A stretch of 64,000 nucleotides of DNA, from positions 1,798,001 to 1,862,000 of the forward strand of contig NC_089441.1 in assembly GCF_026210795.1 (NCBI RefSeq), written 5' to 3'. Of the stretch, positions 1 through 64,000 are shown one piece after another. Position 1 is the first letter of the stretch. Each line of letters begins with the position of its first letter. The position numbers and the translations under genes are program-made. The notes under the pieces were generated by a model. That model was not told the DNA's origin and did not search any database. It saw nothing but the letters and a program-made list of their open reading frames with translations. The stretch is from Rhizophagus irregularis. Lineage: Eukaryota > Glomeromycota > Glomeromycetes > Glomerales > Glomeraceae.

Positions 1-1381
1 TCCAACGCTGAAAATTTTTTTTCAACTTCCGCGCTCATGATTCTCTCAATTATACGAAAAAGAATTCGATTTAATTTTTTAGTAACAATTTATAGTTTGT
101 GATCATATAGGAGCAGATGTTTATAATAATTGAGCCAAGATAAAAAAAATTTTTCATTTAGAGCCGATAGGGAACAATGTAACTGATGGATTAGTGTGGA
201 TATATAGAATATTTGAAAAAAAATATTGTGAAATATTTCAGGTTGAAAAAAACATTGCCAATTTGTTAAAGATCATGATAAACTTTAATACATTTTATAT
301 GTTTTTATTTTATATTGTTAATTATCCGACAAAGTAACAGTCTAAAAATAAGAAAACTTGGGAAAAATCGGTATAATAGCCATTAAGGTGGTGACAATAT
401 ATAGCATTCTCTTCTCTTCTCTTCTTTTTTTTTTGTCTTCATTTATTAAACATCATCTGACCCAAATTAGATTAGTCAAGATAATTTGCACTTGTAAAAA
501 CAAATACATATAATAAAATGACCTATCTAGAACCTAATTAAAAATGTTCATCTATTTTCTGTCCTCTCCACTATTAACGCGCTTCCTATTTTTATTATCT
601 ACTTGATCTTTATGAAGTCTTGAAGAAAAAACCGCGTTCAAAGCGTTGAATTCGTCAAGAAACATTTTTTAAAATAAGTTTCTACTGTTTGCTTCTTTCT
701 ATTCTTTTCTGGTTAATCTCCGCTCAGACAATTGTTCATCTGTAGCTTCGTACTTATCCTCCATCACTAAATTTTTATCTTTACATTTCTTTTCAAGCTT
801 ACCTTTTACTTTCTAAATTAAAACGTCTACCATTTTACATTTTCTTTAATTCTTCTAGTTTTGACGACGCTGCAAACCATCTAAATGAAATAATTTGCTT
901 TATCTCACGTAACCACGTTTTATTTAATCTTTCCACTTTTCCGCGAACCAAATTCTCAAATGAATCTCTGCTATTACTGTTTGATATTTGTGTTCTAGTA
1001 CATTTTTAGGAGTGCTCATTATAAATATTTAGAAGTTTTCTGCACTTCGGTAATCTTTTTCTCTGAAGCACGTGATCTCTTTTTTCTTTTGTTAATTTTA
1101 ATCATTCTTTTTTTTTCGGGCTCATATAATGATTATTGTATTATTCTATCTGGTTAGTTTAATTCAGGAATTAGTGTTCGAATTCCCCTAGCGTTTCATT
1201 CAGATATGAAAAATAAAATTCTTTCCATTATTTTCCTATAAATAAACATACAGCGCATAATCTTAAACATGTTATTTCCGTGTAACAGACCACGCGTAAT
1301 CTTAATTCAGACTTCTTTTTCTCAATATATTTAAACACTTTCTCAAAAAAATAACAAAATACAATCAAAATTTTTAAAACA
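1..1381. other. AT-rich non-coding DNA, nothing recognised
   Basis: No frame of useful length and no recognisable protein similarity on either strand. A short CTTCT-rich run lies near 410-430. The last 100 bases are the upstream region of the decayed BTB gene that follows. Confidence 0.5.
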
Positions 1382-2793
1382 ATGTCTTCTACATTCTATT
1401 CAGATTTATCAAATAACTTTGGTCGTCTTCTTAATAATGAGATTGAATATAATGTCATTATTCAAGTAGGAGGATATAAAGAATTCCAATCATCCTTCGT
1501 AGTCGTTCTTCATATTTTCAAAAATTATTTTCTTCTAGTCGAATTAAAGAATTTAAAGACGAAAATGACATATTCACATTCAAATTTCCAGAAATTAATA
1601 AAATGTTTTCGAAATGATTCTTATGTAAGTTGCAGCATCGTAAAATTAAAAAAAAAAAAGTAAAATAAAAAGTTTATAAGTCCTAATTTAATATATATTT
1701 TTATTTTTTTTTATAGTTACATTTATACTGGAAGTATCGATTTGACTCATAAAGGAGGAGACGGAATATTTTATATTTTATATGCCTCTTCAAAATTTTC
1801 TTTGGATGCAATTACAAAATTTATCGAAAAAATATCTTATTGAAAATCATTCAAAATATTTAAGAAAATATCCCGTAGAAATTCTTCAAATTATTTTAAA
1901 TACAAAGTATACTTTTAATAATTTACAAGAATTGTGTTTAGATACAATTTGATTTCACGCTAATAATTTCGACAAAACTTCCCAATCCTTTATTGGAAAT
2001 TATTCTAAAACGAGATGATCTTAACTTGGTTGAAATTGAAATTTGGGAAAATTTAATTAAATGGGGTGTTGCACAAATTCCAAAACAATTAAGTAATGAT
2101 CCTAATGATTGGATTAAAGAAGATTTTACTGAATTAGAAAGAAAAATTTATAATCTTATTCCTTTAATCAGATTTTATCAAATTTCTTCTAAAGAACTTT
2201 TCAAAAAAATAAAACCTTTTGAAGAAATTTTACCTAAAGAAATAAAACAAGACATTCTTCAATTTCATATGGTACCATGACATACAACTATGCTTAAATC
2301 ATTGCCAAGAGTTTCAAAGAGTACTAATTTTAATTCAAAAATACTTAGTAAAGAACAATTTGTTATTATTGCAAATTTGATAGATAAAAAGGATGATGAA
2401 TCAGCATATATTATTAATATTCCATATAATTTTAAACTGGATTATCGATTAAAATGCGATGCAGCAACTGGTCTAATATTTTTCAAACAATATAAACGTA
2501 ATAATAATAGTCCTTTTGTAATATTATTTAATTTTCGTGATAAGAATAGTAAAGAACATTGTATAGGAGGTTATTTTCATAATAATGGGGACAAGAATGG
2601 AAAGCATTTTACATTTAGAATTGGTGGGATGAATATTGTAAATTTTGTAATCGATGAGATTGGTGTGGATTTTTGCGGTGTACGCAATTCAGAAGGGGAA
2701 GTATCACTTGAAATATTCCGCGTTAAAAAAGCAACTATTACTAATACGTTAAAATCCAAAGATGAGGTATCCCTTATTCACAAAGACCAATAA
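1382..2793 (+). pseudogene. Decayed BTB-BACK-TLDc gene
   Basis: Three parts of one gene are visible in order. A BTB-like start (1382-1640, beginning MSSTFYSDLSNNFGRLLNNE) is followed by an intron with a GTAAGT donor near 1625 and a T-rich TATAG acceptor near 1716. A YIYTG segment and a BACK-like part (1993-2280, RDDLNLVEIEIWENLIKWG) come next, then a TLDc part (2290-2793, YNFKLDYR, GGYF). The BTB part leaves frame before the intron, several stops lie at 1840-1990, and a TGA at 2278 separates BACK from TLDc. The paralogue at 42580-44048 reads through all these positions, so this copy is inactivated. In the family, BTB domains usually recruit cullin-3 and TLDc is a C-terminal globular domain; the targets are unknown. 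Confidence 0.8.
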
Positions 2794-3311
2794 GATTTTG
2801 GTGAGAAATGAACTATCACAAAAAGCTGATAAAGAATTAGGTGCTGAAATAGTTATTATTTCGAATGGTTAAATAATTATTGAATTTATTTATATATAAA
2901 TTTTTTTTTTTTTAATTATTAAAATAAATTTATTTAAAAAAATTCAAAATATTTTAAACTATTTTTTTTTATAATGTTTGCGATAAATTTTTTTTGTATA
3001 AAATTCCGTGAAAACTCGTTATTAATAACATCGAATTTATTTATAATTAGAAAACCCGTTATGAGTCCGGAGCAAAAAAAGATAAAATTAAATTTTCCAA
3101 CCACGTGAGTGAAACAGAGTAGTGTCTGTTACTTAAAATTTTTCATAATGCGTAGAAATATATTGTCATTTTTGTCACCAAATATTACTTTTGCAAATAA
3201 AACATTCGAAACAAAAAGGTTTTATTAATTTTTCAAATTGATGAATTAAAAAAGATTAAACGAAAATAATAAAAATCTTAATAAATAAATAAAAAACCAG
3301 GCGAAGAATAT
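2794..3311. other. Intergenic AT-rich DNA
   Basis: A convergent gap between the BTB pseudogene and the dehydrogenase gene. It contains poly-A/T runs and one CACGTG near 3103. No gene is seen. Confidence 0.5.
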
Positions 3312-4721
3312 TTATTTATTTCCAATTACTTCGCCAAATTTCGATAATTCGAAATCATTCATTAAAGGGTTAGGTAAGGCAAATTTTGATTTATCAACAA
3401 AACTAGATGAACCATTTAATATAGTGATAATTTCGCCTACAAATAATAATCAATCAATCAATTAATTATAACAAATACAAATATTAAAATTTAAAGCCTA
3501 AACCGATTTAAAAATAATCATTTACCATTATAAGATGGATTGGTAAAAAATTTAAAGAATCCATCAACTACTTCATTTAGATCTACCCACTGATCATCAG
3601 GGATTGTATGAGCTATATCTTTCATCAGAGGAGTATCTAAATAAAATAATGTTTAAAATAAATAAAATAAAAGAAAAAGAAAACTAAAAGACAAACATTC
3701 CTTAAAGATTTACTTACTTACTGCTCCCGGAGCAACGACATTAACGCGAATATTTTGCACAGCTGAAGTTTCTGCAATGGAAATTGATAAACCGATTACA
3801 CCAAATTTGGTTGCGGTATAGTATGGAACAAAGGGAGAAGTATAGAGGCCACTAATTGATGAAGTATTAACAATTACTCCGCCGTCTTTTCCATTCTGCT
3901 TTAAAAATTTAATTCCAAGTTTTGTTCCGTTAAGTACACCTTTTAAATTTACGTCGATCAGTTTTAATGCATGTGGGGCTAAAAAAAAAGGAAAAAATCA
4001 ATTAATCAATTTCATTATATAAATATTTGAAATAATCATCACGTACGTTCTTCAGAGTCATCAAACATGCAATTTCCTTCTGTGAATAAACCAGCATTGT
4101 TTACAACAATCTAAAAATAAAATTATTATTTAATAAATTAATCATATCTGATATTGAAATAAATAAATAAGTGAAAATTATTCACATCAATATGACCGAA
4201 AGTTTGTATAGTTTTCTTGAACGCAGCCAAATATTCATTCCAATTAGATACATCGACATGTTCATAAATAGCGACTTGATCCGTTTTCCTATTTGATTAG
4301 CGAATTTGTATTAGATGATGTTTCGTCATTCATATTTAGTATCACAAACATTACCCAGAATTAAGTTCTTCTGCAAACTTTTTTCCGAGATCATCTTGAA
4401 CATCAGCGATAGTGACTTTTGCACTTTTTTTTTAAAAAAAAAGAAAAATTAGTTATTTAAAAAATAAAAAATTTATGAAAAATTTACATTATAATTTGCT
4501 TACCCTTCTTTAACTAACCGAGCTACTACAGCTCTTCCAATTCCGGAAGCTGCGCCTAAATTTTTTTTTTTTTCAAAAAATAAATAAATAAATAAAATAA
4601 ATAAATAAATATTATTAATTTAATTTAATTTAAAAACGAAATTTATTTTAATTTACGTATTTAAATTTTTAAATTTACCAGATACGAATGCAACTTTTCC
4701 TTCAACCGAAGTAAAAGACAT
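3312..4721 (-). CDS. Short-chain dehydrogenase/reductase (classical SDR), eight exons
   Basis: Assembled from the minus strand as exons 4679-4721, 4504-4555, 4355-4423, 4186-4288, 4047-4110, 3718-3978, 3526-3636 and 3312-3436. They give 828 nt, or 275 residues, close to the usual SDR size. The Rossmann motif is visible near residues 14-20 (SGAASGIG), with NNAG at about 93, a catalytic serine region (VNTSSISG), the Tyr-x3-Lys motif as YTATK, and a PGAVNTP loop after beta-6. All introns are GT-AG and 40-110 nt long. Exon 6 ends at the second of two overlapping GTAAGT donors; only that choice keeps PGAVNTP in frame. The family uses NAD(P)(H) to oxidise or reduce alcohols and ketones; the substrate cannot be inferred. 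No signal peptide or membrane segment is seen, so it is probably cytosolic. No disabling change was found. Confidence 0.88.
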
Positions 4722-5090
4722 TATTAAATTAAAAAAAAAAAAAATTTTTTCGATATTTATGTATAATTATGAAATTCTGTACAACTCCCAAATCAGGAAA
4801 TTCCGTAACGTGTTTCGTTACATATTACGCAAACCAAAACTTTAATAAAGTGTGTCATATTAAACCGTAATTTGAATGAATATTAATTAATACAGGCATT
4901 TGGTTTCTAGAACAAATAAGTTTTTTTTTATCTGACAAATATTAGAAAAGCTCTCCGAGATTGCCATATTAATGTTGCTCATTTTATTTTATAGCTTTAC
5001 CAAAATTAGAAAGAACCATTAATTTACATTCAATTGTACAACACTTAGTACCACAAAATAAATCATGTTTGAGAGGTACCAACGATCACT

Positions 5091-5721
5091 GACGTTCACA
5101 ATCCTGGCAAATCATAGTGCCAAAAATTCAAAATCCGGACACTCATTATTCCGACACTTGATTTACACCACTGGTGCTCAACACAGTATGTGATTTCACA
5201 ACTAATTAAAATTGCTCAGCACCCTTGAAAATGGTCAGAAAAAAGAATTTGAATAATACTCGTACTAGAAACTTTGTGAAAATAAAAAAAAAAATCAAAA
5301 ACTTATAAAAATGTAAGTATAATAATATAGAATAGAAAGTTAGGGTAACAAATAAAAAAAAAATACATAAATCATTGAACACTGCGGTGTGTAATATAAT
5401 TTTTGTTAACAATCAATATATTATTGATACGTAACAATTTTTTAAAAATATTTCGCAAGAATTTAATGTTTTTATTGTAAATATTAATATTTTTTATTAA
5501 TACATCGTAAAATTAAGTATCATCTAAATTTTTTCATTAATATTTAATAATTTCAATAACACTTTAATATAATATATACTAATTTTTTATTTTTAATAAA
5601 TATAATAAATATACTGATTAATTAAAATTTTTGCTTTCATGAGGATATTTAGTGCCGAGATAGTGAATGTCGAGATTTTGAAATTTCAGGTTTCCCGATT
5701 TGTCAGGATCGTGAACGTCGA
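5091..5721. mobile_element. Small TIR element (MITE-like)
   Basis: An imperfect inverted repeat of about 75 bp frames this segment. The left arm begins GACGTTCACAATCCTGGCAA at 5091. The reverse complement of 5643-5720 begins GACGTTCACGATCCTGACAA and the similarity continues inward. The interior is AT-rich with no transposase. Exact ends and target duplication could not be fixed. Confidence 0.6.
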
Positions 5722-7799
5722 GTTTTCGTCGAAATTTCGTAGTAAATCCAGTATACTAATGTTGATATAGAATCTAATTGAGATAATTTCTTCAAATGGA
5801 ACCAGATTAAAATTAAAAACTATTATTATTAAGTCATTAAACATTACATTATGTACAAATAGACCGGAATTATCTGTCTAGCTGCTTAAACATTTTTTAC
5901 TGATTTTGGCATTTTGCTCATTCCAGTACCATTACCGAGTCGATAGAGGAGCTAGTTCGTTGATGTTTTTGCAAAAAAGTACGTTTTACCTATTATAAAT
6001 GAATTTTCTAATTTGAAGAATTGTAACTAAAAGGTTTATCTGCGTATAAATTTTTAAAAGCTCTTTATTAAATAAAATGAGTACTAAATTTCAATAATAA
6101 TATAGGTGCCGTCCAAAATCACGACACCGACAGGTCAAAATTTTATAGTACGACTTTCGGGCAGCATTAAAGCTTAATGTGGGCCAATTTTTCTGGATTT
6201 TGAGTTTTGTACCATACCCAATTTCATTATTTTCATATTCCTAATTCCAATTTAAATTAAAATATGATGTGGATACAATAAATTAAATTAACTTCAAAAA
6301 TAATTACCTAAAATCTGATTGTTAGTATAAAACTTACTAACTATGGGACTGGGATGAATCCTTTACTGCTTTTGACTCCTTTTTTTATGTAAAGGTTATG
6401 AAATTTTCAGATTTAGAACTATTGTTATTTGAATGATTTGTTTAATATCATTAAAGTGTTTGGACGGACATGATTCTAGATTCTGGAATATATATTATAA
6501 TCATCTCTTAATTAGTAAACATAAGTAACGCAATTTATGTTCTACATTTCTGCTAATAAATAACTTGATCGAAATATTGGTGGCTGAAGACGATAAACGT
6601 CATCGATTACCAAATTTATCTTCATTAGTTTTATTTATTATTACAAAGACAATTATTCAGGAAATATAATACTCGGATAAAGCTTGGCAGTCACAAATAT
6701 TGCGTCATAAATGTGTGTTTGTTCATCATACTCAACATGTGTTTATTTTTTATTAGCGCATCTTAAACTCTTATTATACAATAATAGATAAATTGATCAA
6801 GCGCTACTATATTGTTCTGGAATTATCAAAAAAAGGAAAGTTCTAGTGGTAAATCAACGCACCAATCATATAATAAACGAACCAAGTATTTATTTTATGC
6901 ATTGTGGTTTTTTTTTTTTCGCTCACTAAATATTTGTTTATAAAAGCCCGTTATTTGGCGACATATATAATTATAAGCGTTAAATTTATTTTGATTTTAA
7001 CATATGGTCTTATGATTTGGCACAGCATTGAATATGTATACAAGTAAATGATAGTAATGATGTGTATGGCTTGGTAGTATGGCTTATTTTTCATGTGATT
7101 GTTTTTAGTAGAAAATTTACACAGCCCAACATTTTTCCAAGATTCTTTTCTTTTGTCCATTAAATAAACATTTTGTTGGAAAAAAGCCTTTTTAATATTA
7201 CCAACCACATTTAATTTTTTTATAAATACATACCTGTTACTCAAATCCTTCATTATATTTTACCAAATAATTACTAGATAAAATGGAAAAAAATAATGTT
7301 AATAAATAAATATTATTTTATAACTTTATATTTATCAAAACTTTCTCACTTTTATAATTTTTGATTATGTTAAAATACAAAGTTAATATTATTATATATT
7401 TATAATATCAATACTATTATCTACTTGATATTATGTATTATACATTAAAAACCTATGTATAGTAATACCATTAAACTTAAAATTACTGAAAAGAATGTAC
7501 ACTACACATAACCACTAGAGACAATCATTTATTCAGTATAACTCTTATATCAGAGATATTTTATTATATAATGAAAAAATAAAAATTTTCCTTTTTAATG
7601 CATTGTACCCTTCAACTATCAACAAACCTTTTAGTGTTTCATTCAATTACAATCAATTTATAACTAAATTCTGCAAATTTAAGTATAGTATTTACCAGCT
7701 AGAATTTTCAATCACTTCCATAAATATAATTGTATTCTATTATTTCTGGAATAACTATCTATTGGAAAATACCATTTTGAGGCAAAAAAATTAAATTGA
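5722..7799. other. AT-rich non-coding DNA, nothing recognised
   Basis: No supported gene. A patch at about 6105-6170 (GTGCCGTCCAAAATCACGAC) looks like relic repeat sequence. Short open frames here have no family features. Confidence 0.45.
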
Positions 7800-9990
7800 T
7801 AGTTGAAGGACATCCAATCATTAAACATGGAAATTCACATACAACTTTAAGATGGTTGGTGAAGGATACTGTGCAAATCATTTAGATCCTGACTATGGTA
7901 ATAAGTTTATAAGACTTCTAATCTAAGGAACAAAAAATACCTTGTGATTTAGAATTAAAAGGGAAGGCAGAATAATTGAGACTCGAAATACTCAATATGA
8001 TATTTAAGTATCTCAACTCACACCCTTTTTAGATAAAACTAACATTGGCTATTTATAAGAGAAAATTCCATAAAATACTATATATCTGACAATGATACAG
8101 AATTATGTGATGATATTTTAGATATATTAATATTGATGATCTTAGTTGGAAGGATCCAATAGCTAGCCAAAGGTGCTTGAAGAAAGTTTGTGGTTAATTA
8201 TTAAACCAAAGTATTTTATAAAACTATCAATACTGAGAAACAATAAATACTTTGTGATTGGAAATAGAAGAATCCAAAAAATGATAAATGCACATTTTAT
8301 TTTGAACAAGTCCATTGGTTGAAAGATTATAAGATGATACCAGATAGATATAAAAGTCATTGCTTTAAATGCTGCTGCTCGGATTCCTATAAAATTGCTG
8401 AATATGATGCGCTTACTAGAAAAGCATCCATACTTTGTATTGTAACAGGCCTTATGTATCAAGTGCATGAAAGATCACTTTCTTCAATCATATTTGAAGT
8501 GCATCATGTTGGTTTTCAATAAACCCATATCAGGATTTCCTTTAAACAGCAAAAATTATTAGTTTAGTATATATATTACCTTACATATACAATATATGAA
8601 TGTACGATCAACAAATGACTTCCATGGTTATTTCACTTTCCTTTTTAATTTTCAATGTTTCAATTATTATTATATATTTGAAAATACTCAATACAACTAT
8701 ATTCAATGTAATCCAATATTTTAACTCACATTCTTTTAGACAAAAGTCAAGACAGTAGGAAACTCTGGAATTACCACCTGATTTAGATGTGACTTGATTC
8801 TGTAGAAATACGGGTCATATGTTTAAAGAAATATCTTGAGAATATATGGGGATCATAGTAGAAAATTGCAACATTAAAGTATTACCAATATTATATTCAC
8901 GCATATCATCAAACAAAGAGGAACAATTACAGCAGAACTAATAGAAATACCAAATTTGATAGATGAGCAAGGAAATTTCAAATGAAGTTCGCACCAATAT
9001 ATTTTGGCCTATTGTATAAAAAGGATTGAAAGAATCCTATTTGACCATTATAAGTTTAAAGAATGTGTTTAGTTGAATGATGTATCATATTCAACCAAAG
9101 CAAAGGAATATGGAACTTTGACCTTTATAGATGAAAATTTTATAGAATGTTTATTTTATTATTTAATGTAGATAGATAAGATTCTATTCATTTAATTAAT
9201 TATTTATTTGAAAATTTTATCCATACAAATAACGAGAGGATAAAAGCATATTATAGTATTGTTATTCATAGAAAAATCATTATTAAAATATAGAGTCTCA
9301 AAACATTTAATATAACTATATCCAAGGTAACCTGAAAGTTTAGTGAATATGGAACCTTAGCCTTTATAGATAGTACCTAGTACTCCCTCTTATTACTCTG
9401 AACTTTATACCAGTAAATATAAAATAATATCTTATATTTAATTTTATCTAATGATATGTATTTACTGTAATTAGAATGTTAGGAAGATGAAACCAGATAG
9501 ACGAACTTCCATGAGTTCACAGAATATTTATTTTATTATTTAAACTAATATAGATAGATGACTTAAATTATAGATTTCATTTATTTAGTTTATATTATTT
9601 ATTTAAAATTTTTTCCATATAATAAGGAAATAATAAGAGAATGTTTTCATGGTAAAATGAACATTAATCAATTTTAGCTATAGAATCCAAAAACTAAATA
9701 TTGTAATATTGACAATTCATAGAAAAACATTGTGAAAATACTTAGACTCAAGATACTCAATATAACTATATCTAATACCTCAACTCACATCCTTTTTAAA
9801 CAAAAGTAGACAGCAGTACATAACAAAGTCAAAGATCTATAGATGAAAATTCACAAAATATTTATTTTATCAATATAGATACTAGGTGGCTTAGAATATA
9901 GATTTTATTTATACATTTAATTATATATCTATTTGAAATTTTTATCTATTTCGTTAAAGGTTATGGAGAACTGAATTTAGCAATGCCATC
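7800..9990. repeat. Degenerate reiterated segments of unknown origin
   Basis: Related segments recur at irregular spacing. Variants of ACTCAATATAACTATATCTA occur near 7988, 8688, 9300 and 9754, each followed by CTCACA-T-CTTTTTAGA-like sequence. Variants of a block with ATTTATTTTATTATTTAA then TAGATAGAT recur near 9140, 9525 and 9845. The copies are too decayed to give a frame. They may be exons and introns of a duplicated gene or an old tandem repeat. I do not recognise the protein. Confidence 0.4.
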
Positions 9991-10224
9991 CATTGGTTTG
10001 GACATTATACTAGTGATTGGCGCCTACTGGTGTGTGTGATATCATAGAACTTACAACAAGTGTAAGAATATGTGTACACTATCAACTCAAAAGTGATGAT
10101 ACAATTAGTACTACTATAGTATTGCATCACAATCCTGATGGAAAATGCACGCAGATGTCTGTTGTATTTACCAATCTTCTCTCAATCAGAAATAAGCAAG
10201 TATTGTGCAGCCCAAAATGTAGGT

Positions 10225-10570
10225 GAAATGACCATGCATTCAGCCCTGCATATAACACCTACACGTGAGAGTTTTCTTACACATGTCTATGTGAATAATT
10301 GATGGGAAGATATTTTTATGATGAAATGACAATTCTAGTTACAGAATTCACAAATAATAGAAAGTATTATAAGTGGATTTCATTTTTATTGTGAAATTTG
10401 AAATTGGATATCTCAAATTTGTGGAGCAACATTTTATGAGGCTGTTCGTACTATAAATGGAATTCTTTATAACACTTTTGAAGAATCAGTACAACAGCTT
10501 GGATTATTAGATTAAAAGAATAATGAGTTTGATAAATGTCTTGAAGAAGCTGCTACTGAGTAACTTTTAT
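10225..10570 (+). pseudogene. Helitron-type helicase relic (short fragment)
   Basis: The frame at about 10425-10560 reads TFYEAVRTINGILYNTFEES followed by VQQLGLLD, a stop, then NEFDKCLEEA. This resembles the segment of fungal Helitron Rep-helicase proteins where an RT-x-NG-x-x-Y-x-TF-x-EA stretch precedes an acidic D/E-W-x-x-CL motif. The upstream part (about 10225-10320) is shifted and carries stops. Too short and broken to do anything; the assignment rests on one motif. Confidence 0.45.
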
Positions 10571-10679
10571 AATCATAAAATTCCACCACCAAATGTTGTA
10601 ATTTTAAAGCCTAAAACATTCCAAATTATAATTTAATTATTTATAATGTATGAATATATTTTTACATGAAAATGAAACT

Positions 10680-13541
10680 TAAAAAAGAAGTTGAAGATAA
10701 AAGAGCAGATGGAGAAGAGGAGAAAAGCAGTGATTCAGATAATAATTATCACCACCCCCTCCCCATCAAATACCTGGTCATTTGGTAGGGACAAAATGGA
10801 TAATCATAATGATTATAGCATGATAATATTTGCAAAATCGAATTAAGAAAGAAACCAATAATTCAGAACTATCTTCTGGAAAAAAATTTTATAAATTTAT
10901 ATGTAAACTGATATAAATGCAAATTTCTCTCAAACTGACACTTTAAAATCACCTCCTCACTATAATTATTATAATCCTAATGTTCCTCCACCAACATATT
11001 ATTATCCACCTATTACCATCCACCTCCACATGATTTTAACAAAATTCCTGATTTAAAAGAACGTGAAATCTTATTAACCTCTCCTGAAAAAATGGATGAT
11101 AAAATTGTAAATTTAAATGAGTCTATCTCGACCAGTTTAAAAGTAAAAGTTATACTTAATAGTATTATTTAAATATTGCTTGTGATGAAGTAATTTTAGA
11201 AGATTAATATTATGGAAGTTGTATAAAATTGTTTTTAAGACAATGGCATACATCTAAAAATATTTGTAGTGTATTAATACAATATTTTCAGATTATGGGA
11301 TATTGCTAGATTAAGAGTTTATTATTACTTAGATAAACTAGTAGAAAAATTTTTGATTATTTAGCTATATTACATTTAAATATTTGTTATGGAAAGTTGC
11401 AATAGGAAATTATTACAAGGGATTCCATTTTTTTATTAAAGACAAAGCTTCAAATACAGATTTGACAGCACCTTCATAATATATTTCACTGTCAAAGATG
11501 AATATGCAAAACACATGCTTAAAAATACATGGTCAATAGAAATCAATAATTTCATCTATCGATTGGCCCTGCTCATTTCAAAGCAACAGATTTTAGCCAA
11601 GAAAAAGGCATAAAAAAAGAAATATCAAGCTAGACATCTTGAAGGCCAATTTTGAAGAACAATGCCAGAATAGTCATAATTGCTCAATGTGAACCTACAT
11701 AAATAAAATACAGATAATATATAAAGATCACATTTATTAGACTTTACACAATAGACTATGGAGGATGGATAAACATAGAATGGATATTAAATATTCCTAA
11801 CCAATTGCAACAATTACAAGATTGATTGACTTATATGATAATTAATCTGCAAAAAGCTTTCTTATCAAAAATTCTAATTCATCATTTTCTTAAGTAATGT
11901 ATAAAAATAAAATGCAAATTAATAATAGTTTATGAAAAATTCGTATGTAATCAAATTTATCTTTCTGACAATTATAATAATTTGACATTAGAACAAATAA
12001 AATATGAAATAGATTGGAATGAATATTTAAGAATAATGATTCTATTAAAAAAATGCATTAATGAGAGTATAGACATGAGAAGAGAGTTTTCATTGGAATA
12101 GGATGATTATTCTTGTTTGCAATAATAAGACATTTTTACTTGAATGTAAGCATAATATATATGACAGAAGTTTATACCAATGAATTTCATTACTAGTCAT
12201 AAGGAAAAATTAGGCAACATAAGACTTATTATTAGCTATCTTAATTAACTTAAAATTATACCTAACCTTCATATGATATGAAGATATAGTGAAAGACTTA
12301 CAAGACTGATACTAGGTAAAAAAAAAGGATAAAGGAAGTAAAAAGCAGGGTTGTATGTGTAAGAAAACTCTGCATTTATATTTGAGATGTAGTAAATGTA
12401 AATAAGCAAGGTGATGGTGCTGCATACAGAGTTTTTTGTTCAGAATTTTTGGCTCAATATCAAAGTAATGGATGTTTATATTATAATTCAAAATGGAAAT
12501 ATACTATAGCTCTACTTTCTAGCAAATAAAAGCTCCTAGTCCTTCTGGAATTATATATGGCTGCTATACCTTTAAATAATAAGTCTTGTTAATGATATAT
12601 ACTAATACTTATCTCACATTTTTAACAATACCTAAAAAGGGGAAAAAAGCATCACTATTTCTGATATAAAACCACTTAAATAGATTATGGATTGGCATGT
12701 ACATATCCAATCGCTTTACTTGAAACTACAAGGAAAATCTTATCACATTATAAATTATTCAATTTAATAATATTTTATTGTCAAAGAATATCTTTACAAT
12801 TCAACTATAATGAAGGCTGGTCTATTAGGGCAATTTATGTTAGAACCACATTTTATGATATAATAATATAATTTTATAATAATAATTATTATATTTTTGA
12901 ATTCTATACTGATGGATCATTAATAGATTTAGGAACTGAACAATGTAGTATTAGTTGCGCTTTTGCTCAAATTAGTGATTTGTTTGATATCATCAGCAAG
13001 TAGTTAAAACCATTTAATATTATAATAGTAAATAATTGTATTATTTATTCATGCCAAAATATCAAAAAAATTTTCACTGGTCTTGATTATGGATAGCTTT
13101 ACTGTAATTATGCAAAAAAAAAATCCATTTTAATTTTTCCAAAGAAATCTTGACAGTTGGATGAATAATTGCGAAAATCCTTGATGTGAGCTGTCTAATT
13201 CTAACTATGATAAACATGGTATAATGGTATTGAAAGTTTAATATTTGAAAAATCTGGTTTCTGTGTACGAAGAAAAAATATATTAGAAGAAGAAATTTAT
13301 AAATTAATTTTTGATAGATTATAATAGTGTTTAAGGATGCTAATGGCTTGACTCTAGTTGATGACTTTTACCATTAGTCAATAGTTATTTTGCTTGATCA
13401 AAATGGGAAATTTAAATATACTGAATCAAGTTAATTTTAATGCTTTTTTTATCAAATGGATTTGTAGATCATAATTGTTTATTTTCTTATGGTAAAAAAA
13501 ATTCCAACAAAATAAATGAAAATTATGAAAATCTGAAATTT
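10680..13541 (+). mobile_element. Heavily decayed non-LTR retrotransposon (LINE) relic
   Basis: Pieces of a LINE pol gene appear in order on the plus strand with many stops and frame changes. A gag-like or endonuclease-side patch with FKATDFSQEKG lies at about 11575-11610. The RT patch KAPSPSGIIYG lies at about 12528-12560, matching the 'KAPGPSG' signature of RTs of this class. Another patch carries the 'IPKKGK' stretch near 12630, and an RNase H start reads FYTDGSL at about 12899-12919. There is no intact frame. The relic is the target into which the truncated LINE at 13542 inserted, since identical 17-bp sequence lies on both sides of that insertion. Confidence 0.6.
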
Positions 13542-14356
13542 TAAAAAACTCTCTCTCCTTTCTCTCACTTTTCTTAATGGAAATAATATTTCACTCATTT
13601 TAAAATACTCGTATTTAAAAAAGTTGCCCTAAATACTGGTTAGTAAAACACCAACTTGGTTTCCGCTACTTGTCTCTATTGGGTCCAGCGGCACTTATTC
13701 ATATAGTTTGAATGACTTTGGTTATAAGGTTGAAGATTCCAAGCTGGAAGGAAGAAATTTCCATTTCGCTCAGTGGTGAAAGTTCATTTTCTTAATAATA
13801 AGGTGTTGTTCCTGGTGATAGTTTGGTGAAGTTTCCTTCTTTACCTAGGTTTTTACTCCTTCAGGTTGGTTTTCCTAGGATTATGAAATTTTCTTATTTT
13901 TTTGGTGAATTTTTCTTGTCTTTCTTTTTTGCCTTCTACTTTTTGGAGTTTTTCTGGAGGGTAGGGGGGTATCCCAAAATTGATTGACATCAGGTGGTTT
14001 GTAGACAAAATTTTCCAATGGGTTATCCTATGGATAATCCAGATAACTCATTTAGAAATTTTAAGATCCGGATATCCTATAAAATAAGATAGAGTTAATC
14101 TGGATAAATTATCCTAGTATAATCTGGATTATCCTAGGATAATGTATATGATCTTACCCATATTATAAAATACAATTTACAGTTATGCAATATTTATTAT
14201 TTATTCATACTAATAAAAGACATTTACATTATAAACACATTTTCATTAATAAAATAAATTCATTTTTTTATTATAATAATCCGCAAACTTATATTTATTA
14301 TAACAATATACTGTATGTACATGCACTCATTAAGACACTACAAATATTATTGTATA

Positions 14357-14556
14357 TTAACTATTATTATTGAAAATTCCACCTACTAAATCGCAATTTC
14401 TTTTTAGAAAAATTAAAGCTTCAAACAAATCCTCCTTTATTCTCATTCTTTTAGCAGACATTATCAATCCAGCATCACTAAAAACTCTTTCACTTGCTCC
14501 TGATGATGCTTGAATACACAAATATTTGCGTGCTAATTGAGCCAAAACTGGAAATT
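14357..14556 (-). pseudogene. hAT transposase, C-terminal dimerisation piece
   Basis: Reads EFPVLAQLARKYLCIQASSG followed by ASERVFSDAGLIMSAKRMRI and EALIFLKRN. This is the conserved C-terminal dimerisation region of hAT transposases (family pattern: LARKYL-x-I-x-ASS-x-x-SERVFS-x-AG). It directly continues the middle piece that ends 16.7 kb away at 31297, which shows the TIR element landed inside the gene. The C-terminus is at 14357. Confidence 0.88.
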
Positions 14557-14712
14557 CACTAGTCGAAAAAGGAATATTCGGCCTTAGTAAAATTCAGCCT
14601 ATATTCAACTAAAATTAAAAATTTGACCTTAATTAGCAATGATCTATGATTAGACATTGGTCGAATAACTAACCATGCTGGTCGAATAGCCACGTCATGC
14701 ATTACGCGTATC

Positions 14713-14755
14713 AAAAGTTTAAAAAAGAATCTTATGCATTCTTTTTTAAACTTTT
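14713..14755. repeat. Perfect 18-bp inverted repeat (hairpin)
   Basis: AAAAGTTTAAAAAAGAAT (14713-14730) and its exact reverse complement (14738-14755) flank a 7-base spacer, CTTATGC. It lies at the left edge of the TIR element's internal region, before the first intron-like unit. Confidence 0.85.
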
Positions 14756-14919
14756 ATTTCTTCTTTTCCTCGTCCTTTGGCTCTATAGGCGCGGAAAAAA
14801 ACAAAAAAAAATTATTTTATTTTATTTTTTTTTTAAATTTTAAATGTGGCCCTTTCCCTTTTCGTAGTAATTCTATGGGAATTCTGGTCGAAACTACGCA
14901 CCGGACTTTGGATAATAAG

Positions 14920-15611
14920 GTAAATGGGAAAGGGAAGCCATTTTTTTTACTTTAGAAACGTTTTAACGTTTCTTTTTTTTCTTTTTCTTACAGGTATTTC
15001 CGGACGAAACGAGCTTCGTGATAAGATTCGTAAGTAGAATCTTAGTAGTTTTTTTTAATATTATGGAACGGTTACTAACCGTTCTTGTTTTTTTTATAGG
15101 TTTTGGGAAAACGAAGGGAAAGGGTAAGACGAAGGGAAAGAGTAAGATGAAGGGAAAAGGGTAAGACGAAGGGGAAAATGAAAGGGAAAGAGAAAATGAA
15201 AGGAAAGGGTAAAACAAAAGGGGAAAATGAAAGTGAATGGGACGGAAAAGGAGTACTTTTTTAAGATTCGTAAGTATTCTATTACGAATCTTAAATTTTT
15301 TTTTTCTTTTTTATTATTATGGAACGGTTTACTAACCGTTCCTTTCTTTTTTTTTATAGGTTCGGGTGGACTTTTGACGAATGGAAAACCAAGATTCGTA
15401 AGTAAGTACGAATCTTAGTTTATTTTATTTTTCTTTTTTTTAAAAAATATTATGAACGGTTACTAATAACCGTTCTTTTCTATTTTTTAGGTTTCGGGTG
15501 GGCTTCTGAAGAAGGAAAACCAAGAAACCAAGATTCGTAAGTAAGTACGAATCTTGGTTTATCTTTTTTTCTTTTTTTAAAAAAATATTACGAACGGTTA
15601 CTAATAACCGT
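14920..15611 (+). repeat. Left part of the tandem intron-like unit array
   Basis: Each unit runs: donor palindrome, T-rich spacer, TTATTATG, branch palindrome, T-rich tract and AG, then a short 'exon'. Inferred introns are 15030-15099, 15270-15359, 15398-15490 and 15537 onward (cut by the retrotransposon at 15611). Donor palindromes pair AAGATTCGTA with TACGAATCTT around GTAAGT. Branch palindromes pair GAACGGTT with AACCGTTC around TACT(AA), at 15066-15084, 15321-15342, 15454-15475 and 15592-15611. An earlier, less typical unit has a donor at about 14920, a different palindrome (AGAAACGTT / AACGTTTCT, 14954-14973) and acceptor CTTACAG at about 14992. Exons at 15360-15397 and 15491-15536 share TTCGGGTGG. 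Confidence 0.8.
15100..15269 (+). repeat. Purine-rich minisatellite in a putative exon
   Basis: Degenerate tandem copies of a GGGAAAGGGTAAGACGAA-like unit, almost pyrimidine-free on the plus strand. It lies between an AG acceptor at 15098-15099 and a GTAAGT donor at 15270. GA-rich stretches of this kind often act as exonic splicing enhancers; that role here is only inferred. Confidence 0.65.
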
Positions 15612-16989
15612 TGTCACCCCCGTCTGCCACCCGGCGGTAAACAAAGTTCCCTGCTTCTGTTATATGTGCTCTCAGCGAAACATTAATATTCTTGCTTGGT
15701 TTAGTTTTATTACTACTTAACTTTCAAATTGCGATAGCTCTCGCCACGATATTTCATCCATTATCTTCTTTCAAAATACGATAGTTCTCTTTATAAAAGT
15801 TTATATTTTATTCATTTCATAATTCTTGTTATGACATTAAATTCACCATGAATTTGTCCAATTAAAATTAATTAAGCGAACATTACAGTAAAGTTTAGGG
15901 CGAACCTATTACCTTTAAAATAACATTACGCTTTACTAACAATTAATTAAACAAAATTACTTTTTCATCATAAGAAAATAGTAACAAAAACAATCGAAAC
16001 AATTAATTTTCATATAAAGGGTATTTTATTTATTCTTCATAAAATTCACAATTAACTAATTTACTTAAAGTTTTACATCGTATCTGACGACTGTGGAATT
16101 CACTTCCCATTCCGCTCCTATTTAAACCAACTTTCTTATTCTTTCTTTTCCTACTTCTTATTTCTTTCTAATATTTTATATGTTATTTTTTATGCGCTAT
16201 CTTATATGCTATTTTATATGTTATCTTTTCTAATATGTTATACTATTTTAATATGCTATCTTTTCTTTAAAATAATCTTTCGCATATTATGTCGTAAAGA
16301 TATAATCCATCTTTTGTGGCTGTGCTATCTTTTCTTTAAAATAAAATAATCTTTCAAATATTATATCGTAAAGATCCATCTTTTGTGGCTGTGCTATCTT
16401 TTCTTTAAAATAAAATAATCTTTCAAATATTATATCATAAAGATCCATCTTTTGTGGCTGTGCTATCTTTTCTTTAAAATAAAATAATCTTTCAAATATT
16501 ATATCGTAAAGATCCATCTTTTGTGGCTGTGCTATCTTTTCTTTAAAATAAAATAATCTTTCAAATATTATATCATAAAGATCCATCTTTTGTGGCTGTG
16601 CTATCTTTTCTACTGCGTATCGTCAGCTATTCTTCTACTGCGGCTGCAGTTCATCAATATTTTACATGTTCCTATTTTTTTTGTTCCTTTAATTCGCTAT
16701 CCTTCCTTTTTATATGATTTATCATTTGTGGCTTATGATTACTCCTCCTAATTGTTCCTATTGTTGAACTTGATAAACTGGTTGCTAAGCCACATCGATC
16801 AACTCCCCACTTGATCTATTGGTTCTCCATTAATTATTTAATAAACATTACATCATGTAGATCATTCCTTCTCCTAAAAGTTTATCCTTTCCGGTTAATT
16901 TTATCCAATCATGTGACTTTCTATCGTTTGATCTTTTATTCCATATTATTCCTCCATATTATGCGATTACTTCAGTATCTATGGCTACA
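15612..16989 (-). repeat. 3' LTR of the gypsy-like element
   Basis: 1378 bp, same length and near-identical sequence to 27236-28613. It lies downstream of the integrase stop and polypurine tract, so it should supply the transcript 3' end. It carries the same number of 69-bp repeats as its partner. Confidence 0.92.
16306..16612. repeat. 69-bp tandem repeats inside the LTR
   Basis: About four and a half copies of a 69-bp unit containing CTTTTGTGGCTGTGCTATC, alternating between TATCGTAAAG and TATCATAAAG variants. Because 69 is a multiple of three, one minus-strand frame stays open as a 23-residue repeat; I read that as a by-product. Present identically in both LTRs. A regulatory role in the LTR is possible. 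Confidence 0.85.
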
Positions 16990-17006
16990 GTTTGCCCCCA
17001 CCTAAA
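16990..17006 (-). promoter_or_regulatory. Polypurine tract of the gypsy-like element
   Basis: In the sense direction TTTAGGTGGGGGCAAAC abuts the 3' LTR, just after the integrase stop at 17019. The G-rich core and position fit the plus-strand primer; pyrimidines at both ends make it imperfect. Confidence 0.6.
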
Positions 17007-17018
17007 ATTTGAGTCCCA

Positions 17019-18206
17019 TCAAATTCGAATTATTACTTCAAAATTTGTCCTATCAATATATTCTTTCAGTAATTCACCATTTACTGGTGTTTTCAATATC
17101 TTCCCTTCCATAGTTTTAATTCTGTATGATCCTTTAGAAATTATCTCATGTACATAATAAGGTCCTTTCCATTTTTCTTCTAACTTTCCAGACCATTGTT
17201 TTTCTTTTGCTGCGTCATAATATAGTACTTTATCTCCGATTTGTAATTTCTGCTTTATTCTATTCTTCTTATCATGGTACGATTTTTGTTTTTCCTGAGA
17301 TTTCCTGACATTTTCTTTAGCTTGATTCCTAATGTTTGGTAATCCTTCGATCAACTCATTAACTCTCTCTGCCATGGTAATTTCCTTATCTTCTAAATCT
17401 AATAATGTCTTCATTTGTCTCCCATATATTAAATATCCTGGTTCCATTTTCGTTGAATCATTCCTTTTAGTTCGATACGCGAACAATACTCCTGGTACTT
17501 TCAAATCCCAATCTTCGATATTACTTAGCTTTGCTAATGATTCACATAATGTCTTATTAAATCTTTCAATTAACCCATTAGTTTTTGGATGATAAGGCGT
17601 CGAAAAGTTATGTTTTATCTGAAATTCCTCCATTAATGATTTCACTAATTTATTATTGAAATGACTCCCTCTATCACTCAATATCTTCTTTGGACATCCA
17701 TGCCTACATATTATATCTTCATAAATAAATCTTGCAATTTCCTTAGCATCTGCTGTTTCCAATGCCTTTGCTTCAGGCCATTTTGTAAAATAATCCATCG
17801 CTGTAACTATATATCTATTATTTCTCTTTGTTATTGGTAATGGTCCCACTACATCAATCCCAATTTGATAAAATGGTTCTATAACTTTGATTACATTCAG
17901 TTCATGTTTTCCTATTGGTTTTCCTCTTCTCTGACAATTATTACATGATTTGACATAAGCTTCCACATCTTTTCTCATCCCTTTCCAATAATACCCATCC
18001 TTGATCCTATTATACGTTGCATCTATTCCAAAGTGTCCTGATAATTCATGATCATGAGCTATGTACATTAATCCTTCAAATTCGTATTTTCTTATCACTC
18101 TTAGTCTTTTCTCATCTTTTATTTTGTAAATTAATCCTCCTATAATTTCATATTCCCGTTCGTCATTGATATTCCTCGCTATCCTATTATATTCTTCCTC
18201 TTCCAT
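17019..18206 (-). CDS. Integrase of the gypsy-like element
   Basis: 395 residues. An N-terminal HHCC zinc-binding domain is visible (HDHELSGHFG near residue 52, CNNCQ near 92). The catalytic core follows with the D,D,E triad: GIDVVGPLP (about 117), LSDRGSHFNN (about 178) and GLIERFNKTL (about 214). A basic C-terminal part (KLQIGDKVLYYD, KWKGPYYVHEI) is the usual GPY/F-type module. It inserts the cDNA copy into chromosomes. It is a separate ORF, in the same frame as the upstream kinase ORF but divided from it by stops and by the 113-codon ORF, so its expression route is unclear. The start at 18206 is the first Met of the frame. No disabling change is seen. Confidence 0.93.
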   Translation of the reverse strand: MEEEEYNRIARNINDEREYEIIGGLIYKIKDEKRLRVIRKYEFEGLMYIAHDHELSGHFGIDATYNRIKDGYYWKGMRKDVEAYVKSCNNCQRRGKPIGKHELNVIKVIEPFYQIGIDVVGPLPITKRNNRYIVTAMDYFTKWPEAKALETADAKEIARFIYEDIICRHGCPKKILSDRGSHFNNKLVKSLMEEFQIKHNFSTPYHPKTNGLIERFNKTLCESLAKLSNIEDWDLKVPGVLFAYRTKRNDSTKMEPGYLIYGRQMKTLLDLEDKEITMAERVNELIEGLPNIRNQAKENVRKSQEKQKSYHDKKNRIKQKLQIGDKVLYYDAAKEKQWSGKLEEKWKGPYYVHEIISKGSYRIKTMEGKILKTPVNGELLKEYIDRTNFEVIIRI

Positions 18207-18228
18207 GTCTATGTTGTAATTCTAAAAG

Positions 18229-18305
18229 CTAAAGTGTTGTAAAAGGTTGAAATGTTATAAAGGGTTGAAGTGTTGTAAAAATTAAGGTGTTGTAAAAATA
18301 AAGCG
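18229..18305 (-). repeat. Short degenerate repeats between the small ORF and integrase
   Basis: About four copies of a 17-19-base unit, TTTACAACACTTCAACC-like in the sense direction, fill the gap before the integrase start. The sequence is unstructured and G-poor. It may be a translation or splicing element, but nothing shows which. Confidence 0.6.
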
Positions 18306-18329
18306 TCGTGATAACTGTTCCATATATTT

Positions 18330-18671
18330 TTAATTTTTATCTCTTGATTTATTTTTGATCCTTGGTATTTCTATCCTTCTTATATATTTTTCATTCCCTA
18401 TAATCAATTTAGATCGTACCCATCCTAATCCTTTTTCTATTGGTCTTTTTTCTATTATCATATTATTTCCATCTTCCATAATTAATTTCACCTTTTTCTC
18501 TTTTAGTCTTATTATAATGTGTACATCTACTAGTATGAAGTCTTCTTCTTCTTCAATCCTTAAATGGATAATTGTTTCGTTCTCTTCTTCTTTTATGGTC
18601 ACTTTCCATATCTTATCGACCTTTACTCGATAGGTAAGAAACCAATTCATATAACAATCTCCTAATACCAT
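18330..18671 (-). CDS. Unknown 113-residue ORF between kinase and integrase
   Basis: Beginning MVLGDCYMNWFLTYRVKVDK, rich in Glu, Lys and Ile with alternating hydrophobic and charged residues that suggest beta strands (IIHLRIEEEEDFILVDVHII). No catalytic motif, zinc motif or membrane segment is seen and I do not recognise a family. It is in the same frame as the upstream kinase ORF and only six codons beyond its TAA, so it could be an extension by readthrough, a separately initiated protein, or a remnant of a domain once joined to integrase. Confidence 0.5.
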   Translation of the reverse strand: MVLGDCYMNWFLTYRVKVDKIWKVTIKEEENETIIHLRIEEEEDFILVDVHIIIRLKEKKVKLIMEDGNNMIIEKRPIEKGLGWVRSKLIIGNEKYIRRIEIPRIKNKSRDKN

Positions 18672-18686
18672 TTTGGAAATATAATT

Positions 18687-21020
18687 TTAAGCTCTTTGGT
18701 GTTTTTCTATCTCCTTATATACTTTTCTCCAACTACTATCGTCATTCCTAACTTCAATTTGACTGTATCTTTTGGTATATTTGTATACATCCTGGTTTTC
18801 TTTAAACATTTTAACCATGTCCAAATATTCATTTTTCTTTAATGTTGGGTATGACGATTTCTCCATTTTCTTCGTTTCTCTTCCAATATAATTTTCCCAA
18901 CATACATCGCCATCTTTTTCCAAAAATATCACTATTGATTCATCTATTGTTCCTTTTAATCTGAATATTTCTTTTTCCATCTCATGGTTCCCATGTGGAG
19001 TAATCAATCCTCTGTTGAAACTTTTCGTCTTCTGATAATAATATTCGCAATATGGCGATTTGTCCAGAATTATTATATCCGTATCTTCATCATATTCTAA
19101 CATTCTTCTGTTTATTTGTTCTACTACTTCCTTTCTAAATTTCCATTCTGTTTCTAATTTTGATTCGTGAAATTCACCTTTGTCTTTTTTTCTCCTTTTG
19201 AATGTATTAAATCTTACTTTTAATCCTTGCTTTTCCCACTCTTTAATCAAATTTTGTACTATACTTGTTTTTCCTAATCCATCCACTCCGTCGATTATAA
19301 TAACTTGTGGCTTATTTTCTCTTCCCAATTTCTTTAATAATTCTTTTTCTGTCCTTTCCTCCAAATTCAAAAGTATTGCTTCTTTATCGGTAAAATATTT
19401 TTCATCATCCCATCTCCCTTTAAATCTTTTAGCATTATACCATTTATTCCTAAATTTGATATATCTCAATTTCCCCTTATTACTTTCTATTTTTGTTATT
19501 TCTTGATTCTCGTTCCTTTCTGTTTCTTTTTCTTTAAATCTCAGTCTTGATAATCCATCTGCATTTTTAATTTTCTTTCCACTTCTATGTACTATTTTAA
19601 AATCAAATTGTTGTAATTTCATTACCCATCTTGCTCTCCTTCCCGTTTGTTCCTTTCCATCTGTTAATCCTTTTAATGCTGCGTGATCTGTTATCACTAT
19701 AAATTTCCTTCCTACTAAATATTTCTGAAAATGTTGTATTCCCCAAAATACCGCTAAGCATTCCAATTCTGTTGGTGGATAATTCTTCTCTGCCCCAACT
19801 GTACTCCTACTTGCGTAAGCTATTACAACCTCTTTATTTTCTTCATTCATTTGAGCTAACACTGCTCCTAATCCTATCTTAGATCCATCAGTTATCAATA
19901 TAAATTCTCTGCTGAAATCCGGATATACTAAAATTGGATTTTCTGTCAATTTTGTCCTTAATACGTCAAATGCTTCTTGTTGTTCTTCTTTCCATTCAAA
20001 CTTTTCATTCTTTCTTGTTAAGTTAAGCAAAGGTTTTGCTATCTTCGAAAAACCTTTCATAAATCTCCTATAATATGAACATAATCCTAAAAATGATCTT
20101 ACTTCTGTGACAGTTTTCGGCCTCCTCATATTTTCTATTTTCTCAACTTTCTCTTTATCCGGTCGCAATCCATCTCTTCCTACTATATGCCCTAAGAAAT
20201 TTATATTTCTCAATCCAAACTGACATTTCTTCAATTTCACAATCATATTATTCTCTCTCAATTTACTCAATACTTTATCTACATGTTCTATATGTTCCTC
20301 AAAATCTTCTGAATAAATCATTATATCATCTAAATACACTGTAACAAATTCTCCTATATATTCTTTTAATATTTTATCCATTAATCTCTGAAATGTTCCT
20401 GGTGCATTCTTCAATCCAAATGGCATAACATTGTATTCATATAATCCTTGTGAACAAATGAATGCTGTTTTCTCTTTATCTTCTTCTGCCATTTCTACTT
20501 GATGATATCCTGCTGCTAAGTCCAAACTTGTGAACCAACTTCCCTTTCTAAATTTTTCTAACAATTCGTCTATCCGGGGTAAAGGATATTCATCTGACTT
20601 TGTCACATTATTTAGCTTTCTATAATCTATACAAAATCTATAATTTCCAGTTTTCTTTCCTGCTAACGTTACTGGAGATGCCCAATTACTCCATGATTCT
20701 CTTATCTTCCCCATCTTTAACAATTGTTCAATTTCTTTCTTTATAAACTTTCCTTTTTCATCAGTTTCTTTATATCTCTTTTGTGCTATTGGTCCTTGAT
20801 TTTCTTCAATTATTATTTCATGTTTAACTGTATTTATCCTTCCCAGTTTCTCTTCGTCATATTCGAATATATCTTCATATTCCCTTATCAATTTTTTAAA
20901 TGCTATTCTCTCCTCATCGCTCATTTCTCCCAGATGTGTTTTCTTTTCAAATTTTTCTTCTTTGCTCTCATTTAGCATCTTTACCGTCTCTCCTTCATTC
21001 AGAAAGCCAAGACCATTCAT
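18687..21020 (-). CDS. Reverse transcriptase-RNase H fused to a thymidylate-kinase-like domain
   Basis: 777 residues. The RT occupies about 60-300, with VTLAGKK, FCIDYRKLN, SLDLAAGYHQ, MPFGLKNAPGTFQ and the catalytic VYLDDIMIYS. RNase H is at about 375-500 (FILITDGSKIGLGAVLAQ, ELECLAVFW, VITDHAALKGL, NADGLSRL). A third domain fills about 570-777. It opens with a P-loop, IIIDGVDGLGKTS, typical of thymidylate kinases. IIILDKSPYCEYYYQ then sits where these kinases bind substrate, and IVIFLEKDGDVC with RETKKME sits at the expected lid position; it ends in a terminal helix. Thymidylate kinases phosphorylate dTMP. The domain has the full length of a kinase and is open, so it is probably functional, but substrate choice is inferred. 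The start overlaps the protease stop as ATGA. Confidence 0.88.
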   Translation of the reverse strand: MNGLGFLNEGETVKMLNESKEEKFEKKTHLGEMSDEERIAFKKLIREYEDIFEYDEEKLGRINTVKHEIIIEENQGPIAQKRYKETDEKGKFIKKEIEQLLKMGKIRESWSNWASPVTLAGKKTGNYRFCIDYRKLNNVTKSDEYPLPRIDELLEKFRKGSWFTSLDLAAGYHQVEMAEEDKEKTAFICSQGLYEYNVMPFGLKNAPGTFQRLMDKILKEYIGEFVTVYLDDIMIYSEDFEEHIEHVDKVLSKLRENNMIVKLKKCQFGLRNINFLGHIVGRDGLRPDKEKVEKIENMRRPKTVTEVRSFLGLCSYYRRFMKGFSKIAKPLLNLTRKNEKFEWKEEQQEAFDVLRTKLTENPILVYPDFSREFILITDGSKIGLGAVLAQMNEENKEVVIAYASRSTVGAEKNYPPTELECLAVFWGIQHFQKYLVGRKFIVITDHAALKGLTDGKEQTGRRARWVMKLQQFDFKIVHRSGKKIKNADGLSRLRFKEKETERNENQEITKIESNKGKLRYIKFRNKWYNAKRFKGRWDDEKYFTDKEAILLNLEERTEKELLKKLGRENKPQVIIIDGVDGLGKTSIVQNLIKEWEKQGLKVRFNTFKRRKKDKGEFHESKLETEWKFRKEVVEQINRRMLEYDEDTDIIILDKSPYCEYYYQKTKSFNRGLITPHGNHEMEKEIFRLKGTIDESIVIFLEKDGDVCWENYIGRETKKMEKSSYPTLKKNEYLDMVKMFKENQDVYKYTKRYSQIEVRNDDSSWRKVYKEIEKHQRA

Positions 21021-21622
21021 TTTTCCTCATCTCTCTTTTCTCTATCAGTTTTCACAATCGATAACAACTCTTCTTTTTCCATCTCCTCATATTCATCTTC
21101 ACCCTCTGACTCTTCACTAGAATTGCCATCTATATCATCTATATTCTTTGGATCTTCATTAAATTCGCCCCTATTCCCTGACTCCTCAAATTCAACATTT
21201 TTCTTTCCTCTAAAATCAATTGGTATTTCATATATTCCATTATCCCATTCTATTGTTAACAGACCTTCTTTCATATTTATTATCCCATATCTTAATAAAT
21301 CAGTTCCTAATATCAAATCTTTTCTTCTCGAGTCAATTACTTCGAACTCTAAAGGTATTTCTAAATTTTCATCAATTTCTATTCTAATTTCCACTCTTCC
21401 TAATGAAGCTATGTTATTTCCATCCGCTATTGTCAATACAACATCACTTTTCTTCATTATTGGTATATTTAATTCCTTTCTCAATTCATTCATTATTACT
21501 GAAGGTCCTGCTCCTGTATCAACTAATGCTCTGATCATTTTTCCCTCAATTATTATATTACATCTTGTTGCTTGTGATTTTTCTTCTTTCCGATTAATAT
21601 TCTTTAATTCCCCCGAGTGTAG
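21017..21622 (-). CDS. Aspartic protease of the gypsy-like element
   Basis: The first Met is at 21538, giving 173 residues. The same frame is open back to the Gag stop at 21623-21625, so the protein is more likely made as a Gag extension. A retropepsin signature is present right after that Met (RALVDTGAGPSVI), with a second conserved stretch ILGTDLLRYG about 75 residues on, where family members have the (I/L)LG-x-D motif. The C-terminal third is acidic (SSEESEGEDEYEE). It should cleave the Gag and Pol polyproteins. Its stop overlaps the RT start (ATGA), and RT is in the -1 frame. Confidence 0.88.
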   Translation of the reverse strand, partial: LHSGELKNINRKEEKSQATRCNIIIEGKMIRALVDTGAGPSVIMNELRKELNIPIMKKSDVVLTIADGNNIASLGRVEIRIEIDENLEIPLEFEVIDSRRKDLILGTDLLRYGIINMKEGLLTIEWDNGIYEIPIDFRGKKNVEFEESGNRGEFNEDPKNIDDIDGNSSEESEGEDEYEEMEKEELLSIVKTDREKRDEEK

Positions 21623-24600
21623 TCAATATCTCAAACCATTTAATAATTTCTTCCTTACCTCTGGTCTTTCATTCATCATTTGTCCCCAATTAATTGGTAC
21701 GCTTGAATTTACAAATTGCTCAAATGGATCAAAATCTCCAACATTTGGTATATTTCGATTTAACTTCACTTTCTCGTTTGTACATTCTCTAGCAAAATGT
21801 CCTTGTTGTCCACAATTGTGACACCTATTATTATTCTTTCTAGTTTCATATCCTTTCTGTAATTGTTCTTTTGTAAAACCCCTCTTATTATTCCCCTGTG
21901 CTTTTTGCTGTTGTCCTTGCCATTGTACATTTCTTCTTCTATCTCTTTCATCATTCATAACCTTGTCTTTATTTCTTTCACTCTTTCTAGGTGGTACTGG
22001 GAACATATCGTATCTTTCCTCATCTTCATAGTTATTCACTTCGTATCCATCGAATCCATTATTATAGTTATCATATCCATCACCCTCATTATATCCATCA
22101 TATCCATCATTATATTCCATATTATACACATTATATCCTTCACCATAATATTCTTCATCAAGGTAATTAACTTGATTATTTTGGCTATATGACCCTTTAT
22201 TATTTCCTCCATATGATCTTCTTTGACCTTCCCTACAAACTCTAGAAGTATGTCCTTTTCTTCCACATGTATAACAAGTCATTCTATCCCAGTTCATATT
22301 ATTTCTTTGGACATTATTATTTCTGATCGGTCTCCTATCATTCCCATTCCTTTGCATTACATATGCTTCATTTCTCTGCATTACATGTGCTTCCAACCTT
22401 TTCATTCCATTAATTAACTCATCCCATTCATCACTTTTAACTTCTTTATTTTGTAACTCTTTCGCAATTGGATTCATTCCTTTATACTTATTTGTCTCTT
22501 CTTTCAAAATTTCTTCCATGTTTTTCTCTTGTCCTACTCGTTTCATATCCAACCCTGTTGTTTTCATTAACAATTTATCTTTCGCTTCCTCTTCTCTTTT
22601 TGCTTCGTTAACTGCATCATTCAGATTCGTCGGATTACTTCTCCTAACATGATAACCTAGCATAGCATCTAACCCTTGAATAAAATAATTCACTTGATAT
22701 AAATCATCTAACGCATGACCTCTAGTTGCAACTCTTAATATTGACCTAAATCTTCTAGTATATTCCTCAACACTTTCATTTGTTCCCTGTTTAATTCTTG
22801 TTAATTCTAACATCTTTCTTCTTTGAACATCATTCCTAGTAAATCTGTCGATTAATCTTCTTTTTAAATTCCTGTCCTCATTATGATCACACCAATTCAC
22901 TAAATTAGCTGCTACCCTTTCTTTTTCCTCATTATACCATTGTAATGCAATTCCTCTTAAACAAGTTATAGCTATGTTTGCCTTATTTTGTCTACATACA
23001 CCTCCTCCAACATTTCCTTCTGGTCGTCCACTTACTGTAAATGCTATCTCAAATTGTCTAATCCAATCATTAATATCTTCATCCTCTTTTCCACTAAAAG
23101 TTGGCATACCTACTATTCCCCCCATTCCTGCAGTCTGAATCCTATCCGCCAAAGTCTGTCCTGCTCCTAACGCATTATCTAATGCATTTGGTGCCAATCC
23201 CATAGCATTCTCCATTATTCTTCTTATTTGTGCTTCATTTGCCATATTTACTATATTCTCTTGAAATAATTCTTGTAAATTGTAATCAGATATTTCACTT
23301 TCTGTGTCAGAATTTTTAAAATTTAATGAACTATTCGAATCTGAATCTTGACTCAGACCAAAACCTCCTGTATTTATAACATTTTCGATTTCATTTTCAG
23401 ATTCTTCTTCTTCAGAATCTTCATCACTTCCGTCCCATATTTCATATTCTTCTGGACTTAATATTTCTCCAATCTTTTCTGAATCATCTGTATTATCTTC
23501 TTCTGATTCTTCATTATCACTCTTTTCACCACTTTCTTCACTATCTATTATTCCTGCTTGTTCTTTCAACAACTTATCTAACTTTTTCTTCAATTCTTTT
23601 TCCGACTCATTCTTATTTTCTTGAAAGATTTCAATGAATTCTTTATCTAAAATTTCTCCGTCTGTATATCCCATACTAATTAATCTCAACAATTCTTCTT
23701 CAGTTATTATTGTTCCAACACCTTCAAAAATCTTTTGTAATCTTTTTACCCGATCATCAATTTCATCGACATCTTCCTCCTCACAATCTTTGCATACAGT
23801 TCCTCCTAATCTAAACATATCATTCATCCATCTTATTTCGCATCTTTCGCACCAAGTTGTATTCTCATTTAACCACTTATGAATCTCTTTTCTTAACTCT
23901 CTATCTTCTAATTCTATTATTCCCATATACCTTTCTATGAATTCTTCTGTTACCATTATTCGATTATTAACTCCAAAATTCTTTATTCTTTGAATTTCCG
24001 ATACATCCATTTCGTATCCTAATTTTTCTAAGTTGTTTTTTAGTTCTATTAATTCATCTTGTTCATCTTCCCGTATTTCCCGATTACATTCTTCACATCT
24101 GCCGTCTTCTTCCGATATCACATAATCTAATTTCTGTTTATTGCATCTACCACATATTTTTGTACTCAAATCTATCCATTCCTTTATGTCTTCAGACTTA
24201 TCAAATTTCCCCTCCTGAAAAATATAATATCTTATAAAATCATATGTCAACAGTACTCCCGTCTCTATCTTTTCTTTTATTCCAAATTTCATTATTTCTC
24301 TAATGAATTCTTCTTTTGGATTTACCATCAGTTGTCTTAATCCTGTCCTTATTTCACTTAACTTCCACGTTTTATCTTCTACTATTATTTCTATTTCTTC
24401 TTCAGAATCATACATTTCATTATCTTCTTCTTGCTTTATCTCCACTAACTTGAATTTTTGTGTTCTTTCCATTGTTTCTTTTAAGTCTGTTACAACCCAT
24501 TCTATTACACCATCATCTATTCTCAATATGATAGGATCTCTTGTATATATATCTTCGCTATCTTTAAATGTCATACTATCCATTAGTTTTCTTACAGTAT

Positions 24601-25546
24601 CTTCTTGCAAATTTTCTCCCTCAGATAACATCTTCTCGAACCATTCTGGTGAATCATTTTCATGATATGTATATATTTGTTTACCTTCATATTTGTCATT
24701 CCACCAGTACCTAAATCTTTCAAATCTAAGATATAAACTCGTGTTAAAATTCTTTTTCATTTCGTAACTTTCTAAACTATCTTCACTTTCTGAATCTTCT
24801 GGTTCTTTTATAAAGCCCCTAGTATCTATAAATATTCTTATTATCTTTTGTACCATATTCCTGTGATATTCGTGAACATTTTCTATGTCTATATTCCCAT
24901 GTTCCATATTGGACATTAACTCTTTTACTTTCTCCTCATTCGTAGCTATCCCCTCTTCTTCATAAAGTAATTCCCTGAATGTCTTTATTGCTCCCAACTT
25001 TACTCGTAATGGTTCAACTTCTTTCGATGTGATTCTGTACCATTGCCAAAATTTTTCAAACCTTCTTTCAACATCCCAATCTTCCAAAATATATTTGTGT
25101 TCTATTAATTCAGGATTTCCGATTAATCTATCAAATACTTCATTCTCTAAATCTCCTTCAATACAATCTCTTACAATTACTAATATAATCGTTCGTAATC
25201 CTTTTTCTTTCATTTTTGGTTGTATTCTATATCTTATTGATTCCATTATTCTATTCATTATGTCTCTACATCTTCCTTTATGTATTGTATCTTCTCTTTC
25301 TGAATTATTCATACTTAATAAATCCAATACTCCTTTAATTGTTACATTATTATATATTATTATTGTATCTTCGAACTTAAATAATGCATCCCAAAATTTC
25401 TTGAATACCATTGGTTCATTTCCTATCGGATGACATAATTCACAATTTAAACATTCATCTAATTCTCCCGTTCTTAACTCATGTTCTTCTTTATGTGTCC
25501 TATATTCACTTTCCCATTGATGATACCATTCCATCATATACTTCAA
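21623..25546 (-). CDS. Gag polyprotein with a large N-terminal extension
   Basis: 1307 residues. The capsid-type region is at about 795-960 (GMPTFSGKEDEDINDWIRQF, ALQWYNEEKE, RLIDRF, EEYTRRFRSI), matching the retrotransposon Gag family. Two CCHC zinc knuckles follow: CYTCGRKGHTSRVC at about 1090 and CHNCGQQGHFAREC at about 1240, separated by a Tyr/Asn/Gly-rich stretch. Another possible start is Met768 (MANEAQIRR), which would leave a normal Gag. The preceding 767 residues are acidic and carry C-x2-C...C-x2-C zinc-ribbon-like modules at about 463-486 and 564-586, of unknown function. The frame ends in UGA followed by CUA, then continues open into protease. Confidence 0.85.
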   Translation of the reverse strand: MKYMMEWYHQWESEYRTHKEEHELRTGELDECLNCELCHPIGNEPMVFKKFWDALFKFEDTIIIYNNVTIKGVLDLLSMNNSEREDTIHKGRCRDIMNRIMESIRYRIQPKMKEKGLRTIILVIVRDCIEGDLENEVFDRLIGNPELIEHKYILEDWDVERRFEKFWQWYRITSKEVEPLRVKLGAIKTFRELLYEEEGIATNEEKVKELMSNMEHGNIDIENVHEYHRNMVQKIIRIFIDTRGFIKEPEDSESEDSLESYEMKKNFNTSLYLRFERFRYWWNDKYEGKQIYTYHENDSPEWFEKMLSEGENLQEDTVRKLMDSMTFKDSEDIYTRDPIILRIDDGVIEWVVTDLKETMERTQKFKLVEIKQEEDNEMYDSEEEIEIIVEDKTWKLSEIRTGLRQLMVNPKEEFIREIMKFGIKEKIETGVLLTYDFIRYYIFQEGKFDKSEDIKEWIDLSTKICGRCNKQKLDYVISEEDGRCEECNREIREDEQDELIELKNNLEKLGYEMDVSEIQRIKNFGVNNRIMVTEEFIERYMGIIELEDRELRKEIHKWLNENTTWCERCEIRWMNDMFRLGGTVCKDCEEEDVDEIDDRVKRLQKIFEGVGTIITEEELLRLISMGYTDGEILDKEFIEIFQENKNESEKELKKKLDKLLKEQAGIIDSEESGEKSDNEESEEDNTDDSEKIGEILSPEEYEIWDGSDEDSEEEESENEIENVINTGGFGLSQDSDSNSSLNFKNSDTESEISDYNLQELFQENIVNMANEAQIRRIMENAMGLAPNALDNALGAGQTLADRIQTAGMGGIVGMPTFSGKEDEDINDWIRQFEIAFTVSGRPEGNVGGGVCRQNKANIAITCLRGIALQWYNEEKERVAANLVNWCDHNEDRNLKRRLIDRFTRNDVQRRKMLELTRIKQGTNESVEEYTRRFRSILRVATRGHALDDLYQVNYFIQGLDAMLGYHVRRSNPTNLNDAVNEAKREEEAKDKLLMKTTGLDMKRVGQEKNMEEILKEETNKYKGMNPIAKELQNKEVKSDEWDELINGMKRLEAHVMQRNEAYVMQRNGNDRRPIRNNNVQRNNMNWDRMTCYTCGRKGHTSRVCREGQRRSYGGNNKGSYSQNNQVNYLDEEYYGEGYNVYNMEYNDGYDGYNEGDGYDNYNNGFDGYEVNNYEDEERYDMFPVPPRKSERNKDKVMNDERDRRRNVQWQGQQQKAQGNNKRGFTKEQLQKGYETRKNNNRCHNCGQQGHFARECTNEKVKLNRNIPNVGDFDPFEQFVNSSVPINWGQMMNERPEVRKKLLNGLRY

Positions 25547-27215
25547 CTAAATTATTAAAAATATTCATCCAGAATTCAAATTGAAATTCCACTCTCTTAT
25601 ATATCATTTTTATCGCTTCTATTTTGATCTTCTAACCATCCTTTACTATATTGTCCTTTCCTATTACCTATATTGAATGTATAATCTTTCTTTCATTATG
25701 AATATTCATTTAACAACTTATTATTTTTTTTCTAAATCTTTTACTTATTCATAATATTCTTATATTAATCTTTCAATCTTTAAATCCTCTTTTTTTTTTT
25801 GATTTTCACAAGTTTCTTCTGCTATTCTTATCTTTCATAATTTCATGTATATATTTTACTGCGCCATTAATTCAAAAATTATTCTAAGTCCACAATCTCC
25901 TCAGACTGCGGAGGTTTTTATTGCGCATTCTAAAAATTTCAAAAATTTTCTAAGTTTTTACTGCGCCTCAAAATTTTCTTTTATCATCAAAATTTGTAAT
26001 TTTCGCATTTCACGAACTTCAAAATTCTCATAACTTCTAAAGTTCGTGAATTTTTAGTTCTTTTTCATTATATATGTAATCTTTACATCTATATATTCAA
26101 TATTACGCAAAATATCTTCTTTGTTTAATCTTGTACTAATTCTTATTATAACCATTATGTCGACACACAACATATTATACTTTATGCGACACACGCATTT
26201 ACACTTATGCGACACACGCATTTACGCTTATGCGACACACGCATTTATACTTATTTAACGGTGTTTCTTCTTATTTATTATCTTTTACAATTTAATAACC
26301 TATACTCGGCTTGCCTTTACCTTCACAATGAAGTATAGTAGTTTCAAGGTTTGCTATTCACATTTTATCATTTGACCAGCAAATATTCCTAAATTTCGCA
26401 TTATTCCATAACGTTCATCTTCTTTTCGTGAGTTCAATTGCGCATTTTCCTAAATGCTTTCAGTTTTATCTGAAGAAGTTATACTCACGATGGTTTCTCT
26501 TTTTGCCTTGTGAATTCAATTACGCATATTCAAAATGCTTTCAGTAGGGAGATGTTCCACTCACGTCTGAGTCCAGTTATTTCGATTCCCATCTGAAGAA
26601 GTTATATTCACAGCCGGTGTTTTTGTAATAGGTTCCCACGTAACCCTTGTGTTTTAAATAGGTTCCCACGCAACCCTTGTGTTTTGGTAATAGGTTCCCA
26701 CGTAACCCTTGAGTTTATAGCTTACTCGTCAACTTTTCGTTACAACATTGTATCCCCAGGAACTTCTGGCATCTGCAAAATACAATGGTGCCCCTCCCAG
26801 AATACAACATCTTACGAGGGCTTCCTTAATTTCTCGGTTTTACAATTATTAGCGTGAAAACTTCAAAGACAACAACTTATGTGACTTACTACAATACTTT
26901 CCGGATTTTCCTGTAATAAATCTATTATTTTGAAACGGGTTCATTATATTCCATCATATCACCGCATCCTTCTTTTTATAATTCCTAAGGTAGGTGTATA
27001 ATATCGCTATTTCGCCCGTTCCCATTTTAATTCTAACACCTCTTTTTTCTGAGTTCAGATTCTTCGGAATACCACGTCGGTACCATGATCAGAGCGATCC
27101 TTCCCTTCGCGAGTGATCAATTCACTTAGTTGTTGACCGATTCCTCCTTAATACCGCATAGGTACTTGACTATAAGAAGATAGTCAAAATGTCGACGCAA
27201 AGTCAACATTTCCTT
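25547..27215 (-). other. Leader of the gypsy-like element with two repeat arrays
   Basis: About 1.7 kb between the primer-binding site and the Gag ORF, with no ORF of note. It holds three 23-bp repeats with TTATGCGACACACGCATTTA (26182-26250), and three roughly 30-bp repeats with AATAGGTTCCCACGTAACCC (about 26627-26715). Packaging or translation signals would be expected here but cannot be identified. Confidence 0.7.
26182..26250. repeat. Three 23-bp tandem repeats
   Basis: Three nearly perfect contiguous copies of a unit beginning TTATGCGACACACGCATTTA. Each unit contains TGCG...CGCA, a short palindrome. They are contiguous with no spacers, so this is not a CRISPR array. Confidence 0.85.
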
Positions 27216-27232
27216 TCTCAGAGCATGCACCA
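27216..27232 (-). promoter_or_regulatory. tRNA primer-binding site of the gypsy-like element
   Basis: In the sense direction, three bases after the 5' LTR, the sequence reads TGGTGCATGCTCTGAGA. It starts with TGG, so a tRNA ending TCTCAGAGCATGCACCA could prime minus-strand synthesis. The tRNA identity was not determined. Confidence 0.7.
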
Positions 27233-27235
27233 AAT

Positions 27236-28613
27236 TGTCACCCCCGTCTGCCACCTGGCGGTAAACAAAGTTCCCTGCTTCTGTTATATGTGCTCTCAGC
27301 GAAACATTAATATTCTTGCTTGGTTTAGTTTTATTACTACTTAACTTTCAAATTGTGATAGCTCTCGCCACGATATTTCATCCATTATCTTCTTTCAAAA
27401 TACGATAGTTCTCTTTATAAAAGTTTATATTTTATTCATTTCATAATTCTTGTTATGACATTAAATTCACCATGAATTTGTCCAATTAAAATTAATTAAG
27501 CGAACATTACAGTAAAGTTTAGGGCGAACCTATTACCTTTAAAATAACATTACGCTTTACTAACAATTAATTAAACAAAATTACTTTTTCATCATAAGAA
27601 AATAGTAACAAAAACAATCGAAACAATTAATTTTCATATAAAGGGTATTTTATTTATTCTTCATAAAATTCACAATTAACTAATTTACTTAAAGTTTTAC
27701 ATCGTATCTGATGACTGTGGAATTCACTTCCCATTCCGCTCCTATTTAAACCAACTTTCTTATTCTTTCTTTTCCTACTTCTTATTTCTTTCTAATATTT
27801 TATATGTTATTTTTTATGCGCTATCTTATATGCTATTTTATATGTTATCTTTTCTAATATGTTATACTATTTTAATATGCTATCTTTTCTTTAAAATAAT
27901 CTTTCGCATATTATGTCGTAAAGATATAATCCATCTTTTGTGGCTGTGCTATCTTTTCTTTAAAATAAAATAATCTTTCAAATATTATATCGTAAAGATC
28001 CATCTTTTGTGGCTGTGCTATCTTTTCTTTAAAATAAAATAATCTTTCAAATATTATATCATAAAGATCCATCTTTTGTGGCTGTGCTATCTTTTCTTTA
28101 AAATAAAATAATCTTTCAAATATTATATCGTAAAGATCCATCTTTTGTGGCTGTGCTATCTTTTCTTTAAAATAAAATAATCTTTCAAATATTATATCAT
28201 AAAGATCCATCTTTTGTGGCTGTGCTATCTTTTCTACTGCGTCTCGTCAGCTATTCTTCTACTGCGGCTGCAGTTCATCAATATTTTACATGTTCCTATT
28301 TTTTTTGTTCCTTTAATTCGCTATCCTTCCTTTTTATATGATTTATCATTTGTGGCTTATGATTACTCCTCCTAATTGTTCCTATTGTTGAACTTGATAA
28401 ACTGGTTGCTAAGCCACATCGATCAACTCCCCACTTGATCTATTGGTTCTCCGTTAATCATTTAATAAACATTACATCATGTAGATCATTCCTTCTCCTA
28501 AAAGTTTATCCTTTCCGGTTAATTTTATCCAATCATGTGACTTTCTATCATTTGATCTTTTATTCCATATTATTCCTCCATATTATGCGATTACTTCAGT
28601 ATCTATGGCTACA
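27236..28613 (-). repeat. 5' LTR of the gypsy-like element
   Basis: 1378 bp. In the sense direction it begins TGTAGCCATAG and ends GGGGGTGACA. Differences from the other LTR, seen by eye, are seven single substitutions, five of them at CpG sites. This LTR should hold the promoter for the minus-strand transcript. It contains the 69-bp repeat array at about 27930-28236. Confidence 0.92.
27930..28236. repeat. 69-bp tandem repeats inside the other LTR
   Basis: The same array and copy number as at 16306-16612, with the same alternation of G and A variants. Equal copy number in both LTRs fits recent insertion by reverse transcription. Confidence 0.85.
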
Positions 28614-30940
28614 CCGTTCTTTTCTATTTTTTAGGTTTCGGGTGGGCTTTCGAAGAAGGAAAACCAAGAAACCAAGATTCGTAAGTAAGTACGAATCTTG
28701 GTTTATATTTTTTTTCTTTTTTTTAAAAAAATATTACGAACGGTTACTAATAACCGTTGTAAACGGTCGAATATCAAGCATGAAAAGATGATAAAATTCA
28801 ACCACCAAATGTAATTTCCAAATATTAAGAACGAACAAATTGATTGTGAATTGGCGTAGATGGATAAATAATTAGCCGAAAAGGATAAACATTTAAGAAG
28901 AGTAATGGGAATCCCATAATTTTTATGAACTCAATATTTTAGTAATATATAAACTAAGCGATATCTATAATGTTGATAAACATTTAGGAAGAGTAATGAT
29001 CTACATAATGTAATATTCATCAAGTAGTTGACAAAGAACCAATAGGATAATTAGAGTCGATCAATTGCGGCTTAGCAATCTTTAACAATAAGAACGATTA
29101 GAAAGAATAATTATAAGCCACAAAAGATAGATTATAAGCAAAACACATAAAGTGAATTGAAAGAACATATAGAATAATGTCAGAAAGATTAAAAAAACAC
29201 ACAAAATAATATAAAAGATAATATAAAAAGATAGTATAAAGATGGAACATAAAAGATAACATATTAAAAAGAACATATATAAAAAGATAGCATAGCATAT
29301 TAAAAGATAGCATATTAAACGATAGCATATTAAAAGATAGCGTATTTAAAATATAGATAGTATATTAGAAAGATAGTTCAAAGATAATATGTAAAAAGAA
29401 CATAAAAGATAGTATATAGATAGAATAGAAAGTAGTATAAAAATTGTATAAATAGAGAACGGAATTCAAGGTAATTCCATAGTTCTCATCCACAGAACTC
29501 AATAAAAATATAAGTTTCATTTAATTATTTGTTAGTGAAGTTTAATATTAATTAGAGGTAATAGGTCCGCCCTAAACTTTAATTAATGTTCGCTTAATTA
29601 ATTTTAATTGAATAAAACGGAAATTTAAGATGAATTAAATATATACTTTTGGAAGGTAATAATTCGTAGCGAGAGCTATCGAAGTTTGAAATTAAAGGTA
29701 AAAGTGGATATAATTTGGGAAAATTTAGAGAAGTTAATTTTATTTTATATCGTTCAACGTTTTATATTACTAACGCTATTCATGTTGTGAACCAAGAATG
29801 TTGTTGTATATTGTTCGTTGATTTTGTTGTTTGTTAATTATGTTGTTGATTAATTGTTCGTTCGTTCGTTTATTCGTTCGTTCGACCATGGGAATGCCCG
29901 TTCGATGTGGCAACTCTGTAAATTGATGACAGAGGGAATCGGGGGATCTCACCGTTCTTTTCTATTTTTTAGGTTTCGGGTGGGCTTCCGAAGAAGGAAA
30001 ACCAAGAAACCAAGATTCATAAGTAAGTACGAATCTTGGTTCTTTTTTTTTGTTTTTTTAATATATGAACGGTTTACTAACCGTTCTTTTCTTTTTTTTA
30101 TAGCTAGTTCAGGTGGGCTTCCGAAGAACGAAAACCCAAAGATTCGTAAGTACAATACAAATCTTTAATTTTTTTTTTATTTTTTATTATTACGAATGGT
30201 TTACTAACCATTCTTTCTTTTTTTATAGGTTCGGGTGGGCTTCCAAAGAATGAAAACCCAAAAATTCGTAAGTACGAATCTTTAATTTTTTATTATTTTT
30301 TATTATTACGAATGGTTTACTAACCATTCTTTCTTGTTTTTTTATGGCTAGTTCGGGTGGGCTTCCAAAGAACGGAAAAACCCAAAGATTCACGTATGAA
30401 TCTTATTTTTTTTATTTTTTTTTTAATATTATGAACGGTTACTAATAACCGTTCTTTCTTTTTTTTAGGATCGGGTGGGCTTTTGACCTTTAGGAAAAGA
30501 GGAACCAAGATTCGTAAGTACGAATCTTGGTTTATTTTTTTTCAATTTTTTTTTTTTTAATATTAATGAACAGTTACTAATAACTGTTCTTTCTTTTTTT
30601 TTAGGCTTCGGGTTGGCTTCTGATCTTCAGAAAAAGTGGAACCAAGATTCGTAAGTACGAATCTTGGTTTATTTTTTTTCAATTTTTTTTTTAATATTAT
30701 TATGAACGGTTACTAATAACCGTTCTTTTCTTAACTTTTTAGGTCTCGGGTGTCTCGGGTGTCTTCCAAAGAATGGAAAAAACCAAAGATTCATAAGTAA
30801 GTACGAATCTTGGTTTTTTTTCTTATTTTTTTTAATATTATGAACGGTTACTAAACGTTCTTCTCTTTTTTTATAGGTTCGGGTGGATTGCCAAAGAACG
30901 ATTAAAGATTCATATATACGAATACATGAATCATGTAATT
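28614..30940 (+). repeat. Right part of the tandem intron-like unit array
   Basis: Continues the left block once the gypsy-like element is removed; a solo LTR (28758-29951) interrupts it again. Putative exons are 28635-28680, 29973-30018, 30104-30145, 30229-30267, about 30350-30392, 30469-30513, 30605-30650, 30743-30792 and 30877 onward, 39-50 nt each and sharing CGGGTGGGCTT. Branch palindromes lie at 28738-28757 (split), 30067-30086, 30194-30213, 30310-30329, 30433-30454, 30568-30589, 30704-30725 and 30842-30860. Arms vary but keep pairing: GAACGG/CCGTTC, GAATGG/CCATTC, GAACAG/CTGTTC. Some units have mutated signals: donor GT changed to AT at about 30019 and 30793 with a second GTAAGT 4 bases on, and acceptor TATAG changed to TATGG near 30345. 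Confidence 0.82.
28758..29951 (+). mobile_element. Solo LTR of a related gypsy-like family (1194 bp)
   Basis: Begins TGTAAACGG and ends GGATCTCA, with CCGT on both sides (28754-28757 and 29952-29955). It has no internal coding region. The segment near 29545-29610 (AGGTAATAGGTCCGCCCTAA, then TTAATGTTCGCTTAATTAAT) matches the reverse complement of the full-length element's LTR, so the families are related but the lengths and ends differ. It interrupts the same palindrome type, at the same internal base, as the full-length element, in the opposite orientation. Confidence 0.85.
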
Positions 30941-31296
30941 GTGGAATTGTATTTGAATTAGAAATATTTTTTGTAAATTAGATAGATGCAATAATAATAA
31001 TATAATTATAAAGTATTTAGGCATTAATAAATACATTTATTTAATAATAAATTTGATAAAAAAAATCGTAAATAAATGGGTTGTTATTAGACCATAATTC
31101 GGCTTAAAGTTTTAAGGTCAAATATTGGTCAATTTAAGCCTAAATAATGGTCGAATAATTAGTCTGAATTTGGGACGATTGGCATCCTAAATGCGCCCGA
31201 AAATTTGACCTCAATTTGACACAGGTTAGACCATCATTTGACCTATATTCGACCTGGTCAAATTTAGGCTGAATTGTCCTTTTTTGACTAGTAATT

Positions 31297-32262
31297 GTCC
31301 TTTATTTACGTCCTACCACTTCAAAGGGTCTTGATCATTTTGAATTTGCACCATTACTAAATATCTTTCAACTTTATTGTCATCAATTTGAGCATCATGA
31401 AGTTCATCATCATCCAAAAATAAACTCTTTTTATAAATACGCGCCTTTGATATTTTCCTTTTTTTTGGTTTTGGCCCACATGATTCTTGTTGAATATTAG
31501 CATCATTCTTTGCTAATTCATAAACTTTATTAAGACTAGTTCTTGCTATTTCCTTTTGATCATTATCTGCAAATTTCAGTTTTTTTTGGCGTGGATCTAG
31601 TAATGACAAAATTAATGCTTCCTTCTCAATTACTTCATAATATTTTTCAAGTGCCTTATAAAGATTTGCTTTAATATTATCTAAAAGACCTGTGGTATTA
31701 ACAGGAGTATTGATTTTAATTTTTCGCCTAGCTCCAGATTCATCATCTTCATCAGCTTCTTAAAATTGATTTTCTTCAAATGCATGATTATTTTTTTCTA
31801 AATCCAAATTATTGTTAAATTCTGTTGTTTGGCAAAAACATTTTTTAAGTTTTGCAATACCTGGATACATATAACTCATTGTTGCATATTTTGTACCTTC
31901 TAACTTTTCTGTTAATTCAGCAAAAGGTCCTAGAACTTCAAGCAAATCTCTCATGATTTCCCATTCATCATTAGTGAGATTAATTTTCATTAATCTTTTT
32001 GCATCTTCTTTTGAGTTTGGATCTTTACTTGCATTTAATGATGAAATAACAATATCAATATAAGGTTTTAAGATTGTTAACCTTTCCCATGCTATATATG
32101 TACTTGACCAATGTGTTTCAACATCTGTAATTGCTCTGTAAAAAACTGTATGCAAATTACTTTCTTCTTCTACATCATCAGAATTTTTTTTTTATTTGTG
32201 CATTAAGAAGGCGCTCATTTTGTTTTGGTGAAGTAAAAAAGTTAATCAACCTTTTTGCACAT
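31297..32262 (-). pseudogene. hAT transposase, middle piece
   Basis: Continues the transposase after the solo LTR: RAKRLINFFTSPKQNERLLN, then a frame change in an A-run near 32185. ETHWSSTYIAWERL, PYIDIV and LLEVLGPFAELTEKLEGTKY follow, all in the alpha-helical insertion and core region of hAT proteins. An in-frame TAA at 31760 interrupts an acidic linker. The piece then runs SLLDPRQKKLKF and ends VERYLVMVQIQNDQDPLKW at 31313, where a TAG replaces what is usually a second Trp codon. The TIR element lies about 20 bases further on. Confidence 0.8.
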
Positions 32263-32991
32263 TGTCACCCACGTCTGCCACCTGTGAGTAAACACAATTT
32301 CTTATATTCATTTTATTACGCTTGGTTTAGATTTTTATTATATTCCTTTACTTTCTTTCTGTTATATCATTTTTCATATATAATGTTTCATTCTTTTATG
32401 AACTCATAATCTTAACTTACAAACTGCAATAGTTTCTCCTTACATTAAATAAACTTCACATAATAACTTTAATTTTGCTCTGGACTGATAATTTCATATT
32501 AGAATCATTAATTATTAATCGTTGTTCATAGTGAAACCACTATGATAACTCTTTATTAATATTAATTTCATCCTGAGTCAAGACGTAAAATCGAGACTGC
32601 AGAATTCCTACTGAATTCCACACCTATTTAACATTTTTAAGAAAATCATTTCTAATATTATCTTTAATCTATGACTCAACTTGAATAATTATGACTCACA
32701 GATTATCATCTTTCCATCTGATTCCATCTATTCCCATCTAATCTTTGAGTCACGCTAAACTATTTATAATCAAACTAATAATAACTAAGCTAAATATAAC
32801 TAATCTAAATATAAATAACTATAAATAATTAAACTATAAATAAATACTTATAAATAAATATTATATAATTATAACATCATGTTTTCTAATTATCTTGGTT
32901 AAATATTCTTCCATCGGCTAAATGTTTATCCATATTTCGTTTGGTCCTTTATTCATCCGATCACGTGATTATCTTGATTTCATGGGTTACA
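32263..32991 (-). mobile_element. Solo LTR (729 bp) inside the hAT transposase
   Basis: The plus strand begins TGTCACCCACGTCTGCCACC, nearly the start of the full-length element's LTR, and ends GGGTTACA. Flanks are ACAT (32259-32262) and ACGT (32992-32995); removing it restores the frame ILIARAKRLINFF, so the target was ACGT inside TTGCACGTGCAA and one copy has since lost its CpG. A diverged relative of the full-length element in the same orientation. Confidence 0.82.
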
Positions 32992-32999
32992 ACGTGCAA

Positions 33000-34040
33000 T
33001 TAGAATTTCAGTAGCAAGAAGTCTTTTTCCAACAACCAATTGAATGGTATGTGCGGTGCATGATAATTTCTGGATCTGAGAGATTTGACTAAAGCATTTC
33101 TTCATGTTGGATGCGTTATCAGTGGTACAAAAAAAAATTTTATTTTGCAAATCCCATTCGAAAATTACTTCCTCTAATAATTTTTGAATATTATCCCCTG
33201 TATGTGGGTATGGAATATATTGAATTGCTAAAGTTATTTCCTTCATTTTGAAATTAGATGTAATGAGATGGGATGTAACTCCAAGAAATCCTTGCTTATT
33301 GCGAGAAGTCCAAAGATCACAAGTCAGTGAAACTGATCTTGCATTTTCATAAATATATTGCTTAAGCTGCGTTTGTGTGAATTCATATGCTTCAAAAATT
33401 TTTTTTGAAATTCTTTATCTGTTGGAAGTTCAAAATTTTTATTTAATGCATTAATAAATTGACGAAAAAAAGGAGATTTTAAAAGATAAAGTGGTTGAAA
33501 ATCAAGAATAAGCCATTCAAAAAGAAGAGTTTCCAAATATTTTTGTTGATCTTGTATCATTTGTGATGAATTAGATGAAATAGATAAAACAGTATAATTA
33601 CTAATTTTTGTTTGTTTCTTAAATGGTGTTGTAGCTATAGAATGTTCATAAATTTTATGTTTCTGTACAATATGACTGATAATATTACCAGTTGAATCCA
33701 ATGTTTCAATTCTTGTAATACAATTTTCATCATTATCTAATTTTTGATTACACACAAATATAAATTTTTTTGAGTTTGTTGGATGATTTATCTGTTCACC
33801 CCAATTATATATCCAGCTGTGGAATTTTGAACTTCCTTTGCTTTTCAATGAATCAGATTCTTCTTTATTATTAAGAAGTTCGTCAAATGCATTTTTCATA
33901 TGTTTATTTAAAGTTCCATTATTGGCATCATCGGGTGTGAGTTTTTCTATATCAATAATATTAATAAATTCAATATGGTTATCATCTTCAGACTGTGAAT
34001 GTTTTTTTGAAGTTCTTTCAATTGACATATTTGGAAGCAA
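33000..34040 (-). pseudogene. hAT transposase, N-terminal and central piece
   Basis: Start at 34040 (MLPNMSIERTSKKHSQSEDD). A BED-like zinc-finger region follows (FHSWIYNW, then C and H residues ending ISHIVQKHKI), then the transposase core: FEAYEFTQTQLKQ, SLTCDLWTSRNKQGFLGVT and FFCTTDNASNMKKCF, then CTAHTIQLVV. The DLWTS and TTDNASNM segments are typical of hAT transposases, where the catalytic aspartates lie. A one-base frame change occurs in the A-run near 33400, since the first frame runs out at 33324 while the family sequence continues in another frame. The piece stops at 32996, where the solo LTR has entered. Confidence 0.8.
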
Positions 34041-34917
34041 TATATTTTATAATGAATTTCAACTTTTCTCTTTCTTTGTTCTTTCTATAAATAAGATTAA
34101 AGTGGAAGTCTTGTTAATCATTTATGGTATTTTCACACGTTAATTATTATATAGTATCTGTGGCAATCTTAGAATAATCCAGATTATCCTATAGGATCAT
34201 CCATTTCGTGAACTACAGATCCAGATAACCGTTCAAAATTTACCTGGATACACCTGTTATCCTAGGATATTCGGATATAATTCTAGGATATTATCCATTT
34301 GACAAAAACTCTATTTGTAGATCTTTTCTTTTGAGAGAGTTGGGTGTAATTTAAGGGGGTGCAGATCTTGGTGATCAGTTTTTGGTCAGGTGAGGTCAAG
34401 GTGGCACATGTTTGGACTATCATGGGTTTTTTATTGTAGTTTAGTTTAGATTGGAGGGATCGTTCAAAATGAGGTGGGTGTCCTTTTGGGATTGCATAAT
34501 ACTAAAAAGTTCCCTTTAGTTTACTCTTAGGTAGTTTATTAACTCTGGTAATATAGTCACTTGGAGAATTTATTTTTATCGACCAGTAGGGATTTTTATC
34601 AACTAAGGGCTGGCAGTTTTTAGTTCTGATAATCTGTGGGTATGGGCTTCATTTCACCTGGTCTCATTAGCTAGCGTGTCAGAGGTAGTGGTCTAGTTGG
34701 ATTGTTGTGCCGTGGGATGGATTTTTCCGTATACTTCACAATTGTGCCTTCTTTCTGGCTAAGCCCACCAGTTTGAGTAGATTATAGGCAATGTAGTTTG
34801 TTAGTATTTTTGTCAATTTTGACTTATATGTAATTTCTACTTAAATTCATATCCATGTTAGATATCTGACTGGAACCCATTAATAAAAATAAAAATAAAA
34901 ATGAAAATCTGAAATTT

Positions 34918-36348
34918 GAAAATTATAATGTTTTTGATGAATATGATATTTCAGGACTATTATTAACATTTCTATTATTTTTTTCTTTAAGGATGGTTTT
35001 TAAACTATATATCAGACCGGAATTTTTAATAAGTTGAGGATAGAATTGTTTAGAAGTGGTATTAAAATTTTTTTTTCTTTATAAATAACGCCTTTTTTAA
35101 AAAATGGTTTACAAATTATATTGCTAAAGACTTTTTTTTAACTTTGAAATGTTACCAATATTCTGAGTTTCTTTTTGTTACAATTTTATAAATAAAATTA
35201 TCCCTTAAACTGTTTTGCAGCCAAATTTGCCTGCAATTTTGTTTTTTAATTAAAGACACTTTTAAATATCTTAATTACATAAACCAATGTTTTTGTAATA
35301 AAATCTATAGTATTTTCTAAGTAAAAATTGAAAAAAAAGTTCAATTTGATTAATGATTTTTTAAAAGTAAATGATCAACAAATTATAGCTAAATTTTTCA
35401 AATTGAAATATCTTTTTATCCATTAACCCTAGAAATGTAAAATTACCACCATTTGATGTGTCTTAATGAGAAGAATCTGATAGAAATAAATTTGTTCTTC
35501 TACAAATATTATGTAACAGGATAACTTATAAAATCTAAAAATTTATAAATTAATATAACTTTTTACCTATCAAACTTAGAGTTATGATTTTATTACCATT
35601 AAATGCGCCTTAATAAGAGGAATCTAATAAATATAATTTCATCTTTCTATGATCACTAGATCTTAAGATATTTTAAAAATTCAAAAAATTTTAAAATTAA
35701 TTTTAACCCCTACAGTTTAAGGGATAAGAAAAAAATTTTATCATTCATTTTTAATTTACCTATAAAGGTGTCATTAGTTAATAATGAAAAACTCTCACAT
35801 AACTTCAATAGTATATCACACATTTCACACAATTTAATTTATTTATACAGGAAAGTAATCTAAATATCAAAGAATTTTTATAATTATAAATGTTATGTTT
35901 GGGAGACGAAGTCCCCCGACAAATTGCATATTCTAGTTGATTATTTAAATTAGATTAAATCAATTTCTTGTGTTACTTAAGGAAACTAGAAACATTTGAG
36001 TAATGAGCCAGATAATATATAACAGATAATTCTGCGTTCGTATATATATATATTTAATTTATAATTGATAAAAGTTCTCAAATAAAATTTTGTCACAGAG
36101 TTGCCATTAATATTTAATTTTTACACGAGACATTTGAAATGTAAAATGGAAATAGTTATTATTACAAAATATATATCGAATCATCATATGAGTTTTTGAA
36201 TATAATGAGCATTCAGAATTATATCATTTGCTTAAATATAAATATTGTAAAAAAAATCGATTTATAACTATTTATTTTAGAAACCACCACTTAAATATAA
36301 AATAAAAAAAAAAGATAAATATTTTAATATTGGTTTAGTGTAAAAGCA
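34918..36348. other. AT-rich DNA with one imperfect direct repeat
   Basis: No gene supported. Two related segments, about 35440-35530 and 35583-35660, share TTACCA(C)CATT..ATG..TTAATGAGAAGAATCT-like sequence. Probably the continuation of the decayed LINE or older relics. Confidence 0.4.
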
Positions 36349-36810
36349 TTAACACCCTATTTGGCTGGCCACAACATGGATATCATCATCGTTTTCCATC
36401 TCAAGCTATTTTAGTGTTAAAAAAAAAAAGATACATTTGTAATAAATAGAAAATTCTTATAAATTATTTTGATATTTTAGACTTACATAATCAGGAGTAT
36501 AATTATCCTTAATACGAATTCCATCAAAATAAAAATTAAAAACTTGAATATTCAAGCCATTTCTATCACAATGGATTTGCATAAGTTTATTAAGAGGTTT
36601 CGTCCTTTTGACTTTGTAAACTGTCACATTGTTAGACTATTGAAATTTACAAATATTGTTAATAAAAGAACTAAATTCACTTTAATTAATATACATATAC
36701 TTAACATAATCTCGAACTTTAAGATTAATGAACGAGTCATCAGTTGATTTATTTGAATCAACTGCTTCTGACTTGATATATTGTGACAATAACTGATCGT
36801 TAGAAGTCAT
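36349..36810 (-). CDS. SUMO-like protein lacking the second C-terminal glycine
   Basis: Three exons on the minus strand (36706-36810, 36487-36636, 36349-36405) with GT-AG introns encode 103 residues, the usual size for SUMO. It starts MTSNDQLLSQYIKSEAVDSN. The beta-grasp core follows: FINLKV, VYKVKRTKPLNKLMQIHCDR, IQVFNFYFDGIRIKDNYTPD and LEMENDDDIHV. SUMO is attached to target lysines through a Gly-Gly C-terminus exposed by a protease. Here the end is QIGC then TAA: the codon expected to be GGT is TGT and nothing follows it. The protein could not be conjugated normally. It may be a recent pseudogene or a free SUMO-like protein; all other positions look intact. Confidence 0.82.
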
Positions 36811-38951
36811 TTTTCGTTCGTTTATTAGAAAGAAAAAATATTCTTATAATGGTATTGATACAATGAATGAATAAAATTACAATGAATATACTGTACCCAC
36901 TAGATAACCTATTAAAAGATTTATTCATGTTGTGTCTCTATAATTATGCATGTCTATGTTACAGATCCATGAATGATAATTCCTTTTGGATTTTTGTTTA
37001 CTTTTACAATATACAGAATTAGAACAATAGTTTATGGTCGCAAACGCAGTAAAAATTATGTATTGTGGCAATGTATCTTTTAATATATAACAATCATATA
37101 CTGTATTCGGTATATGTGATAAATAAATTGCACTGTGACATGAATAAGATTTTTTAGCAAAACTTTATTTTGAACTTACGGAATGACTAAAGGATAGACT
37201 ATTTATATTTTTATAAAATTAACGTATTCCATTTTGTTATGTAGAAAATAAACCGGAAATGAAATAATGAATCAATTGACTGTATGAATGAAAGAACAAG
37301 AAACTTTTGAGTCAATATGTTATTGAGTGTTAACAATTCATCGAATTTTCACCCAATGTAACAAATTACTGTATGCGGTTTGGCATCTATAACGGGCAAC
37401 ACAAGAACGAAATAGGGAAATTTCATAGAAATGATCAACATAAACGCCCAATGTAACATTGTAAAAATAAACAAACAAATCTCTTCTTATTGTTTTATTT
37501 ATTATATATTACAAAATTTTATGTGCGATACTAAGACATCAAACAAACACGAACAATATGATCACAAACTGGTACATGTTACACACTTAGTATTGTGTTC
37601 TGTGCAATCAATAACATCAACGTAAATGGAGTATATTCCCAATTTCTTATCTTTTTATCAGTACTATCTCTACAATCATCAAATATTACCTGAATAATTG
37701 GAAAAAATGCCGGAAGATCACAATAAATACTCATCCAGAACCTTCAACGATAAAAAAAAACTAGTATATAAAAGGGCCATTGCGTAATTTGAACTAAAAA
37801 ATCATGAAAATCTTTCCTTTTTTGGATAATTGTTGATAATGCCGGTCAGAATTTAATTCCTATTATAATTCCGGCCCTGAAAAAACGCGTACAGCTCATA
37901 GTAAAAAATTTTTTCATCACCTGCTGACCCCTACCTATATATTTCTGGGTCCTACCAGACCATGTAGGAATGTAGGATCCATCCCATTTTGTTATTATAT
38001 TATTTCTTAAATGAGATTATTTTGATCATTTTAAATAAAAGTTGAATAATTTTCCTAAAAAGAAATATATAAATATTAGCATTTGATCAGCCTGTACACT
38101 TCATTGATCGGGGATAAGATTAGAAGAACAATACAATATTTAAATAAATTAATAATTATAGTATTTTAAAAAATATATATATAAATTGGTGCTGAGCGCC
38201 TGAGCGTGTAAAAAAAAACTAGATGTGTTTATTTTTCAATATCACATGATTACACCGTCCTTAATTTTCCGAAATTTTAGAATAGACAAGGGACAGAGAT
38301 AAGATAATCAGGGTAGTGGATTAGATATAAATCTTTTCTTGGTAATTAAAATTGATAATATTTTCTGCTCTTCATGTTGTTATTTAGATTGAGGGCGTTT
38401 TACATGAAACTGGCCACAATCTTTACTACAATATATGAACAAAATTATATATATGTATTTAAATTTGGAGATTATAAAACTTTATACCAGCAGTATTATC
38501 GTAAATAAAAACACATTTTATCGAAATACATCTTGCATATGTAATTTCTTAGTATAAATTCTGTTCCATTTACAAAGTTTATAGAAGAGTAAATAATCTA
38601 ATTTTTATACTGTATTTTATTAATAAATCACGCTGGTATCAATGTTTGAAAGTTAGTATTACTTATAAAGAACTCGCTTTATTGAATATGCCTTAAATTA
38701 TAAAGTTTTAAGAAAAATTTTATATAGATAAATCAATATCTTACAATATGTAATTATTTATATTTTCAATGAGTTAAAATAAGAAGAAATTCTTGCTTTT
38801 TATAATTTCTAATTATGATTTACTAAATCGTTAAATCTTTATGACAGAAATAAATAGATATCATTATAAAACTTTGTTGATAAATTATTGTCCAATTTTA
38901 TGGCAAAACACCCTATAATTTTCTTAATAAAGTTTCTTTAATCTATGTCAT
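36811..38951. other. AT-rich non-coding DNA
   Basis: No gene recognised. The first 200 bases are the SUMO-like gene's upstream region. A GC-richer patch at 37780-37980 (TTCCTTTTTTGG, CCGGCCCTGAAAAAACGCG) resembles relic repeats near 61560. Confidence 0.4.
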
Positions 38952-40097
38952 CCCTATAAAAAAAGTAGATACGTTTTTCATACTGAAAGATACGTTTTGT
39001 ATACTGAGAGATACGTCTAGATACATCTAGAACTCTAGATACGACTAGATACGTTTTGAGACAGTGTTCGGAAATGACCTGGTCATTTGACCATTTTTCG
39101 GATTAGGAGTCATTTGGTCAAATGACACCCCATCATTTGGCATTTGGCATTTGAATTATTCGTGAAATGACAAATGCCAAATGATTGGGTATCATTTGAA
39201 TGTCATTTGCGTCCTTTGTCATTTGGTCATTTGTCATTAAAATATTTAAAGATTATTGGACAATTTATAATCACGTGATGTATAAAAAAGGAAGGACGTA
39301 ATCGAAATAATCACAAACAGAATCAATTTCACAAAATTATTTATTTTTTACTGTAATCTGAAAATAATAAATAATACAACCATAATTATTAAAGTGATAA
39401 TAATATTTGATATGTTATTTATTATATATAATTTTATTATATAATTATATGCATAAATAAATGTTATGGCCATCTTATGATTAAATAAAGACAACAATTA
39501 TATATATCGGATCCACTACATGTGTTACAATTAAATATTTTATTGCATAATTAATTAACTTTTATCTGTATGGATAAAATGATCATTAGTGAAAAAATTA
39601 TAAGTGAAATAATCCAGTCTATAATAATATTATTAACAAATAATAACCTGTAAAAATAATGACAAATCACGTGATTAAAAAATCTTTACTACTATTGAAA
39701 CTTTTTTGATTATATATATTAAACCAATTTTGTTTTAATATTTTTGTTTTCTTAATTAAAATAAATAAAATAATTAATAAGAATTCTCAGAATATTTAAT
39801 ATTTTTCAAATGACTTAAATGACAGGTCATTTGAGTTGCAAATGACAAATGACAAATGACTTGTCATTTGAGTCATTTGTTCATTTCAAGTCATTTGCCA
39901 AACACTGTTTTGAGATACGGGAAAATGCACAATTCCGTATCTTGCAAGACACGTCTTGTATACGGAGACACTGAAAAACGTATCATGTAAGATACGGAAT
40001 TGTGCATTCAAAACGTATCTAGACGTATCTAGACGTATCTCTCAGTATTCAAAACGTATCTTTCAGTATAAAAAACGTATCTATTTTTTTTATAGGG
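38952..40097. mobile_element. TIR element with CCCTATAAA ends and a 3-bp duplication, carrying a hAT MITE
   Basis: Begins CCCTATAAAAAAAGTAGATA and ends TCTATTTTTTTTATAGGG, with CAT on each side (38949-38951, 40098-40100). The inverted arms are long, about 100 bp, and packed with GATACGT units. Without the nested hAT MITE it is about 290 bp. No coding capacity. Confidence 0.8.
39062..39907. mobile_element. hAT-type MITE (846 bp)
   Basis: Ends CAGTGTTCGGAAATGACC and, inverted, CAGTGTTTGGCAAATGAC, flanked by an exact 8-bp duplication TTTTGAGA (39054-39061, 39908-39915). Subterminal regions are dense with TCATTTG/CAAATGA in both orientations. There is no transposase; it depends on a hAT enzyme elsewhere. 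Confidence 0.88.
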
Positions 40098-40404
40098 CAT
40101 ACAAGCTATATGTAAATTTATGGTGAACTAGATTAGCGGATACATTTAAAAAAATGCTACGTAATGAACGTTCTGTAATTATAAATTAATTATTAATATA
40201 TGAATGAAATTGCATTATATTGAATTCGCTTTTAAAATGTTTGAAGTTTAATAGCTATCATTTTATCATGACTATTAAAAAATATCCGAATTTTTTGAGT
40301 TGATATAAAATATTGATCAATCTCTTGTTTTATAACATGATTAATTAACACAGAATTCAGCTAATTATTCTATACAGCAAGCAAGTAAAATACAACAATA
40401 ATGT

Positions 40405-40650
40405 AATTTACCACCATGATGATACAATTGAGCATTTAGTGTGGTGGAAAATACATCAAGCTGAATATCCATTGTTATCTCATCTTGTATAAAGTTATTT
40501 ATCAGTTCAAGCAAGTTCAGTTCCTTGTGAACAATTATTTTCAATTGCAGAAATGGTAATTAGCAAGACATTAACAGGTGATAGTGCACGTGCATGCATA
40601 TGTTTAAAAAGTTGGATAGATGAAAATGTTTTTGATGATTATTACTAATT
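40405..40650 (+). pseudogene. hAT transposase C-terminal relic
   Basis: The plus-strand frame reads WWKIHQAEYPLLSHLV, a stop, then YLSVQASSVPCEQLFSIAEM and SKTLTGDSARACICLKSWID. This is the hAT dimerisation region (compare the SERVFS motif, here CEQLFS). Only this C-terminal piece remains, with an in-frame stop and a short deletion. It belongs to a different hAT family from the nested element. Confidence 0.75.
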
Positions 40651-42579
40651 GTTACTTTGAAATATTATTTTTTTAATGTTTTATTTCATACTCATTAAAT
40701 ATAAATATTTATAACCATATAAATATAATAAATTTTTTGAAAATTTAATTTTTTTTAAAAATTTATTATTTTAACTGTTGTGAACTTGCGATGCAAAATT
40801 AAAAAAATGATCATTGCGAATTGCAATATAATGATACTGTATAATTTGTGACCTTTTTAACCCCCTGAGTTGATAAAAGGTGAGTCATATTAAGTCATTG
40901 GCATCACTAGCTGTGTTAAGCCGTTCAACTCTCACACATTCCTACATAAAGTACTGCTGATTACTATTTCCTTTTCAAGAGGCAAGCATGCGTGCTGGTG
41001 AATGATTTTCGGCCTTAAAAAAAACTTATATAGTTATATGACCATAAAAGTTGTGAATATAAAAATAAAGAAGGGCTGTTGAATACATGGGAGAGTAAAA
41101 GTCGTAATTGTGATTACAAAATATTTAAGTAAAATGATCGTGCGGTAATAATGGTAGTAAGCATAGCAGGATAATCATGATCCATCACAAATCTGGAAAA
41201 CCCCGAGGGAGAGAAAGGGGAAATCATGGAAATTTTCAGTTATTTATTCTTGAAATAAGTTAGTGATAAAAAATTTGAAATTAAATACTTATTATTAAAC
41301 CATTGTTCTTTATTTATGATAATAAAGTTTTTAGATCTAATTAATTTATACTGTGTGTTATGTTTTTATAGTAAAATTACATTAATGAATAAGTATTAAA
41401 ATGTAGAAATCAATTTAAATATTATTATCATTTTTTTTTAAAATTATTAATTTTATTCCCTATATTGTTAATTGATTGCAAATAATTTATCAAGTGTGCA
41501 GTTTAATTTTTGTCTTTATTCAATTCTTCAAGATTCTTAAAAGTAATGTATAGTAGATCCAAATAGCTAATTGTGTAATACTTTTAGCGACATTTAAGTA
41601 TCATCTGAATACGTCGACCATCCTAAAAAAGACAAAATTTATTCATTAAAACTTAAATATAAAAGACGAAACAACCATCAAGTTGTTTATTTAAATAAAT
41701 AAAACATACCATACTCAGCATACTGATTGATTCTAAAAAAAATTATTAGTGATCATAGTAGACTAAGATAGTGAAATAAATTAATAATTCCAGTATTACC
41801 AATCAACTGCAATGTGTGAGACCTGCACAGGATCTAGTCTAAGCAGATTTGGTTACTAGAAAACAGTAGAACAATTGTTAAAAAAATAATTTCTTTAAAA
41901 AAAAAGAAATGAATCATAAGTAAATGTAAACTACTATCAAATCCGAAGAAAGGTAATAAATATGTTAATTAATTATTTAAGAGTCAAATAAATATTATTT
42001 AACAATCAATCACCCAACTTATTCGCAGTATGTTAATAGCCTGAATAACTGTATTCATCAATTTTGAAACTAAAGCTAAAGTAAATAAAAGTGAAAAAAT
42101 CCTTTGATCTAAATAATTTTAAAATAAAAGTTATAATATTTTCTTAATATTGTTTTAAAAATCATAGCAATAGATAATACATATCTGGATGACATCTGGA
42201 TGATCAATCCCTTAAAGAAAGATAAAAGAGAGAACAATTCCAAGCAATAAAAAAAATTAAAAAACGATACAGATGCATGAGGCAATTGAGACATGGCAGA
42301 ATGTGAATGTAAAAATTTGAAAGGTACCAGACGGAAAACCGAGATTAAGCGGTATCCCATAAGATAAATTAAACTAAAACACTAAGTGTAACTTAAATCT
42401 TTATAATTCTAGCCAATAAGACCGATTAAATTATCTTTCAGTAAACAAAAATATTTATTTTACACATAAAATTATTAAAGTCTACATCATATATATAAAT
42501 CTACAAAAAATAGTAATCTTATTTCTTAAATCTTCTAAGTAAATTTATAAGTCAAGTTAGATCTAATCAAAGCTTTTGA
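40651..42579. other. Non-coding or unresolved DNA
   Basis: Mostly AT-rich. Minus-strand patches at about 41590-41870 and 42180-42360 have less biased composition and splice-like edges. No assembly of them stayed open, so no gene is called. Confidence 0.35.
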
Positions 42580-44048
42580 TTATAATTTAATTACTTGAAA
42601 TACTTCATAACATTCTACTAGAAAATTTGCTGGAATACCAACATTAGAATAATAAGTTCCAGAAGTATTATAAGTCCAATTTCTTGAATTAGGACAATAC
42701 AAATTACCCATTTGTGGTCCATGATTATTATTGCAACAAATAGCATAACTTCCAGAACTATTAATAGGACCTAACTTTGCAGTAGAATTATTTTTACTAT
42801 CTAAAATATTAAATAGAAAACTATCTGTAGTATTTTTCCAATTACAATTCCCACCCCAGTCAAGTGGATTATAACCTCCAATCAGTTGGTTTGAATTTTG
42901 AATTTTTGCAATCCAAATTGTTGGTCCTTTATTGTCACAATTCTTATGAAATGAAGCAGTATTAAAACCATCCCTACTTGAACGATATAATAATTTAAAT
43001 TTATAAGGAATATTTCTTTTATCGTAATGCATAGAATCTCTTTTATCAATCCATGAGGAAAAAATAGGAGCATAACCTGATTCAATTAAAGTTGAATCAA
43101 GTTTTGGTCTTCTTGAAGGTTTTACGTTAGTTTTAGGTTTCATATTAGGAACTATATGAAATTCCAAAAGATCATGGATTAAATCTTGTGGAAGTATATC
43201 CTTATAATTATAAACTCTATAAAAGAAATCACTAGGTCCGATATCATAAAACCTAATTAGAGGAATAAATCTATGCAATAAATTTTCTAAATTTGTAATA
43301 TCTTCTTTATTCCATTCTTTTGGATCATTCTTCATTTTTTGTTGAGCAAAACACCATTTTAATAAACTCTCCCAAACATCGATTTCATCTATAATTAGAT
43401 CATCTCTTTTTAGCAATAATTCTAATAAAGGAACTTTTAAATTAATAAATCTGTCGGAATTAAATAACATCATGGGATTTTCACAAATTTTTTTAAGACA
43501 AAAATCCCATAAATCCGTAAATGTTTCATGTTGATAAACAGTTTCAAGAATGCCAGTTGGATTTTGATGCAAAAATTCAGTTTGATGTTCAATCAAATAT
43601 TCTTGAATATGAAAAATTAATTGTTGAATATTAAGTTCATCAACTGCTATCAATAATTTTAATATATCTGGTCCTTGTAAATCTTTCAGTTCAATATTTC
43701 CACAATAAATATATCTATTATTGAGATAATAAAATGTTATAAATAATTTTAAAATAAAAAAAGTATTTTTGTTTTTATAATTATTATACATTACCTAAGA
43801 ATAATTTTAAATAAATGTGGCGCAATATTTGGTTTTCTTAAAATAAACTTACCATCCTTTTTTTCGGCCCATTCATTAGAAAATGCAGCATGAAAATATT
43901 GAGACCTAACGCATAAAATATTTGAATGAGCATGAATTTCTTTTATATTTGGTCCTTCTCCAGCATAAATAATAACATCATATCCTATTTCTTCTTCAAA
44001 AAGCCTTTTGTAATCATTGGATAATTCTGTCAAAAATTTTGAAGTCAT
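42580..44048 (-). CDS. BTB-BACK-TLDc protein, intact two-exon gene
   Basis: Exons 43795-44048 and 42580-43714 join through a GTAATG...AATAG intron to encode 462 residues. The BTB domain is at about 20-115 (YDVIIYAGEGPNIKEIHAHS, LCVRSQYFHAAFSNEWAEKK, then RYIYCGNIEL across the junction). The BACK region is at about 130-260 (LLELLLKRDDLIIDEIDVWE). TLDc is at about 290-460 (FKLLYRSSRDGFNTASFHKN, IGGYNPLDW, ending LVECYEVFQVIKL). Proteins of this layout are strongly expanded in arbuscular mycorrhizal fungi. BTB domains commonly bind cullin-3 and TLDc is of unsettled role. This is the only undamaged member in the window. TATA-like sequence (CATATTTATACA) lies about 50 bases upstream. Confidence 0.9.
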
Positions 44049-46539
44049 AATTATAAAAAAAAAAAAAAATGGCGCAAAAATTTTAAGTTTAGAACTAAAA
44101 CATATTTATACAATTTCATGTTGATCAAATACCAAATACAGTATATACCTAAATTGATGAACATATTTGTAGTAATCTAACTTGCTGACTAATAAAATTA
44201 TTTATTAATTGATAACTTGCAAAAAAAAAGTTTAGTTCCGATTGTATAAATAAGAATCTTAATATACATTATTTTCAGCATGATTTCTATTTGTGTACTT
44301 GGTATAGAAGATAAAGAGACTGTTACAGATTTAGATTTTCTTTCTGTGTTACTTGATATTTAATTGTTATAACAATACTTTTAGTATGTTAATTATGGAT
44401 TTATTAGGAATAAATTGAATAATAAATAAGATTTTGGGTAATTAAAGCTTTTACATTTGGTTTGATGCAAAAATTGGGATCATCTATATATTAATGCATG
44501 CTTTAATATATAAAGCAATTATTAAAAAGTTATTATCATGTATTGTGCTTGTGAATTTTAATATCCTTATTGTAATATCAAATATATTACGTTAAATCAT
44601 GTTGCTTAAATTTTAATTTGTAAAAAAGAAATTAAATGTTAAAGATTACTGTTTATTAAAAAGCAGGGTTTAAATCATTTTCATTTGTTTACCTGATGAG
44701 TCAATGGAAATACTTGCTAGATTATTATAATTATCATAGTCCAAAGATAACTTAATTTGACTTATTTCACATACATTTTTTTTTCGTTGAAAATAACGAA
44801 AGTAAAATAAAAAACTTAAAAGATTTAGTAAATTCCATCCATATTCTTGGCCAACTACATCTTCAAAAGATACAAATATTTCATTACACGTTCAAATACC
44901 AAGTTCTAATAATGAAGTTAACAATGGTAAGGAGATTCCATAAGTTTGTTCTAGAATTCTAAAAAGGATTAGTAAAAATGTAAAGCAAGGACAATAATAT
45001 CATCGATAACATATTTGAATGGCAATTTTTTCAGGTAATGAAATACTGTAAAAGGAATTATATGAGGACAAAATAATTATTATATACTAAAAATCTTGGA
45101 TTTATTTGATTTAGCAGTTTCCAAATGATAAATTATTCAAATTATTAATAATATTTTCGAAAATTATGAATATTTTTAAATATAACCAAAAATAGAACGT
45201 CATGAACGCGTATGACATAACGTTCTAACTATGATGGGATTGATACGCTTAATATTTTATCTAAGTCAATAATGATAATAATAAAATTATTATTATTTTG
45301 ATCTAAAGTTAGGCGACTTTTGAAATCATTAAATTATCTTTTAGCGAATTTCCATTTTCTGAATAAGTCAAAATTTTATGTCATTATTTTACTTTGACAA
45401 TTTTTAGATTTTTTTTTCTAATTTTCCCATCGAATGAAAAATATTTTATTTTTGAAGTGAATCAAGCCAAATATAGTTAATTACTGATCAACAGATTTAT
45501 AAAAAGCATGAAACCAAATAAATTTAATTTAAAAGCTCGTTACTTGTGTTACGCGGAATGATGATCGATCTGTGCCACACCGAAACTTCAAGAAATTCGC
45601 AGGTAATCTAAATGATCAGCGGCGTAACAGTTTGTACTTTATTTATTAAAAATTTATTATATATGTTAAAATTTTATGCGGAACTCATATTATATTACAT
45701 TTTCCGAACTTGAAACTGCAATATAATGCTAATTTTCTTTTTTAATAATATTTCATTTTCGACCATTCCCACCCGGTTTATCTTTTTTTCTATTCCTATT
45801 TTTTATTTTATTTTTTTTCAAATATACCGGTTCTTATATTATAGACTGAATTATTTTTTATTTTTAATTGTTTTTTTACTTTTATTTTTTAGTTCAATAC
45901 TGAAAAATAAAAATTTTTTTTTTATTTTCGATCTTTTTTTCAAAAACCCAAAAAATTTTTCTTGTTAAATAAATTTTATTTTTATTATACATTTTGTTAA
46001 AATTATTAACTAGAGAATATTTTTACCAAATGCCAACACTTGGTAGCAATAGATATAGATAAGTTTATCAAATATGACATATATTATAATAAATTGTTGG
46101 ATTTATTGGTTGAATTGGCTTCATTCACTTTATACAAAATTCATATTTGTTTTCCTGATAAATTTAATTAAAGATCTTTACAATTATTTTTACTAATTAG
46201 AGTAATAAATGTAAAAAAATGTTACATTTATAATCATCGTGAAATTAAATGGTCAAATAAGGAAGAATATAATTAGTAATATATAAATTTTTTGGTATGT
46301 TATTGGTATAATTCATATAATGTGTTTGTAATCTTAGATATTGAATATATTATATAAATGTGTACATTAGTACATTATGTTGTCTTTCTATGATTATGGA
46401 ACTTAATTGGCTTATTCGATTTGATATGTTTCAAGTCATTCCATTCAATAATATCAGTTCAGAGCTGGAATGGTCGTTCCCCATTCCAAGTTCAGGAAGG
46501 AATGATCCCAGTTTTTTCCGCACTTTTTGATAATCCTTC
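44049..46539. other. AT-rich non-coding DNA
   Basis: No gene is supported on either strand. The first bases form the upstream region of the BTB-BACK-TLDc gene. Long A and T runs dominate, for example at 45780-45960. Confidence 0.45.
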
Positions 46540-46812
46540 GAATGGAAATCTGATAATAGTTTTGGTATTACTGAAGATAGTTTATACTCTCTTTTAGTAA
46601 TTATGGTATTGAGAATTACATTTAAGTCGTATAAGTGATGAAACGAAAGCTATATGTAATAATCGCTATTACGGTCCATCTTTTGGTGCTACGTTTAAAG
46701 TTAAGTTTGATCGTTTATTTATCTTTTGTAATAATAACGTTATGAAAAACAGATCCATGTGCTACTTATACATTAGATTTCGAAGTATTTCAATTGTTAA
46801 GGACTGATGATT
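46540..46812 (+). pseudogene. TLDc C-terminal fragment
   Basis: On the plus strand, in shifting frames, NSFGITEDSLYS, YYGPSFGAT and YTLDFEVFQLL can be read. They match the last third of TLDc domains in the neighbouring genes (YVGPSFGN, EEFEVFQIM). Upstream domains are missing and the frame is broken. It is a dead fragment of the same family. Confidence 0.65.
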
Positions 46813-47679
46813 GAATCCTAATCTAATATTTCATAATTTATTTACAAAGTTAAATTGTTAGAAATAATACAAATCTAGGTTGCATCAATTATGTATTATT
46901 ATTTTATTGATTTGTAATAAATCTGTTAGTCCCTGAAAATACAAATAATTATTCATGATATTATTTTATGTTGGAATTTTTAAAAAACAATACGATTTAT
47001 CCTATCCAATATGAATAAATACCAGATCAGTGAATTTGTTGTTCATTAAGATTGGTTTAATATAGATATAATTTCTTAAATTGATTCAAAATTTTATTCT
47101 ATTACCTAATAATATTAAATTATTTGAAGTGTTTGTTACATTAGTGTTGACAGATATCATGCTATTTATATCTCATGTGCGTTTAGTCTTGGGATAAAAT
47201 AAAAAAAAATAAAAATATGAGATCGTAATTATTTTTTTTTTAAAAAAAAATCAGAGTAAGATATAAATTTACAAATTAATTATTACAAAATGTCATGTTT
47301 TAACTTTTAAATATCTATTCTCGTTAAAAATTTGATATTATCTAATATTTTATTTTAAAACATTAAAAAGTATCACAATTTCTACCGTACTGATAGAAAA
47401 AATTGATTTTCTAACCTGAATCATACACTACGTAACATATAATTTTTGAAAACAACCAAATTTTTACTAAAACTATTTTGAAAGATTTTAAATAAATAAT
47501 CAAAATCCATAAAAATTTCAACTTTATATAATTTAAATACTTTTAATTCATCCACTTCAAATTTTTCTATACGAAAAAAACTCAAAAGAGTCAGATAATG
47601 GTTTTTTGATCTGGTTTTCATATGATTGACTTGTACACCTAACCATCAAATCATAACTAAATTCATTAAATAAAAGAAG

Positions 47680-48885
47680 ATCACCATCAACCAAATGATG
47701 GACCATGAAATAAACCATTATATATCATTGTCCACATGGCTTAAAATATTATTAATAATGTTACATCAATATCATGACTAAAAGAGAATATAAAACTATC
47801 TCAAGTAATACCAAAACTATTATCAGATTTCCATTCAATTGGACTATACCCTCCAAGAATTTCGTTACTACCTCTTATTTTTAATAACTGTTACGGTATG
47901 TGATTAATTATCACAAATTTCATGGAATTTTTTAAATCTATCAAATCCATCAACAGATTCGCGATATAATAATTTGAAGTTATATGAAATTTCTAACTCG
48001 TCTGTAGATTTTTGACCATTAATCCATTTTGAAATTAATTCAGCACGTTGTGTTGTTATAATTTTAGAATTAATACCGTTTTCTTCAAACTTTTCAACGT
48101 TAGTTGTCGGCTTTTTAATTGGCTTCCTGTCATCGTTCAAAAAATCATCCAATAGTTCGTTATACAAATCCTTTGGCAAGATTTTTTTGTAAGGTAATAC
48201 CTTCTTTGAAAAGTCCTTAGAAGTCAAATTATGGAATTTAATGAAAGGTATACATTGTTGTAAAGTATTCTTTAAAGTATTAAAATCATTTCTTGAGTAA
48301 CTTGTAGGATCAGAGAAAAGTTCTGGATTTCGAGCAAGTCCCCATTTAATCACATAATCCCAAACATGAATGCTCATCTGAAGATTATCATTTTTAATAA
48401 GTGATATCAAAAGATTTTCTGGAATTGAAATGACATTTAATGATGCAAATATCTTTTCCGGTTTGTTTGAAATTAAATTAGTACAAATATTCTTGAAGTT
48501 TTACAGAAAGTTCATTTTTCAAAACTTGTTTTAAATATCAAATCAAAATTCTATTCAATCCAATTTGTCCCTGTTTCCAATTAAAAAGGATTCTAAACAA
48601 GGTATTAATTCCTGAAGATTAAGTTCGTTGGCAGCAATTAAGATTTTAATAATATCTTAAGGTTCATATTCTTTTAATGAAAGATTTCCTCCATAAATAT
48701 ATCTAAAAATTAAAATATATATATATATTAATGAACAATCACTTTTTTTATTTTAATCTTTAAATTTCTTTCTTAATTATTACATACCTTAAATCTATAC
48801 TAAAAATTTCAGGTAAAATATTTGGTAATTTAATATTTGTTAAGGTTTCATAATTTTTCTTTATTGTCAACCATTATAATTTTGA
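47680..48885 (-). pseudogene. Decayed BTB-BACK-TLDc gene
   Basis: The largest open piece (47904-48410) covers the BACK end and TLDc start: MISLIKNDNLQMSIHVWDYV, IPFIKFHNL, ISYNFKLLYRESVDGFDRFK. Further TLDc sequence (GGYSPIEWKSDNSFG, then an out-of-frame GPSFG-like patch) follows at 47690-47880 behind stops. Towards 48700-48885 only traces of the BTB exon remain, with YIYGG near 48695 and an intron there. Closest in the window to the copy at 51831-53440. Confidence 0.72.
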
Positions 48886-49908
48886 AAGAAATAAAATTTG
48901 TAAATTTTTTTTTTTTAATATAATTTATAAAAATAGTACATGATCGACGAACAAATGCGTCATTATTACCCGAGTCAGCACGGGGTCATAATCACATCAT
49001 TTTGTAATTCCAGTTCGGGTAAAATTACGGCTTGCTTTTTTCAGCCCGCACTTTAAATTTGACTGCGACTATAGTAGTGTTATACTATCAATGAATAAAA
49101 AATAATTAAATTCAAATTACATGTCATTGGAATCTTTTGTTATTTAGGTCATTTACCTAAACAACTTGCTCAAATCAGTCAAATTATTACATTATCACTC
49201 ATAGTCACTCTAAATAGAATTAAACTATATTCAAAATTATTTAAAATGAACAAGAATTCTTGAAACAGTTTATTAACATGAAGTATTTACAGATTTATTG
49301 AATAATTTTCATAATTTTCTTTAAAAGAACTGTGAAAAACCTAAAATATATTTAAATCTGATAAATTTGTATTTTAAGAGATTTTATAATTCCCACACAA
49401 AATTAAATTGTTTATTAAAGAAAATTAAAGATGGATTCATCCCTTAAAAAATTAAGTTGTTTATTAAAGAAAAATAAAGATGGATTCATTCCTAAAAAAT
49501 TTCGTAAATTATAAAGTTAAATTAAATGTTGTTACATTTATAGGAAAGGAAATATTCTTGGTGAATATAACCCAAAATACGTTAGATTTTATTATCAACT
49601 AAGCATATTTTTTTCCATTAGATGAAACATTGCAAATTTTATTTTGATGATAATTCATTTTGAAGCAAGATTTCCAATATTGCATTAAATATGGTTAAAA
49701 AACAAGTAAAAACAGGAGGACTGTTAAATTATGTGTCATTTGTGTGAAAAAGAGAACTCAGGAAACTTCAATGACTTTTCTGACAAAATTTTGAAATTTT
49801 TTGAAAAAAATCTTAAAGGAAACTTCACAGATTTTTTATATTGAAATAAAGATAAATTATTATTACCTTTGAATTAAAAAGTGTAAGTAAATATAGTAGC
49901 AATATTAA
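48886..49908. other. AT-rich non-coding DNA
   Basis: No gene. A GC-richer patch at 48950-49070 (CCGAGTCAGCACGGGGTCAT) is unassigned. Two tandem copies of a 53-bp unit with AAAGATGGATTCAT lie at about 49405-49500. Confidence 0.4.
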
Positions 49909-50690
49909 ATTAAATATAAAGTTCACATAATTACATAAAGATCATCTTTCAAAGATGAAGCAACTCAATACAACCATGTATTGTACTAGAATTACTCTCT
50001 GCACTTACCAATCTAATGAGAATTATATCTGAATTTGTTGTTTAACTAACATATTTCTATCTTGAAGAAATCTAATAAGAATAATAAAAAAAAAATGTAA
50101 GATCCTAGGCAATATTATTAACAACATCAGGATATTAGAGATCCAAAACATTGCTAATAACAATCAAAGTAAGCATAAAGTTCACACTCAGTGACTTAGA
50201 GGTCATCTTTCAGAGAGGGAACAACTCAACACACCCATGCATTGTGCTAGAATCACTCTTTGTCTAATGAATTTGAACATAACAGAGGAGAGGATAATCC
50301 CACCAAGAACTCTGCATTCACAGTAAACCTACACTTACCAATCTAATGAGAATGCATATCTGATTATCTGAATTTGTTATTGAACTCCAACAAATTTCTT
50401 GAAGAAATCTAATAAGCATAATAAAAAAAAAATGTGAGATCCTAGGCAATATTATTAACAACATCAGGATATTAGAGATCCAAAACACTGCTAATAACAA
50501 TCAAAGTAAGCATAAAGTTCACACTCAGTGACTTAGAGGTCATCTTTCAGAGAGGGAACAACTCAACACACCCGTGCATTGTGCTAGAATCACTCTTTGA
50601 CTAATGAATTTGAACATAACAGAGGAGAGGATAATCCCACCAAGAACTCTGCATTCACAGTAAACCTACACTTACCAGCAGTCTAATGAA
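49909..50690. repeat. Triplicated segment, about 337-bp period
   Basis: Two nearly identical copies (markers GATCCTAGGCAATATTATTA at 50101 and 50438, and AGAGGTCATCTTTCAGAGAG at about 50200 and 50536) are preceded by a more diverged copy with a deletion (49938-50085). Coding potential is poor. The very high similarity of copies two and three indicates recent duplication. Confidence 0.75.
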
Positions 50691-51830
50691 AATCCGAAAG
50701 AAATACCATATCATTTTATAAAAAAATCTATTAAATCTAAAAATGTGTCTTGATATCCAAAGGAAAGTTGAAATGATATGGTGATATGGAATATTTTGTT
50801 GTTTCAATATTTATTTCTTTTATATATGAAAAATGTTTTTTTTTATATTAAAGTGCTCTTGTTTATAAAGGGAGATTTTTCATAACGACTATTAATATTA
50901 TTTTCTATAATGTTTGTATTATAAGTGTATTCAAATAAAGAAGAAAAGTGAGCTTTTGTATCTTGTTTTAAAAAGTTATATGTCAAAAAGTATTGGTGGC
51001 TTTTTATAATAAATATAATAACTTCGAAAAAAAATTATTTTTTCTATGTAGTTTATATATAAAATAGGCGGTGGCTTTTAATAATAAATATGGTAAATAA
51101 TAACTTAGAAAAAAAAAGTTGGTGTCTTTTTATAATAGACATGGGAAAAAAAGTTAAACATTAAAAAATAAAAAAAAGTAAAAAGTAAAAAAATAGTCTA
51201 TTTATTTAATTTATTTTGTTGATCTTTTACGTAATGTAATCAATAATAATAATTAGCCACTCGGAATTTGAAACAGTCGCGTATAATAATGACATAAACG
51301 CGTTTTATCACCACATAAGTCAAATGATCAAAATGATCTTGGTACTGTACACTACTCGGTATATTCGATAATTGATTTATTTTATAGTTGTGAGATAAAG
51401 TCGATAAAGTCTGGATTATCCTGTATAAAAAATAAACTTGAATTATTTAATAGGGACAGTTTGCTTACAAAGCATTTGGGTAAAGATGGGAAAAAGATAA
51501 AATTATACATTTCTTCATTTTAATATTTTATAATCGCGCTTTTTTTTATTTTCAGATAAACTGCGTGGATCAGATTAGTATTATTTGCTCTTTCTAACCC
51601 TTTTTACATGTACTATAATAAGTTGATCATACGTCCATAAGGCCTTCGAACAAGATCAATAAAGTATAGAATTTCTTTTCTTTTTTCCATCATAGTAATA
51701 AATATAATAGTAAATATCACTCCACACAGTTATATTAATAATAATTCTTACAGATTTTCTTTATTCAAAATAAGAGACAAAAAAACAAAAAGAAAAGATA
51801 AAAGTTTTAAAAAATTTCACGCTATGAAAA
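50691..51830. other. AT-rich non-coding DNA
   Basis: No gene recognised. Several short poly-A-rich variants of AGTTGGTGTCTTTTTATAATA recur between 51000 and 51140. Confidence 0.45.
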
Positions 51831-53440
51831 TTATGACGAAATAGGTAAATTTAACATAATTTGAAATACTTCAAATTCTTCTACAAAACATAATTCTTCA
51901 GTTTCTCTAATTTGTTTTTCATAAGAACTTTTTTTATAAGAAAATCCCAATCCACCTTCAATACTATGGTATAAATACAGATCACAATTACCAAATGATG
52001 GACCGACGTAATAACTATTATACACAGCATTCTTTTCATCCACTACATAACTCAGAATATTATTATTATTCTTAAAACAGAATATAAAACTATCTTTAGT
52101 AATACCATCCCTATAAAAAATTTTTCAGAAAAATGATCACATGTCTTAGTTTCTTCGGAATAAAAACTAGAAAAATGATCAAATTTATCGGAGGTTTTTC
52201 CAGAATTTTTTTTATAGGGCATAACCGTTAGATTTCCATTCAATTGGATTATTATAACCTCCAAAAATTTGTTACTGTTCTTCACTTTAATAATTGTCAC
52301 AGTACGAGATTTATTATCACATTTTTTATGGGATTCTTTAAATGCATCAAATCTGGCAAGTGTTTCATGAGATCCACGATATAATAACTTGAATTTGTAT
52401 GAAGTAGTTGATTCATCTGATTTATCGATCCATTTTGAGATTAATTCAGCTCGTTGAAGTGTAATGATCTTAGAATCAATATTTGTTTCACTAATGTACT
52501 AGGTTCTGATTTCTCGTTATCACTATCCAGAAAATAATCTAATAATTCATCGAATGAATCCTCTGATAGAATCTTTCAAAAAGGTTTTACTTTTTTCGAA
52601 AATTCTTTAGAATTCATTTCACGGAATTTAATTAAAGGAATAATATGTTGTAAGGCATTCTCTAAATTTATGAATTGATCTTTTGTAAATTCTTTAGTAT
52701 TGGAGGGAAGTTTTGGATTCTGTGCAAGACCCCATTTAATCACATGTTCCCAAATTTGTACTTCTCTCATTTGAGCATTTTTATTTTGAATAAGCGAAAC
52801 CAAAAGTTTTCTGGAATTGTGGAAAAGTTTGGAGAATTAAAAATCTTACTTGGATCTTTAGAAATTAGATCATTACAATATTTTTGAAGTTGCGAAAAAG
52901 AGTCACCAGCTCGTTTGATATATAATATTAAAATTTTGTTCCATCCAGTTTCCTTTATTTTCAATCAAAAAAGATTCCAAATATGGATTAATTCTTTGAG
53001 ACCAAGTTTACTGGCAACAACCAAGATTTTAATGATAACTGAAGTATCATATTCTTTCAAAGAAAGCCTCCCTCCATAAATATATCTAAAAAACAATAAC
53101 AAGTTTGTAAATTATAAATATATTTATTAAATAATATCATTCATTACATTGTATAATTTAATTTTAACTTACTTACTTTAAGATTATATCAAAAACATCA
53201 GGAGAAATATTTGTTAATTTAATATGTACCAAAGCCCCATCATCACTCTTTTTTTTAGTTGATAATATTCTTTGCAAATAAGGAGAACGACAATTTAAAT
53301 TAATCATATGAGCACAAAATGTTTTTATGTTTTTACGTTAGGGTCGTTTCCAACTTCAATTATAATATCATGATATTCATTGTTATCGTTTAAAGTTCCA
53401 AGTAAATTTTCAGATAAGTTTGGTAAATTAATCAAAGTTT
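51831..53440 (-). pseudogene. Decayed BTB-BACK-TLDc gene with a MITE inside
   Basis: Order on the minus strand: BTB exon traces at 53165-53440 (GNDPN-like and AHMINLN); an intron at about 53085-53175; BACK at 52576-52803 (MVSLIQNKNAQMREVQIWEH, IPLIKFREMNSKEF); TLDc at 51831-52450 (FKLLYRGS, GGY..PIEWKSNGYG, YYVGPSFGNCDLYLYH, EEFEVFQIML). There are several frame changes (near 52800, 52500 and 52260). A 111-bp MITE sits in the TLDc part; removing it and one ATG joins SNGYG to ITKDSF. A relative of the copies at 47680 and 42580. Confidence 0.78.
52109..52219. mobile_element. 111-bp MITE, CCCTATAAA family
   Basis: Begins CCCTATAAAAAATTTTTCAG and ends TTTTTTTTATAGGG, flanked by CAT on both sides (52106-52108, 52220-52222). 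The interrupted TLDc frame proves the empty site (GGTTATGGTATTAC), so the 3-bp duplication is secure. Confidence 0.88.
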
Positions 53441-53608
53441 TTTTTTTATGATGATTATATTGATTAAAGATTTTATTGATGAGATAACTTAGTTTTTTAT
53501 TTATAAATAGCTAGGAATTTTTCTTTAAAAAATTAAAATAAAAAGAAAATTCAAATAAAAATATTATTATAATCTTAATTCAAAACTGCTTATTATGCAG
53601 GAGTATAT

Positions 53609-54305
53609 AGTAAATTAGTACTGTACGGTAATACAAATTAGTACGGACGTTCAAAAAAAAAATTTTAATTTTTCCGTACTCAGACGGACCTTTAAAAATA
53701 AATTTTGATTTTTTCGTACTAATATTTTACATTGTAACATCATGTGATCAAATTTTTGAGATGAATATGTTGTACACAATATTTGAGTAATATAATAATT
53801 GTGTAATGATCAATCTGATTAATTTATAAATTTGTAATATAATGATTTTAACGTTCTGTCATCGTAAATATCTCTTTTAATTTTTTACTTCTTTGAAGAA
53901 GAAGTTCTGTCATCGTAAATATCTCTTAATTTTTTACTTCTTTGAAGAAGAAGTTCTGTCATCGTAAATATCTCTTAATTTTTTACTTCTTTGAAGAAGT
54001 TCTGTCATCGTAAATATCCATATTTTCAATTATTTTTCTTCTTTGGCTTATCTTCAAAGAATTTTTTTAATTTTATAATTTAACATTTAATTTTATAAGA
54101 TATTTTGTTAAAAACAATATGTCAAAGTTGCACAAAAATACAAAAATGCAAAGTCGTACGATTGTACGAAAACTTAAATTAGTACGAAAATTTTAAAACT
54201 TTCGTACGTACTAGTACAAAAAAATTGATTAGCTGTAAATGTACGTACGAACAAAAAAAACACACGTACGTACCAAGTTGCGTTAGCGTACTGTCATATT
54301 TTACT
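53609..54305. mobile_element. TIR element with GTACG-rich arms (697 bp)
   Basis: The left arm begins AGTAAATTAGTACTGTACGG; the reverse complement of the right end begins AGTAAAATATGACAGTACGC. Both subterminal zones hold repeated GTACGNA motifs. No coding region. A tandem repeat lies in the middle. The target duplication is not clear. Confidence 0.6.
53854..54017. repeat. Minisatellite, 46-51-bp units
   Basis: Four copies start with TTCTGTCATCGTAAATATC at 53854, 53905, 53954 and 54000. Each contains CTTCTTTGAAGAAG, a palindrome. Unit lengths shrink from 51 to 46. Confidence 0.8.
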
Positions 54306-54499
54306 CAATACCTTTATGCAGAAATGTTTAAATGTATGACTCTCAATAGGCAAGGAAATTATTGTAAATTTGGAAAAGCAAATGAAAATGGTTGAATTTT
54401 AAATTTTTTTTGTATTATGAATCACGCGATATGATTTGCCACTATGAAAAATTTTTTGTTACATAAGGTTTTTTTATATTTTATTTCTTTACTTTATGC

Positions 54500-54612
54500 T
54501 ATAATATTGGTTAAATAACTTAAATGACTGGTCATTTGAGTTTCATATGACAAATGACAAATGTTATGTCATTTAATTAATTTGTCATTTCAAGCCATTT
54601 GCCAAACACTGT
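54500..54612. mobile_element. Right end of a hAT MITE
   Basis: Ends CATTTGCCAAACACTG, the same terminus as the MITE at 39062-39907, with the same TCATTTG/CAAATGA-rich subterminal stretch. The left end was not found, so it is truncated. Confidence 0.6.
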
Positions 54613-54921
54613 AAAATTGAGTCTTTCACGGATCCATTCCATGACATAAGGTTATTATTCTGTCTTATACGGAAAAAAGATGGAATATGAAGACTTTTTT
54701 TACAGGGATGTCTTAACAGTTAGTAACCAAATGGTAACTATTACATGTTCAGATAATAATTTTTGTAAAAGTATATAACATTTTGTGCTTACAATAGGCC
54801 ATATTAATTTATCATTAAGCCAACTAACTATGCTATTATACATATTGTTAAATTATGATAATACAAGATTACAAGTTCAATTTCGCCTTTCAGAACCTTT
54901 TTTCTAAAAAAAAAAGAAAAG

Positions 54922-56374
54922 ATGGCTTTTAAATATTTGACAGAATTATCCAGTGATTACAAAAGGCTTTTTGAAGAAGAAATAGGATGTGATGTTATTA
55001 TTTATGCTGATGAAGAACTAAATATAAAAGAAATTCACGCTCATTAAAATATTTTGTGCAACAGGTCTCAATATTTTCGTACTGCATTTTCTAATGTATG
55101 GGCTGAGAAAAAAGATGGAAAATTTATTTTAAGAAACCCAAATATTTCACCTCACTTATTTATGAACATTCTCAGGTAATGAATGTATGTGTCATATTTA
55201 AAATTAAATCAATATATGAAAATTTTCTTGGAATTAGATGAAATTTATTAATTTTTGATTATTTTTGACATCAGATTTATTTATTGTGAAAATATTGAAT
55301 TGAAGAACATACAAGATCCTGAAGTATTGAAACTTTTGATTTTAGCTGATGAACTTAATATTAAGCAATTGATTTCTTATATTCAAGAATATTTAATTGA
55401 GCACCAAATTGAATTTTTGCAACAAAATCCAATCGATATTATTGAAACTATTTATCAACATGAATCATTTACGAATTTACGGGATTTTTGGCTTGAAAAA
55501 ATTTGTGAAGTACCTGAAATTTTATTTTATTCAGATAAATTTATTGAATTAAAGGCTCCATTATTGGAGTTATTGATAAAACGAGATGATTTAAATATGG
55601 ATGAAATTGAGATTTGGGAAGGTTTGTTAAAATGGTGCTTTTCTCAACAAAACGTGATAAATGATCCAACCAAATGGAGTGAATCATTACAAAGATTCAT
55701 TCCTCTAATTAGATTTTATGATATTGAATCTGCAGATTTCTTTTATAAAGTTCATTGTCACAAAGAAATTTTACCTCAAGACTTAATTCATAATCTTTTA
55801 GAATTTCATTTAGTTCCTAATATGGAACCTAAATCTAATGTAGCACTTTCATCAAGGCTAAAATTTAATTCAGCCTTGATTAAATCAAAACACATACTTT
55901 TAAAATTTGCTTCATGGATCGATAGAAAAGATTCATCCTATAATAAATATGATAACCCTTATAAATTTAAATTATTATATCGTTCAGATAGGGATGGATT
56001 TAATAATGGTGCCTTTCATAAAAATTGTGATGATAAAGGAGCTACTATTTGGATAGCAAAAATTCAAGGTACAGAACAATTAGTTGGAGGATATAATCCA
56101 CTTGATTGGAATGGAAAGGAAAAGCACTAAAGATAGTTTTCTATTTTATCTTAAAGATGAAAAAGATATTTCTACTGTAAAATTAGGATATGTTAATAAT
56201 GCAGCTCTGGTTATTTATTGTGATACTTTTGAAGGACCTAGTATGGGTGAATTAGATTGTGCTGATTCTAATGAGTGGACTTATCGTGCTACATATAATG
56301 ATTATCTTAACATAAATATTCCAGAAACTTTTATTATAGAACATTATGAAGTATTTCAAGTAAAAATTTACTAA
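54922..56374 (+). pseudogene. BTB-BACK-TLDc gene with a nonsense and a frameshift
   Basis: Starts MAFKYLTELSSDYKRLFEEE at 54922. At 55046-55048 a TAA stands where the intact paralogue (42580-44048) has the Ser codon of AHSN. Exon 1 ends at about 55176 (ILR) and an intron leads to FIYCENIELKNI at about 55275. BACK (LLELLIKRDDLNMDEIEIWE) and TLDc (FKLLYRSDRDGFNNGAFHKN, GGYNPLDW) are intact until a small indel near 56115. The rest (DSFLF, EGPSMGELD, HYEVFQVKIY) is in another frame. Only two lesions are seen, so loss is recent. Confidence 0.82.
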
Positions 56375-56568
56375 AATATTATAATCTTATCATTCTATAA
56401 AGTTTAATTTTAATAAGAAATAGTTTTATATTAAATAAAAATCTTTTAAATAATAAATATTTAATTTTTTCATTAAAATTTAAGTTACTATTTATTTAAA
56501 TAAAATTTGCTGCATTATACTATTATTTTTCTAAATCTTACAATAATATACAAATAAGTTATGACTTA

Positions 56569-56944
56569 GGTGTGAATTTGCGTCAGTTGATAGTAGCTGA
56601 TGTGCGTAAAATGTAGTGACATGTGTCACTTGTCACATAACATTAAGATATAACTGATTATTAAATTTTCTGGACTTAATTTTTATTATTAAAATTTATT
56701 TATCACATTAAGAAATATGCAATCCTAAAATATTAAATTTTTTAGACTCAAACTCATGGAAAACACTCATTCAAAATTATAAGTATTTTCAAGTGAATTT
56801 TACAATATAATTTCAGTATAAGTTATTTATAGAATAAAAGTAATTTTATTAATAAAAAGTGTTATTATGTGATACAGGTGGCGTGCTTCAGATGTCAATC
56901 AACGCCTGACGCATGCCAATTATTAACTGATGCAAATCGACACC
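56569..56944. mobile_element. TIR element (376 bp, MITE-like)
   Basis: The left end GGTGTGAATTTGCGTCAGTT and the reverse complement of the right end, GGTGTCGATTTGCATCAGTT, match closely and similarity continues inward. AT-rich interior, no ORF. Target duplication not found. Confidence 0.6.
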
Positions 56945-57203
56945 AACAGACTGTTTAACGATAATTATATCTTTCTTGGGCTCTCTCCATTTGATATATT
57001 TATAAAAAAAAAACTATTCAATAAATGTTATATAATGAGTAAAGTAAAACCTAAACCAATAAAATTGATTTGTAGAGGCCTGACAAATAAAATGAAGTCC
57101 TCCCTTAATGGGATTGTATAAATAATATAATATATGTAACTATAAGTAATATAATATAGGTAACTATAAATATATATCCAAAATATAATAAACATTTTTT
57201 TTT

Positions 57204-58622
57204 TTAAATCCATTCAAAATCTTTGAATGTAGTATGTTTATAATTGATATTGTAATCATATTTTTTAACTATTCCTTCTGCTATATATTTATCTATTAAT
57301 GACGACATTTCTAAATTTGGTAAATGAGTTCTTGGAATTATTTGTAATAACATAGGATTTCTACCTTTCCAATTATTAAAAAATAATTTCAAAGATTTTG
57401 AATCAATTTCTCTATAATAATAACTAAATTTAAATTTAAACAAACAATTTGGTGATAATTTAGCCAATATTGTAAATAAACTAACCCAATTAAATTTAAT
57501 TATAAAATTACTAATAATAAGATATAATCCATCCAAACGGGGACAATTAATTAATAAATTTTCTAATTCAAGATTACTATTATTTTTTAATAATATTTTA
57601 AGGTACATAAGATTTGGACAATTTTGATAAATAGCCTGAATAATCCTCTTATTACTATTTTGACTATGAGATATATAGTCAATATTGATTTCAATAAGAG
57701 AACCACTTGAATTATTGATTAAATTTGTTAATACATAGATTGGAATATAATATGCCCTTAAAATCTGTAAGCAAGGTAAAGAAATATTTTCTAAACAATT
57801 CCACTTAATATTTCGAGATTTAAATTTACTAACCAATTCTAATATTTTTAAATTAACAAAAGATGAAAGAACATTTGTAATAAGTGGTTTAGTCATCTTA
57901 AAATATTGTATATTATTCTCATGTTTAATTAATGACTTTTCAAGAATTTTACAGAATGATTCATCAGTATTTTCATTTGTAAAACTTATATTATATAAAT
58001 TTCTTTGATTTTCAATTAATTTGATGATTTCATAATTATTATTACAATTTTCAATAAAAATTTCCAATTCTTTAATAGATTTACATATTTTTGTTAATCC
58101 ATCTAAAACTTTCTCATTTACGCTAGTTTTACAAAAAAGAAATTCAAGTCTTGAAAAACAAAATTCAGCTCCAGGGATAAGATGTATTTGATAATTAAAA
58201 TTTTGAGGTATATATAAATGTGTAAATCTTGTTTTGTCATTAATAAAAACGTTGATTATATCATTTTTAATTGAAAGTCTACGTTCTTCCAAGATAATAT
58301 ACATATCAATTATCCTTTCAATTTCAACAAAATTTAAATGTCTACAAAAACTAATATAATCGAATAAAGGTTTCTTATATGAATCTGTCAAAAAATCAAT
58401 TTCTTGATATAAATTATTCCTTAATTCATCTGACAAATATGAGACAATTACGTTAAATAATATTTTCTCATTTCTTTTCTTCCAAGGATTTTTCCATAAG
58501 ATTGGAATAATTATTTCACACCAAGTTTTATTTACTAAAAGGCATGAATAAAGAGTATTTTTATCATCTTGTAATTCTTTAAAGAATATTAAATAAAGAA
58601 TATCTTCGTTTAGCGTAAACAT
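57204..58622 (-). CDS. F-box-type protein with LRR-like region
   Basis: 472 residues, single exon, intact. The N-terminus (LNEDILYLIFFKELQDDKNT, then LYSCLLVNKTWCEIIIPILW) has the F-box pattern of a hydrophobic start, LVNK-x-W and an aromatic end. The remainder is a run of Leu/Asn-rich repeats (for example CLENISLPCLQILRAYYIPI, CPNLMYLKILLKNNSNLELE, CPRLDGLYLI) typical of F-box/LRR proteins of mycorrhizal fungi. F-box proteins usually join SCF ubiquitin ligases through Skp1 and present targets through the repeats; the target is unknown. The start at 58622 precedes the F-box directly. The gene is convergent with the TIR-flanked region to its left. Confidence 0.85.
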   Translation of the reverse strand: MFTLNEDILYLIFFKELQDDKNTLYSCLLVNKTWCEIIIPILWKNPWKKRNEKILFNVIVSYLSDELRNNLYQEIDFLTDSYKKPLFDYISFCRHLNFVEIERIIDMYIILEERRLSIKNDIINVFINDKTRFTHLYIPQNFNYQIHLIPGAEFCFSRLEFLFCKTSVNEKVLDGLTKICKSIKELEIFIENCNNNYEIIKLIENQRNLYNISFTNENTDESFCKILEKSLIKHENNIQYFKMTKPLITNVLSSFVNLKILELVSKFKSRNIKWNCLENISLPCLQILRAYYIPIYVLTNLINNSSGSLIEINIDYISHSQNSNKRIIQAIYQNCPNLMYLKILLKNNSNLELENLLINCPRLDGLYLIISNFIIKFNWVSLFTILAKLSPNCLFKFKFSYYYREIDSKSLKLFFNNWKGRNPMLLQIIPRTHLPNLEMSSLIDKYIAEGIVKKYDYNINYKHTTFKDFEWI

Positions 58623-59025
58623 TTTGTATGGTTAAAGTTAAAAGTGCACAAAATAAATTTTTTTTTGTTGTGTTACGAATAAATATAAATGATATGTTGT
58701 ACAAATATGATTACGTACTTTATTTTATAATCAAAGTGACAGTCATATGATAAGTAACTATCCTCATCTGGTAAAAATTCGGCGATCAGTCCAAGCTATT
58801 TTTATTGCATTATTTCTTGAAGTTTAATAATAAAAACTTCTTGTGCAACGTGCCGATCATGTGATATAAAAATTGTACCATAGTGTATTTTCAACTATAG
58901 CGCTTTATAATTTAAAAATGCACATGATCGAACACTTAGCAATATTCAAGCTTTAATAAGTCAATACGTTATAATTCGGTAAAAAAAACTCTACGTTAGG
59001 ACCATATTCTCATGTTGTACTGTAT
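58623..59025. other. Upstream region of the F-box gene
   Basis: AT-rich, no ORF. Only poly-A/T runs and a CATATGATAAGTAAC stretch are seen. Confidence 0.4.
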
Positions 59026-59113
59026 CCCTACAAAAAATTTTTCAGAAAAATGATCACGTGTTTGAGCTTCTTCGGAATACATTATCGAGTTTTTTCGGAA
59101 TTTTTTTATAGGG
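59026..59113. mobile_element. 88-bp MITE, CCCTATAAA family
   Basis: Begins CCCTACAAAAAATTTTTCAG and ends TTTTTTTATAGGG, flanked by TAT on both sides (59023-59025, 59114-59116). Its left part (AGAAAAATGATCACGTG) matches the copy at 52109. The third member of the family, with the same duplication length. Confidence 0.85.
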
Positions 59114-60113
59114 TATTTACTAACTTGAAATTAATTCTATTGACTATTTCTAAATAGTATAAACGATTAACGAATATTTGATAATTAAACAAATGATTCT
59201 TGAACGGTATTAATATGATTAGTGAATAATGATCATTTTTATTTTCTTTATTAAATTTAAATTTTTATAATATTTTAGGATTGTATTTTTCATAAAATTT
59301 TCTCGAATTATTTATAACCTTAAAGACAATTTATTTATTGAAAAAATAATTAATTGATGTGTACTGTATAAACCAGAAAAAAAATATCATATATTCATAT
59401 ATTATCCCTAATGACTTTCTTTAGGCTTCGAACTATATGCAAATTCATTGTTATATTTCTCGAGATCAATAATAATTATATCATTTAGAAGTTATTTTTA
59501 GTAATAGCTGGGCTTCAGATTACGTTATAAGTTTTTCAGAGATTAAAAGCTATCAATATCTGATATATGATTTAATAAATTTAAAGTAAATTATACGAAA
59601 ATATGAATATATTCGCTGTTGTCCAATTAATAAAATATATTATATAATGTTAATGATAAATTTTATTTTCTTATTTTCTGAGTATCAAAGAATTTTGAAA
59701 ACATTCGTCTATATTATTAAAGAGTATGACTTGATTATAGATTAATTAGATATATTTTTAATCCTTGGTTGTAAATTTAATTAACTCATCTATTCATCTC
59801 TTTATATTCTACAACTAATTTAATTTAAATAGCTATCTAAATTTTAATTGCTTACTACGGAAAAAAAGGTCTTAAAATATTTAAAATTTAAATCGAATAT
59901 TTTAATTTAAAATCATGTGATCGGCTGTTTTTTGGTTAAATCTAAATTTTTGTAACGTCAAAGAAACCTTTCGTTAATAGCAAAGAAAACTTACAAATAG
60001 TAGTTAAAAAAACATTTAATATTTTGTTCAGTTATTGAAATTTTTGAATTAGATGATAAATAATTATAATGGTGCCTAAATTGTATTGTATTGGTTGATT
60101 AATCCAGAAGGAT
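59114..60113. other. AT-rich non-coding DNA
   Basis: Nothing recognised on either strand apart from runs of A and T. Confidence 0.45.
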
Positions 60114-60990
60114 ATATCAGCAGGTGTTGGGATATTGAGAATCAAAAATGGATAAGAGATTCGTATTTCACAGTTGTGTTAAAAAGCTTGGATAATTCTT
60201 CTGATATAGGCGCAGTTATTCTAAATAAGGTAATTCGAAATCTCATACATGTCATATATGTGTAATTATTATTTTTTTTTTAATAATATGATCGTTTGCC
60301 TAAAAAATAAAAAATTTTATTTTGCTTTTCTTCTCTCCTTTAATATTCATATTAGGTTAATATTTATTTTGAAAATGTTGTTAGTTGTTTTTGCTTGACT
60401 CAAGACCAAATTACTAAAAATTATATGATAATGGTCTTAAGATATTGTAAGCATGGAAATTTAAAAAATTATTTAAGCTAGTCTGAATATATTATATTCT
60501 GCGTTTTCATATATAAGTGATTTAACAAGTATATGGTAAAATGAGTGGTTGATGGAGTACCTTATATGCCACCAGAAGTTTTACGCGGACATCAATACGC
60601 AGATATTTACTCATTTATGACAGAAAAAATTCCTTATAATAATATCCCTCATGATCATTCTTTAGCTATTAAGATATGCAAAGGACTTCGATCAAAAATT
60701 TCTAATGATACACCAAAATTAATTTCAGATTTAATTAGATGCTAAAGTAGAAAATAGGCCAACAACTAAAGAATATATCAAATATTAAAAAAATTTTACA
60801 ATGAAAGAAATAATAAAAATAGTGAAATTCATTCACAAATAGAAAAAACAAATTAAAAAGAAGTAGATCAAATGAGAGTAGATTCAATAATAAACCTGAA
60901 AATATTCAAATACATCCAAAAGCAATTTATACTAGTAGACTTTAAATTTTAATAATCTGCCAGAACCAGCAAATTTTTCAGATTTATTAT
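60114..60990 (+). pseudogene. TKL-type protein kinase relic
   Basis: An N-lobe fragment reads SYFTVVLKSLDNSSDIG, an intron-like gap follows, then MVLRYCKHGNLKNYL (hinge). The catalytic loop is missing. The C-lobe resumes as VDGVPYMPPEVLRGHQYADI then YSFMTEKIPYNNIPHDHSLA and ICKGLR, with NRPTTKEY further on and a frame change near 60745. PYMPPEVLRG is the activation-segment end of these kinases. The family tail (HPKAIYTSRL) is visible near 60920 out of frame. The gene lacks the HRD and DFG motifs and cannot be active. Confidence 0.75.
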
Positions 60991-61497
60991 TTTATTTATT
61001 CTTTAAATAGATGTTGTCCAATCACCAACAGAAAATTTAAGTAATTTTATGTAATCATATGGTAATATTTATACAATAATATTTATTGTTTAATTAATTT
61101 TATAGTGTCGGAATGTTTTAGTTGTCAATTGACTTTTTAAATTTTCGTTTTATTATTATTAATATCCTCTCCGTCAATCTTATGTATTTATTTTATTTCA
61201 TAGATCTCGACGAAATTGATGAAATTGATGACGCTTAAAAGAATTGTTAAATAAGTTTAATTTAGGTCTTTAAAAGTATAATAATTATTATTAACATTTT
61301 TTTTACTTTTATTATTTAGCCTATTTTTTTCTATAATAAAATTTTGAAAATGTATTAATGATCATAGTTTATAGTACTTTCAATTGCAACTTTGAGTTAA
61401 CAATAATTGAGTATTAAATTCACGGTTTGCATGATTAACCAAAAACACATTAGATGGATGATATATTATAGATATGAAAATAGGAGTTTGCTATTTA
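60991..61497. other. AT-rich non-coding DNA
   Basis: No gene; short direct repeat GAAATTGATGA near 61210. Confidence 0.4.
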
Positions 61498-61856
61498 TCG
61501 CCGGCGGCGATCATCGCCGGTGTCACGTGATTTTTTAATTTTGGCCGGAATTAAATGATCGACATAGAAATTGCCTTTTTTGGAATATTGTGTAACTCAT
61601 TTCCCGATTTTTATGAGAAACAAAATTGCCTTTTTTGGATTGTGTAACGTTACTCAAGTTTCCAAAAAAGGATATTTTGGCCGGAATTATAAAATTTGGC
61701 TGGAATTATTGGATGTGACAAATAAGGATGACATATAGGATTTTTTATACTAAATAAATTCTAAGTCCCTGGAATACATAGTAAAAACGGAAACAAGGAG
61801 GGTGTGACGCGGGGTGACAAATTATACATTATTAAAAATCACGTGACACCGGCGAT
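61498..61856. mobile_element. TIR element with CGCCGGTGTCACGTGA ends
   Basis: ATCGCCGGTGTCACGTGATT near 61513 is inverted at 61836-61856 (AATCACGTGACACCGGCGAT). A short palindrome ATCGCC...GGCGAT begins the left side. The interior has direct and inverted copies of TTGCCTTTTTTGGA. No coding capacity. Confidence 0.65.
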
Positions 61857-61943
61857 TCATAGCAATTTTAATGAAAATATTAATATGAAAAAAGATGGAT
61901 TTATGTGTTATATTTGTAAATAAAGGCATTAATTTGGCATGTA

Positions 61944-63233
61944 CAGTCGCGTCGGAAAGTATTGCCTGATTTAAAAATAATGCCAAAATCGGCAAAACTT
62001 TATTAATTCTCATTAAAATTTACATAAAAAAATAACTTTTAAAATGGCTAATAATGTGTTGGCCCTCCCTTTGCTTCTAGTACTGCATTGATTCGTTGTG
62101 GCATTGAGACAACAACTTCTTCAAAAATGGAGCAGTCCAAATTTTCCCATTCTTCACTTAGTGTGGCTTTAAGTTCACCCACAGTTCTAGGAAAGACCTC
62201 CCGACTCTGGATATTGTCTTTTAACTGCTTCCAAATGTTCTCTATTAGATTTAAATCAGGGGAATTGGCCGGCCAATCAATAATCGCAATTTTATTCTTC
62301 TTTAACCAATCTTTAGTTATTTTCGCAGTATGAATGGGTGCATTATCTTGTTGAAAACTTGCAGCCCTTCCTGTTAATTTGCAAACTGTATGATGAAATG
62401 GATGGAGATGTTTATTTAAGATTCTAACATATGTATTTGAATTGATTTTTTCATTTCCTTCCTTATTTTCATCACAAAAAATCAATGGTCCTTTTATCCC
62501 TCCCGCAAAACATCCCCAAACCATAACTGATTTTCGACCACTTTTAAAGGTAGGTGTCAAACATTCAGTGTTAAACCTTTCCCCTGTATGCCTCCAAATT
62601 CTTATTTGTCATGACTGCTTTCCAATCTCAATACTTGATTCATCAGAGAAAATAACTTGTGCCCAATCACGAGCTGTTTTTTCTTTATATTTTTCACACC
62701 AACTAATACGAGCTGATGCATGCCTTTTTGATATAAAAGGCTTTTTTGCAGCAACATGGGAATGAATTCCAGCATCATATAGTATCTGTTTAGCAGTTGT
62801 TAGACTACAACTCAACTTCAATTTATTAATAACTTCATGTAAAGGTTCACGTCAATTTTTAGTAACTTCATTAATGAGTGTGCATTTTTTTCATTATCAT
62901 TGAGAGCAGATGGCCGTCCTGAACGTGGTAAATTTTCAGTTTTTCCAGTCTTCTTGTATTTGTCAATAAACCTGCATATTGTAGTAGGGTCACGTCCCAT
63001 TTTTCTTGCTATTTGTGCAGGATTGAAATTTTTCATATACGCTAGTATTTTCCCCTTCTCTTGAGGAGATAACTCAGTATAATGTGTCATTATTTTTTTA
63101 ACTGTGAAATGGGTTCAGCAAGTTGTAAATTTATGGGAAAACAAAAAAAAATAATAAAAAAGGGGTATAAATAATGTAAGCTAGGTGTATTGTTACACAA
63201 TACAAAATTGGGCAATACTTTCCGACGTGACTG
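61944..63233 (-). mobile_element. Tc1/mariner element, 1290 bp
   Basis: The ends CAGTCGCGTCGGAAAGTATT and, inverted, CAGTCACGTCGGAAAGTATT match with one mismatch and are flanked by TA (61942-61943, 63234-63235), the Tc1/mariner target duplication. It contains one transposase gene on the minus strand, now broken. Confidence 0.92.
62048..63090 (-). pseudogene. Tc1-type transposase, DD34E, inactivated
   Basis: N-terminal helix-turn-helix pair (MTHYTELSPQEKGKILAYMK, QIARKMGRDPTTICRFIDKY) with the GRPS linker. The catalytic region shows VIFSDESS (first Asp), SFQQDNAPIH (second Asp) and SPDLNLIENIW (Glu). I count 34 residues between the second Asp and the Glu, the Tc1 spacing. Lesions: a frame change in the A-run near 62886, a TGA near 62850 and a TGA at 62609. 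Both TGAs stand where family members have Arg-type codons, so CGA to TGA change is likely. The C-terminal 170 residues are intact. Confidence 0.88.
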
Positions 63234-63385
63234 TATAGTATAGAAATATTATTACACGCTCATTAGGATTGTGCGGAATTCATTGTACTGATATTTTTGT
63301 TATCATGCCCGATATTTTTAATGATGATCGACAATATAATTATATTAGCACACGCACTAATCCTAATATCACGTATAATAATATT

Positions 63386-63443
63386 GTTATTGAACAGGGC
63401 TATATCGGCCTTCGGCCGATATTTTGACGTCCCATTCAATAAC
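63386..63443. repeat. Small foldback element or hairpin
   Basis: GTTATTGAAC...GGG at the left is inverted at CCC..TTCAATAAC on the right. The centre is a perfect hairpin, ATATCGGCC-TTC-GGCCGATAT. It could be a tiny MITE or a structured site. Confidence 0.6.
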
Positions 63444-64000
63444 ATACAATCATCGATTTAAATATTCAGCCAATAAAAAATCAATTAGTTATACGACATT
63501 TATTACTAAATTCGCTATAAAGGTTGGTAGTAATTTCTATATCTAAGTTATGAAATACGTTGATTAAAGTTATTTTGAACAAACAAAACATTGCCAGTAT
63601 TTTATTAATCATGAAGGTACTATAAAGCCAAAATTTGTTAACTATTGTTTTTAATGGAGCATATATTCGTAATGAAAGGTATAAACGTGTTCCTTTATTG
63701 GAAAGTTCTTGTCTCACATATTACATAAAATTTACATAATATCAATTTATATCAAGTACTATTATAATTAAAAAAATTCTCAGTAGGTTATTCTTAAAAG
63801 ACTTGGCTAAATCGGCAACATCTAATATTCAGAATATGTTTAATAAAATTTATATAACATGTTTCATTATAACAGGTACTAGTTGCGTGTAAGAATTACC
63901 TCCAACTTTTCTAAATTACCATATACTGTCTAGTAATGTTACTTCTAATCTTTTTTTATAAATATATATATCAATGTTATGGCAGGAATAATCGTAAGTT
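63444..64000. other. AT-rich non-coding DNA
   Basis: No gene recognised to the end of the window. Confidence 0.4.

Follow-up and report, generated by a model that had tools for sequence, protein, structure and literature searches.

A CACTA-type transposon of Rhizophagus irregularis likely to carry a spliced array of introns with palindromic donor and branch sites

What is a tandem array of intron-like units, each with its donor and its branch site in a palindrome, doing in the genome of Rhizophagus irregularis, and what carries it? We examined a stretch of 64,000 nucleotides (assembly GCF_026210795.1, contig NC_089441.1, positions 1,798,001 to 1,862,000), hereafter the window, numbered from its first letter on the forward strand. 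In our reading, the window probably contains one member of a non-autonomous CACTA family (CMC/EnSpm-type) that has moved recently in R. irregularis and whose interior is a multi-intron transcription unit.

A preliminary description had framed the array by terminal inverted repeats (TIRs). The ends were located at 14557 and 31293, within a target-site duplication (TSD):

14557–31293, + strand: non-autonomous CACTA-type element, array on the + strand; TIR CACTAGTCGAAAAAGG; TSD ATT at 14554–14556 and 31294–31296
31050–31293, + strand: right subterminal region and right TIR, where TTYGACC/GGTCRAA motifs cluster in 12 intact copies

Matching 3-bp TSDs flank 13 of the 13 copies with both ends in the examined sequence. 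Inverted CACTA termini are found at 13/13 left and 12/13 right ends; the exception is the right end in the window, whose terminal base is changed (it reads TACTAGTC from the end). The right border is common to 25 of 29 loci (L002–L030, overlapping loci counted apart), the left border agrees within 4 bases in 39 of 41 rows, and pairwise identity of whole copies reaches 97.8%. Intact copies contain 4–21 introns (12 copies).

None of the Transposase_21 (PF02992) matches listed, from a genome total of at least 155, lies inside the 13 copies; a Transposase_21 gene of their own, as used to define autonomous CACTA elements, was thus not found at the listed places. Inspection of C15 and of a 14.3-kb copy on C12 yielded no autonomous parent (in the latter, three of five ORFs of at least 100 aa were scanned, and one is hAT-like). 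The family would transpose in trans, through CMC transposases encoded elsewhere in the genome. CMC-EnSpm and Plavaka elements of R. irregularis, members of the CACTA/CMC superfamily, are reported as expressed in this fungus (PMC8647823, PMC11075540).

The estimate of about twelve repeated units was correct: the window contains 12, and each consists of two palindromes, one at the donor and one at the branch, with a T tract and AG after them. Donors and branch palindromes (12 of each, the latter with a TACTAA core) follow in order through 15030–15611, 28681–28757 and 30019–30860, the array being split by two LTR insertions that cut 2 of the 12 branch palindromes. Eleven donors are of the type ATTC(G or A)TAAGT; the twelfth, at 30394, is the variant ATTCAC/GTATG (slash, exon–intron border). 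The features are as follows, all but one on the array strand:

14920–14993, + strand: first intron, GTAAAT...ACAG, upstream of the units; branch-region palindrome GAAACGTTTTAACGTTTC; protein P0088, as placed on C2, uses the corresponding intron
15030–15099, + strand: intron 2, donor palindrome with GTAAGT, branch palindrome GAACGGTTACTAACCGTTC
15100–15269, + strand: long purine-rich exon
15270–15359, + strand: intron 3 (unit)
15398–15490, + strand: intron 4 (unit)
15491–15536, + strand: 46-nt exon
15537–28634, + strand: intron 5 (unit), branch palindrome split by the Gypsy LTR retrotransposon
15612–28613, − strand: nested Ty3/Gypsy LTR retrotransposon, TSD CCGT, outside the array proper
28681–29972, + strand: intron 6 (unit), branch palindrome split by the solo LTR
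28758–29951, + strand: solo LTR, TSD CCGT, diverged kin of the Gypsy LTR and in reverse orientation to it, outside the array proper
30023–30103, + strand: intron 7; G+1 of the main donor is A (ATAAGT), and the placed protein takes the donor 4 nt on
30146–30228, + strand: intron 8 (unit), protein placement
30268–30351, + strand: intron 9 (unit), acceptor GGCTAG, protein placement
30394–30468, + strand: intron 10, variant donor ATTCAC/GTATG, protein placement
30514–30604, + strand: intron 11, branch stem GAACAGTT/AACTGTTC with both arms changed, protein placement
30651–30742, + strand: intron 12 (unit), protein placement
30797–30876, + strand: intron 13, main donor ATAAGT; the placed protein takes the +4 donor

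A general targeting of the branch palindrome by LTR elements was considered and rejected: the broken form used as search pattern occurs twice genome-wide, both times in the window.

The donor palindrome reads AAGATTCGTA.AG.TACGAATCTT, with AGTAAG as a frequent loop and an outer stem of up to 15 bp; the branch palindrome reads GAACGGTTA.CTAA.TAACCGTTC or GAACGGTT.TACT.AACCGTTC. Because the loops vary, the exact strings first given for them failed as search patterns, the donor string having a single match (two mismatches, other strand) and the branch string none. The grammar itself recurs far above the reversed control: the 5' hairpin pattern gives 409 + 341 matches genome-wide (self-complementary ones counted twice) versus 0, and the commonest branch-palindrome arms with the loop left open give 867 sites versus 2.

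Parsed units follow the U2-type signal order of GT donor, branch motif, pyrimidine tract and AG, with introns of about 75–95 nt and exons mostly of 36–57 nt. In 330 of them, the donor is GTAAGT (253), GTAAGA (42), ATAAG (23) or another form (12), and T content ahead of the AG is 75%. At the branch, 129 units have the 7-mer TACTAAC and 110 have TACTAAT, in a parsing that gave some branches to a nearby TATTAA and whose stem counts are rough. Palindromes that persist while GTAAGT or TACTAAY is lost, named at the outset as evidence against introns, are a minority, namely the ATAAG donors and some branch palindromes without TACTAA, for example GAACGGTTCTAACCGTTC. First introns share this grammar, their donor palindromes being unrelated ones (GAAGGTATATATATACCTTC; ATGTAAGTTTCG.TTT.CGAAACTTACAT in L079). 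Donor arms of at least 8 occur in 203 of 242 intron-like stretches within arrays versus 0 of 9 away from them, those nine stretches being the entire background. Hairpins inside exons are in slight excess only (mean arm 4.28 versus 4.08, maximum of 40 shuffles 4.25).

Five pieces of the window fold far more stably than shuffled versions, with z between −5.1 and −7.3, and 0 of 200 shuffles equalled them in stability. Both intron signals had been placed in hairpin loops; in the folded forms this holds for the branch A, but in the commonest donor form the GU is paired just below the loop. Donor stems covary across exon and intron, with many one-sided changes as well. Outer stem pairing amounts to 4.32 of 6 versus 3.38 after permutation (maximum of 2000: 3.59), and in 70 distinct forms to 3.41 versus 2.48 (maximum 2.91); the test kept 252 of 344 donor-like sites, the rest having failed inner pairing, and some kept sites are T-rich non-donors. 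In-register pairing is 0.72 and 0.83 versus at most 0.47 when slid, of which the outer pairs alone count, as sites were preselected on the inner four. The class with loop AGTAAG has nearly no double changes. Among 474 matches (192 used, 192 antisense, 90 ambiguous), the donor +1 G is changed 12 times versus 7 for its mirror base in the palindrome (n = 192, p 0.36), so selection for splicing is not visible at this base among present copies; exon base −1 is changed 6 times and its mirror base 13.

Are the introns spliced? Spliced exons are matched by 162 database proteins, of which the 120 listed all belong to R. irregularis and the other 42 stand outside that list. Sixteen of the 120 have an exact placement on the examined loci and 104 do not. 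These placements contain 214 introns, of which 165 begin at array donors, 7 of them in the window; by donor, 123 use the main one, 38 the +4 donor, 4 ATTCAC/GTA, and 49 lie elsewhere, some of the latter being implausible (long, near the start codon). Among the examined loci, P0049 places in the window only, and the array accounts for 7 of its 8 introns. In the C11 copy, four proteins differ by donors 4 nt apart and by skipped units. According to the source papers, the public proteins come from gene models made with RNA-seq hints; gene finders can impose GT–AG introns to join ORFs, and our placements may differ from the annotators' own.

In this reading, the interior unit is a chain of U2-type introns. 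Its signals share one orientation, its palindrome arms covary, proteins place on it, and it recurs in dispersed copies with defined ends and TSDs. The earlier proposal of spliceosomal introns on a TIR element is supported, inasmuch as the placed proteins need splicing at these sites. We consider it likely that a CACTA element carries a spliced intron array, because element ends with TSDs, protein placements, RNA-hinted models, stem covariation and the grammar of first introns all point that way, the evidence for splicing coming here from gene-model proteins rather than reads.

We now propose how such an element may work. Transcription would start from its own left part, and the spliceosome would remove the array introns. 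The palindromes would form hairpins in the pre-mRNA that keep donor and branch point apart from neighbouring, near-identical units, and could tune the choice between tandem donors 4 nt apart. The outcome may be a range of mosaic proteins, basic and of low complexity, or simply a spliced RNA. Against this proposal, one-sided stem changes are frequent, and stable stems over donors are expected to hinder U1; palindromes can also stay perfect through DNA-level repair or protein binding. A bolder version, which we regard as unlikely, holds that a modular cassette for splicing evolved in the family, its donor and its branch point each carried on a dedicated covarying RNA hairpin, and that chains of such cassettes, with a 4-nt donor register and exons that are often open in several frames, let a single element yield combinatorial, frame-shuffled transcripts and proteins.

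Alternatively, the element might carry a conventional coding gene with many exons, either accessory or captured, that encodes a repeat protein under selection, the hairpins being incidental. We hold this to be possible, if rather doubtful. Besides the 162 database matches, it draws on the scarcity of stop codons (63 versus 92 in shuffles, minimum 75), on the number of distinct exons without a stop in any of the three frames (40 of 79, versus 22.6 in shuffles, maximum 33) and on tandem donors, which follow 14 of 48 distinct exons whose length is not a multiple of three versus 1 of 31 others (p 0.003, the exons not being independent). However, exon lengths are not consistently divisible by three (133 of 248 short exons have such a length), as had been noticed from the start, and no conserved frame was seen: of the 12 copies, just 2 have spliced ORFs beyond the 95% point of frame-randomised controls, which trim 0–2 nt off each exon start and keep exon order, and they exceed it by 1 aa and 3 aa. 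A frame kept across copies is not supported. Homologous exons are also separated by 1-nt indels, one exon is read in different frames by P0016 and P0030, two isoforms of a single gene, and no Pfam domain rose above cut-off in the two proteins scanned.

Palindromes that are symmetric at the DNA level, numerous and inside a CACTA element might also be binding sites for transposase or a host factor, the intron-like appearance being a by-product; plant CACTA elements are known with repeated palindromic or inverted subterminal motifs. We judge this distinctly improbable. The first and last array palindromes lie 468–554 and 387–460 nt from the element ends in 12 of 12 copies, whereas the TTYGACC/GGTCRAA motifs are concentrated close to the right end in every one of the 12 and close to the left end in 2 of them; moreover, loops, T tracts and AG share one orientation, non-palindromic signals are conserved, and public proteins require splicing there. 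It is very improbable that the array is a store of introner-like elements, in which hairpin introns would move one at a time into host genes, even though fungal introner-like elements and Hypoxylaceae stwintrons are likewise symmetric (cited part of PMC8469720). Two lone-unit candidates were fetched, and only L083, a stretch of two units in another, not clearly defined setting, lies outside an evident array and speaks for this view, L084 being a decayed array. Within the first ~100 rows of both genome-wide listings most matches are clustered and few stand alone, and copies move as whole CACTA elements with TSDs. The suggestion that the array is a source of such insertions is accordingly not upheld. 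Nor is that of a satellite, since the array travels as a block inside a dispersed element. A dead tandem repeat with splice-like words by chance would account for the period of about 120–140 nt, but was already disfavoured and is scarcely credible against four-part signals ordered and oriented in hundreds of units, 0 to 2 control matches genome-wide and the contrast in donor arms between array and non-array stretches.

If the preferred reading of a CACTA element with a spliced interior is true, this is a DNA transposon largely made of introns inside. It also touches an old question, namely if splice-site choice is aided or impeded by RNA structure in the vicinity: hundreds of natural near-copies differ in stem, loop and donor register, which makes a direct test possible, and long-read RNA data are public (PMC10234402).

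In the open-licence literature we found no earlier account of a transposon in which donor and branch palindromes are paired, and their presence in the intron chains of a jumping gene seems undescribed. The consulted parts of two accounts of R. irregularis CMC-EnSpm and Plavaka elements (PMC8647823, PMC11075540) do not mention an interior intron array, and 'intron' and 'splic' are absent from the main text of the former. SP7-like effectors of this fungus are, like the products predicted here, Glomeromycotina proteins with hydrophilic repeats, but the cited section of PMC11333574 describes a conserved intron ahead of the first repeat, whereas here nearly every repeat is its own exon. SP7 identity was considered and is not supported by this exon layout; none of the 120 listed matches bears the name in the part shown.

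Introners and introner-like elements are also repeated, structured spliceosomal introns, some tied to mobile DNA (PMC8469720, in part); unlike them, our units give no clear evidence of single insertion into host genes. In the soybean CACTA element Tgm-Express1 (Zabala and Vodkin 2007; portion of PMC1947982 consulted), which carries five unrelated host gene fragments, interior exons and introns between CACTA ends are joined by the spliceosome in many alternative ways. The element described here is similar, its splicing being indicated by protein placements, but its interior is a single small intron–exon unit in as many as about 20 successive repeats, and donor and branch both lie in palindromes of their own. 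The sister stwintrons and symmetric introns of Hypoxylaceae are, within the cited part of PMC8469720, likewise proliferated fungal U2 introns with strong internal symmetry and a genuine intron on one strand only. They are symmetric as a whole, with terminal inverted repeats of 45–55 nt, and insert without short flanking duplications; here, by contrast, there is one short palindrome at the donor and another at the branch, the stem of the former extends into the exon, and the copies move within a TIR element.

Twelve units in the window (C13:1798001-1862000) follow the order named in the preliminary description. The donor stands in the context AAGATTC/GTA.AG.TACGAATCTT, or in a form with a longer loop, and the branch site lies within the palindrome GAACGGTTA.CTAA.TAACCGTTC or GAACGGTT.TACT.AACCGTTC; 3' of the branch palindrome come a T tract and AG, then a short exon. 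Five pieces of the window fold with z = -5.1 to -7.3. Donor and branch site had each been assigned to a palindrome loop: the folds agree for the branch A, but in the commonest donor form they place the GU in a pair beside the loop. Further features of the window are:

15612-28613, Gypsy retrotransposon, TSD CCGT, interrupting a branch palindrome of the array
28758-29951, solo LTR, TSD CCGT, interrupting the next branch palindrome
18690-21026 (-), Gypsy RT-RNase H frame with a P-loop stretch at its C-terminus
42583-43794 (-) and 55252-56127 (+), two frames carrying BACK and TLDc domains
62051-62608 (-), DDE_3 match

The two insertions occupy the identical position of successive palindromes (15608-15612, 28754-28758), and the solo LTR is akin to that of the Gypsy element, in opposite orientation. 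The broken form of the palindrome, searched genome-wide, has no occurrence beyond these two sites. The P-loop stretch gave weak NB-ARC and thymidylate-kinase-like matches, below the cut-off.

The proposed framing by terminal inverted repeats is confirmed. Blast with the window's two ends finds a right border common to 25 of the 29 loci L002-L030, some of which overlap one another, at 31292-31296; in a search with the left end, 39 of 41 rows have their border at most 4 bases from 14557. The ends are CACTAGTCGAAAAAGG, and the 3-bp flanks are identical in all 13 copies covered at both ends. Such ends with 3-bp duplications are the hallmark of CACTA transposons. Twelve intact copies were parsed (1.4-4.3 kb, 4-21 introns apiece), and identity between whole copies reaches 97.8%. 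Several share exon order and exon length, which indicates that the array moves as a block. Among the Transposase_21 matches listed (at least 155 in the genome), none falls inside these copies. Two such matches lie outside separate copies, by ~630 bp (C4:2969499-2969957) and ~130 bp (C6:4406211-4406657), as if the elements had landed near or in other CMC elements. Locus L079 (C15:366700-369200) has a related CACTA end and a different interior; its first intron has a donor set within an unrelated palindrome, and an AT-rich tandem repeat of ~200 nt is also present.

Across the 146.7 Mb searched (32 contigs), the 5' hairpin pattern has 409+341 matches versus 0 for its control, the commonest branch arms, with the loop left open, have 867 sites versus 2, and a 481-nt query has at least 305 matches. 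In 330 parsed units the donor is GTAAGT (253), GTAAGA (42), ATAAG (23) or another form (12), the branch heptamer is most often TACTAAC (129) or TACTAAT (110), and intron length centres on 75-95 nt.

In the outer part of the donor stem, exon bases pair with intron bases. Pairing there is 4.32 of 6 versus 3.38 with permuted partners, and 3.41 versus 2.48 over 70 distinct forms; donor-stem pairing is 0.72 or 0.83 in register and 0.47 or less once the register is slid by 1-3. Among 76 distinct loop-AG forms, matching double and one-sided changes number 28 and 6 at pair -8, 9 and 32 at -9, 8 and 10 at -10, and 10 and 21 at -11, with a single double change over pairs -12 to -14 together; 31 loop-AGTAAG forms show three double changes across 14 pairs. 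Of the 280 branch stems scored, 62 show T-A for C-G, compared with 26 changes on one side only of this pair; many of the T-A forms are surely inherited. Donor arms of at least 8 occur in 203 of 242 array introns versus 0 of 9 intron-like stretches away from arrays. First introns keep the layout with unrelated donor palindromes.

Spliced in silico, the copy on contig C10 matches 162 database proteins, and each of the 120 that were listed belongs to R. irregularis. Using exact codons only and introns restricted to GT or GC ... AG, we placed 16 of the 120 exactly on the loci examined, with 214 introns: 123 use the main donor, 38 use the alternative donor 4 nt on, 4 use ATTCAC/GTA and 49 use other sites. 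Per protein, introns at array donors range from 5/12 (P0078) and 5/10 (P0118) to 13/13 (P0002 and P0026). P0001 falls on contig C30. Implausible first introns in the placements of P0003, P0051 and P0078 show that a structure obtained in this way is not certain to be the one annotated. For P0049, whose start has three possible placements, the window is the sole placement among the loci examined, and the array supplies 7 of its 8 introns. The copy on contig C11 accounts for four proteins, P0053 and P0063 / P0071 / P0073 (RIR_jg29739.t6 /.t3 /.t4), which have most introns in common; what sets them apart is the use of donors spaced by 4 nt and the skipping of units. The RIR_jg names presumably stem from the 2018 AUGUSTUS gene set. 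That set used intron hints from RNA-seq, according to the excerpted text of PMC6123716; models of the assembly in PMC10234402, which we infer to be the one analysed here, came from BRAKER2 on RNA-seq with refinement by Nanopore reads, as its excerpt describes. Placed proteins and RNA-seq-aided models together give indirect support for splicing, and the array introns are likely spliced.

Weighing against this, present copies look like dead transposon copies, free of splicing selection: in 192 oriented donors, the base whose change would kill the donor shows 12 changes and its mirror base 7. Only two of the 12 copies have spliced reading frames above the 95% point of a frame-randomised control, the excess being 1 and 3 amino acids. 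Exons contain 63 stop codons versus 92 in shuffles and 37 in antisense, the shuffle comparison covering sense only; 40 of the 79 exons lack stops in every frame. Tandem donors follow 14 of 48 exons of length not divisible by three and 1 of 31 divisible ones, a count resting on few exon types.

The best account is a chain of hairpin-presented introns borne by a CACTA element; we hypothesize that the hairpins direct splice choice. Two units at locus L083 (C3:2255900-2258000, reverse strand 985-1226), with no evident array around them and followed by a further T-rich stretch with the near-palindrome GAGAATGTTAGTTAACATTTTC, are a candidate for occurrence outside the element. Introner-like elements insert singly, a feature that the array units do not show. 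The array introns recall the symmetric introns of Hypoxylaceae, as excerpted from PMC8469720, and the element works like the CACTA elements with alternatively spliced interior exons described in PMC1947982.
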